Positions 1-64,000 of a DNA stretch of 64,000 bases are shown here, one piece after another. Where the stretch lies: assembly GCA_902728285.1 (NCBI GenBank), contig CACVBU010000352.1, positions 1 through 64,000 of the forward strand, written 5' to 3'. Under the pieces are notes generated by a model that did not search any database, had not been told where the DNA came from, and saw nothing but the letters and a program-made list of their open reading frames with translations. A program made the translations under genes and the position numbers. Source of the stretch: Clytia hemisphaerica (taxonomy: Eukaryota > Cnidaria > Hydrozoa > Leptothecata > Clytiidae). Within the stretch, counting starts at the first letter, position 1, and each line of letters begins with the position of its first letter.

Positions 1-31
1 CCTTTTTTGAGCTAATTCTACTGGACTATTA

Positions 32-256
32 CGTTTATTTGAGGGATAATTTGCCTTGTGGGCGGCGCTAATTTGAGGTAATACAATATGTTCAGACTAA
101 GTATCACATTAAAATCATATCTTTTGATTATGATTATGATTTTAATGAAGTTCATTATCGTTTTCAACTCTATGGTAAAGACTATTCCAGTAAGTGTTAA
201 GGGAGAAAAACGTTTACGGTGGATTATCTTCCGGGAATTCTGGACGGTGTTGTAGA
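32..256 (+). repeat. Exact 225-bp direct repeat, copy 1
   Basis: Base-for-base identical to 1968-2192 with a constant offset of 1,936 bp and no indel; divergence begins at the next base. The surrounding copies are much more diverged, so this stretch was recently duplicated or homogenised. Confidence 0.9.
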
Positions 257-1967
257 TTAAGACTTGAGGGAGAACGACAACAGAAATCAGAAGCTAGACA
301 AAAAGGTGTCTGAGAATCTTGCCTGGTCAGGAGTGCATGGAAAATTAGATTTCTTGCATTAATTTTATTTACTCAAACCGAGAAGTTTAAAATTGGTTGC
401 TATATCATATAAGCTTGGGGACAGATTCGTTCAAATTAAGCTGGGGTTTAGTTAGCGCGAATGCTTTCTTTCCATTGTATCTGACTTTTTGGGTTCTTTA
501 GAAGGTATAAGATCAGGTAACAATTCTGTTAATAACACCTGCATAGTATTCCCAATCGAAGCATCCCTTAGCCCTCAAGATTTAGTCTAAACAACTCCCT
601 CTAACTTATGGCATGAATATAAGGCAATTACATCCAATAACTCTATAGAAATCTTTCCAAGTTGTGGCATGGACAGTGGCCAGGAAAAGCTCATTGCGGA
701 TAAAGTATGAAAGGATTCTGTAGATTCTTATCATGCACTCTAGTCGGGCGGGAAATCTCTCTCATTACTCAGTGGTCAGGTGAACTTCCGTAATCCAAAG
801 GATTCAAACAAAGAATAATTGCATGCAGTGTTCAAAAGATGGATAGGTGGCATTTCTTACGCCGATTTTTTTAAATAATACAGTATGTTCAGACCTAAGT
901 AGCACATTAAAATTATTTCTTCTAATTAATTATCAAGTGCCGTTATCGTGATCAATTCCTTGGTAAACTCCATACCAATAAGTGTGAGTCGTGCAGGATT
1001 TATACAAAAACCTAAAAGGTTGTCTTAATGACCACTTGAACTGAAAACCTATAATAGGTATGGATAAGAGATCTAACAATAGCCATTGTAGGTTTTCAAA
1101 TTTAATAGTTATTAAGGATAATTTTTAGGTTTATCCAAAATCTTGTTTTTGCTAATGCCTGAAGTCATTCCATAACAACAAACCAAATCTTATGTGCCTA
1201 AACCTAAGATTAGTAGCGCCATAAAGAGCTGACAATCATCCTACCACCATTACTGCACTCCTGTAAATCTTACGGGAATGGTAAAAAAGTATTCCAAAAG
1301 ATATTTTTAATTTATTTAATTTACTCTATTTCAATTTTCAAGACTTTATTACACCGCGTGAAGAGCTTCATCTTTCTTATCTGAAAAACCCGGTGAAAAA
1401 AGCCATGACTAAATTTTAACCCTCACAAAGAAATATAAGCGGTTAAGAATCATTAACAGTTGCTTATCAACAAAGAATCATATTCTGTTCCTAATCTGAC
1501 TTAAGCTTATACCTATTGATATAACATGTAGACTTTGAGTAAATGAGAACCATTAAGTAGGATCTAATAAGATATAACTAAATTGTATTTAGATATAATT
1601 GGCGGTGAAACAAGAATGCCTATAACTTTCTATAGTCAAATACAATGCTGATTTTTCTTTTGCTTTTTTAGAGAAGCAATAGCGCTATATATGAATGTAT
1701 CTATTTCAATTTAACCCTAGTAATTCTGAGTAAAATATGATTCCAGGAAAGCTGTGGTATCCCTGAACCCAGAGAATGTCCGTTCAAAATTCAATTCTAC
1801 TCTCTTAATCCTGAAATATCTTGTAAAACCCTTCCGGGAAATGTCATCCATTAAGTCCAAAATACTCTCTCAAACTTATAGCATCGACAGTTCCCGACAA
1901 AAACTTATTGTGAATGAAGTATGAGAGGACTCTGCATAGATTTAGGATGTTAAATATTTGCGTGCAG

Positions 1968-2192
1968 CGTTTATTTGAGGGATAATTTGCCTTGTGGGCG
2001 GCGCTAATTTGAGGTAATACAATATGTTCAGACTAAGTATCACATTAAAATCATATCTTTTGATTATGATTATGATTTTAATGAAGTTCATTATCGTTTT
2101 CAACTCTATGGTAAAGACTATTCCAGTAAGTGTTAAGGGAGAAAAACGTTTACGGTGGATTATCTTCCGGGAATTCTGGACGGTGTTGTAGA
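1968..2192 (+). repeat. Exact 225-bp direct repeat, copy 2
   Basis: Second copy of the repeat at 32-256, same orientation. Confidence 0.9.
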
Positions 2193-4333
2193 CTAAGATT
2201 TAAGGAAAAACGATAACAGAAATTCCATCAAGAATTGAATCTCTTGCATTAAGGTTGATTACTCAAATCGAAAAGTTTTACTTTTAGTTTTATTATATAT
2301 CACATAAGTTTAGGGACAAATGCGATTTAATTAAGAATGGGTTCTTTAAATGGGTGTTCTTTTCTTCCATTCCGTCTGACTTGCCGGGTTCTTCAAAAGG
2401 TGTTATAGGATAAGGTATTAACTCCGTTAAAACGTCTTCATGACTATCCCTAACAGCCCTCAGGATGTCCCCTCAAAATCCAATTCTTCTTCCAGTCCGG
2501 GATTGTCATCCAATAAGTCTAAACAACTTGACATATCCTTGATTCCTTTTAACCCTGAAATCTTGTATAGAATACTTCACTATGGCGATTCAAATTTTAG
2601 CTTTGCTCAGAATCATGAAATGTTAGGCATAACGATAAAATTCATTTGCTATAGCGACCGGTTAGAGGGACTGCTGTTTTCATTTGTTGCTCTCTCAGTT
2701 CCTTTTTTTTCTTTTTTCTTGTTCATTAAAAGTTTTTCTCTTTTTTTGGTTCCTTCCTACTGGTGGTATAATCTATAGGTTTTTTTTTGCGGGAGGTTTA
2801 CAATGTTTTTTTGCAGAAGGTTTACAATGGTGGCCATAATATCTGGGAAAAAAGGGAAATTCCCTCAAATTTTCAAAACCACAAACGATTTGGAAGTGCT
2901 GTAATTTAGGTTAGAAGGGTAGAGTTTCATCTCTGAGTTTCAACGCTAGACTTAAGACTTAGGACCTTAGGATCTGAGGATCCAGAAGCTCTAAAATGGT
3001 TCAACAAGGCTGAAAATATAGCCTGGAAGTCTGTCAACCCCTCCCAATTTAAATATCCGATAACATTTAAGAGATAGCCCAAAATCGACTTTCTCGCCCG
3101 AACTTCAAATTTTGAAAAACGTGGAAATAATCAAAATTCTCAATATGTTTTGACCCATATTGTAGAGCCCTTAGTATTTGTATATTTGTGTGCTCAATTC
3201 TTATGGATAAAAAAAATGGCTTAACAACTCTCTCAAACTTACGGCAGGGGCAGTGTCCGGGAAAAGCTTTTTGGAAATGAATTATGAGGGGAGTCTGCAG
3301 GAATTTTTCATGCACTCTAGTCAGGCCGGGAATCTCTCTTTCACTTCATCATTAATTTGATTTTTTGGTGTGTAGTTAAATTATTCAACATTCTGTTTTT
3401 TGTGTGCAATATTTTAATTGAAGTGGTCATTAAGACAACCTTTTAGGTTTTTATGAAATCCCTTGCAACTTACACTCAATGGCAAGGAATTTACCAAAGA
3501 CTCAACCACGATAACGGCACTTGGTAATTAATAAAAAGACATAAAACCAACGTGCTACTTAGGTCTAAACATACTTTCTTACCTCCAAACGGGGACACCA
3601 ACCTCTACTAAACCGCACGCAATCATTTGAAACCTTGGATTACAGAGTGTCACTTGACTGAACTCGCACGGTTATATCAATAAAAATTTCGTAATTCAAA
3701 GGTTCCAGATATTATATAATTTCCGGATCTACAAAACTTGCGCACTGGAAGAAAATTTGTGTCTCTGTAGTGCTTCCAATCAAACATTTAGGAACATAGG
3801 ATGCATTTCATTACCTATTTAATTTATAGGGTTCAAATATATTAGATAATATTGTGTTTGTTTATTTGCAATCCCACCAGTCATCAGAAAAAAACTAGAT
3901 TTTAGATAAACCTAAACGCTAGCCTTTGAGCACTTCATTTGAAACCCTACAGTAGGCCTTGGCAGATCTATGATCAATACCCATTTCAGGTTTAACCCTA
4001 AAAAATATCCTTAATGACCACGAAAACTGAAAATCTTCAAATTCAAACCTCAAAATTTTTCCTTTTTTCTTTTTTTTTTAATCTCTTAATAGGTATTATC
4101 CTTAGAAGACCTCATGGGGATTATGGTGATATCTCTGCAAAGATATCCTAATGGAACCCATGAGTCCTGATAATTCCTATTTTAGGTTTGCCTTATTACG
4201 AGAAGGTAGGTATTATTGTGACCCAAATCAAGATCATGATAATACCTATCTTCTTGTAATAATAACCACTATACTCTGAATAATACCTACTCAAAATCGG
4301 ACTCGAACCCACCATAAGTTCCACCAAAGAGTA

Positions 4334-4365
4334 CCCTAACCCTAACCCTAACCCTAACCCTAACC
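4334..4365 (-). repeat. Interstitial telomeric repeat (CCCTAA)5
   Basis: Five perfect CCCTAA units plus CC, i.e. TTAGGG on the minus strand, which is the telomere repeat of most metazoans including cnidarians. It is flanked by non-telomeric sequence on both sides, so it is interstitial. Confidence 0.92.
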
Positions 4366-4850
4366 TGCGTTGCAAACCTAAGAGTGGAACTATTCCGATT
4401 TAGGTTTGAGAAAATTGATAATGGGTCCCATTCCAATTTTTTTTTAAATCGTTCCTGTACTTTGAAAATGAGTCTAAATTATCGGAAAAAAAGCCTGAGT
4501 ACGTTATTTTGTTCAAAGATTACGTTCGTTTTTATATTTTGGCCTAAATCCCTTTTTTCGTGTGACTAGATTTTTTAAGTACTGATAATACCAACTCTAG
4601 GTTTAAAATAAGTGGGTACAAATGGATTTTGTTTCGGTCTAGGTTTTGAGGTCCCCAGATGGAGTTATATTATAATAATATAGATTTAGAGAGGGTTTTT
4701 AATGCTTTTTCGATCCATGTTTTCTAAACACTCAAATTCCATTAGGTCTAGTTTTAAGACCATTTTTTCCAGAATCCAAGTAGGTTGTACAATCGATGTG
4801 TTCTAAGTTCTTCATCAAAATGAAATGGTTTTTTTTTGTCTAGTCCAAGG

Positions 4851-5490
4851 AAAGTATTAAAAATTGCGATTTTAAGTTTATAGACTAATTCTTACCTGTA
4901 GAATTCATTTCTGTTGTCTGATTTAAATGAAATAGCTTTTTTTTATTGATACAGTTGTAAACCTAGAAGTGGGTATTATCACTTTTAATATAAGCATCTA
5001 TATTTTGTGCTGTAAACCTCTAAAGTAATCTGTGTCTAGCGGCTTTTGAGTTTTTTTAACTGTAGAATACGCTCCAATTGTCAAATTTTGCTTAGGACGC
5101 TTTGTCTTTTTTTTTGAAATTGTAAACCTAGAATGGGTATTATTATGTATATTTTTTGGAGAAAAAAAGAAAGAAAGTATTAAAAATTGCGATTTTAAGT
5201 TTAATTTTAAGTTTATAGACTAATTCTTACCTGTAGAATTCATTTCTGTTGTCTGATTTAAATGAAAGAGCTTTTTTTTATTGATACAGTTGTAAACCTA
5301 GAAGTGGGTATTATCACTTTTAATATAAGCATCAATATTTTGTGCTGTAAACCTCTAAAGTAATCTGTGTCTGGCGGCTTTTGAGTTTTTTTAACTGTAG
5401 AATACGCTCCAATTGTCAAATTTTGCTTAGGACGCTTTTTTTTTTTTTTTTTTAATTGTACACCTAGAATGGGTATTATTATGTATGTTT
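4851..5490. repeat. Two-copy tandem duplication, about 335-bp unit
   Basis: The segment starting AAAGTATTAAAAATTGCG at 4851 recurs almost unchanged from 5174, with a 12-bp internal extension in the second copy and a few substitutions. The marker GGCTTTTGAG lies at 5041 and 5376. Both copies carry an AAACCTAGAAGTGGGTATTAT motif. Confidence 0.85.
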
Positions 5491-5499
5491 TTTGGACTT

Positions 5500-6690
5500 A
5501 TAAAATTTTTCGAAAAAATTTTTTTTCCAAAATTTCAATTTTTTGTGTTATATAAGGGTCAATATTTTTGCTTGCAAAGATCTAAATTTTCCCGTTTCCA
5601 TCAGCTCTTGTTTTTTCAGCTATATATGACGCTCAAATTGTAGAACTTATGTAATGGAGTTTACTTTCTTCTTAAATGATTAAACCGTGTGTATTATTAA
5701 GCATTCCAACTTAAAAGACATACCTAGTACCACTGAGTTTCAAGCCCAAAAGACTAGAGGCGAAACTTTTACCCTTCTTTTATTACGCACGAGCGAGCGC
5801 AGCGAGCGAGTGCGATTCTTTTGGCAAAAGCGCGGGAAAAAAAGCTGATATGCGGAGTGATAAAATCGATTTTTACCCTTTTTCAGCCTCGTTTCCATTC
5901 AGACTTTCGTCGTCGTGTGCAACTTTCTAAGGTCCCAATATGGAGAATTATCGCCTGTACCCGACTGTCTGTTTGAAGCATTACGTAATGGAATTTTTCC
6001 AAATCTCTTTGTAAATCGAGCTCCGGCGTCAAAAACAGTAGAGTATTTTTATTGTAGGATGAAGACGTCATTTCTTCAAGGAACGTCGCGAGAAAATATC
6101 GGCACGGCGCTCCATCCTCCTTGTAAATCGGGAAACGTCGCCCGGCTCGGAAGCGTATTGTTGATCGGACTATACTGCTTTCCAACAGTCAAAATAAAGA
6201 TGGTGGCAAAAATAAACAACTGGTCGCTACTGCTCTTTCGCTATTTTTCTTTGGTTTTTATGCTTTAATGAGTTGAATTGGATCATGATTTTTGTATGAT
6301 TGTTACAAGAAATGGTTGATGATGAAGTTCTTTATTATTCCTTCCTGGATTTGCGATGTTTGGTTTGGTTTTTGGCATGCGAGATTGTGCAATCTCTTGA
6401 AAAACAGGACATTTTATCAACTTTCACAACACAACAAACTAACTTCAATTTTGCCCGTATATTTACACAAATTCTAACAAGACTGAATATTTGTCGATAA
6501 ATCTGACCATGCTATATTTGAAAAATTAAATACCTACTTAACATCGAAAAAGTTTGAACTCACTTTTTTATCGTTTATGATGGTCAGACAGATGGTAGAT
6601 ATCTAGATGTGGCACCCAAGCCAAGGAAATGGTTGTGGTTGGATTTAAAATTTAAACCCAGAGCAAAATTTACTAATTGATACAGTACAT
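5500..6690. other. Non-coding stretch with a CpG-richer patch
   Basis: No gene is supported. A short palindromic patch of GAGCGAGCGCAGCGAGCG type lies near 5790, and 5880-6200 is more GC- and CpG-rich than its surroundings. Open frames on both strands here overlap each other and show no recognisable domain. It could be an old promoter or first exon, but nothing decides this. Confidence 0.35.
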
Positions 6691-6727
6691 TGATGATTGA
6701 ATTTCCCTTTGTGTTTTAAAATGCATT

Positions 6728-7215
6728 TTAAACGTGGAAAACTTTTGGTTGTGAATTTGGACATTTTCTTGCACGTGCGTTTAAAACGTGGAAATTATTG
6801 CTGTGGACATCTTCTTCCACGTGCGTTTAAAACGTGGAAAACTTTTGTTGTTAATTTGGACATTTTCGTTCACGTGCATTTAAAACGTAGAAACTTTTGC
6901 TGTGAATTTAAGGACATTTTCTTCCAAGAGCATTTTAAAGGTGGGAATAAACCTTTGGTTGTGAATTTGGACATTTTCTTCCACGTGCGTTTAAAACGTG
7001 GAAAATTTTTGTTGTTAAGTTGGACATTAACTTCCACGTGCGTTTAAAACGTGGAAATTTTTAACGTGAATTTGGACATTTTCTTCCACGTGCGTATAAA
7101 ACGTGGAAATTTTTCCTGTGAATTTGGACATTTTCTTCCCCATGCGTTTAAAATGTGGAAAACTTTTGTTGTGAACTTGACAGCTTGACATTCTCTTCCA
7201 TGCATTTAAAAATGT
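6728..7215 (+). repeat. Minisatellite, about 53-bp unit with CACGTG-centred inverted arms
   Basis: About eight to nine units. Anchor positions of the CACGTG-like core are 6772, 6818, 6871, about 6925, 6982, 7035, 7087 and 7140. Each unit has a CCACGT arm, a TTTAAA centre and an ACGTGG arm, joined by a 'TTTTGTTGTGAATTTGGAC' type linker. CACGTG is the canonical E-box for bHLH factors. The 116-codon open frame across it is a by-product of the repeat. Confidence 0.88.
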
Positions 7216-7418
7216 AGAAAAATTTTGCTGTAAGGCAAAAATAAAAAAATGTAGTGTCGGAATGCGGGTGAAAGAAAAAAGCTTTCATGCGGCCGGCCAG
7301 AAAAAAAATTTTTATTTGATTTTTTTGATAACTTTTTTAAGTAATCAGATCATTGAAATAGAACTTTAAAGGTAACTTTTATGTGCAAACAGTAAGAAGT
7401 AAGCCCTGAATATACTAT

Positions 7419-8051
7419 CAGTTAGTCACACTAGCTTCCCGCCAAAATGCGTATCAAAGATTAATGCTGCGAAAGCGCTATATCGTTTACTTGACTCTCA
7501 AGCAAAAAAATGCGCCGCAAAACTTCTAAAGGGATTCATGAATAAATAACCCGGTGCTTTTTAATGAAAATAACATTTTCAAAAACTTTGAGAAATTGCC
7601 TAAAATTTGAGCCATAGATGAAAAAATTTAAGCCAAGCCAACCTTGAAAACTAATTTGAAGAGCAACTTCCCAAGAAAAAGATCTACGGGGGAGGCGGAA
7701 CCCACCTAGATCCGCGCACCGCCGGATAGGCTTTTTCCCGGAAATTTTGCCGGACCTCAAACAATGACCCATTTACATGTGCGAAATTATTTTTACTTTA
7801 GCGTATAAACAAGGCCTTAAAAATCGAAGCGCTGTCTCGGGAATTGAATGACAAAATTTGGTTGGTTGATATTTGGCTGCTGCACGTTCGCAATCGGTAA
7901 TTTTATCTCATTTTAAGTTTGCAAGTTTTAATTGATTGTCTTGGGATCTTGAACTTGATTCAGGTAACTCTCATCCTTGTTGTTGAAATACATCCTGTAG
8001 ATGACTGATGTTGTTTTTTCTGAAAGCTTAATTTCCTAGTGTGACTAACTG
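7419..8051. mobile_element. Possible MITE with 16-bp terminal inverted repeats
   Basis: CAGTTAGTCACACTAG at 7419-7434 is exactly complemented by CTAGTGTGACTAACTG at 8036-8051. There is no open frame between. The short ends and lack of a clear target duplication keep confidence modest. Confidence 0.45.
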
Positions 8052-9970
8052 ACTATAATGTATCAACTACTAACAAACAAATCTTGACAAATCCAACTTG
8101 ATTTTTTTTATAATGAACTATATTGATGAACCCATAGTCTGCGGACGGATCAGAAAATTATAAATTTTCACCTGGCTGGTTTCCGAAAACACTACTTTTT
8201 TTTATTTGCGCCTCAATTGAAAATTTTTTCAAGCAATATCCTGACATGACGTCTTTTTTTCTTTTTCATATTTTTGGAAATTATGATTGCCAATTATGTG
8301 ACATTTTTTGCTTTTGCAGCATGCTTTTGAAAATTATAAAATGCCTTCTGCTAGGGGAATTTTTTCCTTTCGACGTTCTTTCAGATTATGAAAATGTTTC
8401 CCAGTATATATGAGATTTGTTTTTTCTTCTTTTGCATTACACTTTTTTTAATATAAGAACTAGTAAAAATTTTCTGAGCCTCGACTGTTCTTTTTTTTTT
8501 TTGCACTTTTGAGCCTCTATCATATCATATTCTTATTAATAGGATGTAAGTGAGGTATTTTAGGCATTATACCCAATTTTTATTACTTTGACCCCTAAAT
8601 TGCTTGAAATTGAGTTGTTTTCAGGCTCAGCATTGTTCTTAAATTGTTCTTATTTTTTGGCGATTTTGAGCCCCGTTGTTCTTATAAAATTGTTCTTATA
8701 TTTAACAAAGTGTATGTTGGAAATTATGAAATTGTTTCCCTGTTTTGAAAGTTTTTTACTTTTTGGCATGCATTTCAAAAAATATAACTTTTGGATGCTA
8801 TAATTTTTTACCTTTTTTTCAATATTTTATATATTTTACCTTTTCTCCAATATTTTAAATATATATTATGTAAACCTTTTTTCTAATATTTTATATATGG
8901 AAGTATATGCAAAATATTTCATCTATTTTGAAAGTATAAATTTTCCTTTGGTTTTCTTATTGTAAAATATTCTCAATTTTTGATAAACAAGATCAATTTT
9001 TGTAGATATACATTGCCCCTGATTTAAGAAAAAGAGAAAAGAGAAAAAGACGGAACGAAATTCCGTTACTTTGCAAAAAAGTATCATAAGTTAAGACATT
9101 TTTTTTCGCAAAAAATCCTTATGATCTTATTTTAAGTCGAAATTTTAAGATATTTGAGTTGAAAAAAACTTCAAAAAAGCAGTTTGTTTTGAAAATAGAA
9201 TATCAACTTTCTTTTGGTTCACCAGAGTTTTTACATGTTTAAAATGCATTGATAGAAATTTTCCTTGCTCTCGTGACGATCATGAAAATTACCAAAGAAG
9301 GTTTGTTCACCACGCAAGTATCGCGAAAATAACCCAAATCATGCCTCGAATTATTTCCCGATCACGCATCACCCAAACGGCTGGGTACTACTTTTTAAAA
9401 TTGTATCGTAAAAAATGGCTAACTTTCTCATTCCCGGGAAAACATACATGCCCCATCTCCGGGATCTTTTCGCTTCTAGGCGTCTCCGGCAAAAATCGTG
9501 TTAAATCTACTTTTGTGGCGTTTTGGTCCTTTTCCGTTGTACACTAGTAATCGGAAAGTTTCGCTGGGAATATAAGGAAGTTTAGCAATCCTACGATATG
9601 TAGTGTAAAAAACCTTTCGCTTGCGAACACGAGATTTTCGTATCGTGCGTAACCCCTTTTACAATTGATCTGATAATACGATAGTGAATTGGTGGCTGCT
9701 CACCCTAAAGGTCTAAATGAGAGGGTCAATTTCACTAATAGTCAGCCTTTGATGTGTTACATCCTCAGTCGGGTTCAACAGCCCTTGCGCGTAAACCCAT
9801 AAATATTTCCGCCCATCCCTGAAAACGAGGGCTGGGTTACCAGACCTCCCGTTGCAAAGTTTCAGATGTTGAAAATGTTACCGACCTTCAGAACTTTAGC
9901 GTATCAGATGAAAATTTTATCATCTGGGTGCCAGATAAACCCTTCTCAGGCAAGAGAATTTTTATGAGAG
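8052..9970. other. Gene-free AT-rich stretch
   Basis: I see no gene. 8100-9000 is a T-rich sequence with many degenerate 'GAAATTATGAAAATG' type echoes, suggesting a decayed short-period repeat. 9660-9900 is less AT-rich and of unknown nature. Confidence 0.5.
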
Positions 9971-9971
9971 A

Positions 9972-10450
9972 ATCTTGATTATGCACACTTTAGGGTTGCA
10001 TCCAAAAACCTAAAATGGGTATTATTTTTTACGAAGATAATCGGGCGAAGGGCGTTCATAACTGGGCGTGTGAAACAATCTGGATTATGCCCACTTTAGG
10101 GTTGCATCCAAAAACCTAAGGTTGGTATTATTTTTTACGAAGATAATCGGGCGAAGGGCGTTTATTACTGGGCGTACAATAGAATCTTGATTATGTCCAC
10201 TTTAGGGTTGCATCCAAAAACCTAAAGTGGTTATTATTCTTTACGAAGATAATCGGGCGAAGGGCGTTTATTACTGGGCGTACTATAGAATCTTGATTGT
10301 GTCCACTTAAGGGTTGCATCCAAAAACCTAACGTGGGTATTACTTTTTACGAAGATAATCGGGCGAAGGGCGTTTATTACTGGGTGTATGATAGAATCTT
10401 GATTATGCCCACTTTAGGGTTGCATCTAAAAACCTAAAATAGGTATTACG
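9972..10450 (+). repeat. Tandem array, 106-bp unit
   Basis: The marker GGGCGAAGGGCG occurs at 10043, 10149, 10255 and 10361, exactly 106 bp apart each time; partial units flank it. Each unit contains ACTTTAGGGTTGCATCC followed by AAAAACCTAAAGT, so it can fold into a hairpin with an ACTTTAGG/CCTAAAGT stem. TTTAGGGTT resembles telomeric sequence. Confidence 0.93.
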
Positions 10451-11335
10451 AACCCAGTTAGCACTTCATAGCTAAATTTTATAAGGCATTGTTACGTCCA
10501 GTGAGTAGAAAAAAATTTAATCAGAAGACATTTTGAGTTGTAAAGGTTCGAGCCACAAAGACTCAGCTCTATTTTTGAACTATGTTAATTTTTTTTTCTC
10601 TGTTGTACAGATGGAAAGATAAAAAGGTTTTGATATCATTAACGAATAAAGGCTTATATAAGGTACGTCTCAAAAGATTTATCGAATATGACATAACGAT
10701 GACAAAATACCTCAACTAGGTTTTTCTTGATTTGATTTTTAAGTTAACGTCTAAGGGCTTATCTCATCTCTAAAATACAGAAAAAGGTCACATTTTATAA
10801 AAAAAGAAGCTGAAAGGTGAATTAATCATCTTGTCCGAAGACTATTTTTAATACAACGGCAAATTGACAAGTCACCAGCATAAATATAGCTAGGCATAAA
10901 AATATAACAAAAGTCTAATTTGTTGTATACCTAGTGACAATCAAAGAGTACTGTTTTAATACAATAGGATATCTTTTATAAAATATAACATCTAAGAATG
11001 CAGTTAAAACAGTAAACTTATTTACATGACTGATCAATATCAATGAAATATCTCGAAAACAGAATGCCATAAAAGCCATAGACAAAGAAACAATTTAATA
11101 ACACTAAGAGATTTGTAACAATTTCTTTTTCCTAGGAATGAGTCTTTTTTGTATTGATTCGTTATTTATTTTACGTTGGTCAGAAAAGATAATTAAAAAG
11201 ACTCATTAGCATTATTCATCTCAAGATCAAAAACTGGAAAAAAAGTTGAAGTCAAAATTGAATTGAACTGAAGGTGAATCACAGCATTTAGTAGGAGTTT
11301 ATTACACATCTGGTCAGATTTTTATTTTGGCCTAA
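10451..11335. other. Gene-free stretch
   Basis: AT-rich sequence without a supported gene. Part of it is likely the 3' flank of the minus-strand gene that ends at 11336. Confidence 0.4.
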
Positions 11336-12898
11336 CTACACACTATTGTCCATGTACATTAGGAACCTACGGTAATAGTTTCTGGCTTCAGCCAATTGTT
11401 CTTTATACAGTTTCATTCTTTGTGGCTTCTTAATATCCTTTGCATAGTTTTTGCGCATATTGCGAAGAATTTCTTTCACCGGCTGCCAATCGGTGTATTC
11501 GTCATATAATGACCAGCAGTCTCGTGGTTTACAACTTTGCCATTTTTTGGCATTTATTTCATCATTTTCAATCATTTCGTATCCGATGTAAAGGATCTTC
11601 AGTATATGGGCTCTTTGCCATTTGGTGGCCTTGTACCAATCGTTTTTGTTAGACTTTTTGTTTACCTCCTCAGTTATCTCACTCAATCTCCGTTCTAAAA
11701 TAAATTTCATTGATGAGCCGATGTCTTATAATCATCGTTCACACTTAAAAAGACTTTCCCTTAAAAACATTTCAAAAAGAAATCATTAGCCGAAAAAGGG
11801 GAAAGTAGTGAACAAAATCAAATGAGCATTTATTACACAAGTAATCCAATAGCAGAAGCCAAGTAAAATTCTCGATCCTCCGCTTTGCGTCGTGCTCAAA
11901 TGGGGCGAATTATCAAACTGCATGGGCAGAAATTAACAACGACCTCAAATTGAACACTTTTGTTACATTATAATTCCAAACTCGCACACACGAACAAGAC
12001 AGCTAGAAAGAACAAATTACCGTAATCGCAGAGATAAAACTGCGCCTCTTCTGGCATGATATTGCTCACTTCCATAACCAAAAACTTTATAAAGACTTGT
12101 TCGAGTACCGCCATCCTGTAATTCATGCCATTTTCAGAAAAATTATCGGTGATGATGTGACCGATATGCTCCAGCACATCTTCGGTTAGTCCACCTGGAA
12201 TGAAAAGTATTAAAAAATTTCTGATTTGAGGATCAAGGAGGGATTACCAACGAATGTAAATCTACACAAAAATTGTTCCATAATTTTTCACAGAATTCAT
12301 TTTCAATGAAATTGCCTGCTTCAAGGCAAAACTCATTTGGAAAAAATATAGAGGCAATATCAAAGTATAAAATATGAAAATGAACCTAAAACATACCCGA
12401 AGACGTATTGTGGGCCAGATCATTTTTCGTGAATGTTTTCTTTTCGGTCTTTGTGATTTCGAACTCATCGTTATAGATGGGAATATCATAAAAGTGATCT
12501 TTTAAATTGAAGTATACGTCATGGCGCCAAAATGGAATGGAATTCGCTTCTATTCGTTTCAAAAGTCCAACAATACATTCCTGGTGTTCGTCAACGTCAG
12601 CCTTTACCATTTTCTCGCACTGTTTCCCGATGCGAGACATCTCTTCTTGAGATAGCTTTTTCTCTGAAATAAAAAGCAGTCTTAAGTGTAAAACACTATA
12701 AAAGTTTGTTTTCTGTTATTATTCACAGTAAAAAGCTTTGATGTTTGGGAGAAACCTTAGAATCTGATCACCATTTTTCTATTATTTTCCTATTATTTTC
12801 TTTATTCTTAAATTTAATAGAATAAACCAACGAACCTTCGAGCATGTCGTTGAATTGTGTACCATCATCATCGTTTTCTGTAGGTCTTTTTCCTGCCA
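11336..12898 (-). CDS. Spliced gene of unknown function, four visible exons
   Basis: Exons on the minus strand are 12836-12898, 12397-12663, 12021-12194 and 11336-11694. All introns are GT..AG (for example GTATGT donor at 12396, TTCATTCCAG acceptor after 12194) and all junctions join in phase. The exons total 863 nt: two leading bases plus 287 codons including a TAG stop. The first visible exon begins with TG then Ala-Gly-Lys-Arg, so the start may be an ATG split across an intron whose upstream exon I cannot place; a reverse-transcriptase relic begins near 12990 and may have displaced it. The protein is hydrophilic, rich in Lys, Glu, Asp and Tyr, begins with an acidic low-complexity segment, and has no signal peptide or motif I recognise. 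An internal segment (VLEQVFIKFLVMEV) is amphipathic. I do not know the family; intact splicing argues for a real host gene. Confidence 0.75.
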
Positions 12899-12989
12899 CT
12901 AAAAAGAAATTGACGTCAACTTGTCACTTAAAAGAACCATCAGCGACTAAATCCAAGCTTGACTTCGTTATTTTAATTAAATGCTATCC

Positions 12990-14156
12990 TAGGTAGAACC
13001 AAAAACAATTATATTCCAACAACAATGTTATACAATGACAAGAAAATTACAGGTAATTCGAAAATCGCTCAAAAATTTAACGAATACTTTTCAAATGTTG
13101 CTGAAAATTTACTTTCCTATCAAAAAAAGGCACAGATCCACTAAATTCTATTATCCCTAGTAATAAAGGTTTTTTTTTCAAACCAAGTGACAAAGTTGAA
13201 ATTTCTGCTATTATGAAACAACTTGATGAGAAGAAAGCAAGTGAAGTGAAGTGTTTCAGTTTTCCAGTAGCTGTGATTAAACAAATTGATGAGGCCATAT
13301 CTCCAATTCTATCATTCTTAATCAATGCTTCTGTCACACAATCAATTTTTCCAGAAAAACTCAAATTCTCAAAGGTAGTGCCTCTCTTTAAAAATAATGG
13401 GGCAAAGAACGCTTTCAAGAACTATCGACTCATTTCTGTACTCCCAATATTCGATAAAATATTTGAGAAAGTCATACACCAGCGTCTTATCAAATTTTTT
13501 ACTGACTTTAAAATACTTTCTTCAAGTCAATTTGGTTTTCAACCCAAAAAGTCAACAAGTCATGCCATTCTAGACCTTATAAATAAAATATCGACAGCCA
13601 GGAAAAATAAAGATCGTTGCTGTGCTATTTTCCTAGTCCTAGCAAAAGCATTCGATACAGTGGACCACAAAATTCTCCTTGGTAAGTTATCGAGGTCAGG
13701 TATCAGAGGCCCAATGTTGAAATGGTTTGAGAGTTACCTAGATTCAAGGCACCAGTGTGTCAGTGTTGGAGTTTTCCTCAAGGCTCGGTCCTGGGTCTCC
13801 TTTTGTTTCTACTATATATTAATGATATCCCCAATTCGACAGAATCATTTTTCCCTATTTGCAGATGATACTTGCCTGGTGGCTCGTCACAGTGATCTTA
13901 AGGAACTAGAAATCTTGGTGAATAGGGAAATGGAATGATTGACGATAAACTTGAATGGACAGGGCAGGAAAATTATGTTTTAGGAAAAGTTAAGAAAGAA
14001 AGCCTCTGGTATGTTAAGAAAGGTAAGCTATTTGGTTTCGAACTATATCGACCGTTTTTGTTTTTTATTTCAGCTTCATTCAATTACAAATTCAGTATGG
14101 ACTGTCTTCATGGTGGTCACCTTCAACGAAGGGAACAGCTCCTATATCTAATATAA
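12990..14156 (+). pseudogene. Non-LTR retrotransposon reverse transcriptase, decayed
   Basis: Reading frames from about 12990 resemble the linker and reverse transcriptase of CR1/L2/Jockey-type elements. An early LYNDKKITGNSKIAQKF segment is followed by the RT core: YRLISVLPIFDKIFEK, SSSQFGFQPKKSTSHA, KAFDTVDH and FADDTC, the catalytic Asp pair. The GVPQGS box is shifted out of frame near 13770 by a two-base insertion, and the first Asp motif reads LAKAFDTVD rather than FSKAFDTVD. The frame changes again at 13935. No tail domain or 3' repeat is seen, so it is a dead fragment lying head to head with the minus-strand gene at 11336-12898. Confidence 0.85.
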
Positions 14157-14592
14157 TCGACAAAATAAACATAGACCTGATGGAATTGATAACTTTAAAC
14201 CTCTAAATCTTAAGAAACTATATATCATGCAATGTTGTAAACTCATTTACTCGTATGTCAAATAAAAAACACTCCCAACCTCATTACATTGCTTATTTAA
14301 TCGTCCAGACCACATGCATGGGACTAGACGCGCAGACAATCATGGCCTCTTTAATAGTCATCTTTAATTTATAGAAGTGTATTTCTCAGGTCTATTGACC
14401 TCTATGAAACAATCTTACATCTTTACAATTTATAGATCTTATCATTCCATTCCTTTGTCAATTCTAGTTCAAATTTCCCTACGGACGGTGCATTTACAAC
14501 ATTGGTTGCCAAACTGTTCCAAGTATCAATGCTCTTATAGTAAAGTAAATTCGTTTGGTATCCTCTAATGCCGTCTTCAGCGAAATTCCTAT

Positions 14593-14998
14593 TTAATTCG
14601 AGATTTTGCTTATGTTAAGGTCGATTTCGAAGAACGAGTTTCTGACATAGGGAAGATTTATTATAGACATTAAGATGTTTATATACTTCCCGATTTTACG
14701 CCGGATCTTGAGGCTGGGTAGGTTCATGACTTGTATACGTTCTTCATATGAATGGTTTCTATAACCACTGACAAGTCTTGTGGCTCTACGTTGGACATTT
14801 TCAATTGTATCAGAGTGTTTGATCAGCCGTGGAGACCAAACAGCTTGCGCGTACTCAAGGTGAGGTCTCACAAATGCAATGAAAAGTGTGCGGAGCATCT
14901 CGGGATAAAGGTAGTCGAAGCTTCTGTTAATCAATCCAACGATCGAGTTAGCCTTCTTGATCTTGGTGTAGATGTGTTTTTGGTCAGCCCCGATGACC
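14593..14998 (-). pseudogene. CR1-like reverse transcriptase, C-terminal fragment
   Basis: The minus-strand frame gives KKANSIVGLINRSFDYL, then FVRPHLEYAQAVWSPR and IENVQRRATRLV, which is the thumb/tail region of CR1-like ORF2. It matches the corresponding part of the intact copy at 45432-47830. The frame stops at 14593 without the usual C-terminus. It corresponds to the part missing from the fragment at 17776-18509 on the same strand, so both may be pieces of one element. Confidence 0.85.
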
Positions 14999-15574
14999 CT
15001 TCAAATCCCTTTTTTCCAGCCGCAACTTAAGAGTTTGGTTTTTTTATTCCGATTTCTAAAGTTTTTATCCGATCGGGTTAAGTTTGGTCTCCCGATCTGT
15101 GTATTTACTCTCAAGCTTTTTTAGGGCAGTGTTCCGGTTGGGATACGCTTTCAATTCATCCAATCGGGCTAAGTTTGGTTTCCCGATATGTGTTAAAAAC
15201 AATTCAATATGGCTGCCAAAGCGGTGCTTTTTCGTTCGTTCGTTGTTTATCTCTTGCCAGCTTTTATTTTATATACAATCATTATATTTTGTTGAAGTGG
15301 CTTTTAAACTTATAACTAAGGAAGATACAACACTGGAGTTAGATTATTAGGATGTTCTTTTCTTTAAAGTATGAAGATTTTAACTTATTTGCTCAAGTTT
15401 TTTCCTGAATTGTGAGTTATTCTTTTACCTGCTAGACCTCATTATTTTGTAGCATGAAAACATATTTTTTCATTTTGGACTTGAATATAGAATAACCACC
15501 AACAATTGCTGGAATTTGATGGAATGTATATATATTACAGTTCACAGCTTAATTATCTGATTATTCACAAAAAT
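14999..15574. other. Non-coding stretch with a short spaced duplication
   Basis: No gene is seen. An 'ATCGGGTTAAGTTTGGTCTC' type segment at 15071 recurs, slightly changed, 91 bp later at 15162. At 15201 CAATTCAATATGGC matches an internal part of the terminal repeat of the MITE at 17039-17775. Confidence 0.4.
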
Positions 15575-16380
15575 AATGTTTTCTCGAACTTGAGTGTTTT
15601 TTTTATTTGATACATTTATAGACATTTTATATGCTTGTTCTTCTGGACAATTGGAGATAGTATTGATAAAGCGTAAATGGAAATTGTTCAAGTATATTAA
15701 AGTACAGCTCCTATGTAAATTTGAGAAGGAACGAAGTTCTTTATCAAATTATATTGACGCAAAAATGATTTTTTCTAGACTTGCGTTTTTCACTGGCAGT
15801 TACGTTTGTTTTTTTGGACCGACTTGGAGATAATTATTATAAAGCGTAAATGGAAATTGATCAAGTATATTAAAGTACCGCTCCTATGTGAATCGAGAAA
15901 GACCTAAGTTCTTCATCAAATTATATTGACGCAAATATGATTTTTTTCTAGACTTGTGCTGCGTTTTTCACTGGTAGTTACGTTTAATTTTTTGGACCGA
16001 CTTGGAGATAATTATTATAAAGCGTAAATGGAAATTGATCAAGTATATTAAAGTACCGCTCCTATGTGAATCGAGACAGACCGAAGTTCTTCATCAAATT
16101 ATATTGTCGCAAAAATGATTTTTTCTAGACTTAAGTTTTCACTGCGATTTGAAAGCAGACACTTGCATTTGTTCTTTTTGACTTAAGGAGATAATTAGGA
16201 TCAAGCGTAAATGGAAATTAATCAAGTATATATTTAAAGTGCAGCTCCTGTGTAAATTTCAGAAAGGCTGAAGTATTCTTCATCAAATTATATTGACGCA
16301 AAAATTATGGTTTTCTAGACTTGCATTTTTCCACTGTGATTTGATGGCGGACATTTATACATTCTGGACTAATAATGGTA
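15575..16380 (+). repeat. Tandem array, 173-183-bp unit
   Basis: About four units. The marker GCGTAAATGGAAATTG starts at 15671, 15844, 16022 and 16205. Each unit also carries TCTTCATCAAATTATATTG and TTTTCTAGACTTG. Copies differ by small indels. No coding capacity is evident. Confidence 0.88.
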
Positions 16381-17038
16381 AATAATAAATGTATATAAAT
16401 GGATTAAATATTTTTTAATAGATTAATATTGCACGTTTAAGCATATATATTTAGGCTCAGGTTAGGGAAAATACAGTACAATAATTACAGTCTTTCTGGG
16501 ACGACACCGGGTATGCTAATCATAAAACTTTAAATTTGAATAAATTTTAGATGTCAGTGTAAACCTTATTTTGAATTTTGAAAAACATGTAGTTTTAAGT
16601 TAAACTATTTTTCTGCAGTTAAGATGAATAAGAATGACACCATTTTAACTTTTACTGATTTACAGCATCTTTGTTTTTGAAACTTTTTTGATTTTTTGTC
16701 CAGCTTGAGCTTGAATATAATTATAAGTCTAAGCTTAGTAAAAACTAATAAGTGTATAAATTTTTTGTGATTTTTGATAAGTACTTGCATTTAACTTCCT
16801 TGCAAGGATTTTTATTTTCTTGAATCTGTTGTTGATGTAGTCTTTTGTTGCTGTTCATCTGTATATCTAAATATCTATCCTAATTAAGAGACGAATAATT
16901 ATTCTGTCATACAGATTGTAACATGGCATATTTTCGTTAATCCATATTGTGTACAAACGTAAATTTGATGATTTTTTTACTCTCGTCTTAGTAAATCATA
17001 TCAATTTTTAACAACATATCTTTCTAATCATATTAAGC
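16381..17038. other. Gene-free AT-rich stretch
   Basis: I see no gene, repeat array or RNA signature here. Confidence 0.4.
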
Positions 17039-17775
17039 AATAGACCTTTTCGCCTTTGCGTCCACCATATTGAATTGTATGCAAAAATTTTGGTTGCCGA
17101 ATTGCCGTGGTGAAATTCCCTTAGAAAGTATGCAATACATATGCAAAAAGAAAGTATTAAATAAAAACTTACATGCATAATTGGCATTATATTAAAGTGT
17201 AATCTTGTAGAAGAAAGATTAAATTTGCTTCTCTTGAAAACTAAAAACAATTATATTCACTCATCTCTTAGAACAAGCACTTCAAAAGACCATAACATTA
17301 GACAGAATCTCAAACTGAAAAATCACCCGCGAAGGTAAAAAACAATCCTTATTCGGCTGACGGCAAATTATTCTCCTGGGAATAGAGCCGCCAAATGATC
17401 AAATCAAAACATTGATAAAGTGTGACGTCATAATTACTGCTTTCAGTTTGCGTGTTTTGAAAGTTTGATGTGTGTACTCCGTATTCGTGGAATTTCTTAA
17501 TGGCATGAAAACAGAATATGCAATGTCTTTAAGAACAAATTCCTAAAAGGCTTTTGTTGTTCTGTAAATATTTCCTTTTGGATTAAGAAATTCCATCTTT
17601 TATTGTTCTAATGATTATAATATTTATTTATAAGATGCTTTGTTGTCTTTTTAATCTTTGTGTAAATTTGCATATGTTTTGCATACATTCCAACTAAATC
17701 CAACCACGGCAATTCGGCAACCATAATTTTTGCATACAATTCAATATGGCGGACGCAAAGGCGAAAAGGTCTATT
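17039..17775. mobile_element. MITE with 73-bp terminal inverted repeats
   Basis: 17039-17111 and 17703-17775 are inverted copies with 71 of 73 positions matching; the ends read AATAGACCTTTTCGCC. The 590-bp interior encodes no transposase, so the element is non-autonomous. The target duplication is not clear. A related solo end lies near 15201. It abuts the CR1-like fragment that continues at 17776. Confidence 0.88.
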
Positions 17776-18509
17776 TAGGCTGACCTTCCAGCGCAGCTGG
17801 TTTATTCGAAATTCAATTCACTTTCAATAATCACTCCAAGATCCTTCTCTTGATCAACATGTTATAGGACAGAGCCAGCGATCTCGTAAGGATGTGCATG
17901 TTGAATGTTCCAGAATTTCCCTAGTGTCAACACGTGGCACTTGTCAGGATGGAATTTCAACAACCAGTCACCAGGCCACTTTTCCATTGACTCGATATCG
18001 TGCTGAAGTCTAATTGCATCTTCAGCGTTATTTATTTCTTCAACAATCTTTGTGTCATCGGCAAAGAGAAACATTTCTGAGTTGGTAACTTCAGCTAGAT
18101 CATTGACGTAAATAACGAAAAGGAGTGGACCTAAGACACTTCCTTGTGGTACATCACTTTGCACCTGGCATTTCTTAGATAATTTTCCATTGACCTTCAC
18201 ATATTGGTAACGATAGGACAAAAATGCATTCATCCAAACAAGTACCCTTCCTCTGATACCATACGCTTCGAGTGTTCTTAGTAATCTGCGATGTGAAACG
18301 GTGTCAAATGCCTTTGCGAAGTCGAAATAGATTACGTCAACAACCTTATCATTGGATATTGAGTTCGCACATTTGTCTAAGTAGTGAAGTAGTTGTGTCA
18401 CTGTCGATCGCTTACCCATGAACCCATGTTGTTTGGTTGATATCAATTTCTCATTCGTGAGGTGTTCCATTATTTGTTTCTTTAGGCACTGCGTGAAAAT
18501 GTATGTCAA
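17776..18509 (-). pseudogene. CR1-like reverse transcriptase, central fragment
   Basis: The minus strand encodes RT motifs in order: KQHGFMGKRSTVTQLL, YFDFAKAFDTVSHRRLL, the GxPQG box as DVPQGSVLGPLLF, and LFADDTKI with the catalytic Asp pair. The frame then loses register near 17870, though EKDLGVII can still be followed in another frame to about 17815. It is closely similar to the intact copy at 45432-47830. The N-terminal endonuclease is missing above 18509, and the 3' side is cut by the MITE at 17775. Confidence 0.9.
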
Positions 18510-19565
18510 AATTTTAAGTTCAGGTTAAAAAAAAAGTGGGGAGAACATTTGCGATACCATAATTTTCTAGCTTATTGTTTCCACCCATATAACTACAACT
18601 GCTAGCCAAAAAAACACAACTATACCTTCACTAGAAAAGGAAGAATTCATTTTTAGAAAACCTTGGTTTTCAAGAAAATTTCCACGTAAATCAGAGGCAC
18701 GTAAGGCAGAGGCCCCTTGAGGTAATTTTTTGGGATATATCACTAAAAACAGCTAAAAATGGCTTTCTTATCATCAACTAGCATGAAAGCAATAGAAATA
18801 ACATAGTATATACACTTTAAAACACCTTTGCAACCTTATCATGAGCCTTAAGTTGGGTTTCGGTGACGGTCGATGATGGCCGACAAGCCTCCAGTCCTCA
18901 CCCTTGATGTAAGTAAGTAACTATTTATTTACCATTTGAACACTTAGAATACATGAGACGGTATCCACAAAATAAAAAAGGAAGGAGACTGCCTTATAGC
19001 CTGGACTAATCATAAGGATGCGGCCACCTAAGTGCAAGTAACAATTGTAAAATACATAAATTACCGTTATTACTAAAGAATAAGAAGGCAGAAACTTACC
19101 TCAAACACTGACTAAACTACAAACAAGCAATACATAACATTTACAACCAATAAAACAAACCATTTTCCACTAAATAAACATACAAAGTTAGTTACAGCAG
19201 TCCATGTTCTCTTAATTTCCAAAAGAATATTTTGCCTGATGTCCAAGTTTGTTTTGACAGTTAAAATCAAAAGTGGGTGCTTTCAAACTATTGAAAATAG
19301 TTTGTTTACATTTTCTCTCTGTCATATAAGACATTTCCCGGGATTTAAAGTAGGGCGGCTTTTCTTAAAACCGCACGGAAAACGTATATTTACGGACTCA
19401 GCTATTGCTTAAAATGTAAATTTACAGCCTCGGCGTGGTCAAGGTTAAGAGCTTTTGGACATCCAGTATTCGTTTGAACAACATTCACTCATTATCGACA
19501 TGCACGGCTACGCTACCATTTTTGAATTCCGTACCGTAAGACCATAATATAAACCACCCTTTTGT
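18510..19565. other. Gene-free stretch
   Basis: No gene is supported. Around 18900 a TAAGTAAGTAACTATTTATT run looks like the end of a retroposed sequence, but no element can be delimited. Confidence 0.4.
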
Positions 19566-20139
19566 CCAGACAGTGTCAATCGAACAACTTCGAACAAAAA
19601 TCGTAATCGAACCAATCGAACGTAATTGAACGCAACGAATAATTGCGATTCGGTTGTCGATCATTAAAATACAAAATTAAGTAAAAACAAAAATGGTAGA
19701 GTAGAGCTGCGAGCGGAGCTGCGTAGTTGTATTTTAATGACCAGCCAGGTTATTCATTTGAGGGCTATGCATGTTAGCCTCCGCTGATGCAAGTTACCCA
19801 ATCTCACGGTATGTTCCATTGGTTAGATTACGATTATGTTCGATGAATTTGATTGCGATTATAAAATTAAATTGGATCACTCTGTTAGAGCTTCTCAGCG
19901 TGGGCAGCCCGAGCGCTTATTAAATATCGTACGAAAGCTAATAAAATCTAAATCAATCAAACGTACTCGAACGTAATCGAATAATACAATCGAACATAAT
20001 CGAAGCAATCGAACGGCAAATCCTGGGTAATATTCAATTGCGATTCCATTGCGTTCGACAATCGAATTGCAATTATTCGATTGTGTTCAATTGCGTTCAA
20101 TTGATTCGGCGTTCGATTCATTTGATTGACACCGTCTGG
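19566..20139. mobile_element. Non-autonomous TIR element rich in ATCGAA motifs
   Basis: The left end CCAGACAGTGTCAATC (19566) is complemented, with one mismatch, by GATTGACACCGTCTGG ending at 20139. The interior is full of degenerate (A)TCGAAC/GTTCGAT motifs on both strands and has no transposase. Confidence 0.6.
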
Positions 20140-20148
20140 TTTTATTGT

Positions 20149-20261
20149 CCAGACGATCTCAATCGAACGAAATCGACGATCGAACCAGTCGAACAACAAT
20201 CGAACCAATCGAACAACAATCAAACCAATCGAATATTACCCGTTCGATTGAGATCGTCTGG
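20149..20261. mobile_element. 113-bp palindromic TIR element of the same family
   Basis: A 21-bp perfect inverted repeat, outer bases CCAGACGATCTCAATCGAAC, lies at 20149-20169 and 20241-20261. It starts 9 bp after the element at 19566-20139 and shares its CCAGAC end. Related motif-rich sequence occurs near 42050 and 54810-54975. Confidence 0.7.
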
Positions 20262-20361
20262 TATTGTGTGACCGCCCGCCGGGTGAAGAAGTTCAATCTT
20301 TCAATCATTCTTGTGTGATTATTGAGAGGTCTGTTAAAAGAAGTTAGAGAAGAAAGATTAC

Positions 20362-20611
20362 CTGTTTCTTCAGTGAAACTTTCCAGAACATCTGCAACAG
20401 AAACAGTGTCATTTATGATCGATGTGGTTTCAAATTGCTGCATTCCATCATTACTTTTGCTTTGTGTAAACAGTTTGTCTGTTGTCACTGGTTGTGCTTT
20501 CTTTTTTGCTATTTTCTGCAAGCACAAACCTTTATTATGTCCAAGTGCATAATAGTGAGACCTTGAAAAAGTTAATTTACAATGATCACAGTATTTCCTT
20601 TTGTCTTTCAT
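20362..20611 (-). CDS. First exon of a gene with a Cys/His module, partial
   Basis: From ATG at 20611 the minus strand encodes a Lys-rich N-terminus followed by CDHCKLTFSRSHYYALGHNK and a Cys four residues later. This CxxC...H...C pattern is compatible with a small zinc-binding module. A Thr/Ser-rich segment follows. A good donor (ACAG|GTAATC) lies at 20361-20362 and fits exon 1. No downstream exon can be identified, because the sequence below 20261 is transposon-derived. The frame could start further upstream at 20701. It lies head to head, about 310 bp away, with the exon starting at 20924. Confidence 0.5.
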
Positions 20612-20923
20612 CTTTGATTTAAATCTTCTGAATACGTTCCTGCTATTAGAATTCCAACAATGGCGACCTAGCGACTGTGTTGTGAGAAAAGCGCGGTTCA
20701 AAACCGATAAAAAAAAGTCGACCAGAAAATATCGGGAAATTTCGGGAAATCGGAAGAGCTGCGAAAATCGTGAACGAACGTACTAGGTTCTAATGATTTG
20801 AAAACCAGCGATAAATTATTTTTCAAGCTAACCGCGGAATTTTCTCAAATCGGAAGAGCGCGTGATTTCATAAAATGTTCTTTCCAATTTGCACTCCGTC
20901 GAAGCCGGTCACAGAATTTGAAA

Positions 20924-22203
20924 ATGTCGTCGATCTCTAAAACTCAATTTTATACTTGAAAATCACAACTCAAAAGAAGAAGAAATATTACTAAGAAGAA
21001 AACAACTGCCTCCAAAGATCCTGATGCTGTTTTTGCTGCCCAGATCCTGTCGACTCCACCCCCAACCAAGAAAAGAGCAAAAGTTCTCATGCCAGTCCAA
21101 AATAACCCTGGTAGTGATAACTCTGACAACGAGGAGGTTCCTTTGACAAATGGTAATGAAGAAATGTAAGTTTGAATTTATGTAATAAACTTTTCACTTA
21201 ACTTTTAATTGCATTTGAGTCATTCCATCATCCATTAATCCAGTCCAGACTCAATAAATTTTCTAATTTCTGACCAGTCAAACCATAACCTCACTCAAAA
21301 TGTTGATTATTGGTTGATCATTAATTATTTTGATTTGTTAATATTTATGTGCATGAGTGGACTCGATTCAAGCGTTGATTATGCAGAATTACACATTCAA
21401 CGACGTCCTGTTTGAGAAATATTCTAGGCAACCATCAATAATGTGTTCGGTTTGCGTCACAAAAATATTTTTAAATCCAGTCTGTCAATGTGGTCACGCA
21501 GGTGTTAACCTTAAAAAGGGGATCTTATTTTCAGTACTCCGGGCATCAGTTCTACTGCGACGCTGAACTTCAACTTTAAAATTTCAATAAGGCGATCATC
21601 AAAAATATGCTCCGTTTGCGTCATAAATTTCATTTCCATATATTTCGTCAGGTTTTTAAGATTTAGTAAATCCCGATATATCAAGTCAGCGATCAACATA
21701 TTCTTTTGCTGCCAGCCAAACTAAATCCAGTGAAATGTGCACGCGCATGTGTTAACCTTTAGGTATCGGCCCTACTGCGTTGCTGAATTTCGACTTGAAA
21801 ATTTCAATAAGGGTACATAATAAATCTCAAATGGGACTCAATGTAGGTTCAGTAAACAAACACTTGTAGCAAATGGATGATTCAAAGAAGTACTTGGCTT
21901 TCAAAAAATTATTCCGACTCGTTTGATTAGGGAATGTTTTGAAGATGAGTCTGGTGGGTAACGCAAACCGAACATATTATTGATTGTATCCCTATTAAGT
22001 TTTTTAAACAAATTGAAAGCAGGTCATAGGTTGCTGCCAAAATTATGAAAATTTTGACTGTATTTTCAATTTAACTTTAGCTCCAATGTGGAAGATCCTG
22101 ATGTTGCAGAAATTTTGCAAATGTCAACTGACAGCATCAACAATGGAGTAAATAAAAGCACACCTAAAGTGAAGAAAACAAAGAAGTATGCAGAAGTTTT
22201 GCG
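20924..22203 (+). CDS. Two exons of an unknown nuclear-type protein (N-terminal part)
   Basis: Exon 1 (from ATG at 20924 to 21165) and exon 2 (22081-22203) join in phase through a GTAAGT donor and a TTTAACTTTAG acceptor. The product has a basic KRRRN..TKKKTT segment, a PPPTKKRAK stretch resembling a nuclear localisation signal, then acidic and Ser/Asn-rich sequence ending KKYAEVL. One TGA (20957-20959) interrupts exon 1 shortly after the ATG, so this copy may be dead, or translation begins elsewhere. Exon 2 ends at a GTAAGT donor in phase 2, and no acceptor exon is found downstream on this strand. The phase fits the first of the minus-strand exons at 24830-25004; see findings. Confidence 0.6.
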
Positions 22204-22905
22204 GTAAGTTTTTTGGTCAAGCTTTGACGTTTCGTCTTTCCGTCTGTCTAACATTGTTCTCAATTTGCTATGAAGTTTGAACCGTCTGTCAAATGGGGTT
22301 TTTCTACAACCTTAACAATGGCTAAGTTTTTGTGTAATGTTTTTATTGTACTTATGATAAGAAAATCAAAAAGAAAATGATTAATCCGTTTTCAAGTTTT
22401 TGGGTAAAGGTATATTATTTGCGACAATAAATAATTAATAGAAATTGTTACATATATTATTATTATTGTTACATATATACAAATAAGGTTAGAAGTCTAT
22501 TAAATTAATATTACAAGATGGAAATATTTATTCCTAAAAGAATCTTGTTCAAAATAAGTTAGTTGAATTTATACACACTTTTGAAATATAATAACTCCAT
22601 TTTTTTGGGTCAGACCTGCGGTTGCTTAGCATTCTGGCTCATTTTCTGAAAAGTTTGCTTGACTACCCTTAATATTATGCCATACTTACGCATATTGGGT
22701 CAAGGGCTATCGTTTGCCATAATTAGATTATCTGAAAAGCTTTTACTATACAAGATAGTAAAATAAAATTAGCAAGTTTGAGTCCTCGAGCCTTAGCAAC
22801 CAAGCAACCTGATTGCTTATAATAAAAAAATGTAAATGCAGATAAATGTATACACTCTCAATTAATCATAAAAAGAATAAATACATAAATAAATCACAAA
22901 TTAGC
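22204..22905. other. Non-coding stretch between convergent gene parts
   Basis: AT-rich, no exon recognised on either strand. Confidence 0.4.
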
Positions 22906-25004
22906 CTACTCTACATTTTCTGTATTTCTCACAAAAATAGGGTTAGTATTTTCAGATGGCTGACGAGTGGACGGCAAGCCATTAACACGATACATTAAAG
23001 TTTTGTTAGTTGTCTTGGAGTTGATTTTTTCCATTGAAAGTTCAAATTTATCGCTCCTCCAACTCAATTTTCTCCTCATTATTATTTTTACATTATTCTC
23101 ATCTTCATCAGATTCTTCATCTGTCATGACTTCGCCCGTCATTGCCAATACCATCTCCTGCTCTTCTTCGTCTAGTGATTCGATCGTTTTGCCTATCTTC
23201 TGAAGACGTTTGCTGGTCTAAAATTTCAAAAGGAAATGAAAGTCAATCAACGCAGGTCTATGAAAAGACAAGTTTATCCAAAAAGCCTGAAAAAATGCCA
23301 CATTTTTGAGTTCAGTTCCTTGGTAGTTTATGAACATATTGGTGAATTTATTTAAACTTTAAGTTGTCAGCTAATAATAACAATTTCCTTACTTTATGGC
23401 ATCTAGATGATCTACGGTTTGCTACAGTCTTTGCTTCCAACTCTTCAGGTGTTAACAGGTCCTTTTCTTTCTCAGTCCTCTTAAGGTGGTTGAAATAACG
23501 ATTACAAGCCTCTGAAAAATCAAAATTTAGGTCAAATTAAGATTTAGTGTGTGGAAAGTGTCTATTCATTGAGATCTTTTGAAAAGAATACAACTACATA
23601 TTGCCATAAAATCATATTGGACTTGGGGCTTAATAATGATATTTCTCAAGCATTGCATCTCTGTAAGTTTTATTTTGTAACTTAATGTTATTATTTTTCT
23701 GGAAAGTTTCTTACTTTTAACAAGCTTTTCATGAAAGTGAGGTGTGAATGGTGTGATTTCATCAACAAAAAGTTCTGCGATGTGGACATTCTCTTTTGCA
23801 TCAAACCTGAAAATTTTGTAATAAAAGTAATAATCACTGTACCACACTACCTTACTTAATTCTATATTCTAACCCATGTGACTTATAGAATTGAAAAATC
23901 AAAATGAGGCATTTTAAACAGGAAATACTGTCAGAAATAGTTCAGGGCAACTTACATTGAATTGAAAGATCAATTTACTTGTCTAGATAAGATTGAATCT
24001 TAAATACATAAATTTACTAAGCATTTACCTTAAATTGAAATTCCACACTTCGTTTCCAGTACTGGCTTTACATTTGAATATACTGCGTACCTTATCCTGA
24101 AGAGAATCATAAATAAAAAGAATTGAAAAATCAAGATTTCAATATGGATTAAAGATATCACTGGTTAAAATCTAGTCCATGTGTTGAAGAAAGTTTTGTA
24201 CATGAATTAAGATGATAAGTTGATTTTAATAAATTGAATAAGTTCACTTAAGCTTGGTACTCACTTGTTGAAAAAGTGTTAAGTGTTAAACTCCGGTGTA
24301 TAACTTTATACACGCGCGTCTAAAACCATAAGATCTCTAGTGAGTACACTCAATAAAAGCCGGTGTTTAATTTATACGCCCGCGTTTAATGTTAAACGCC
24401 GGCGTTTATCGAACTTAGAAAAAAATATCTAAACGCGCATATCAAAAAACTTAAGTTCAAAGGCACCGCAATGTAAACAAGATTAAATCTTTTTAATTCT
24501 TTTGTAATTTTTGGTTTTTACTTTCGATTTCGTTTCACTTTTCCCCTCTTTTACTATTTCTCTTTGCTAAAGAGCTCCTAGTGAGTACATAGATGATCTG
24601 AAAAGTTAAACGCCTGCGTTTATCATTAGACGCGTGCGACTAAAGTGTTAAACGCCACTTTTTCAACAAGTGAGTACTAAGCTTTATTGTCAGGCTTTTT
24701 CAATCCCTCTTAAAAATGCTTTTTTTCTGTCTGATTGAGTCTGATATAGATAGCCTGGTTAAATGTGAATAAATAATATAATAATAATAACAATAATAGC
24801 GGTGAAGGCCTCGTAAATCTCATACTCACAGCAAGTTCTGGTGTAATAGGTTCAACCACAGGTCCACTTGCCCTTGCTTGCATCGCGCCTTCCAATTCTG
24901 TTACTCTGTCCTGCAACAATTGTATAGCCTCCTTTTGTTGTTTGATCAAATTATCTTGCTCTTCGAATTTTTCTTTGTAATTATCATGATGATTCTTGAT
25001 AGTA
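22906..25004 (-). CDS. Five exons of an unknown coiled-coil protein (C-terminal part)
   Basis: Exons on the minus strand are 24830-25004, 24029-24096, 23715-23806, 23393-23511 and 22906-23217. Every intron is GT..AG and every junction is in phase. Exon 1 encodes a heptad-like coiled coil (KEKFEEQDNLIKQQKEAIQL...), then a linker. The middle exons encode FDAKENVHIAELFVDEITPF and RYFNHLKRTEKEK. The last exon is acidic (DEESDEDEN) and ends with a basic segment around RRKLSWRSDKFELSMEKIN and the stop at 22906. I recognise the LxWRS... C-terminus as recurring in uncharacterised invertebrate proteins but know no function. No start exon is found above 25004; the first exon begins with one leftover base. 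A MITE sits in its first intron. Confidence 0.72.
24250..24684. mobile_element. MITE with 29-bp TIRs inside an intron
   Basis: 24250-24278 and 24656-24684 are inverted copies with one mismatch (outer bases AAGCTTGGTACTCACTTG). The interior has further inverted CG-rich pieces such as AACGCCGGCGTT and CGCGCGTCT and no transposase. It lies between the exons at 24029-24096 and 24830-25004. Confidence 0.8.
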
Positions 25005-25856
25005 CTGTAAAAAAATTTAAAGTTCATCAGTATTATGGTACTATGATTAAAAAAATTGAACAGTATTATGAAATATTCATAAAAAATATAACCAAATGAT
25101 TTGAACATTATTTGAATTTACCACCGAAATAAATGGCAAGCAAAAAATTTCGTAGTATATAAGATTTTCATAGTTCGGAAACTACTGAAACTGAAAACTC
25201 TACTATTTACTACTGAAAACCAGAGAAACATGCACGTGATGTACTAAATAACCGAGCATGTTTACTAGAGATACCCAAACTTCGTATAACCACGGAAAAC
25301 AGAATCAGTTAACCGAAAATTTCCGAAGAAATTTGATTGTTATCCTAAGATTCGTGACTAGGTTTCCTCAGTTTTCCGCTTCTCTTATCAAATTTCGGAT
25401 AACTTAGGTAAACTGGGTTCTTAGGAAAACTTCGACGGCATTGAGTAATACAACATCGGAAAACTTCGACCAACTTTTTTCGGAAGTCGTAAAACTTAGG
25501 GGTACGTTTTCTGCTTTTTAGCGAAGTTCGCAATTACTCAGTAAAACGCTTAGGTAAACTTCGTATACTAGCGGTTATCCGTTGTTTTTAGGATGCGGAT
25601 ACTCGGCCGTTTATGCCGTGTGCACTAAACATGCCACCCATAATTATACTTTAAAAGCTTGATTAAAGGTTTTTGCTGTTTTTAAGGGTTCGCTGAAAAA
25701 TCAGACGTGCTGATCACAACAAAAAGCAAATATGACATTTGTATAGAGATTTTTTCAAAACATGAAAACATTTCTTCAGAAATACATTCTCAGCATAAAT
25801 AAACTTTCAAAAGGCTTTTTAGAATGTTTTGAAATCAAATGAAATGGAATGTTGTT

Positions 25857-25990
25857 GTGCGCAGATTTGTAATACTTGCGCAGATTTGTAATACTTTCTG
25901 CGCAGATTTGTAATACCTGCGCAGATTTGTAATAAACTTTGCGCAAATTTGTAATACTTGAGCTGCGCAGAAATGTAATACTTCTCTGCG
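25857..25990 (+). repeat. Short minisatellite, TGCGCAGATTTGTAATAC unit
   Basis: Seven copies of TGCGCAGATTTGTAATA with variable spacers of a few bases. The TGCGCA core is self-complementary. The flanks (25320-25560) contain loosely related AACTTCG motifs. Confidence 0.88.
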
Positions 25991-26104
25991 CAGATTTGTA
26001 ATTTGTAATTTAGATTTTTACTTCGGCATATGTTTCTCACGAAGAAAAGTTTCGAAAAAAAGACTTAGAAAATAATCAGAAAATCACACAAAGGTTTTAT
26101 ATCT

Positions 26105-26560
26105 TTAGTATGAACATTAACTTTATAAGAAACGAATCAATATTTTATCTAATGAAAATTGGCTTTTGGCAGTTGGTTCTTTCAATACAAACATGGATTG
26201 GGAATAATTTTAAGCATTTTCATTTTTCTTATAAGCATCAACTTTATAAGAAACGAATCAATATCTTTCAATCTAATGGAAATTGGCTTTCAGCAGTTGG
26301 TTCTTTCAATACAAACATGGGATTTTGAGTAATTTCAATATTTTCATTTTTCTTATAAGCATCAACTTTAATGAAAATCGGCTTTTGTTTGGCTGGTTTT
26401 CTTTACAAAATGGGATTTTCTTCAATATTTTCAATCAACTTTATGACCATTGAATACAATTTCAATATTTTCATTTTTCCTATCAGCATCAACTTTATAA
26501 GAAACGAATTGATATCTGTTAATCTAATGAAAATTGTTTCAATCATGTTTTTTCATCTTT
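26105..26560 (+). repeat. Tandem array, about 121-126-bp unit
   Basis: AACTTTATAAGAAACGAAT-type anchors lie at 26119, 26240, 26364 (shortened) and 26490. Units share 'TTCAATATTTTCATTTTTC' and 'TCTAATGAAAATTGGC'. Units vary by indels, and the short open frames across them are repeat translations. An ambiguous base (N) follows at 26851. Confidence 0.82.
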
Positions 26561-27169
26561 ATGTATTTTTTCTATCTAACAACAACAAAAAACATACCGA
26601 AGTTAACTCAAAATAATTTCACTTGAGATATCATGCTGGAATGTAATGCAGGTGCTATGAAAGGTTATAAAAGAAATTCAGTCAGAGGGGACAGGTTTCC
26701 TAGCTAGGTAGAAGGTGGTTTTAGAGCAAATCAATGTTTTCTTATCGTATCATCTTATAAATTGTTCATCAATTTTGGTACTACCTCTTGAAATGATAAA
26801 ATGTTGACAAAAATATTTTTATATCTAATTGTTTTTTCATAACAAATGCTNGACAAATAACCGGCAAGGAAAAATTAATATTATTATTATAGCACTTTCA
26901 TCTGAAGCTTGGTATAGCTTCATTATTTGCTAATGGATGCTAGTACAATCAACCCCGGACAGTCAACCCTTAATAATTCCCGGACGACCCTCCCCTGACA
27001 ACTCCCCTGTTCTGTCACTTTGCTAAAGGATTCTTGAAGGTCAAAGTTGTGTATAGTGAGTTATTTTCTTGTTAGAATAATACTTAAATGTAATACATCA
27101 TCTTTACTTGAAATATATATAATATATAAACTTTCTACCCTCGTGCATCCAAAATCCATCTTACCGATT
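26561..27169. other. Gene-free stretch with one unresolved base
   Basis: No gene is seen. The N at 26851 marks a weak assembly position. Confidence 0.4.
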
Positions 27170-27816
27170 AACCCTATTAGCCCAAGGGGAGGGGTAGAAT
27201 CTACCACATTAGTGTTATTTTGTGTATATCTCGGAGAAAGTATTCTTTAAACAATTTGAAACTTTCTGACTTTCAATAAAATCTTAGTTAAGAGTACTTT
27301 TGTAAAATTCTATGCTCATATAGGTCTTCTAGATGAGGTTTTATGACTTTATTGTGTAACATGACATAAAACCCAGCTAAAATCGCTTTTAAAATTCTAA
27401 ATCATTGTCAATCTGAATTTCAAGAATAAAAAAAAATGAAAATTATGACGTCACCATTTATGATGTCAACAAATTTTGAAAATTTTACTTATTTTCAGCA
27501 TAGATTTTAATAAAAAATAATTTCGGAAAATGCAAAAGCTGCACTCATGTTGAAGGACAGCCTTTTATCTTTCAGAATCTTTAAACAGAATCTAAATATC
27601 TTTAGTGGTTCAACTGTGACAGACATTTTTGTAAACCATTTGTTTCCGACAGGTTAAAACTTTATGATGACGTCATAGCTTTTTGAATGGCATCCTGGAA
27701 GTCTGTGTCATGATGGAGAACATGTGTACCAAATTTCATGGCCATAGCTCTTCTAGATTAAAAATAACCGAGGGTGGTGGTAGATTCTACTCCCCTCCCC
27801 TAGGGTTAATAAGGTT
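27170..27816. mobile_element. MITE with about 38-bp TIRs
   Basis: 27170-27207 (outer AACCCTATTAGCCC, then GGGGAGGGG and TAGAATCTACCAC) is complemented by 27777-27816 with a few mismatches and a two-base indel. The 570-bp interior has no transposase. Confidence 0.82.
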
Positions 27817-28346
27817 AAGCAAAATTAGATTCTTTTCATTGTCATCATTGTGAATTAACGTAGTTCAGGAGGAGGAATTCTAAATGGACGTTTCGCCTGA
27901 CCTGAACCGTGGGTACCAAGGGATATTTTTTGTATGTGCATGTTAAAAAAAGTAAATTTTGAAGTGCAAAAACATTTCTAGATTAAGTGATGATTTTCAA
28001 GGACCAGACTAGGGCTATAGCTCAAATTAAAAATATTCAAATAAATAAATACGGTGACGAGGTTCGCCCTAGAAATGAATGCGAGTCAAAATTATGTTCT
28101 TCGTGTTTAACCCAGAGAAAAAAGGATTAAAAATTTTTCAAGTTATTAATTAACTCAAGAAAATAATTTGGTGGTCTCAAATTTTGGAAAATCGACTTTT
28201 TCTTGACTCCCGTTTTAATTCAGAGAAAATCAGGCTTCGTTTTTGGAAACCCTGGCTTGATTTTTTTAAGAAAAATTTTGAACTTTCAGGGCCATCGAAG
28301 TAAAGAATAGGCAAACCTATTTTATTGTCATGAGAAAACAAAACTG

Positions 28347-29158
28347 TTAAAAAGATGTTATTGCAACTTGTTGACGTTTGGGCTTCGGTTCTACGAATGT
28401 CGGATGATTGGTTCGACAACACATCTGTAAAGGTTTTGCCAAGAATTTTCGAAACTCTGAAATCCTTCCAACATAAATGAAGACATTCGCCATGTTATTG
28501 ATGCAGATTCCATATTGATGGCAAAAATACGCGATATATCCAGCTTCAGTCCAAGAGAATTCATAAAACGTTGGTATGAAATGACCCAATATAGGATACA
28601 GTAATCCGTAAAAACTTCCTGGTACAACGCAAATCGTATAAAGAATGAGCAACATTTTTAAAGTCTTAAGAGCTTTCTTGTTTCTTGCTGTAATTGCTGC
28701 TCCTGTCTGTCCATCCATTTTCAAAGAAGATGAAAGGCGATTTCGGGATTTGAAATAGAGAACCAGAAAAATGCTAAGAGGCACAACAACATTTGCAATG
28801 AAATAGAATGCGTAATAACCAATAGCAAACGAAGACGAGAAGCTTTCAAAGGCGTCGAAATAGCATTCTTGAGTTTCAGCATAATATACTGTCTTTATAA
28901 ATTGAGGGATGGCTGCCAAGAAGAAAATAGACCAAACAATTAAGCAAGCCAAAGTAATTCTGACTTTACCAAAGTTCTCAGCCATCGGATCTTTGATTCT
29001 TCGATACCGGTCAAAAGACATTCCACAGAGAATCCAACAAGAAACAGTAACTCCAACAAAAGGGACGGAAATTGCTTTACACATAAGCTCGTTGGCATAA
29101 CTTGTAGCAAAGGTGTATTGAATTTCCACTACAGGGACTCCAACACAGACAATCAAAC
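28347..29158 (-). pseudogene. Rhodopsin-class (class A) GPCR, 5'-truncated
   Basis: The minus-strand frame (about 270 codons, stop at 28347) encodes a seven-transmembrane receptor from late TM2 to the cytoplasmic tail. Visible landmarks are ELMCKAI at the top of TM3 (the conserved disulphide Cys), FDRYRRIKDP as the DRY motif, a Cys in extracellular loop 2 (TQECYFDAF), a basic third intracellular loop with KKALKTLKML entering TM6, and NNMANVFIYV in TM7 in the place of NPxxY. The tail contains Cys-Cys (QMCCR), possibly palmitoylated. TM6 lacks the usual CWxP. The ligand cannot be inferred. TM1 and most of TM2 are missing: the frame runs into a hAT-like end at 29159, so the receptor is either truncated by that insertion or continues in a distant exon. 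Confidence 0.85.
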
Positions 29159-29260
29159 AGGGGCGTATCTAGGATTTTAAGGATACCCTGCAAAAAATAT
29201 TCAGCTATATATAGTGATTCAGCTATATATAGTATCTAAGGAGGGCCCACCATGGTTGGG
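29159..29260 (+). mobile_element. hAT-like transposon end (solo terminal repeat)
   Basis: CAGGGGCGTATCTAGGATTT is a typical hAT-type terminal sequence and lies exactly where the GPCR frame breaks. No complementary end ('GATACGCCCCTG') is found nearby, so only one end is visible. A 17-bp direct repeat (ATTCAGCTATATATAGT) sits at 29201-29234. Confidence 0.55.
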
Positions 29261-30710
29261 CCCGACGGGCCAGAAAATTTTTGAATTTCGACCCTCTAGA
29301 TTGGCTAAAACAGCCTCCTTTTTATGCCAAATGTACCCTGACCATGAACCATTTTCAAAAAGTAGTGTACATGTATGTGTATACAACTAGCAATACAAAG
29401 TACTAAAAAATGAACTTACATTATCCAGGGCTTTGGGTTCTGAAGATTTTGTGTACATATGAGTACCAAAGTGTAGACATTCTTAATGTGTTGTTCTTTG
29501 TTGCTCTTCGCTAAAATTGTTATTGTTATTCTTCCCTGAAAATAAAGACCCCTATATCTGTGCTCCAGTGGGATGGAATTTAGGAAATTCTAATTTCACT
29601 GACATGTAAAATATTTTTTGATTTAGTTTGGTATCCGAAATAATACTTCAAGTACATTGGAAAGAGGCATATTTGGGTTGGTTTACAGTTTAATGAACTT
29701 TTGACTAAGTAACCACTGGGCCACAGATACTGGGGTGCAAGTGATTTCTTGGTCTGTTTCGCCTAATCGTCAGGGCTCATCAGTATGCCTAGGACCCAGT
29801 CCAGACATAGACAGACCACAACACAAACATTAAAACAAGACAAACATGAAAGAAACAAATAGACAACAGAACAAACGAAAAACATAAATAAAACAACAAA
29901 TCTAACGAAATATATACATATGATAAATGTAACAAAAATGTTATGTTTTTTAAGTTTTCTTTTTTAGTTTTTTTTTAAGAACATAAAGCTTATTTACATA
30001 CTTTCTGTTTTAAGAGTTTAAACTTTGTACAGACTTTTTGTTTTAAACTACTTATATACATTTTTATTTACATTTACTAGTAAGCATACTTTGTAGGAGG
30101 ATTTTTATTTTCAATCGTTTATTTAACAAATAACAAACATTAGACAGGCAGCTAATTGCATCAAAAAAAGTGAAACAGTGAAAAATTAAGGGACAATTCA
30201 TAAAGTAGATATTCATGTTACAAATACATTTTTGATACAAATGCACTTACTCGGCGTTCTTGAAATCATTTAAGGTCAATGATATTCACAAAACAAATCA
30301 TAAAAAATACGATTCATCTCTCACTCAAAATCCGCCATCTTTTACACTTCTCTTCTGCTGTTTCTCTCTTTTTCTCAATCGTTCGATTTCAAAACATACA
30401 ACAATCACGGGGGTTTGTAAGTTTTTATAAATCCCATTAAAATGTTGATAAACAAATTATTAAACTCAATCTACTTTATCAACTCTTTTTTCTTATTTAC
30501 TTTAAAATAACTCATTTAGCTTATTGTTATCAAACTAGTGTTACATTAGGAAAAGTAGTTAAAAAGAAAAGCAACATGAACCCCCTGAATTGTTTCTATT
30601 TACATTTCTAATTATTTTAACGCGGGAAAAAGTAAAAATGTGCGTCTTAGAAAAAAAAATTTCGGAGAGAAAAAGAAGATGGTGTTTTTGTTTTTGGTTT
30701 TTTTTCTGTA
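29261..30710. other. Gene-free stretch
   Basis: No gene is supported. 29690-29830 contains a 'GGTCTGTTTCGCCTAATC..AGGGCTCATCAG' segment of the kind found in dispersed SINE-like repeats, not delimited here. The rest is AT-rich; its end is the 5' flank of the gene starting at 30711. Confidence 0.4.
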
Positions 30711-33700
30711 ATGGAACTGCCTTCATCCCCTCCTTCGACCAAGAAGAAAAATAAAAGATTGGTTTTGACTCCTAAGAGAAGAAGTAAGAAAACACAGGAG
30801 CTTGTATCGAGATGTATCTTACACCACGCTAACTCTGGAGCAAGTGCCCAAAATTTGAAGTTGAGAAAGTTCTCGCAAAATGCTTTGGATAAAGTAAAAA
30901 ATGCAAGGTGAGTGAACCTCTTCCTTAATTCATTAAAAGCTGGTTGTTTGATTTTTGACATTATAGTAGTTTTATTTTTCTACTTTTTAAACTTCTTACG
31001 TACTTTTTTGGGTGAGAGTGCAACAAACCCTCCACTAGCCTGGGTCCGTGGTAAAAAAATGCTACGGATTTACAACAGAGCAAGCTCTAGCCCGTATCCG
31101 CGCAAGAAAGAAACATTAGTCAAAGATTTTCGAGCAGCACATGACGCTCGAGTTTACAGTTTGATTTATAGGCGCGCATAAGAAGGAGTGGATGTGCTTT
31201 ATTTACGGGTTTATTTATGGTTTTATGGAGCCATAGCTTACTTCAATAATTTTATGATCTTATTATGTCCGAAATACTAAACCTACGGAGTTATCTTTTC
31301 CTTCTACTCTCTTCTTGCTCATTTTTATCAGTGAAATACGCAAAGACGACAAAGTAATCCATCTGGTTCGTGATCTGAATCTTGAGATTTCTAATGAATT
31401 GCAATTCCATAACGAATGCTACGGGATTTATACCCATTCGACCACTCTCAAACGCATTCAAAAGAGGTACGCAGAGGAGGAAACCACTTCGAATGACGAT
31501 GATGATGATGATGATTCGAATCCGTTACGCAGATCAAACCGGAAGCGAGATCGTTGTGGTAAGCACTTAAATCATTTTCAAGCTTACCTTTCCGAGTAAC
31601 GGCACGGAGTTTACTCCTATTAAGTACTTTTTTTATAAGGCGAAAGGGAAAAATCGTTTTTTATTTTCTTCTAGTCAACATTTTCGAACCAGATTATTTG
31701 CATTTAAATTTTTAGGACGGGTATTGGCTGACGTGGAATGTTGTATCTGCTACAAAAAGAAATGTATGAAAGGTGGAGGCTATGAGCCAGTTACGAAATG
31801 TACCACGCGACAAGCTGCCGAGACACTTCAGAGATATGCTTTAGCATGTGATTCTAATCCCAATCTTCGCGCATATATGAGTGGTTTGAATTGGAATTCG
31901 ATTGTCCCACAGGAAATTCATTACCATAGAACTTGCTATCAATCTTTCACACGGCCAATAGTTGAAGCTCCAAAAAGTCCTGAAAACGAGGAATCTTTAA
32001 TTTTCAATTTTTTCACATAGACGCGACATATTCTCACTTTTAACTCTCTTGGCCTTGGGACTTTTCCAAAAGCCAATTAAAATAAAATATTTTTACATGT
32101 TCCACAAAATACTTCATTTACAAAATTGATGTAACTCTGAAAAATATCATATTCAACAAACTTCGAAACCTCAAAAAATCCAAAACTTTACATAATTTCG
32201 AACACTTTGAGGGGTCCATCAATTTCATCCACTGATATTTTACAAATTACATAGCTGTTTTAGGATAACAATCGCAAATGTCCCGAAATATCACACCAAC
32301 TTTATCCTACCTGGAGTAATCCTGGTTGGATACTGGATGATGTGATATTTTATAAAAGATACATAATTTCAAACATTTTGAGGGGTCTATCAATTTCATC
32401 CACTGATATTTTACAAATTACATAGCTGTGTTTAGGATAACGACCGCAAATGTCCAGAAATATCACACCAACTTTATCCTACCCGGAGTAATCCTGGTTG
32501 GATACTGGATGATGTGATATTTTACAATAGGCGCAAGAAATTTCTNGGCCACCGAATGAAAACGAACTCATTACATCCAAAACACATATCCCTGCCGAGT
32601 TAGAACTATTAATGACGACTGTGCTCACGGCAACTCCTATCTCAAGACTAAGCGAACGTAAGAAAGCCATTATTTCATCACTTTGCGAGGACGTGATTTA
32701 TAACAGTAGAGCTGGTCGTTTTCGGTGCTCGAAACAAACAAAACTGGGATTTTGTATCAAAAGGAAAACGGGCTCGAAAACACTGGTCGGTTGGATGAAT
32801 AAGTTCGGCCATTGCATTTCTTATGACGATGTTAACTACCTTGAAACTATTCTCGCAATGGATGCAATGTACAACGAATCAATCCGAAGTTTTGTCCATC
32901 ACTATTCTACCATCTATATTCGTTACGTTCGTCTGGGACAACAATGATATCAATCCGGAATCGATCAAAGGTTGTTTATTATAGGTCGCTTTTTCATTTT
33001 AGTGTTTCTATACTTTACTGAAATGGTTTGCCAATCAATTTACACAGTCATGCGTTAACTTCGAGTCAAGCTAAAGGACTTCATAAAAGAACAAGTTGAC
33101 CAGCATTGAAGCTTAAATTTTCAGTTTGATTTTTAAGTGTGTGTGATAATTTCTTTCCTTTTTCAGCTTAGGGAGAAGCTCACAAAATTGGGGCTGTTAA
33201 TCAAGTAAACATTTCTTAATTTAAGAATTTCTTAATTTAGGTGTATCAATGCACGTTACCAACGGTATCGTTTATCCAACTAAAACATGAATCGAACAAT
33301 CAAACGAGAAGGATAAGTCAACGCCTAAATACAAACCGAAAACGTTCTTTCGAAGCTGTGGAAAACCCGCTCCTAAAATACAATTCAACAAAGAAGAGAG
33401 ATGGGCCAGAGAACAAGAAACTACCTAAAGAGAATGAAAGTGACTTGTTTCGTGCTTGCGAGCTGTGAATTTCTTTTGGGCATTCTTACGGGCTCATTCC
33501 AATCTTGTGCCAGGGGAAAGGATTTAACTACCTCATAACACCAGAGCCTAACGACCAAGTTCACAATATTTGCTACTTACCAGCAATAAATAAATCACCA
33601 ACCAAGATGGATGCTGTCTTGGAGCTGTTAACCCAATCAAAAATGAAAGCTGAAAAACTCGGGTTAGCAGAAACTGATGTTGTCTTGGATCAGGCTATTT

Positions 33701-36700
33701 ATGCCAAGGCTTGTGAGTTGGGTTCGCCATTGGCAGATTCCTCATTATTTAATCGAGTCATATCCCATGTTCAAGTTTTTTTTATCTCATCAAGAATCTA
33801 CTGGGTCCAAGTCAATCAAATCGATTTGTCCTTATTTTTTAGATTTTGATGAATCCAGTCTACAAGGAGCTAAAAGACTTCATCGTTCTTCGAATGGGTG
33901 CCTTCCATGCACAATGCATTTTTATTGCTGTTATTGGGAAGAGGTTTGCAGACGCTGGTTTGAGAGATTGGATTATCGAAGGAGACTTGATTGGTGAGAC
34001 AATAAAATAAAGTTTTGAATAATGCTAATAAGATCTTTACATGTCATGTATCCATAACTCGAGCGAACAGCTTAATTCTAAATGGACCTTATCTGTAATC
34101 AAGAGTTATTTTAGCATCTAAAATTTGTAAGTAACTTCTATCTGTTTTTCGATTTATGTGTATTTTTCCTATTCAATCAGGGAGCGGATCGTTGGAAGGT
34201 GTTCTCAACGGCAAGCAATATAACTATGCAACAAGGGTGTTAGAGAACGTGTACGACGCTTTGTCACGCTTCAAGGTGGAAAATTTCAAAGAATGGATCC
34301 GTGAAAGAGGCAAGGCCAGCGAAAACATCCTTGAACGAGTGATTTCTTCATCAGACTTTGAGTTGTGTAAAGAAAAGGTACTTTTTGAATTTAATCAGAC
34401 GTGTTTTTAGCAATGATTTTCATCTTCGGAATAAGCATAAAAGCACAATTTGGAGTCTTCACCATTCTGGTTGCTCTGCGGTTTAGGAGACAAAGAGACA
34501 GGGTGTGGTAAGAGTAGTTGTAAGTTTTTTGAATTATTGTTCAATTAAGCCAACTCTGGAAGCGCTTTCCGCCGTATTTGACGATACTGAGTTCATTGAA
34601 CTTATCGAACTACACGAAAAGGTTTTGAAAAACGAACGCGGTCCAACATCAACGTTTGGTTATTCATTCATTGAGATGATGGACATTCTCTTCAACTTTC
34701 AACGGTCCATCAAGCTTGGCGATTGGAACTTACATTTAGAGACGACGAAAAAGATGATTCCGTGGTTTTTCGCGTACGATCGCCCTAATTATTCACGCTT
34801 CTTTACGTATTACTGGTCAGACATGGTTCAACTTCCTACTTCGCATCCAATATCTACGAAGAATTCAAGTTAGGCCAATTAATCATTATTTCACTTTTTC
34901 GGTCTTCATATTTGTCTTGTCATCACATACTTTTTGATTCATCCCTTAATTGCTGTTCAAAAAATCTTTCTCGGAAATCTTAAACTTAAGTTACGCTCTT
35001 TTTTAGAAACGGGAATTTTGCTGTCCAAAGAACTTGCGGAAAGTTTAACAAGGTTCCATCTGATCAAGCGATTGAACAAACAATCAACAGGGATCAGAAG
35101 TGTCATGGTGGTATCAAAGGATATAGCACTTCTCCTGGAACGATTCACGTTGGGTATTGACTAGCCACATTGCTTCGAAATGTATTAACGACATTGAAAA
35201 TTCTTTTGGTCAAAACGAAGAAACCAACAATCCCTAAAGATTTAGGAAAATCTCGCCACACGTTCAATAACTGTAGTTGTTGAAAAAGCCTACGAGGTTT
35301 TGAATTGCTGGGGTTCCCTTTTCAAAAGCGGGACGCCCATCAATGTACTTCTGGGCACAAAGCATCTCCTTTGGTTGAAAATGATTTGATTAAGGCTGTT
35401 GGAAAGGGTGAGACTGCGATGAAAAGTTTCATTCGTGATCGTATTGAAACGTCACAGAAATTGTTCTACGATCCGATCAACAAACTGAAGCTCAAAACGT
35501 TTTCCTACATGACAACGAAGACAACGATGAAGATTAATGATAAATTAGTGACACTTGCTGCTGAAAGGTCGATGTTTGGTCGGCTTCTCGTCATCGCTAA
35601 ATGTGAGTCAGGAATATCCCTACGTCAGGTGCTCCAGTATTCCCTCAGTCCAATCCATGGGCTCTTGGTCTTCCTGATGGTACAATGGTGAAAACAATGA
35701 AATCCAGCTGATGAGTAAGTAGAATGATAGCCTTGCTATTTTTTTTTGAGTTTTCTGACTTATTTATGTCAATGTCAAATAAGAAATATAATTTAATTAA
35801 GGAGTGATTATTTCTTGTTTTGTCTCCTCCCCTATTTTCAGCTGTTTTAGAGAATGTGTAATCAATTTCTTTTTTTTACCTTTAGCTGCGATCGAATGAA
35901 TGTTCTGGTCCAGTGACGTATACCCTTCCGAACGACATCCCCTATATCTTTGATGGATGGTCCTTCTCCAACAAGTTGACCCGAAGAAAGTTGAAACGTT
36001 TGGTGATGTATCCAAATCAATTCTCGAGAGGATAGCAGTCAGCTCTATTGTATATTTTGTGACAGACCAGTATAAGAAGGTTCGGTGAAGTCTTTCGAAA
36101 GACAGAGAAGACAGAACAACGGTACAATCAAAATGGAAGTAGGAAAACATCGTTTGTGTCCAAAACAATGGAGCAAGTTTTTGGCAGATTTATCCAACAA
36201 GTTGGAGCTGTGTGATTTTATTTTGAAAGATTGGACTAATCATCACTCAAACATCATTGAAGGTCGGACCATCTACTTCAACTTGGGATCAAAATTCTTC
36301 AAGCTGACTTCATCTAACGGCCAGGTTTGTGACATACTTACTATTCTTATAGCACTTTAGTACAAAGTTTGTGACAAAGAATTAATATTTAGTAGATTAT
36401 AGCTAATGATTTTTCTTGTCTCTATTGTTCAGGTACTCTGTGAAGAAGAACTCAACCTATCGACGGATCAAGAAGAAGCCAACCAACACTAAAGTGTTCC
36501 TGTGTGGAAAACATGCTGCTCGTCAACATCTAGCCGAGAAAGTTTGCATCAAGACCGTCGACAGTGACATATCGATTTATGCCATCTATTTCCAATCCCA
36601 TTTCAATGGAACAAAGTTGTACGTCGAGACTGGTTCAGGTGAGAATCTCCGAACCCTTGATATCACGGCCATTGCCAAGCATCTTGGAGAAGGTTGTTGT

Positions 36701-37445
36701 AAAGTGTTGCCAGCACTCCATGCTTTCACTGGCAATGACTATACCAGCGCTTTCCATGGTATTGGGAAGGTCAAAGCCATGAAACTGATCAAAGAATCAA
36801 AGAAATTTCGGAAAGCATTCAAACGAATCGGTGAGAGCTTTGATTTTAATGCGAAGTACTTTCCCGTCATCGAGGAGTTTGTCTGCATGTTGTATGGTGC
36901 AAAAGGATGTACAAACGTCAACGAGGCGAGATACGCAAAATTCTTTTCCGCCAAAAATGGTAGCACCGAGCCTCAAAAATTACCACCTACACGAGACGCA
37001 CTACTTCAACACTGCAAACGCGTCTCCTACGTACGTCACTGCCGTCATCAAACGATCCTTGGAAAACAATCCCAATATTCCAGACCCTGATGGTTATGGT
37101 TGGTCGAGAAACGGTGACACACTTAGTATCAAGTGGATGCTTCTCCCCCCAGCACCTCCGCAAATCTTGGAACAAATTTCGTGTGGCTGTAAGAAAGGGT
37201 GTACGACCCGTTCCTGCTCTTGCAGAGCCCACGGGATTAGTTGTACAGAGTTTTGCAGATGTAAAGGGTGCACAAATGCCGCAAACGAAGACCACATTGA
37301 TCAAGACGAAGGCGATGAACACGAGGAGGGCTTCAACGAGGATCAGCTCCAAGACATGTTGGAGGAAGAAGTGGACGCGGACACTGATGTTGATTTTGAC
37401 GTTGATAACGAACGCTTTGAAAATGTTTTGAAAGTGTTGACATGA
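30711..37445 (+). pseudogene. FEN/XPG-like nuclease with CXC (Tesmin/TSO1) domain, multi-exon, frameshifted
   Basis: Likely exons: 30711-30907, 31332-31558, 31716-about 32020, 32531-32970, 33241-about 33740, 33843-33993, 34181-34377, about 34505-34868, 35007-35714, 35886-36324 and 36433-37445. Most introns are GT..AG and in phase. The N-terminus has a Lys-rich tail and two Cys/His modules ending HNECYGIYTH and HYHRTCYQSF; the second starts CCIC. The centre has FGHCISYDDV and DQAIYAKA, then LRMGAFH. From 35886 onward the acidic residues of FEN/XPG nucleases appear in order: IFDGW, VYFVTDQYKKGSVKSFERQ, DQEEAN, TVDSDIS and AFTGNDYTSAFHGIGKVKA. The C-terminus carries a CGCKKGC...CSCRAHG...C.CKGC domain and an acidic tail. 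I count about a dozen single-base frameshifts (for example near 32890, 33285, 34850, 35147, 35980, 36078, 36482 and 37030), so this copy is probably dead. I recognise the family as highly multicopy in cnidarians, which suggests a mobile origin; the nuclease role is inferred. Confidence 0.8.
32192..32533 (+). repeat. Two-copy tandem repeat, 171-bp unit, between exons
   Basis: ATAATTTCGAACACTTTGAG at 32192 recurs as ATAATTTCAAACATTTTGAG at 32363, and the copies match through GGATGATGTGATATTTTA. It lies between the second Cys/His module and the next exon of the nuclease-like gene, next to an unresolved base at 32546. Confidence 0.9.
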
Positions 37446-37892
37446 TGAAATTTAAACTCTAGATTATGTATATATTATGTATATAATGTATTATATTGTA
37501 TGTATGGGTGGGTACTTTTTCTATTGTCGGATTCAAAGTCTAAAGCTGTGCTAGTAAAGTACTCTTGATCGAGTTACAATCTTTACTTTTTCCTCCCGTT
37601 TTCTTTTAAACCCATATTAGTTTATGGTATTTCTCATTATTTTTTAGAATTGTTTTTAACCCAACTTGAGTGTAGATAGTTATTTCGCATTAAAAAGGTC
37701 ACAAAACTTTTATTTGTATTGATTGTCGCAGAAAACGACATCCCTCAGCAAGAGGTCACGTGACATATTTCAATGGCTTATAACTTTCGATAGAACAGAC
37801 CTTTTTCTTAATCTACGTTCAAATACGCGTCGATCGGTATATAATATGTCTATGTTTGGCGTCAACAATTTTTCGTTTTGCTTGTGACGTCA
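37446..37892. other. 3' flank, no gene
   Basis: AT-rich sequence after the stop of the CXC gene. Nothing else is recognised. Confidence 0.4.
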
Positions 37893-37927
37893 TCAGTTAA
37901 GAAAATATTACCGGACGCGTCCGGTAA
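37893..37927 (-). other. Perfect 20-bp palindrome followed by CTGA: possible Helitron 3' end
   Basis: TTACCGGACGCGTCCGGTAA at 37908-37927 is a perfect palindrome. On the minus strand it is followed by 11 bases and then CTGA, next to a T. Helitrons end in a hairpin, about 10-12 bases and CTRR, inserted before T. The same strand carries the RPA-like gene and the helicase remnant upstream. The match may be chance, since CTRR is short. Confidence 0.35.
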
Positions 37928-38144
37928 ATATTTTTTCGGACGCCGAGTAAGTGTTTTCGGATCAGTAGACATATAGGAATAAGAAAAACCAGCTCGGCAT
38001 TTGTCCCAAAGTCATCCAGATTTTGGATGTCGTCAGCTGCCTGTCTAAAGTTCTGTAATTTTTGTGATTGTGCGTTTGTTTTTTGAATAAGTTATTTTAG
38101 CCATGTCCGACAGCTCTAATATCTCATCTTCGACATCTTCTTTT

Positions 38145-40406
38145 TCAAAATGAAGAAAGTTCTTTCCCAAAAGAATGCAAAACCTCGGGGAAGAACGTTA
38201 AGGAGAGAGGATCATCATCGTTATTTTCAAGTTGGACATTACCCACAAATCCTAATGGTAGTTTGATAATCAATAATCTTCCTCCACAGAGCTGACATGA
38301 CAAACTCTTTTGGTTTGGGGGCACTGTGATTTTTTTCTTACAATGAACGCAAGTTGGAAACAGATCAACGGAACATCCAATAATGGAAGCGACGAAAGTA
38401 GGAAAGAATTTATCCTTGTGGGCTTTCTCTATTTTATCCCAATCTAACATATCCACTGCATTCCAATTAACATCTGTTACAGCAGAAGCATCAATTTTGA
38501 TTGTTGACGTGTCAGTCAAATCCAATTTTGGATAAGACCAAAGTGTTTTCAGTTTAAGTTGGGTAAACTCGAATACAGCCTTTTCGGTGCTAACCTTGTC
38601 TATTATCTTTCCCCACACTGTGACTGAAATAGAAGAAGTAGTGGTTTCCACAATGACTCCATCTCTTGCTCTTTCATTGGATTTATCCTTCTTTTCAACG
38701 ACGGTTTCATCTTTGATCCAGGCGAACGCACCTTTTACGTTAAAAGTGCCCATTTCATTTGATATGATGGTGCTGATGGGCGTGAACAAATTATGTTCAT
38801 AATAAATATTGGCGGTAACATGCTCCTTTATGACCGTCGAGAATTTGTATATTGAGTTATAAAACAGCACGTTGTCACCTTGCGTAAGCTGTGTCAGTCT
38901 AACTGGTATTTGCCGCGCGTCTAGGAAAAAAGATCGTTTGATGGAACGGTTATGTTTTTTCATCACGCGAATAATGGATTGTTCATTGGGTGATGTCTTC
39001 AAATGTACATCAAAATATTTGTTTCCAGTGTGCTTGCTCATGACTGATTGAGTGACATTTGTGATGTAACCAGTTAAATCTAAATAAAATTAAATTAAAT
39101 TTATGATAAATAAATAAAATAAAGTCTAATTTTTTGGGGGGAGGAATTTGAGCTCTGACAAACTACCTTAAAGGAAGAAATTTTGCCAAACAGAAAATTT
39201 GGTGGATTTGGCCAAAATCCGCCAAATTATGTTTCCGCCAAAATTTTCCTTTTTCCGTCATCCGCCAAATTTTTCGCCAAATTTTTCTCATATTTAGTTC
39301 AATTTTTCACTATTTCTGCCCCAAAAGGGTGTATTTTTAACATTTTCAACTTGATTTTGAACTTTAAAATCCATTGTCCCCCAAATTAAATTCACGCAGA
39401 AATTAATTTTATTGCTGATCCGCCAAATTAAATTTCTTCTGAAAAAACTTTTTCGGCCTCCCGTCAAATTAAATTCCTTTATTAAGGGTAACCCAAAAAT
39501 TGGCATTTGAAATCAGACATCGTTCAGCTTGTCATTGTCAACTGAATTGTAAAATGAAGTTAAATTACCTTGTAAATTAGCAGATTTCTTAGCTGGTGAT
39601 GAATGAGAGGATGATGGTGTTGATGGTGAATAATAAAGTCGTTTTCTTCCTGGAGCCGAGTCTTTAAAAATGAAAAAATTAAATTAAAAGATATTTTTAA
39701 GGTTGCACGAGGTAAAAGTTACCATTTAAAAATTGAAAAAAAAACAGCTCAAATATTTTTTCCTATTTTTTCGCTTGTTGCATGTAGACATAAAATGTGA
39801 TTTCGAGAATCATCTAAAACTGTTTGTATATAAAAATGTGATTGACAATTTATACTGTACCTCTATTACTGCTTGTAGATGAAGATTTTTCAGGCGTTTT
39901 TGTATCAGCTTTTTCAGGTGTTGTTGAAAGAAAACCTAAAAATAGAATATTGAGACAAATATAGTAAAAACAAAAAAGGATTTTAGTCAAAATAAATTTT
40001 GAGCAAAGAGTTTGCAAAATTAGCTGCAATAATTAATTGGAGGAATTAGTGCGGATTAAATTACCCTTAAAAAAGGGGACTAATTTTTTGCAAAACATTT
40101 TTTTCGCGAAATTCAAAATTTTTGCGAGAAGTTATTTTTGCGATTAGCATAAATTGATAGATTTTGCTGGAATTAAATTTCGCAAGTTTCGCAAAGGTTT
40201 TAAGAAAAAAAGCAGAAATAACATATTTTGGCCCTATTTCCTTCTTTATTGAGAGAAGCTTGGAAAAGAAGATTTTCGTCTTGCAAAAAAACAATAAGAT
40301 AAAGAAGAAAATTCGCAAAATTTGATTTTGCAAAATTGATATTAAAAAATAGAATGTAAAAACAAAACTAACCTTGGGACATTGAATGGTTTGATTCGGA
40401 ACTCAT
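38145..40406 (-). CDS. RPA-like OB-fold single-strand DNA-binding protein, four exons, intact
   Basis: Exons are 40373-40406 (ATG at 40406), 39861-39935, 39569-39661 and 38145-39079. All introns are GT..AG, all are phase 1, and the total is 1,137 nt: 378 codons plus stop. The N-terminal 65 residues are Ser/Thr/Pro/Lys-rich and look disordered. The body has the arrangement of RPA70-type proteins: a region beginning LTGYITNV, an OB-fold strand pattern around SSISVTVWGKIIDKV, and a C-terminal Cys cluster (CVHCKKK...CQLCGG) like the zinc-containing third OB fold. Such proteins bind single-stranded DNA in replication and repair. RPA-like genes are also carried by many Helitrons, and a same-strand helicase remnant lies 0.5 kb upstream. 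Intactness beside decayed neighbours suggests recent activity or selection. The assignment rests on motif pattern; the N-terminal exons have no recognisable domain. Confidence 0.75.
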
Positions 40407-40443
40407 TTTTTTGTCAATAATATTTCAATTTTTTGATCTGAAG

Positions 40444-40721
40444 TACTCTCGGGTACCTAATAGCCGGGGGGGTTGGAATAAGCGGGGGGGTTGGAAAAAA
40501 TCTCAAAACTTAATAAGCGGGGGGGTTGGAATAAAAATGTCCTGGGTGGAAAATTTTTGAAAAGGAGGCTAATACAGCTGAATTAGGACAAAAAAGGGAA
40601 CTTTTAAAAACATTTTCCCAAAAATTAATAAGCGGGGGGGTTGGAATAAGAATGTCCTGGGTGGAAAATTTTCGAAAAATTAATTAGCGGGGGGGGGACG
40701 GCTATTAAGTACCCGAGAGTA
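40444..40721. mobile_element. 278-bp MITE with G-run motifs
   Basis: TACTCTCGGGTACCTAATAG at 40444 is complemented, with one mismatch, by CTATTAAGTACCCGAGAGTA ending 40721. The interior holds four GCGGGGGGGTTGG-type runs, each about 16-150 bp apart, and a duplicated ATGTCCTGGGTGGAAAATTT. A diverged relative ends near 58065 (GCGGGGGGGG..AGCCACTCAAGAGTAA). Confidence 0.85.
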
Positions 40722-40901
40722 AAAGTCAAGATTTCATATACAAAGGTATATTGCAAGAAATTTTACTACCTTTAGCATCTAATTAAGACAAGACATCACT
40801 AACTGTGAATGTGCAAATTATATGCATTTCTTTTCATTTGTTATTTGTGCTAATTTTTCTAGTCTCCATTCTTCATGCAAACTTTTTACTTCATCCATTT
40901 C

Positions 40902-41823
40902 TTAATATCCATTCTTATTTCTTGATGCTAACTCTTCTAGTCTGCTTTCTTCGCGCACTCTAAATTTAAATCTTTTCCCATCACTCAATTTATTTATTCT
41001 TTCGAATGGAAATGATTCAATGACCATGTCAGTTAGCTTTTTCACACGTGATAATGCAACATAAGTTAAACCATGCTGTCTTTCTTTACCAAATCCACTA
41101 CAACTTTATCTAATGTTAGACCTTGAGATTTGTGAATTGTTATTGACCATGCAAGCTTCAAAGGTATCTGCATCCTTTCTTTCTGAATATTATCTTCAGA
41201 TGAAGTCTCAACGATAGGCATGATCGGAACACAACTATCTTCGTCATAAAAAAAACTTGGCCCTGTATATTTATCAAATTTTACAATAACAGCTATAGGA
41301 AGCGCAGGTGGTAGATGGTTTCTTTGGAATATTATGTCTTTGACAATGCCTAAACTTCCGTTACAAAGCCCTACATCTGACCACAAGTTTCTTGTAAGCA
41401 TTACTTTGGCACCTTTAGCAAGGAAAACTTCATTTACTAAACCAAATTCTTCTGAGGAAGATTTTGACGCACTTGGTGGAGTATTTTTTGCTTTGATGAC
41501 TGCAATAGGTGATTGTAAAGAATCCAACATTCTCCCATTATGTTCTCTCACAACTTCATTTGCAAATGACAGTCTAATACATTTATCATAATCAACAGGG
41601 TTTTTTTCAGGCTGTCTAGTCAAGAAAAAATTCCAGTCTTCCATTGTTGATTTTCCATTTCTCTAATTTTTCAAAGCTTTTCTAAATTTCTTTTGAGACT
41701 CATTCTCACCAGCTGATTTCATATTTGATTTGAGTTTCACAACAGTTCTAAATCTTTCAATCAAAACGTCGAGGGACTTAGATGTTATGGTAAAGTTTGT
41801 TGTTAAGAACGTAATGTCTGCAT
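40902..41823 (-). pseudogene. PIF1/Helitron-type helicase, C-terminal remnant
   Basis: The minus strand encodes the C-terminal half of an SF1B helicase: a segment ending FRKALKN, then RNGKSTMEDWNFFLTRQPE, GAKVMLTRNLWSDVGLCNGS (with the LxxGxxVMLxxN..xxGLxNGx pattern), IPLKLAWSITIHKSQGLTLD (motif V, HKSQG), then YVALSRVKKL (motif VI). The stop lies at 40902. An in-frame TAG at 41663-41665, where relatives have Leu, and a one-base shift near 41090 disable it. Walker A/B motifs are absent: homology ends near 41823. PIF1-like helicases and Helitron RepHel share these motifs, so both origins are possible; the adjacent RPA-like gene favours Helitron. Confidence 0.85.
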
Positions 41824-42202
41824 GTCATTTTTTCAAAGAGAAAGAGAATGCAGTCCTCGAATTTCAGGTTGGCAATCGGCAATGCTGACCTTAAAACCGA
41901 CCTAAAATGTTAAAAAGACATTAGAAAATTGCCGAGCTGCCGACCCCTACTTTTTTCAAATTCGAGAGCTTTGAATGAAAGTGAGAATAGCTTCGTGCTA
42001 ATCTGTTATTTTTTTAGTATTTGAACTAGGCTGTTTGGCAATCAAATTTCAATCATTTGATTGCGTTCAATTGACATCGTCTTGGCATTAAAAAAGGTAT
42101 GTTTTTGTCGCCAAGGAGAGAGAGGGGGTCAAAAGAAAAGTAATCAACGGGTCAAAAGCATGTCAATTATTCTAAATTCTTTCAATTTTTGCGTTTTGTT
42201 GG
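41824..42202. other. Spacer with ATCGAA/TCAATTG-type motifs
   Basis: No gene. 42045-42085 (CAATCATTTGATTGCG..ACATCGTC) resembles one end of the CCAGAC family elements at 19566-20261. Confidence 0.4.
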
Positions 42203-43049
42203 TGTTGCGGCCATCATAACATTGGCCTCAAGAGACTTGTGTATATATCATGACGTATGTTGTTTCGGTAACTATATTCCCATTTGGGAATTCGCGTATG
42301 ATATCGCGTTTTAATGTTTAATTTAATTAGTTTTTTAATGCTCCAATGCACAATTTTCTCCATTTTATCTCGCCCGTTTTTGCTTTTGAATTCAATCTAG
42401 AAATTGTTATGAGAACGTGTAGACGTTTTGAGGAGTTTGTAGAAACTCCATTTTCACTTCTCGTTGGAGAAACTTTAAAGTTAACATTTTAGAGTTATTG
42501 AATTGATTTTCATTTTGGATTTACTTGAGAATTTATTTTGGTATTTCCTGTGGAGCCATCCATACACAGTGCTTTGGAGCTTATGTTTCAGTAAGTTTTT
42601 CCTATATTTTTCCTATTTTTTGTACATTTTTTTTGGTACTAGATTCCCTAGGATTCTTTAGATTTTTCCTTGAATTTTGGTCACCTTTTGACCTGGTCTG
42701 TGACTTTCGTTTAGTCGATTTTGGAGTCATTTTCCTAGCTATTTTTCTGGTCACAAACCGTTAGTCTTTTGGGCATTACATTTCGTCCTTTGGTCGTATT
42801 GGCTTCATACTCTATTTCTGGCCTCTATTTCCCCTCTGTTTGCTCTAGGGCCATTTTACTTTCGGAGTTCCGTATAGTTTTCCGTATTCCGGTATTGGCC
42901 CTTTCCATCCGGAACTGACTGATTTCCGGGATTCGGAACTTAGCTATTTTTATTTTATTTTAAATTCTAATTAGGCTTTCTTTGTATTTTTCTAGCCTCT
43001 GAATCAATAAAGAGCGTTGTAACACACTACACTGTTTTGGGCTTCCACA
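42203..43049 (+). repeat. 5' LTR of the BEL/Pao element
   Basis: 847 bp. It is nearly identical to 53954-54791 apart from scattered substitutions and a few indels, including about 27 bp present here near 42702-42730 and absent from the 3' copy. AATAAAGAG near 43009 could serve as the polyadenylation signal. No clear tRNA primer-binding site follows at 43050. Confidence 0.93.
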
Positions 43050-43064
43050 AAGTGAAACAAAAGA

Positions 43065-45351
43065 ATGAATGGAGACGATGTCGATCGTCCCCTAGAACTC
43101 GTCGGAGTTCACAATGGAGATGAAGATGTTGACCGTACCGCTACAGATGTTGACCGTACCGCCATAGATGTTGACCGTTCCGCCACAGATGTTGACCGTA
43201 CCGCCACAGATGTTGACCAGACCGCCATAGAAGTCAATCAACCCAGAGATGAGGGAGATGCTAGTCGTGCAGGTACCCAAGTTGTCGAGGAGCCTGATGA
43301 CAAACAGAGCATACCATCTCAAGATGACGAAACAGGATCGCTTTTACTTGGTGCAACAGCTCTATCCCCAATACGTCGCTACCCAAAAAGAGAAAGACAA
43401 CTAACCGAGAAGGGTAAGAAATCACGCATTCAACACTTATTTGCTGAACGAAAAAGACTTCTCAACAGATTAGAGAAACGAGGCAAGTCTATGATGGAAA
43501 CATTAGCCCTGCTGGATCAAAGTCTTATCAAGAGTCGACTTCAACAGTACAACGAAACAGCATTAACTTTCGAGGGCACTCACAATGAGCTGAACGAGTT
43601 ACTCGACCCACACGAAAAGGCTGAAGACCAGTATTGGTTTACCACAGTTGATGATCAAATCAATGATAGACAGACAGACATTAAATCGTCAAGAAGAAGA
43701 AAGAAGCATTGCATCATCACGTAAATCTTTGCAATCATCACGATCATCAAAATCCTCTAAATCGTCACGATCATCAAAATCTTCTAAATCATCACGATCA
43801 TCAAGGTCGCCTAAATCCTTACGATCGTCACATTCTTCAAGTTCTTCAATGGTTTCCAAGTTGTCAAAATCCACTCACTCTTCGAAATCGTCAAAGAAGT
43901 CAGGATCCACATCACCAACATGGAGTTCACCAAGATCGAGACATAGTCAACTTTCTGATCAACTGCTTGAAGAAGAGATCAAACGAGCCGAACTACTAGC
44001 AGAGTCAAAATTCATCGAAGAAGAATATGACCATGCTCAAAGGACAAAGGAACTGAAACTACAACATCAGATAGCATTATATTCAGCAAGGATTGATGTG
44101 CTTCGTACAAGAACCTCGAATGAAGATCAAGCTGACACAAGTCAAGCCAAGCAGGAGCCACCTGCGGCACCAACAAACATTGATCCATCAAAGACTCTAT
44201 CGCCAATCAGAAGACAAGCCATGCAGGAGCCACCTGCGGCGTCACACCTTGATCAATCGTCGACACACCTACCGTCAATCGGCAGACAAGTCATGCAGGA
44301 GCCACCTGCGGCGTCACGCTTTGATCAACCAAAGACGCATCAATCCTCAACCAGCAAACAAGCCATACAGGAGCCACCTGCGGCGTCACACCTTGATCAA
44401 TCGTCGACACACCTACCGTCAATCGGCGGACAAGTCATGCAGGAGCCACCTGCGGTGTCACGCTTTGGTCAACCAAAGACGCATCAATCCTCAACCAGCA
44501 AACAAGCCATGCAGGAGCCACCTGCGGTGTCACACCTTGATCAATCGTCGACACATCTACCGTCAATCGGCAGACAAGTCATGCAGGAGCCACCTGCGAC
44601 TTCACGCTTTGATCAACCAAAGATGCATCAATCTTCAACCAGCAAACAAGCCACGCAGGAGCCACCTGCGGCATCACACCTTGATCAATCGTCGACACAT
44701 CTACCGTCAATCGGCAGACAAGTCATGCAGGAGCCACCTGCGACATCACGCTTTGATCAACCAAAGATGCATAAATCTTCAACTAGCAAGCAAGCCATGC
44801 AGGAGCCACCTGCGGCGTCACACCTTGATCAATCGTCGACACACCTACCGCCAATCGGCAGACAAGTCATGCAGGAGCCACCTGCAGCGTCACGCTTTGA
44901 TCAACCAAAGACGCATCAATCTTCAACCAGAAAACTAACCATGCAGAAGCCTTCTGCGCCATCAATCAATTTAATCCATCAAGGAGACACCTATCGTCAA
45001 TCAAACAAGCCTTGCCGGAGCCACCTGAGGCGACATTCAACATTGATCAGTCAAGGATGTACCGATCACCCGTCAATACCCAAGCCATGCAGGAGCCACC
45101 TGCGGCATCTCAATGTTCCAAACAGACAAAATTGTACCCATTGACTTACATGCATCAAGCCAAGCAAAATCCGACTGCGATATCACATCCACGCCATTCT
45201 ATGACATCAATTAACACAGAACCATTTCAACATTCAAGCTTACCAGTTCAGGCTTCATCGATGGATGATATTATGGAGACTTATTCACCAATTACGTCAT
45301 CGAAAAGGACGTTCCTGAACCGCTGTCGACGAACGATCTGCTATTTGCCAT

Positions 45352-45354
<3 letters not shown>
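43065..45354 (+). pseudogene. BEL/Pao gag, 5' half
   Basis: The ATG at 43065 opens a frame with five DVDRTATD-like octapeptide repeats (43126-43240), then RRYPKRERQLTEKGKKSRIQ and EDQYWFTTVDDQI, the usual N-terminal gag segment of Bel/Pao elements. The frame shifts near 43660-43700, within a GACAGACAGACA run, into a Ser/Arg/Lys-rich stretch, a coiled-coil region and then the Pro-rich 48-residue repeats. Further frame changes occur near 45010 and 45290. The last host codons before the insertion read NDLLFAM, and gag resumes at 47833. The GACA run could be a slippage site or a simple mutation; both are possible. Confidence 0.85.
44217..44936 (+). repeat. Five 144-bp tandem repeats coding for Pro/Gln-rich gag repeats
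   Basis: The anchor (G/A)TCACACCTTGATCAATCGTCG lies at 44241, 44385, 44529, 44673 and 44817, exactly 144 bp apart. Each unit encodes two related 24-residue modules sharing MQEPPA(A/V/T)S, one continuing HLDQSSTHLPSI and one RFDQPK(T/M)H. Copies differ mainly by single substitutions, so expansion is recent and the reading frame is preserved throughout. Confidence 0.95.
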
Positions 45355-45385
<31 letters not shown>

Positions 45386-47832
45386 TATACAAGTTCAAGG
45401 CACACGAGGGCCTCTGAGAACCGGATCTTGATTACAATTGTCTTGTCTCGAATCTTTTCGGATGTTTTTTCCAAGCTTCGTTGAGTCTTTCTTTAAAGAT
45501 TTTGACAGTCTTTGCCTCTACAACGTATCTTGGTAATCTATTCCAGTTTGGTATACTCCTGTAAAAGAACGAGTTGGTTTGTGCGCCTCGGAATCCATCT
45601 TTACCAAAATTTGGTATCAGCTCATCATTGTGTCTCCTGTTCGGACGTGTTCGAGTCGATAATTTACTTGGAAGAGTATTTTTATCGTAGTAGTGGAGAT
45701 GTTTGTATACTTGGACCATATCACAAAAGAGTCTCCTGAATTCAAGCGTGGGGAGGTCAAGTATGCGCAAGCGTTCTTCATAGGACATATCTTTGCAGAT
45801 AGGCACGAGTCTTGTGGCGCGTCTTTGTACACCCTCGATCAAATCAACATATTTTCGAAGTTTAGGTGACCATACCGACTGAGCATACTCCAAGTGCGGA
45901 CGGACAAACGAAGTATATAGTACTAGGAAGATGGATGGATTCAGATGTTCAAAGCTCCTGTTAATCACTCCTAGTATTGAATTTGCCTTCTTTACCTGCT
46001 TTGCAATATGCTCCTCGAATGTAAGTTCTGAGTCGATCACAATCCCAAGATCTTTCTCTTCAAAAACATGTTCAAGCTGATTTCCATCCAAACAATATGG
46101 ATAGGCATGCTTGATGTCAGAGAATTTGCCAATAGTTAGTACGTGACATTTGTCGGGATGGAAATTTAATAACCATTCTTTCGACCACTTGACTAGCGCG
46201 TCTATATCCTGTTGGATGGAAATAGAGTCTTCGATAGTGTTGACCTCTTGGAAGATTTTGGTGTCATCAGCAAAAAGGAGTATAAATGATGATATCACTC
46301 TTTCAGGAAGATCGTTGATGTAAAGAACGAACAATAATGGTCCAAGGACACTACCCTGTGGGATACCACTAACCACGTGATCCGTTGTCGAAAATGATTT
46401 ATTTACTTTCACTGATTGGGTTCGTCCATTTAAAAATGATTTTACCCAAGACATTATCGGACCATCTATGCCGTATGCTAATAGTTTCTTGCATAAACGA
46501 CGATGAGGTACAGTGTCAAAGGCCTTTGCGAAATCAAAATAGATACTATCAATCACTTTTCCTTCTGATGTACTTTCACAGCACGTATCCAAGTAATACA
46601 ACAGTTGCGTAACGGTGGATCGATTTTTGATAAAACCATATTGCTTGTTCGATAAAAGATGTTGATCAAGAAGATGCTCCATAATATGCTTTCTCACTAT
46701 TGACTCCATCAGTTTGCATACTATTGATGTCAAGCTTACAGGTCGATAATTTACTGCAAGATTTTGAGCACCTTTGTTCTTATATATGGGTATTACGTGA
46801 GCTTCTTTCCAATCCTTTGGTAGAGACCCTTCCTTTAATGATGTGTTCATTATTACTGCAAGAGGTTCAGAGACGTAGTCAGATAACGACAGTAGCATCT
46901 TAGGATGTATTCCATCAGGACCAAATGATTTATTTTGATTTAGATGTTTTATTTCGATCTGGATCATTTCTTTTGTTATATGGATTTCATCGATTACGGA
47001 CTCAGTTCTTTTCTCGAAGTCCGGTAGCTCCCCAGGAGGCTCTCTTGTGAAAACACTGCAGAATTGACGTTGAAGTATATTCGCCTTTTCATGGTCTTCA
47101 TGTTTCAAAGAATTTTTGTCATTTGGTGCCTCAAGTAATGATGATACCGTACTGGAAGATTTCATTTTGCTCCTGACATGTGACCAGAAAACTTTTGGTT
47201 TTGTTTTTGAATTGTTGCAGATTTTCCGTTCGTAATTTCTATGGGCTTGTGTCATCATTTTCGTCACTCGGTTGCGTACACGGGTGTATTTCACGCGATT
47301 CTCGTCTTTCTCTCGCGGCGATGATTTCATCCATTTTCTATGTAGACGCTTTTTCTTTGCTATTTCAGTCCTGAGATCTTTTGGAATAGGAATTCTTCCT
47401 CTCTTTCTCCAACCCTCGCCTCCAATCGTTTTGAGCGGGATGAAACGGTTTTGCAATTCGCTTACTTTATTCTTGAAAACTTGCCAAAGTTCCTCGACTG
47501 ATTTGTTATTAGCCGCATCTAGAAAAATCGTTTGCCAGTTACCTGTTTCAAGATCTTGCTTCATTGCTTCAAAATCAGCATTATCATAATTGTACCTTTC
47601 CGATGTGGGCTTTACATATGCATTGCACTTTATGCTAAAGGTCAGGGAACTGTGATCGCTTTTACCCAATGGACTGAGATATTCCAGATTTTGTGTTTGG
47701 TTGGCTTCTCCTGTTAGAATGAGATCAACCAAAGATGGTTCATCGGTTCCACGGCATCGTGTTGGTTCGTCTACGTTCTGATGGAGGAAAGAGTCGCGGA
47801 GAGTATCTAAAAACTTCTCTTCTTCTTCTTCT
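45355..47832 (-). mobile_element. CR1-like non-LTR retrotransposon, 5'-truncated, with (TTA)n tail
   Basis: The minus strand carries an uninterrupted frame from about 47830 to the stop at 45432. It starts in the APE endonuclease (VDLILTGE, LGKSDHSSLTF with the catalytic SDH), then has a Lys/Arg-rich linker, an RT core (KSFGPDGIHPKML, YRPVSLTSIVCKLMES, YFDFAKAFDTVPHRRL, GIPQGSVLGPLLFVLYINDL, LFADDTKIF) and the CR1 tail (YTSFVRPHLEYAQSVWSPKL, WNRLPRYVVEAKTV). Its 3' end is an (AAT)n/(TTA)n microsatellite at 45355-45384. TGTT at 45351-45354 recurs at 47833-47836 as a short target duplication. The host gag codons resume precisely afterwards. The intact frame shows that the insertion is young; only the 5' part (ORF1 and most of the endonuclease) is missing. 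Related older pieces are at 14593-14998 and 17776-18509. Confidence 0.93.
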
Positions 47833-49455
47833 TGTTGAAACAACAAGAGGCACCACGTGTGGACGACGTGGAATCGTACGATTGAGATCCACTCAACTAT
47901 GCACATTTCATCTCTGTTTTCAAGGAAGCAGTTGAATCGAAAATCCCAAATCCTAGAGGAAGGCTGACAAGACTGATGAAGTACACCACAGCTGAAGCTC
48001 ATGAAGCAATCAAACATTGCATCCAACTACCGTCTGCATATGGCTACTCCTCCGCATTGGATATACTCAAGAAGAGATTTTTGAAATCCACATCTGATTT
48101 TATCGGCATATCGCAACCAAATCAAAAATATGCAATCATTACGATTCAGCAACCCTAAAGGTTTTCGCGAATTCCTGAACCATCTGACCAAATGGCAGAC
48201 CTTCTACTGTGATCACTCTAACGTCCTGGATTCACCAGAAACCATCAGGCTGCTATTGGAGAAGTTACCACCACCTCTCATCGACAGATGGAATCGAAAG
48301 GCTATGATACTCCGTCAATCAAATGCAACGGAGCCAACTTTGAAAGATTTTGTCGCGTTCATGGAGCAAGAGACAACCCTTGTGAATGATCCATTGTACT
48401 CTCATCATGCTATCAGTAAAGATTCTTCACCCAAACAATTGGAGAAAGGTCATTCAAGAAACCCAAGACGTTCCTTCAAGACTGCTGCAACCAAGAACGA
48501 ACAAACGCCAAGGATCAAAATCTGTCCGTTCTGTGAGCAACAACATGACGCAGAAGATTGCCCAGTCATCTTAGCAAAGGATATCAACCAACGTAGCATC
48601 ATGATAAGATCAAAGAAACTTTGTTTTGGATGTCTCATGATCACAACGCCCGAACGTGCACAAAGCGACGAACCTGTAAAGTATGTCGATCCAAGCATGC
48701 AACTATCCTCCACGGTTTCAAATTTCGACCCAGTTCAACCAAGAGAGACGATCGATCATGCTGATGGAGACAATTCAGACAATAGAACTGATACCAAGGA
48801 CAAAGGGAAATCAGATCATCATATGAATAAAGATACCAAAGATGTGAAGGAAGACACAGATCAACCTCAAACCAAAACAACAACTTGTCGTGCAACCAAT
48901 TGTCATGAAGTTATATCAATGTGTGTAGTTCCAATCTGCATCAAACATGCAGACGATCCCTTATCAGAAAGACACACCCTTGCGATGCTCGACCCCTGCA
49001 GCCAAGCATCATTTATTGCTGATACCTTGGTTGACCGGATGAACATCAAAGGACCTACCACCTCCTTATCAATCACCACAGTGAATGGAACTAGTGAAGT
49101 CAATTCTACCGTCGTCAAGGAGCTGAGTGTCAGAGCGTTAAACAGCAACCAAACGATCACTGTTAAGAAAGCATTCTCAAGAGAAGATCTACCAGTCGAC
49201 CAAAATGAGATCGCCACCAAATCCAAGATCAAAGCATGGGATTACCTGAGCAAAATCAAAGATAGCTTACCTGACAATGACCATCAACCTGTTGAGCTTC
49301 TTATCGGTGCAGAGCCTGTGCCTCAAAGCTATCGAACCAATCGAAGTCATCCCAAGTCAAGATTGAGGTCCATTTGCTTATCGCACCGTTATCGGATGGT
49401 GCATCGTTGGACCATTAGAATCCTCCACAAAGAGCCAATCAATTGGATGTCATAG
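47833..49455 (+). pseudogene. BEL/Pao gag C-terminus and aspartic protease
   Basis: After the insertion, gag continues (HFISVFKEAVESKI, LTRLMKYTTAEAHEAIKHCI); an in-frame TGA lies at 47883. The frame shifts near 48140 into a long open segment: FLNHLTKWQTFY, then a zinc knuckle CPFCEQQHDAEDC (CX2CX3HX4C), an acidic Asp/Lys/Thr-rich linker, and the retropepsin-like LAMLDPCSQASFIADTL, where Bel/Pao proteases have the catalytic Asp (here DPCS instead of D-S/T/P-G). Frame is lost again near 49325. Confidence 0.85.
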
Positions 49456-50880
49456 AACCATTTTCAATGACATATCAGAAAAATCAAAGAGCAATCACTT
49501 CGTTTTCAAGACCAATGTGAAAGAAATGGACATTGGAGAAATGTACGAGTCGTTGTACAACACTGATTTGTCGAAAACCAGTCTAACCAACGTATCGACT
49601 TTGAAGATTCACACATGTCAGTCGAAGACAAAAGGTTTATGTCCATTATGGAAGGAAAGACAACAATGGATGATGGTCACTATGTACTTCCATTACCACT
49701 CAGAGATGGAGAAGGCAACTTACCAAACAACAGATGCATTGCAGAAAGACGATTAGCAAGTCTCAAACGCAAGCTTGAACGCAACCCTACCTTTTTCGAC
49801 CACTACATGACGTTTATGGATACCATATTGAAGAATGGTCATGCAAGAATCGCCAAACCATGGAGTTCTGTCACGTTTTCGTCAAGGTCGGATTGGAGTA
49901 ATGGCAGACATCCAAGCTATGTTTTATCAAGTGTTTGTTCCTGAACATCAACGATCCCTTCTTCGCTTCCTTTGGTGGAAAGACAACGATCTAACTACAA
50001 CACCTATCGACTACGAAATGAACGTCCACGTCTTTGGTGCAGGATCATCAGCAAGCTGTTCAAGTTATGCACTCAGAAGAACAGCCATCGACAATCAAGA
50101 AGATTTCCCCGACAAGATACGTAACATTCTTTTCAACAATTTCTACGTCGATGATATGTTGAAATCAGAAGATGACGAACAAGAAACCATTGAAATGATA
50201 CAGGGTGTCAAATCGCTATGTAAACGAGGAGGATTAAACCTCGTAAAGTTCGTAACCAACAGTCAAACCGTGCTCAATTCTCTACCAAAAGAGGATCTTG
50301 GATCGTCACTCAAGGATGCATCCCTACTGGGTGGACTCACTGACAAAGCACTCGGTGTGTCCTGGAATCTCAGTGATGACGTGTTCAAATTCGATCTAAC
50401 AGAAGCGAAGCAGAAACCTCTGACAAGACGAGGAATGTTGTCCATGATAAGCAGCATCTATGACCCTCTTGGATTGATATCACCATTCATCCTGAAAGGA
50501 AGACTTATTCTCCAAACTTTGTGCAAGATGCAACATGGCTGGGATGATCAAATTCCAGAGGACATTGCAACTGATTAGATAAAATGGTATTCCGACCTTG
50601 AAGATATCAAATTGATCAGCATACCACGATGTTATCAGCCAGATGACTTTGGTACGCCAGTTGAGAAATCATTCCACCACTTCTCAGATGCTTCTGAGAG
50701 AGGATATGGACAAGTGACATACTTGAGACAAATCAACCAAGAAGTCAAAATCCATTGTTCCTTGGTAATTGGCAAATCACGTGTTGCACCAATCCAATTT
50801 GTATCAATACCAAGGCTTGAGCTGACAGCAGGAGTATTGTCCACAAAGATCTGCAATCTTGTCGAGAAAGAAGTACAAAT
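49456..50880 (+). pseudogene. BEL/Pao reverse transcriptase and RNase H start, with internal deletion
   Basis: Segments in changing frames read EDKRFMSIMEGKTTM and DGHYVLPLPLRD, typical of the Bel/Pao RT N-terminus, then FDHYMTFMDTILKNGHARI. Next comes SRFRQGRIGVMADIQAMFYQ (first catalytic Asp) and NNFYVDDMLKSED (the YVDD box), then MLSMISSIYDPLGLISPF of the connection. The stretch that should hold the conserved PHHGV and VVFDxS motifs, roughly 60 residues, is missing at about 49862. A TGA-TAG region at 50572-50578 interrupts the frame before RNase H (HHFSDASERGYGQVTYLR, IPRLELTAGVLSTKI), which is then cut at 50880. Confidence 0.88.
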
Positions 50881-52055
50881 CAAAGGCATACGGGCTCAGT
50901 GAGAGTGCCGTCCAATTAATGCACAGCTATTTAAGCAATAGGAAGCACAGAGTTCGTATAGGTTCTCATTTAAGTTCATGGCTCGATATTTTATTAGGAG
51001 TACCCCAAGGGTCTATCCTTGGGCCATTACTTTTTAATATATTCATAAACGATCTATTTTATATCATAGATGAAATTTTAAATTTTGCAGATGATAACAC
51101 TTTATCTTCTTCTGGATCAAACTTGGATGAAGTTAACGCAAACCTTTTACACCAACTAAGCATCGTTCTTGATTGGTTTAAGCATAACTCAATGGTTGCA
51201 AATCCCTCCAAGTTTCAACTTATTTACCCCGGTACTTTTAACGCCGATGTTTCTCTTCCTGTTGGTAAAAACAACATTAAGAACGTCGATGTCGTGAAAC
51301 TTCTGGGTATAAAAATCGATGCAAAATTATCTTTTATTCCTCACGTCACCGAATTAAGTAAAAAATCTAACCAAAAACTAAGGGCATTGAGAAGGGTGAG
51401 ACATTTTTTATCAGAAGATCAAGCAAAACTTCTTATAAACTCCTATATTCTCTCACCATTTAACTATTGTCCATTAGTCTGGATGTTTTGCGGTAAAGGG
51501 GGTAGCAGCCTTATTGAGAAATGCCACCACAGAGCACTATGTGCTTTGAAAAACAAAACCATCTCGGAATATGACGACTTATTAACTGACTGTAATGCGG
51601 TGAGTATTCATACACGAAACCTAAAACTTCTCCTCATGGAAGTATTTAAATCTACACATGGCCTTGGACCACGTATCATGCATGGCATATTCACGGCATT
51701 GCAGTCACGTTACAAGCTTCGTTCTGGTCACACTCTTTCTCTTCCTCTATATAAAAAATACAATAGTGCATTTGGTGTTAACACATTTGACTTTAGAGCA
51801 GTTTCAACCTGGAACTAACTACCATCCTCTATTAAGTCGCTTGAAAATTTAGATTCCTTTAAAAATGCTCTAAAAAATGTCTTACCTATCTGCACTTGTA
51901 AAAATTGTACATAGTTTTTTTTTTTCTCAGTTCTTTTTTTTCAATATATATATTTTTAATGTTTTTATGACAGTTGGATTTGATTAGAAACTTACTTGTA
52001 ATTTTCTAGATACCACCCAACTTAAAATAAAGAATAAATAAAAAATAAAATAAAT
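50881..52055 (+). mobile_element. Second nested non-LTR element, 5'-truncated, A-rich tail
   Basis: It begins inside an RT open frame (AYGLSESAVQLMHSYLSN) and continues through LLGVPQGSILGPLLFNIFI, LNFADDNTL (the catalytic pair within FADD), VVKLLGIKIDAKLSF and NYCPLVWMFCG to a stop near 51818. The 3' end is AAATAAATAAAAAATAAAATAA-like. The flanking (C)AAAT at 50876-50880 and AAAT at 52052-52055 suggest a short target duplication; host RNase H codons resume at 52056. It has the same orientation as the host, opposite to the CR1 at 45355, and is not closely similar to it. Confidence 0.9.
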
Positions 52056-53934
52056 AGATGCCAAACATGTATTCTGGACCGACAGTGAGGTGGTTTTGAG
52101 CTATCTCCACAACACTACCAAGAGATTCAAAACTTTTGTGGCAAATCGTGTCCAAACTATCCATTCATCTACTGACCTTTAAGCCTGGAGGTACATCAAA
52201 ACGACTGACAATCCAGCTGACATCTCCTCAAGAGGAATTTCTACCAAAGATGCAAACAAGATCCAAATGTGGATACATGGGCCAGAATTCTTCTGGCAAA
52301 ACGAAAGTACGTGGAAGAAATCAAAGCCCTCGACCAAGCTAGACGCAAACGATACAGAACTTAAGAAAGTGAACGCAATCATGATAAAAGATGCAACAAA
52401 TAATGTGGTTTTGAAGCTAATCAAACAGATCTCAAATTAGAAAAGGCTATGTCGTATCGTAGCATTAATCGTACGTTTCGTACGCATAATTTGTAAAGCT
52501 CCAAACGTCGAAAGATCACTTCATCCCACCATTGAAGAAGTAAATGGAGCAGAAAGGCTCATCATCACCACCACCCAGCAAGTAAAATTCACAGACGAAA
52601 TTGCAGCCTTGCAGAAGCAAAACCATGTCTCAGAACACAGCCCAATCTCCAGTCTTAATCCCTTCATTGATGAGTCAGGAGTACTTCGTGTTGGTGGAAG
52701 ATTGCGGAGATCCAACCTAAACTTCCAACTGAGACACCCTATTCTATTACCGAAGAATCATGAGTTATCTGAGTCAATCGTTCGATGGTGTCATGAGAAG
52801 TGTGCTCACAGAGGTCGTCTACACACACTTCACGAATTGAGAAATCATGGTTTCTGGGTTGTCAATGGAAACACCTTTGTTCGAAAAATTATCTACCATT
52901 GTGTCATTTGTTGTTACCTCAGAGGATCAACATCCAATCAGATCATGGCTGATCTACCAAAAGCAAGAGTTGTCGAATCTCCACCATTCACTTACGTTGG
53001 GGTGGATTTCTTCGGACCATTCATCGTCAAAGAGCTGAGGAGGGAATTAAAACGATATGGAGTTATCTTCACGTGCTTTTCAACACGACCTGTTCATCTT
53101 GAAGTATCATCCAGCTTAGAAACCGACACATTCATCATGACTCTAAGAAGATTCATCTCAAGACGAGGAAAAGTTCGTTCAATGCACTCAGACAATGGAA
53201 CTAACTTTGTTGGCACCGAAAGAGAGTTGAAGAAGGCTATCTCAGAAATGGACCACGAAAGAATTGCAAAATACATGAACGAGCAAGACGGTGATTGGAT
53301 TTGGAAATTCAATCCCCCAGCCTCAAGTCATATGGGTGGTGTGTGGGAGCGTCACATCAGAAGCATCAGAAGGATCCTTGCTGCACTCTTGAAATCTCAA
53401 GGACCAAGTCTCAACACTGAAACCCTCACAACACTACTTGTCGAAGTAGAATCAATTATCAACTCAAGACCATTAACTGTCGACACCGTAAGCGACCCAA
53501 CAGAACCAATGGCACTATCACCTATGAATTTGCTGACCATGAAAAGCAAAGTCGTCTTGCCACCACCAGGAGAGTTCGACGAATCTGATTTATATTCTCG
53601 CAAACGATGGAGAAGAATTCAATTCTTAGCAAACGAGTTTTGGGAGCGGTGGAGGAAAGAGTATCTTTTTCAATTGCAGCACCGCACCAAATGGAGAACC
53701 AAAGAAATGAATTTTCGATCTGGAGACATAGTCCTACTAAAGGACAACACACTAACAAACACACGAAACGATTGGCTGATGGGAACGATTGAAAAGGTGT
53801 ATCCAGACGACACTGGCACAGTACGTTCGGTAGACTGTCGAATTGGGAAAAATGTTTACAGACGACCAATAACAAAATTAGTGTTATTGATTGAGTGTTC
53901 GACCCCCGACGAGGAGCCATCAGATTTGGAGTAA
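52056..53934 (+). CDS. BEL/Pao RNase H end and integrase
   Basis: The first part completes RNase H ([17 protein letters not shown], with the catalytic Asp-Ser) and contains stops near 52181 and 52440. From 52609 the frame is open for 441 codons: [15 protein letters not shown], an HHCC zinc finger ([13 protein letters not shown] with a later HCVICC), and an integrase core with the DDE acids in [21 protein letters not shown] and [12 protein letters not shown]-terminal domain follows ([15 protein letters not shown], then [11 protein letters not shown]), as is usual in Bel/Pao. The stop lies at 53934, 20 bp before the 3' LTR. This is the best preserved part of the element. Confidence 0.9.
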
Positions 53935-53953
53935 TCATATGAGAGGAGCCATG

Positions 53954-54791
53954 TGTTGCGGCCATGATAACATTGGCCTCAAGAGACTTGTGTATATATT
54001 ATGACGTATGTTGTTTTGGTAGCTATATTCCTATTTGGGAATTAGCGTATGATATCGCGTTTTAATGTTTAATTTAATTTAATTAGTTTTTTAATGCTCC
54101 AATGCACAATTTTCTCCATTTTATCTCGCCCATTTTTGCTTTTGAATTCAATCTAGAAATTGTTATGAGAACGTGTAGACGTTTTGAGGAGTTTGTAGAA
54201 ACTCCATTTTCACTTCTCGTTGGAGAAACTTTAAAGTTAACATTTTAGAGTAATTGAATTGATTTTCATTTTGGATTTACTTGAGAATTTATTTTGGTAT
54301 TTCCTGTGGAGCCATCCATACACAGTGCTTTGGAGCTTATGTTTCAGTAAGTTTTTCCTATATTTTTGACTTGTAATTTTTCCTATTTTTGTACATTTTT
54401 TTGGTACTAGATTCCCTAGGATTCTTTAGATTTTTCCTTGAATTTTGGTCACCTTTTGACCTGGTCTGTCATTTTCCAAGCTATTTTTCTGGTCACAGAC
54501 CGTTAGTCTTTTGGGCATTACATTTCGTCCTTTGGTCGTATTGGCTTCATACTCTATTTTTGGCCTCTATTTCCCCTCTGTTTGCTCTAGGGCCATTTTA
54601 CTTTTGGACTTCCGTATAGTTTTCCGTATTCCGGTATTGGCCTTTTCCATCCGGAACTGACTGATTTCCGGGATTCGGAACTTAGCTATTTTTATTTTAT
54701 TTTAAATTCTAATTAGGCTTTCTTTGTATTTTTCTAGCCTCTGAATCAATAAAGAGCGTTGTAACACAGCACACTGTTTCGGGCTTCCACA
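53954..54791 (+). repeat. 3' LTR of the BEL/Pao element
   Basis: 838 bp. It matches the 5' LTR at 42203-43049 end to end with few substitutions, plus indels (about 27 bp missing and about 15 bp extra near 54365 relative to the 5' copy). Confidence 0.93.
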
Positions 54792-55896
54792 GTGGGCAAG
54801 GGCTACTTAACAAGGTTAATCGAATAATTCGATTGGCGAGTTAACCAACCACTATAAAATTACAATCAAACACAATTGAATGATAGCAATATGATTTTTG
54901 AAGGCAATCAAATTAATAATTCTGGGTAAAATTCGATTGATATTCAATTATGTTCGATTGATTATTGATTAAAATCGATAGTCCTTTACCTCAATTAGGT
55001 AGTTCCCAGATTTTCTAGAACCCAGTCCCATAAACCAGAAAGTACCTTTTTCCCTTTTTTAATTTTCAGGCGCCTTAGATTTTATCATTTATCAAAAAGG
55101 GCTATATTCTTCATAACAACAAGGATGATGAAGAGAGTTGTGCTAGATAAAACACATCAATCTGTCACCACAACTGTTGTTCTGCAAATTGTAGTAGGAC
55201 GCTCAATTAGACTGTTTGGAGCGTTCTCGTGGTAATCAAGAAAATCACTTTAAATTTCAAGATTTTTGCCAATTTGTGAAATTAAATGGTCGTAAAAAAA
55301 TCTTTTAGGCTGATTCACAAAAATTAATTCCAACGAAACAAAAACTTTCTTTTACATATTCTACAGTGGAGTTTTTAACTCGTTTTTATGACTTATCTAA
55401 TAAATATTGATTTTGCGAAAATTAATTCCCCCGAAATGCACAAAATTTTTCAAATGCCCTGATTCGCAAAATTTCTGACATTAAAGTATGCAAGGCTATG
55501 GACTTTTGATAGCCATACCCAAGATTTACCATGGTTACATTTTCAATAGAAATTTTTGTAGACGGAGCTTTCTAAAATTCTACTTCACATTTTTTCATGA
55601 AGTTTTGAAGACTGATGCAAAACAGAAATTTTTAAATGTGACGAAGAGCCAAATTCTTGAAAAACATGTTTTTTTGCTCGAGAAATGCAGGAAATTGGCA
55701 TTGTTACAGATTTTCATTGGTTTTGCGTTATATTTATTTGTCTTTTTTCACATAAAAATGTTAACAATGATAAAACCATGTATTTTGAAATTTCATTAGA
55801 ACTATTCTATCCGGAATCCTTTTGTTCGTTTGTTATTTTTTCATGCTTGTTTCATGATGTTTCCTTGATTTTGGCTTTTATTTCTTTAAGTTAAAT
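54792..55896. other. Gene-free stretch with ATTCGATTG motifs
   Basis: 54810-54975 repeats degenerate TTCGATTG/CAATCGAA motifs like the CCAGAC family. The rest is AT-rich, with an open frame at 55488-55799 that lacks any recognisable domain. It may contain the 5' region of the integrase-like gene at 55897. Confidence 0.4.
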
Positions 55897-57014
55897 ATGG
55901 CACATCTAGAAACCATTATTACAGTTCCCCAAATGAGAGAGATGGTACAGAGAGGAATGACACACTTACAAATCTCAAATCAATTGAAGCAGCTTCACCC
56001 TTTAGATAGAGGGATAAGCGAGAGAAGTGTCAGAAGATTTTGCAGAATAAACAATGTAACTAGAATAACTGACCAGGAGCTAGATAATCTTGTAGGAACT
56101 TGCATTGCTCGATTTGGTCATAACTACGGAAGATCTATAATGCAAGGAAGCGTAAGGGCTTTAATCGGATCAACTGGAAGAGTGGTTTCTCAACGTCGCA
56201 TTTCAAATTCTTTACAGAGACTTGCTCCCGTAGAATTTGAATTAAGAACCAGTGATTTACAAGAAAGAACAAATCCGGTACCCTACTTTGCCCCCTATTT
56301 TGGGTATAAGGTCCATATGGACCAAAATGAAAAAATAGGGCAAACCTTTGGATGCACTCATGTGGCTCTCATTGATGGGTGTTCAAGAATGATTGTGGGG
56401 TATTCGTCAATGCCTATAAAGAACCATATCATCATATATGAATTTGTTTTTTGGCCAGCCCTTATTAAATACGGTTTATGGAACCAACTACGTGTGGACC
56501 ATGGTCGTGAATTTGTGTTGTGCCTTTTTGTCCAAGATTTATTAAAAAGACATCGATTTTCACAAGAAAAACGGCCATGGAGACAGACACCGTCTACAGA
56601 AAATAATGTGATAGAAATATTCTGGCCTGAGTTAAATTCTAGGGTAAATTACCCTTCAAAAAGAGCATTTATTGCAATTTGTGAGACCTATGATCTTGAT
56701 ATGTCTGACCCTGTCTTAAAATTTTGTCATGGATTGCTATTTATGTCACTAACGATGCTGCTAACCATTTGATCAATTCCTGGAACCATCATATGATCCC
56801 TGGCCCTCAAGGATGTATCCCTATTGATAACATGAGAGATACTAAACGTACAGTTGACCTACTTGAAGCTTTGGTTCCAACTGCACCTGAAGCTGTACGA
56901 ATGTATGAATCATTTGGTGGAAATCTTACACGTGATGCTAGCTTTGGTGAGGGCCCTTTGATATACATTGAACATGCATATGAATCAAGAGAGGCTCTAT
57001 TTAGTACTAATTAA
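55897..57014 (+). pseudogene. DDE integrase-like protein of the type expanded in cnidarians, one frameshift
   Basis: From ATG at 55897 the protein starts with a helix-turn-helix-like region (MREMVQRGMTHLQISNQLK, GISERSVRRFCR). The catalytic core shows GYKVHMDQNEKIG and HVALIDGCSRMIVGY (first Asp region), RVDHGREF (second Asp) and STENNVIEIFWPELNSRV (the Glu, in the NxxIExxW pattern). The frame shifts by one base near 56720; the other frame continues SWIAIYVTNDAANHLINSWN to the stop at 57014. Total length of about 370 codons fits the family as I remember it from cnidarians and fish. Such proteins derive from transposon integrases; whether this one moves anything is unknown. No TIRs or LTRs were found around it. 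Confidence 0.8.
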
Positions 57015-57479
57015 CCATCTGGTGCTGACATTTTTTCTGACATTGTACATGGAAACTTTCAAAGCACAAAATCAGCTTTAGATTATTTTCATGGTTTAAC
57101 TGTAACTTTAGCCAATCAGTTTGGTTAAAAAAAACATTTGGATGTTCAGGTTGGCTTTTTTATGTGGGTATATGGTTCATTTTGTTACTTTGGTTCAAAT
57201 TTTGAATGAAACTACATTTTCGTTTTCATTTTTGTTCAGACACAATTCTTAATAACATGTAGTCCACTTAAGTCAGTTTAAAGCAAAGATTGTTAAAAAT
57301 TGCTTTATTGGTTTATTTGAAACTTTTGTAGGACTCAAGAATATTTTATGGAGCTAATTAGACTTGTGCCTTCTATCTATAAAAAAATTATTTCCAGATA
57401 AGTTATGATATGTGATTTTGAATCAGCTCTTAGTGCTCTATCATTTGGTTAAGTTTTTTACACCCCTCCCTCGATCGAA
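57015..57479. other. Spacer without a recognised gene
   Basis: AT-rich sequence following the integrase-like frame. Nothing is recognised. Confidence 0.35.
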
Positions 57480-57884
57480 TTGGCGTCAGCAAAAGTTCAA
57501 TTATTAGGCATGATTTATTCTCATCTAATGTCTAATGATACTGGATGTGCTGCAAAAAAAGTTTCTCTTTGGAGTGGATTTTCTCTAACTCTATCAATTT
57601 TGAAGACAAAAGCTAAATCGTTTGCATTGGAAAGGGAAAATAGCTTTGATAAGATCCAGGCTTTTTTCCAAGCACTAAGCAAGCCACTGTTCCTACTTTT
57701 TGGTCAAGTTGATCAAATGTTATGCTTAAAAGAATATTATAAAATTTATTGTTTAAAGTTCTCAAAAAAGACGAGGCAAGGTCTCAGCTGGATTAAATAT
57801 TTTTCCAGTGAATTATGCTCGTCGATCCTACTAGAAGTGGTTTTGATAACTCGAAACAGCAGTGATGTACTTTCTAGTGCCTAA
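57480..57884 (+). other. Open frame of unknown meaning
   Basis: 134 codons without stop, but beginning with TTG rather than ATG. The composition is Leu/Ser/Lys-rich and no motif is recognised. It might be an exon lying between the integrase-like gene and the gene at 59046, or chance in AT-rich DNA. Confidence 0.2.
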
Positions 57885-59045
57885 TTAACACATGGTCAAA
57901 ATAAACAGGGGGTGGAAAAAATTTCAAATCTGATATACGAGGGACGTCCCAAATACAATACGTCGGGAAATATATCCCTTAAAAACCCTGAAATATGGTA
58001 AATTTAGCCTTGGAAAAAATCAAAAAATTAACAAGCGGGGGGGGGGGAGTTCATTAGCCACTCAAGAGTAAGCAATTACGAGGGGAATATTTTTCATATT
58101 TTGGCTCTCATCCTTCAGATTTCATATCCACAAATGTCAGCAAAATATTCGACATCTAGTTTTGTTTAGTTGTCTTGTGACCAGAATTAACCAAAATCCC
58201 AGTTAATTTTTTCACTTTCTAATGAAAAAGACTCCATAGAGAAATCTTTTTGTGGCGCACCCATTAAGTACCAAATTCAAAACATTTGAACAAAGCACAC
58301 TATTATTATGTTCTGTTTTTTTTTAAATCAAAGTTTATTTCATCACATCATAAGCAATATAAGCTTTTCGGTTTACATCATCATCAGTGTTTTTTATTTT
58401 AAGCGACTTAAGTATGGCTGAATGTGTGAGTCTATTTCAACCACATGTAAAATCTGAAATAAATATTATTGTTTAGTTTATATAGAATTACTGCATAAAA
58501 AAACAAACATGGTAGCAAACTTTTAATTTCCAATTAATCTTTTTTTGACAAACAGAACAAAACCAGCGCCTCCAAGGCAAAAAGAAAAAACATTACTTTC
58601 TGATAACTCTTTAGTGATTGTAGACTAATTATTTCATAAAAAGTTACATTATAAGATTAAAAAAGAAAAGGACAAAAAAAATTTTTTCCCGAAATTCCCA
58701 AAATTTTCGCGTTGACAAATTTTCACAATTCGAGGAGTTTCAAAATTTTCGCAAGGACTAAATTTTGCAAAAATGGTTGGAATTCGTGAAAATCACGAAA
58801 AATAATCCACTTAAGGTACTCAATTTTTTCACTAATTCGCCAAAAAGAGTTTTTACCAAAATACAGTTTCCTTAATAATGTATGTGGAAAATGCGGGTAC
58901 TTAAGATAAGAAAAACTGATTCAATATTTTGATGGTTGAAAAAGAATTATCACCAAATTTGATATGAGCTTAGAGGGTGACAATTTTTATCTTGTCTATG
59001 TAAACTAAATGAAAGGTATTTTTTTCTTTTAGAAATGACTGAAAA
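57885..59045. other. Non-coding stretch with a G-run repeat end
   Basis: 58035-58067 carries a GCGGGGGGGG run and AGCCACTCAAGAGTAA, resembling one end of the MITE at 40444-40721. The remainder is AT-rich; no gene is seen. Confidence 0.4.
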
Positions 59046-59910
59046 ATGGAATCAATAAAGATTGAATTCAATAACAAATTTATATTCACATTTAATCCGG
59101 TCAATTTGATCGAACTTGTGAGGCTATTCAAGATTAAAAAAAATGGAGCACATTGTAAAGTAAAAGTTGGCAATGATTTCATTAACATGTGGCCTGATGA
59201 GAATGGTAATTTTATGATACCGCCAAGATCAAGTATATGCCATTTAATTGCAATGGAAGAAGACGGAGAGGAAAGTAATAATGTACCATCTTCAAACTCC
59301 TTTCCACGTCTCGCCAGGGAACTCAGCCTTTTCATCCGTTAAATCAGCTTTTTCAAGTGGTAGCTCTAATTTCTCTACACATGGTTTCCGAGCAATTCCA
59401 TCATTGAAAAGAAAAGCTGATGTCTTTGCCAGTTGTTCATCATTTATGTTTGATGTGAGTAAAGAGCTCTTTAAATTGAGCTGTCTATTTGACCAGAAGC
59501 TTACTCCAAGTTTGTGGACTGTTTGCAATGATGCACCTGCCCATGCCAAAAAATGCTACGAATTATATGGCTTTGGTTTAGGATGTAACAGAATGGAAGG
59601 TTGTGAACAAAAGCATCAAGCCCTTCTTCGGTATGCACACAATACTACCTTTCAGAACAGATGGCCGGCGATATTCCGACATGAATTTATCCAATTAATT
59701 CATTTACGTGAAAACGGTTTTTACCAAATAAGATAACAGAAGAAACAAACGCCATATGTTCTGGATATTGATAATGAAAATTCTTGTTCGATTTGCTGCC
59801 TGAAACTCAAAAAAGGAACCTGTCCTTTATGTTTAAATTCCTTAATGAAAAAAGTAAGAAGTGTTATTTCAAAAGTTTGCTCAGCTTCCACCTCAAAAGC
59901 TCTTTAGATA
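59046..59910 (+). pseudogene. Uncharacterised cnidarian-type multicopy protein (GLGCN..EG.EQKHQ family), broken
   Basis: The first frame (ATG 59046) gives about 98 codons with VNLIELVRLFKIKK. A second frame from about 59290 carries the recognisable part: SLWTVCNDAPAHAKKCYELY, GFGLGCNRMEGCEQKHQALL, and WPAIFRHEFIQLIHLRENGF. An in-frame TAA near 59734 is followed by CSICCLKLKKGTCPLC, a possible zinc-binding CxxC...CxxC tail, to about 59905. I recognise the family as repeated many times in cnidarian genomes; its function is unknown to me. A good splice acceptor (TTTTTCTTTTAG) lies just before 59034, so earlier exons are possible. The frame change and stop suggest a dead copy. Confidence 0.6.
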
Positions 59911-60330
59911 TTTTTTTAGGTTTATTATTTTTTTATTAGCTGGATATTAACTGTACTTGACAAAATCTTTATTCTTATGTCTCTGAAAGGAATTTAAATA
60001 ATCTTGGTCTTGCTGTTAAAATTTTAAAAGAGGAGCCTTTACGGAAAATGGATAAATTATATGCACTAGGGCAATTTAAAAAAAAACCTGGTACGGCATC
60101 TCAATTAAATTTTAATCAAAGGGCCATAATAAATGATACTAGTTTTTTTAACTATTATTATATTGCTTTGTGTTTTTAGGGTTGAAAGCTTTGTTGTTTT
60201 TTCTCTTTTGTTCTGTTTAATTTTTTTTGAAAAAGGAGCCTTGAATTTAAAGGAAATAGATTTTTTCAATGCTTTCGGTATGTGTGGACCGATATTTAGA
60301 TAAATCTGGTGCGCTTTTTTATACGTGGAC
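59911..60330. other. Spacer without a recognised gene
   Basis: AT-rich. A GTGGACC..ATTTA.ATAAATCTGGTGC segment at about 60285 is repeated after the MITE at 60925. Confidence 0.35.
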
Positions 60331-60924
60331 CAGGGGGGGGCACGCAGTTACTACAAGACATGATGTGTAGTAAGTGCTTTTTCAACACTTTTTTTCAGGA
60401 CCACCACCCTTTGCAGTTACTACACCTTGGTAGTAACTGTTTTCAGAAAAGATTTCCAGGTACCACCCCTGTTTTTGAGTGATATCATCAAAAACATGAT
60501 CGAAATTACCCTAAATTGCGATTATTTTTCAACCTAAAGCCATTTTTGTGCTAGATTTTCTTTTAATTTACTTGGTTAACAGCTGTTGAGAACATTTTAA
60601 TGATAATTAGGGAAAGCATAATTTCAAAGTTGGGTCTGAGAAAAATTTCAAATTTTTTTTCGTCCATTTATAACAAAAATATTTTTTTTAACAAAGAATT
60701 TTTTCACAAAAAAATTTATTTTTTGTGAAAATTTGTGAAAGTTCTTTAAAAAGAATTAAAATATAAGCACTTACTACACCAAAAGTGCTAGTTTTAGTGT
60801 TTGGCCTCACCCCCAAACAGCAGTTACTACACTGTGTAGTAACTGTTTTCATAACTTCTGAATACAGTACCACCACGGTAGTAAGTGTCATACTGTCTTG
60901 TAGTAACTGCGTGCCCCCCCCCTG
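60331..60924. mobile_element. hAT-like MITE, CAGGGG ends, 7-bp target duplication
   Basis: CAGGGGGGGGCACGCAGTTA at 60331 and the following bases to 60360 are complemented by 60894-60924. CGTGGAC directly flanks both ends (60324-60330 and 60925-60931). The interior has repeated GTAGTAACTG/CAGTTACTAC pieces and no transposase. Confidence 0.88.
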
Positions 60925-61149
60925 CGTGGACCAATTTTTAAATAAATCTGGTGCTGCATTTTACATTTCTTTTGAAAAGGAAGCTATTTTGTAAAAATTA
61001 TGGATAAAAATAGTAGTAGCTCTGAGGCTTTTTGGACATATATTATATAACATTATACATATTCTCTGCTCATAGGCTATTTATATCTTCATGATGTTTT
61101 ATAATATTTAGTAGTATACATTTTCTTGTTCTCGGAAGTTGCATGTCCA

Positions 61150-62576
61150 GCTTAATTGAATATCGGTCGTCTCGTAATATTATCAAAGAAAGGTGATCTT
61201 AGTAAACCTGGAAATTACAGAGGCATCATGCTGTTAGAGATTGCCTATAAAATTGTGGCCATTGTTAATAATGACTTCAACCGCTCATTGTACAGCTCGA
61301 TCACGAAAATCAATGTGGTTTCAGAAGGGGTCGTTGCTGTACCGACGCTGTTTTTACTGTAAAAATGGCTATCAAGAAACGTCGTGAGCATAACCTTGAA
61401 ACATGGATTTTATTTTTGGACCTGGTCAAGGCTTTTGACAGGGTTCCTCGTCCACTCTTATGGTGCATTTTATCCAAATTTGGTGTCGCTAAGAAATTGA
61501 TTGATGTCTTAAAATTGCTACATAAAAACTTCCAAGTTACTTTTGAATCTGTTACCTATACCATGCCTTGTACTATCGGTGTGAAGCAAGGTGATGTACT
61601 CGGGCCAGCATTATTTATCATTTTCATAGCCGCTGTTATGATTACATGGAGGAAAATCCACGATCGCCCACTCTGTATCTTCAGAACAAAAAACGTTTAC
61701 AAACTCACAGGCAGACGACATAATTCTAAAAGAACTGACTTTGATGTTGATGACTCAGAGTATGCAGATGATACCGCAGTTCTCTTCGAATCCCGAAGAG
61801 ACATCGAATGCTAGTCACCACTTTTAGTTGAACATTTTGACCGTTTTGGAATGGAGATTCATGTTGGAGATTATAATACGCCTGAATCATCCAAAACAGA
61901 AATTCTTTTCGTTAGCAGACCTCTACAAAACAACACTGACCCCGAATCTTTCGACAATACCGACCTTACGAACATCGACCTTGGAAATCAAAAATTCTTC
62001 CCAATCACCGACAAATTCTGCTATTTAGGAACTTTCATCTCAAGAAATTGTAAAAATGAATTTGATGTCAACCATAGAATTCGTAAAGCAGGTAATGCTT
62101 TTGATTCTTTGAGAAAATCGCTCTTCTCGAACCGCTCGATATCGTACCAGGCAAAGAGTTCTGCCTATCAATCGCTCATCCTTCCGATACTTCTACACGG
62201 TGCTGAAACCTGGTGTCTCACAGAGAAGCTTTTACCACATTTGCATCAGAGCCATGTGTCGAGTAAACCGTACACAAGTTTTTATCCATAGGATTAGCAC
62301 CGAAAGCCTCCTACAACGTCTATCTCTCAAAAAGATTGATCATTATGTCACCTCTAGCCAGCTTGCTTGGCTTGGGCATGTTGTGCGAATGCGAATGACA
62401 GACTCCCACGCAAGCTTCTCTCGTCTTGGGTTAATAACCATCGTCCAAAAGGAGCCCCGAAATTTACATATGGCCGAGGCATTTATAAAGCTCTAAGAAA
62501 AGTTAATGTTGATATTGTTGATTGGTATGAAATGGCACTGGATAGAATTGTCTGGAATGGTGTAATTGGTGTATGA
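61150..62576 (+). pseudogene. Non-LTR retrotransposon reverse transcriptase, decayed
   Basis: Frames in sequence give KKGDLSKPGNYRGIMLLEIA, CGFRRGRCCTDAVFTVK (after a shift near 61290), FLDLVKAFDRVPRPLLW, IGVKQGDVLGPALFIIF and SEYADDTAVLF (catalytic pair). A stop at 61812 is followed by DKFCYLGTFISRNCKN, LHGAETWCLT and SQLAWLGHVVRM. This RT is clearly different from the CR1-like copies; the YLG...GAETW...WLGHVVRM tail is seen in RTE- or Nimb/I-like elements, and I cannot decide which. At least three frame changes make it dead. Confidence 0.85.
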
Positions 62577-62689
62577 TATGCTTAATATTTGAAATTGAAA
62601 TTTCTAGCTACTATTTTATTTTTACCAACATTTCTAGCGTAGTGATTTCCTAGAATATTCTAATATTTTTTTAGTTTATTTTCTAGGCC

Positions 62690-64000
62690 AGTTCCCCTGA
62701 TGGGATGGTTCATCTTTCCCCTCTCATTTCGTCCTTTGGCGAGGAGATCCTTTAAGCTGTATCCTGGTGACGTGGGTTAAGATGCATCGAACACCACCCT
62801 GCACGGTGTGCTCAATGAGTTCCCTTTCCATACAGCACGCCAAGGGATGTAGTATTGAGTGGTATGGTCACGAAGATATTGTTGCGTCGCTTCAGGAAGA
62901 TTCCTTAGGTAATCGACATACCCAAGTCTTTGGAGTTTAGACTCAGAATCCAAGATATCTTGTTTGTCCTTAACATTGACTGGTAGATTTAGCTTTCGTA
63001 GCTGTTGGTTGTAGACTTTTATTGCTTTGGTTTTGTTGTTTACAAGTCTCTTTGGATCTGATATGAACGGTAGAATTGCGGTGATGGATGACTCGTCATG
63101 ATTGAGAGTGATTGACGAATCAATGTGTTGTTCAACTTCTTCTCTCAAGCTGATTGTTTCGTTTCTATCGTGCTTCTTGCATTGGTCGCAGGTTCTGCAG
63201 ACTGAGCAACGGTAGGTGATTTTACTTCCGGTTGTCTCTGCTAGCTCGAAGAGACGCTGTCGTGATGTCAGTCTTCTCTGTTGAAAAGATTGGGTCCATG
63301 ATTGATGAAGAATGATTGAGTTGTGAAGTATCCATCATGGATTTGGGTGAAGACCTTGTGTGGGCCACCAACTACTCCACGTCCACCACCATCTGAATTG
63401 AGGAAGGGTGATTCGAACAACGATAACCCTGATTCCATCTGATAAACGAGCTTTGGAAAGTAACGAAGGTACTGATGCCAAACATGAGATGTGTGTCGCC
63501 ACCAACTGCAGGAGGGAGCTTTGACAACTCCCTTGATCCTTGAGGATGGTTGTTCTTGTAGTCTTGATGAATCTCTTGCTCAACGTCAATCAATGGATAG
63601 TAAGGAAAGGTAGAGGTGATTCTGTCGAGTCAGATACCAATTAAAGAAATGATCTCACCATCGTGCATTGGAATATTGACTTGGTAGGTACCACGTGTTG
63701 ATTTGGTGACGGATTCTCCAAGTCCACCGACATTAATCTGTTCTTGATTGACGAGTTTTGCTGCAGGGCCAAGTAACGTGACTGCTTTGGCTGAAATGAT
63801 GAAATCGCTACATCCATCGTCGAAGAAAGCATTGATTCGATTGCCATTGACTGTCATTGTTTGAAGCTTGTAGATTCCTCTGTCTGGGACGGAGTCTTCA
63901 CATGTAGGTAGAGTCTTTGATGAGTAGGAATTGGTGAAGAATGATTGCTTGATCTGTTTTGAGAAGTCTGGCAGGTGTGCACTCCTCAAACATCTTGGTT
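62690..64000 (-). pseudogene. Second BEL/Pao pol fragment (protease to RT), runs off the window
   Basis: Reading the minus strand from 64000: protease-like INAFFDDGCSDFIISAK, then PPAVGGDTHLMFGI, continuing in other frames through QMESGLSLFESPFLNSDGGR, and finally TTQYYIPWRAVWKGN and STPCRVVFDAS of the RT N-terminus. Here an in-frame TAA replaces the next codon; PGYSLKDLLAKGR follows before homology ends near 62690. Several frame changes and stops are present. It belongs to a Bel/Pao lineage different from the element at 42203-54791. The 5' part lies beyond the window. Confidence 0.85.

Follow-up and report, generated by a model that had tools for sequence, protein, structure and literature searches.

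Organization of the locus

The window analysed here is a stretch of 64,000 nucleotides from the hydrozoan Clytia hemisphaerica (GenBank assembly GCA_902728285.1, contig CACVBU010000352.1, positions 1 to 64,000), which is rich in retroelements. A large gene occupies positions 30711-37445 of the forward strand, and its start ATG at 30711 and last stop codon at 37443-37445 agree with the coordinates originally given for it. The gene is decayed: to piece it together, the frame had to be changed six times across gaps of no more than 4 bases, and two in-frame stops had to be skipped. Three introns have readable GT..AG borders, set against the eleven or so exons first proposed. The features of the locus are as follows.

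30128..30272, + strand: apparent left terminal inverted repeat, diverged (local alignment to the right arm)
30711..37445, + strand: decayed spliced gene with Cys/His modules, putative transposase core, FEN/XPG-like nuclease and CXC domain
30711..31999, + strand: N-terminal part with two Cys/His modules (pieced from 30711-30905, 31330-31557 and 31715-31999)
32189..32530, no strand assigned: direct repeat pair in tandem within the gene, about 171 bases each, 94% identical
32549..35154, + strand: putative DDE/D-type transposase core (candidate motifs, sub-threshold DUF6589 match)
within 32907-32972, + strand: candidate motif WDNND (first D), our own reading
near 33679-33711, + strand: candidate motif VVLDQAIYAKA (second D), our own reading
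near 33891-33908, + strand: candidate motif RMGAFH, our own reading
within 34487-34870, + strand: candidate motif DWNLHLE..NYSRF, our own reading
35886..37030, + strand: FEN/XPG-like nuclease segment (IFDGW, VTDQY..KSFERQRR, DQEEAN, TVDSD, GNDY..GIGK)
35946-35960, + strand: IFDGW
36059-36073, + strand: VTDQY
36088-36111, + strand: KSFERQRR
36466-36483, + strand: DQEEAN
36554-36568, + strand: TVDSD
36731-36742, + strand: GNDY
36758-36769, + strand: GIGK
37179..37277, + strand: CXC (tesmin/TSO1-like) domain with nine cysteines (Pfam TCR, PDB LIN54)
37925..38061, - strand: apparent right terminal inverted repeat (pairs best with the left arm across the window)

Both of the Cys/His modules proposed for the N-terminus are present, the first cluster ending in HNECYGIYT and the second starting with CCICYKKKC and ending in HRTCYQSFT. 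Their mutual likeness is restricted to about 19 residues around HxxCYxxYT, with a score that was reached by 3 of 1000 shuffles. The only Pfam match to the N-terminus was PHD_2, at E values of 0.054-0.25.

The nuclease-like segment and the CXC domain

All of the FEN/XPG acidic motifs that had been listed for the gene were found in the expected order on the forward strand, the breakage of the copy having scattered them over several frames. None of 20,000 shuffles matched a loose pattern of these ordered motifs; as the pattern was composed after inspection of the sequence, a profile comparison with controls and the match to the NCBIfam family fen_arch are the fairer tests. The reference for the profile comparison was an alignment of three sequences (Rad2, XPG and FEN1), two rows of which were taken from PDB output. 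The C-terminal half of the nuclease matched this profile with a probability of 92.4% and 32% identity over 76 columns, with the aspartates in register (TVDSD with TDDSD, GNDY with GSDY) and GNDYTSAFHGIGKVKAM aligned to GSDYTNGLKGMGPVSSIE. Its score of 43.5 compares with a maximum of 23.1 among shuffles (n=300) and of 16.8 among the remaining 105 of the 106 frames in the window with 80 residues or more, and a piece of the putative transposase, used as a control, reached a probability of 0.2%.

For the intact frame 36488-37030, fen_arch was the sole NCBIfam match (E 0.0016), with 17.6 bits where the cut-off is 352. The top PDB matches obtained with phmmer were two Rad2 sequences with E values of 0.14 and 0.24, which are not significant alone, and the TVDSD aspartates are out of register in the phmmer alignment to Rad2. 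Neither XPG_I nor XPG_N was reported by Pfam at E values up to 10 for the read-through of the gene, and the search of PHROGs with the nuclease returned only an unnamed family (E 0.16). The longest intact nuclease frame, again 36488-37030, was modelled by AlphaFold from the single sequence with a mean pLDDT of 37.8, too low for a usable model.

As for membership in the FEN/XPG family, the ordered acidic motifs and the helix-hairpin motif are present, and one position of a FEN1 carboxylate, which we take to be E158, is aligned to a glutamine in the profile register. The likeness to the XPG/Rad2 and FEN1 nucleases thus comprises the ordered motifs, the profile match across the catalytic and helix-hairpin part, and Rad2 as the best PDB match, whereas the present protein scores far below the family cut-offs and has its nuclease joined to a CXC domain and to a part that resembles a transposase. 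Judged from these comparisons, the segment is likely homologous to FEN/XPG nucleases, the signal being weak in absolute score but specific; the nuclease core that had been proposed for the gene is in this sense upheld by the profile probability of 92% and by fen_arch.

The C-terminal CXC domain assigned to the gene was likewise recovered, with nine cysteines at 37179-37277 and matches to Pfam TCR and LIN54. The cysteine-rich CXC signature is present, and the TCR match (E 0.0016 in the open frame and 0.0036 in the read-through) was below the Pfam cut-off both times. In the PDB, the best match to this part was LIN54 (5fd3, E 0.05), followed by the unrelated fibrinogen alpha chain at E 0.14. The cysteine spacing is common to this domain and the CXC domains of tesmin, TSO1 and LIN54, whereas the present protein carries one CXC unit at the end of what appears to be a transposon protein.

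A candidate transposase core upstream of the nuclease

The central part of the gene, 557 residues as pieced and positioned upstream of the nuclease segment, was undiscussed in the original prediction. This stretch of about 550 residues ahead of the nuclease resembles a transposase core, and the candidate motifs suggest one of the DDE/D type. Pfam DUF6589, a domain of unknown function, matched within 34487-34870 below the cut-off both in the open frame (E 0.025) and in the read-through (E 0.12), with profile positions 271-319 matched to 49 residues of the central part. No paper was found in the literature under the name DUF6589, and a PDB sequence search with the central part yielded no match. 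A segment from a family of animal proteins, presumably a relative, was 39% identical over the central part; we treat it as a lead only. In what we take to be this relative, an E stands in the DWNLHLE motif where the present copy has N. We suggest that the central part is a better candidate for the transposase than the nuclease is, so that the latter would be an accessory domain; the proposal of a system "built on" a flap endonuclease is accordingly not supported in that form.

Apparent terminal inverted repeats

A repeat search showed inverted arms to either side of the gene. When 29800-30750 was aligned locally with the reverse of 37440-38300, 30128-30272 paired with 38061-37925. In these arms, 92 of 135 ungapped positions are identical and 12 columns are gaps, and the alignment score of 66 compares with maxima of 53 for 500 Markov sequences and 44 for 276 other pieces of the window. 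Under the strictest scoring, only the outer 41 columns were aligned and the margin was narrow (39, compared with maxima of 38 and 32 for 500 Markov sequences and 276 window pieces), and under very lenient scoring the signal was lost (99 versus a shuffle maximum of 132). Two 14-mers are shared by the arms, an outer one, TTAGACAGGCAGCT (30140-30153), and an inner one, CACTTACTCGGCGT (30244-30257), which recur in the right arm at 38035-38048 and 37940-37953. Allowing up to 2 mismatches, both are restricted to the two arms across the window, where they form one pair in inverted order; two or more 14-mer matches were seen in 4 and 0 shuffles, out of 100 each.

For the right arm, the left arm scores 66 and the next unrelated place in the window 30. 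The left arm also matches an A/T-rich stretch at 12223-12319 (score 56), at which the right arm scores only 20, and the inverted repeat is therefore strong, not overwhelming. Beyond the arms, likeness was found only in an A/T-rich stretch (score 37), with no convincing continuation. The arms lie about 440 bases upstream of the ATG and about 480 bases downstream of the stop, a near-symmetric bracket around the gene, and look like the diverged terminal inverted repeats of a transposon. As for a target duplication, with diverged arms and one copy, only an ambiguous TA was seen by eye at the TTAGACAGG and CCTGTCTAA ends, itself within the repeat. The mobility suggested for this gene gains support from an inverted repeat that brackets it (30128-30272 and 37925-38061).

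At its inner edge, the right arm carries a near-perfect palindrome around ACCGGACGCGTCCGGT (37905-37935), which is absent from the left arm. Adjacent to the right arm, an RPA-like ORF with OB-fold and zinc-ribbon lies on the reverse strand (38148-39089), and a further frame carries it on as far as a stop codon within the right arm (38045-38047). It matched REPA_OB_2 at E 0.038 and, beside other weak matches, NCBIfam replication factor A at E 0.006; a PDB search with it gave no sensible match. The C-terminal piece of a Pif1-type helicase follows on the same strand (41069-41662; Pif1_2B_dom, E 1e-7). These two pieces are probably adjoining Helitron-like remnants.

Search for further copies and relatives

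According to the original prediction, this arrangement may be present in very many copies in cnidarians and some arthropods. A tblastn search with the twelve open pieces found no second copy of the gene within the window, the best other match having an E value of 0.26 or worse. Among viral contigs, searched with nuclease and transposase pieces, with a DNA pattern and with an alignment, no relative was confirmed (10, 3, 0 and 41 pattern stretches), nor was any of the 38 pattern stretches in prokaryote genome contigs. Two bacterial loci obtained from the DNA pattern were counted as chance, as their best tblastn E values were 0.092 and 0.26, at the pattern only, and a 66-residue match to the nuclease part in one of them (E 0.017) was unrelated. 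As the collections searched are viral or prokaryotic, these results are silent on animals.

A probable Academ transposon and the alternatives

The gene and its domain order, the weak and specific FEN/XPG match, the CXC match, the bracketing inverted repeat and the decay are read directly from the locus. As inverted repeats enclose a decaying copy of a gene whose protein has zinc modules, a large core, a nuclease resembling XPG and a Cys-rich tail, we favour the reading that a DNA transposon lies here, most likely what is left of a broken cut-and-paste jumping gene. AcademX elements encode an XPG nuclease (the X stands for XPG) and a Cys-rich finger. The lineages AcademH and AcademX are said to have been described by Kojima in 2020. 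In the accessible text of PMC10045372, target duplications are given as 9-10 bp for AcademH and 3-4 bp for AcademX and are tied to "helicase and nuclease"; in that of PMC10294476, Academ elements have TIRs and, with a mean of 5565 bp in bivalves, are among the longest. The present element would measure 7934 bp with the inserted repeat pair counted in, and it has two features of the X lineage, the XPG-type nuclease (with its weak absolute score) and the terminal inverted repeats. Set beside AcademX by description, as far as the available text of the source goes, it shares the length, the terminal inverted repeats and the combination of a transposase, here putative, with a nuclease, whereas the present copy is dead and a 3-4 bp target duplication could not be read at its diverged ends. 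On the strength of the described architecture, we consider it probable that the locus holds a dead DNA transposon, about 7.9 kb long (30128-38061), which belongs to the Academ superfamily and most likely to its X lineage. The element would thus probably fall into a transposon group that has been described before and not represent a new system. Of the earlier interpretation, the FEN/XPG-like core, the CXC domain and mobility are supported; the foundation on a flap endonuclease is not supported as proposed, nor is the label of an uncharacterised family, given the fit with the described AcademX DNA transposons. No sign of a conflict or defence role surfaced in these comparisons.

An unlikely, but the most serious, alternative is that the gene belongs to a separate, unnamed superfamily of animal DNA transposons outside Academ, with the same three-part protein, in which a FEN/XPG flap nuclease accompanies a DDE/D transposase, and with terminal inverted repeats; the nuclease would then make the second-strand cut that is elsewhere made by hairpin formation or a second DDE cleavage. 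The anatomy would be identical under both readings, Academ being known here by description and not by sequence, and beyond PMC10045372 the literature searches found no open-access paper that joins XPG with transposase and target duplications or describes an XPG-nuclease transposon. Against a separate superfamily, AcademX as described already combines transposase and nuclease.

Readings that dispense with such a transposon fare less well. A multi-copy family of host genes, that is, ordinary nuclease genes that carry a CXC domain and were duplicated, here a pseudogene flanked by a coincidental inverted repeat, appears improbable: it would suit a gene that is spliced, and with one copy in the window shared termini could not be seen in a second, but the inverted repeat is tight and near-even around the gene with statistics above chance, and the surroundings are rich in transposable elements. 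Still less credence is given to the nuclease gene as cargo of a larger Helitron-like element with the Pif1-type helicase and the RPA-like ORF. These proteins and the flap nuclease are all of replication type, and the stop of the RPA-like frame (38045-38047) falls inside the right arm; however, the neighbours are on the opposite strand, the inverted repeat encloses no gene but that of the nuclease, the RPA match is weak, and no Rep nuclease was seen by eye among the listed ORFs, which have 110 residues or more. Helitrons carry a Rep nuclease and a Pif1 helicase in the same gene and have no terminal inverted repeats. The gene at 30711-37445 was rejected as a Helitron itself, as a Pfam match to Rep or Pif1 is absent from the scanned pieces and an inverted repeat is present.

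Returning to the Academ transposon, the N-terminal Cys/His modules and the C-terminal CXC domain of the single large protein may bind the terminal inverted repeats, and the putative central RNase H-like DDE/D core would cut and join strands at the element ends and the target. FEN/XPG relatives cut branched DNA and 5' flaps; the FEN/XPG domain may act on the 5' strand, cutting or trimming this second strand at the element ends, or on flaps left by strand transfer, and may in this way help to set the short target duplication. Every catalytic step is extrapolated from the protein families, and while we hold the class of mechanism to be probable, its details deserve less confidence. Annotators tend to leave genes of this type "uncharacterised". 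If the Academ reading is true, this gene type would be transposon-derived, and its expansion would need no story of conflict. The question is then raised why a DDE/D transposon bears a flap nuclease, and whether the nuclease sets the length of the duplication, as PMC10045372 suggests for the two Academ lineages.

Other elements in the window

On the forward strand, 48085-53931 contains frames for an aspartyl protease and for an integrase with DUF5641, interrupted by an RT-like frame at 50826-51815; we take these to be probably a retroelement of the BEL/Pao type. A direct duplication of 847 bases, 92.6% identical, is located at 42202-43049 and 53953-54791, the latter copy just past the integrase/DUF5641 frame (52441-53931). 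An uninterrupted, LINE-like frame of 864 residues with endonuclease and reverse transcriptase occupies 45435-48026 on the reverse strand (RVT_1, E 1.5e-33), and a frame with the integrase core domain rva_4 lies at 55858-56769 on the forward strand (E 4.1e-8). In addition, 72-base units form a tandem array within a long open frame at 44052-45114, and a 273-residue frame on the reverse strand (28350-29168) resembles, by eye, a rhodopsin-type receptor.
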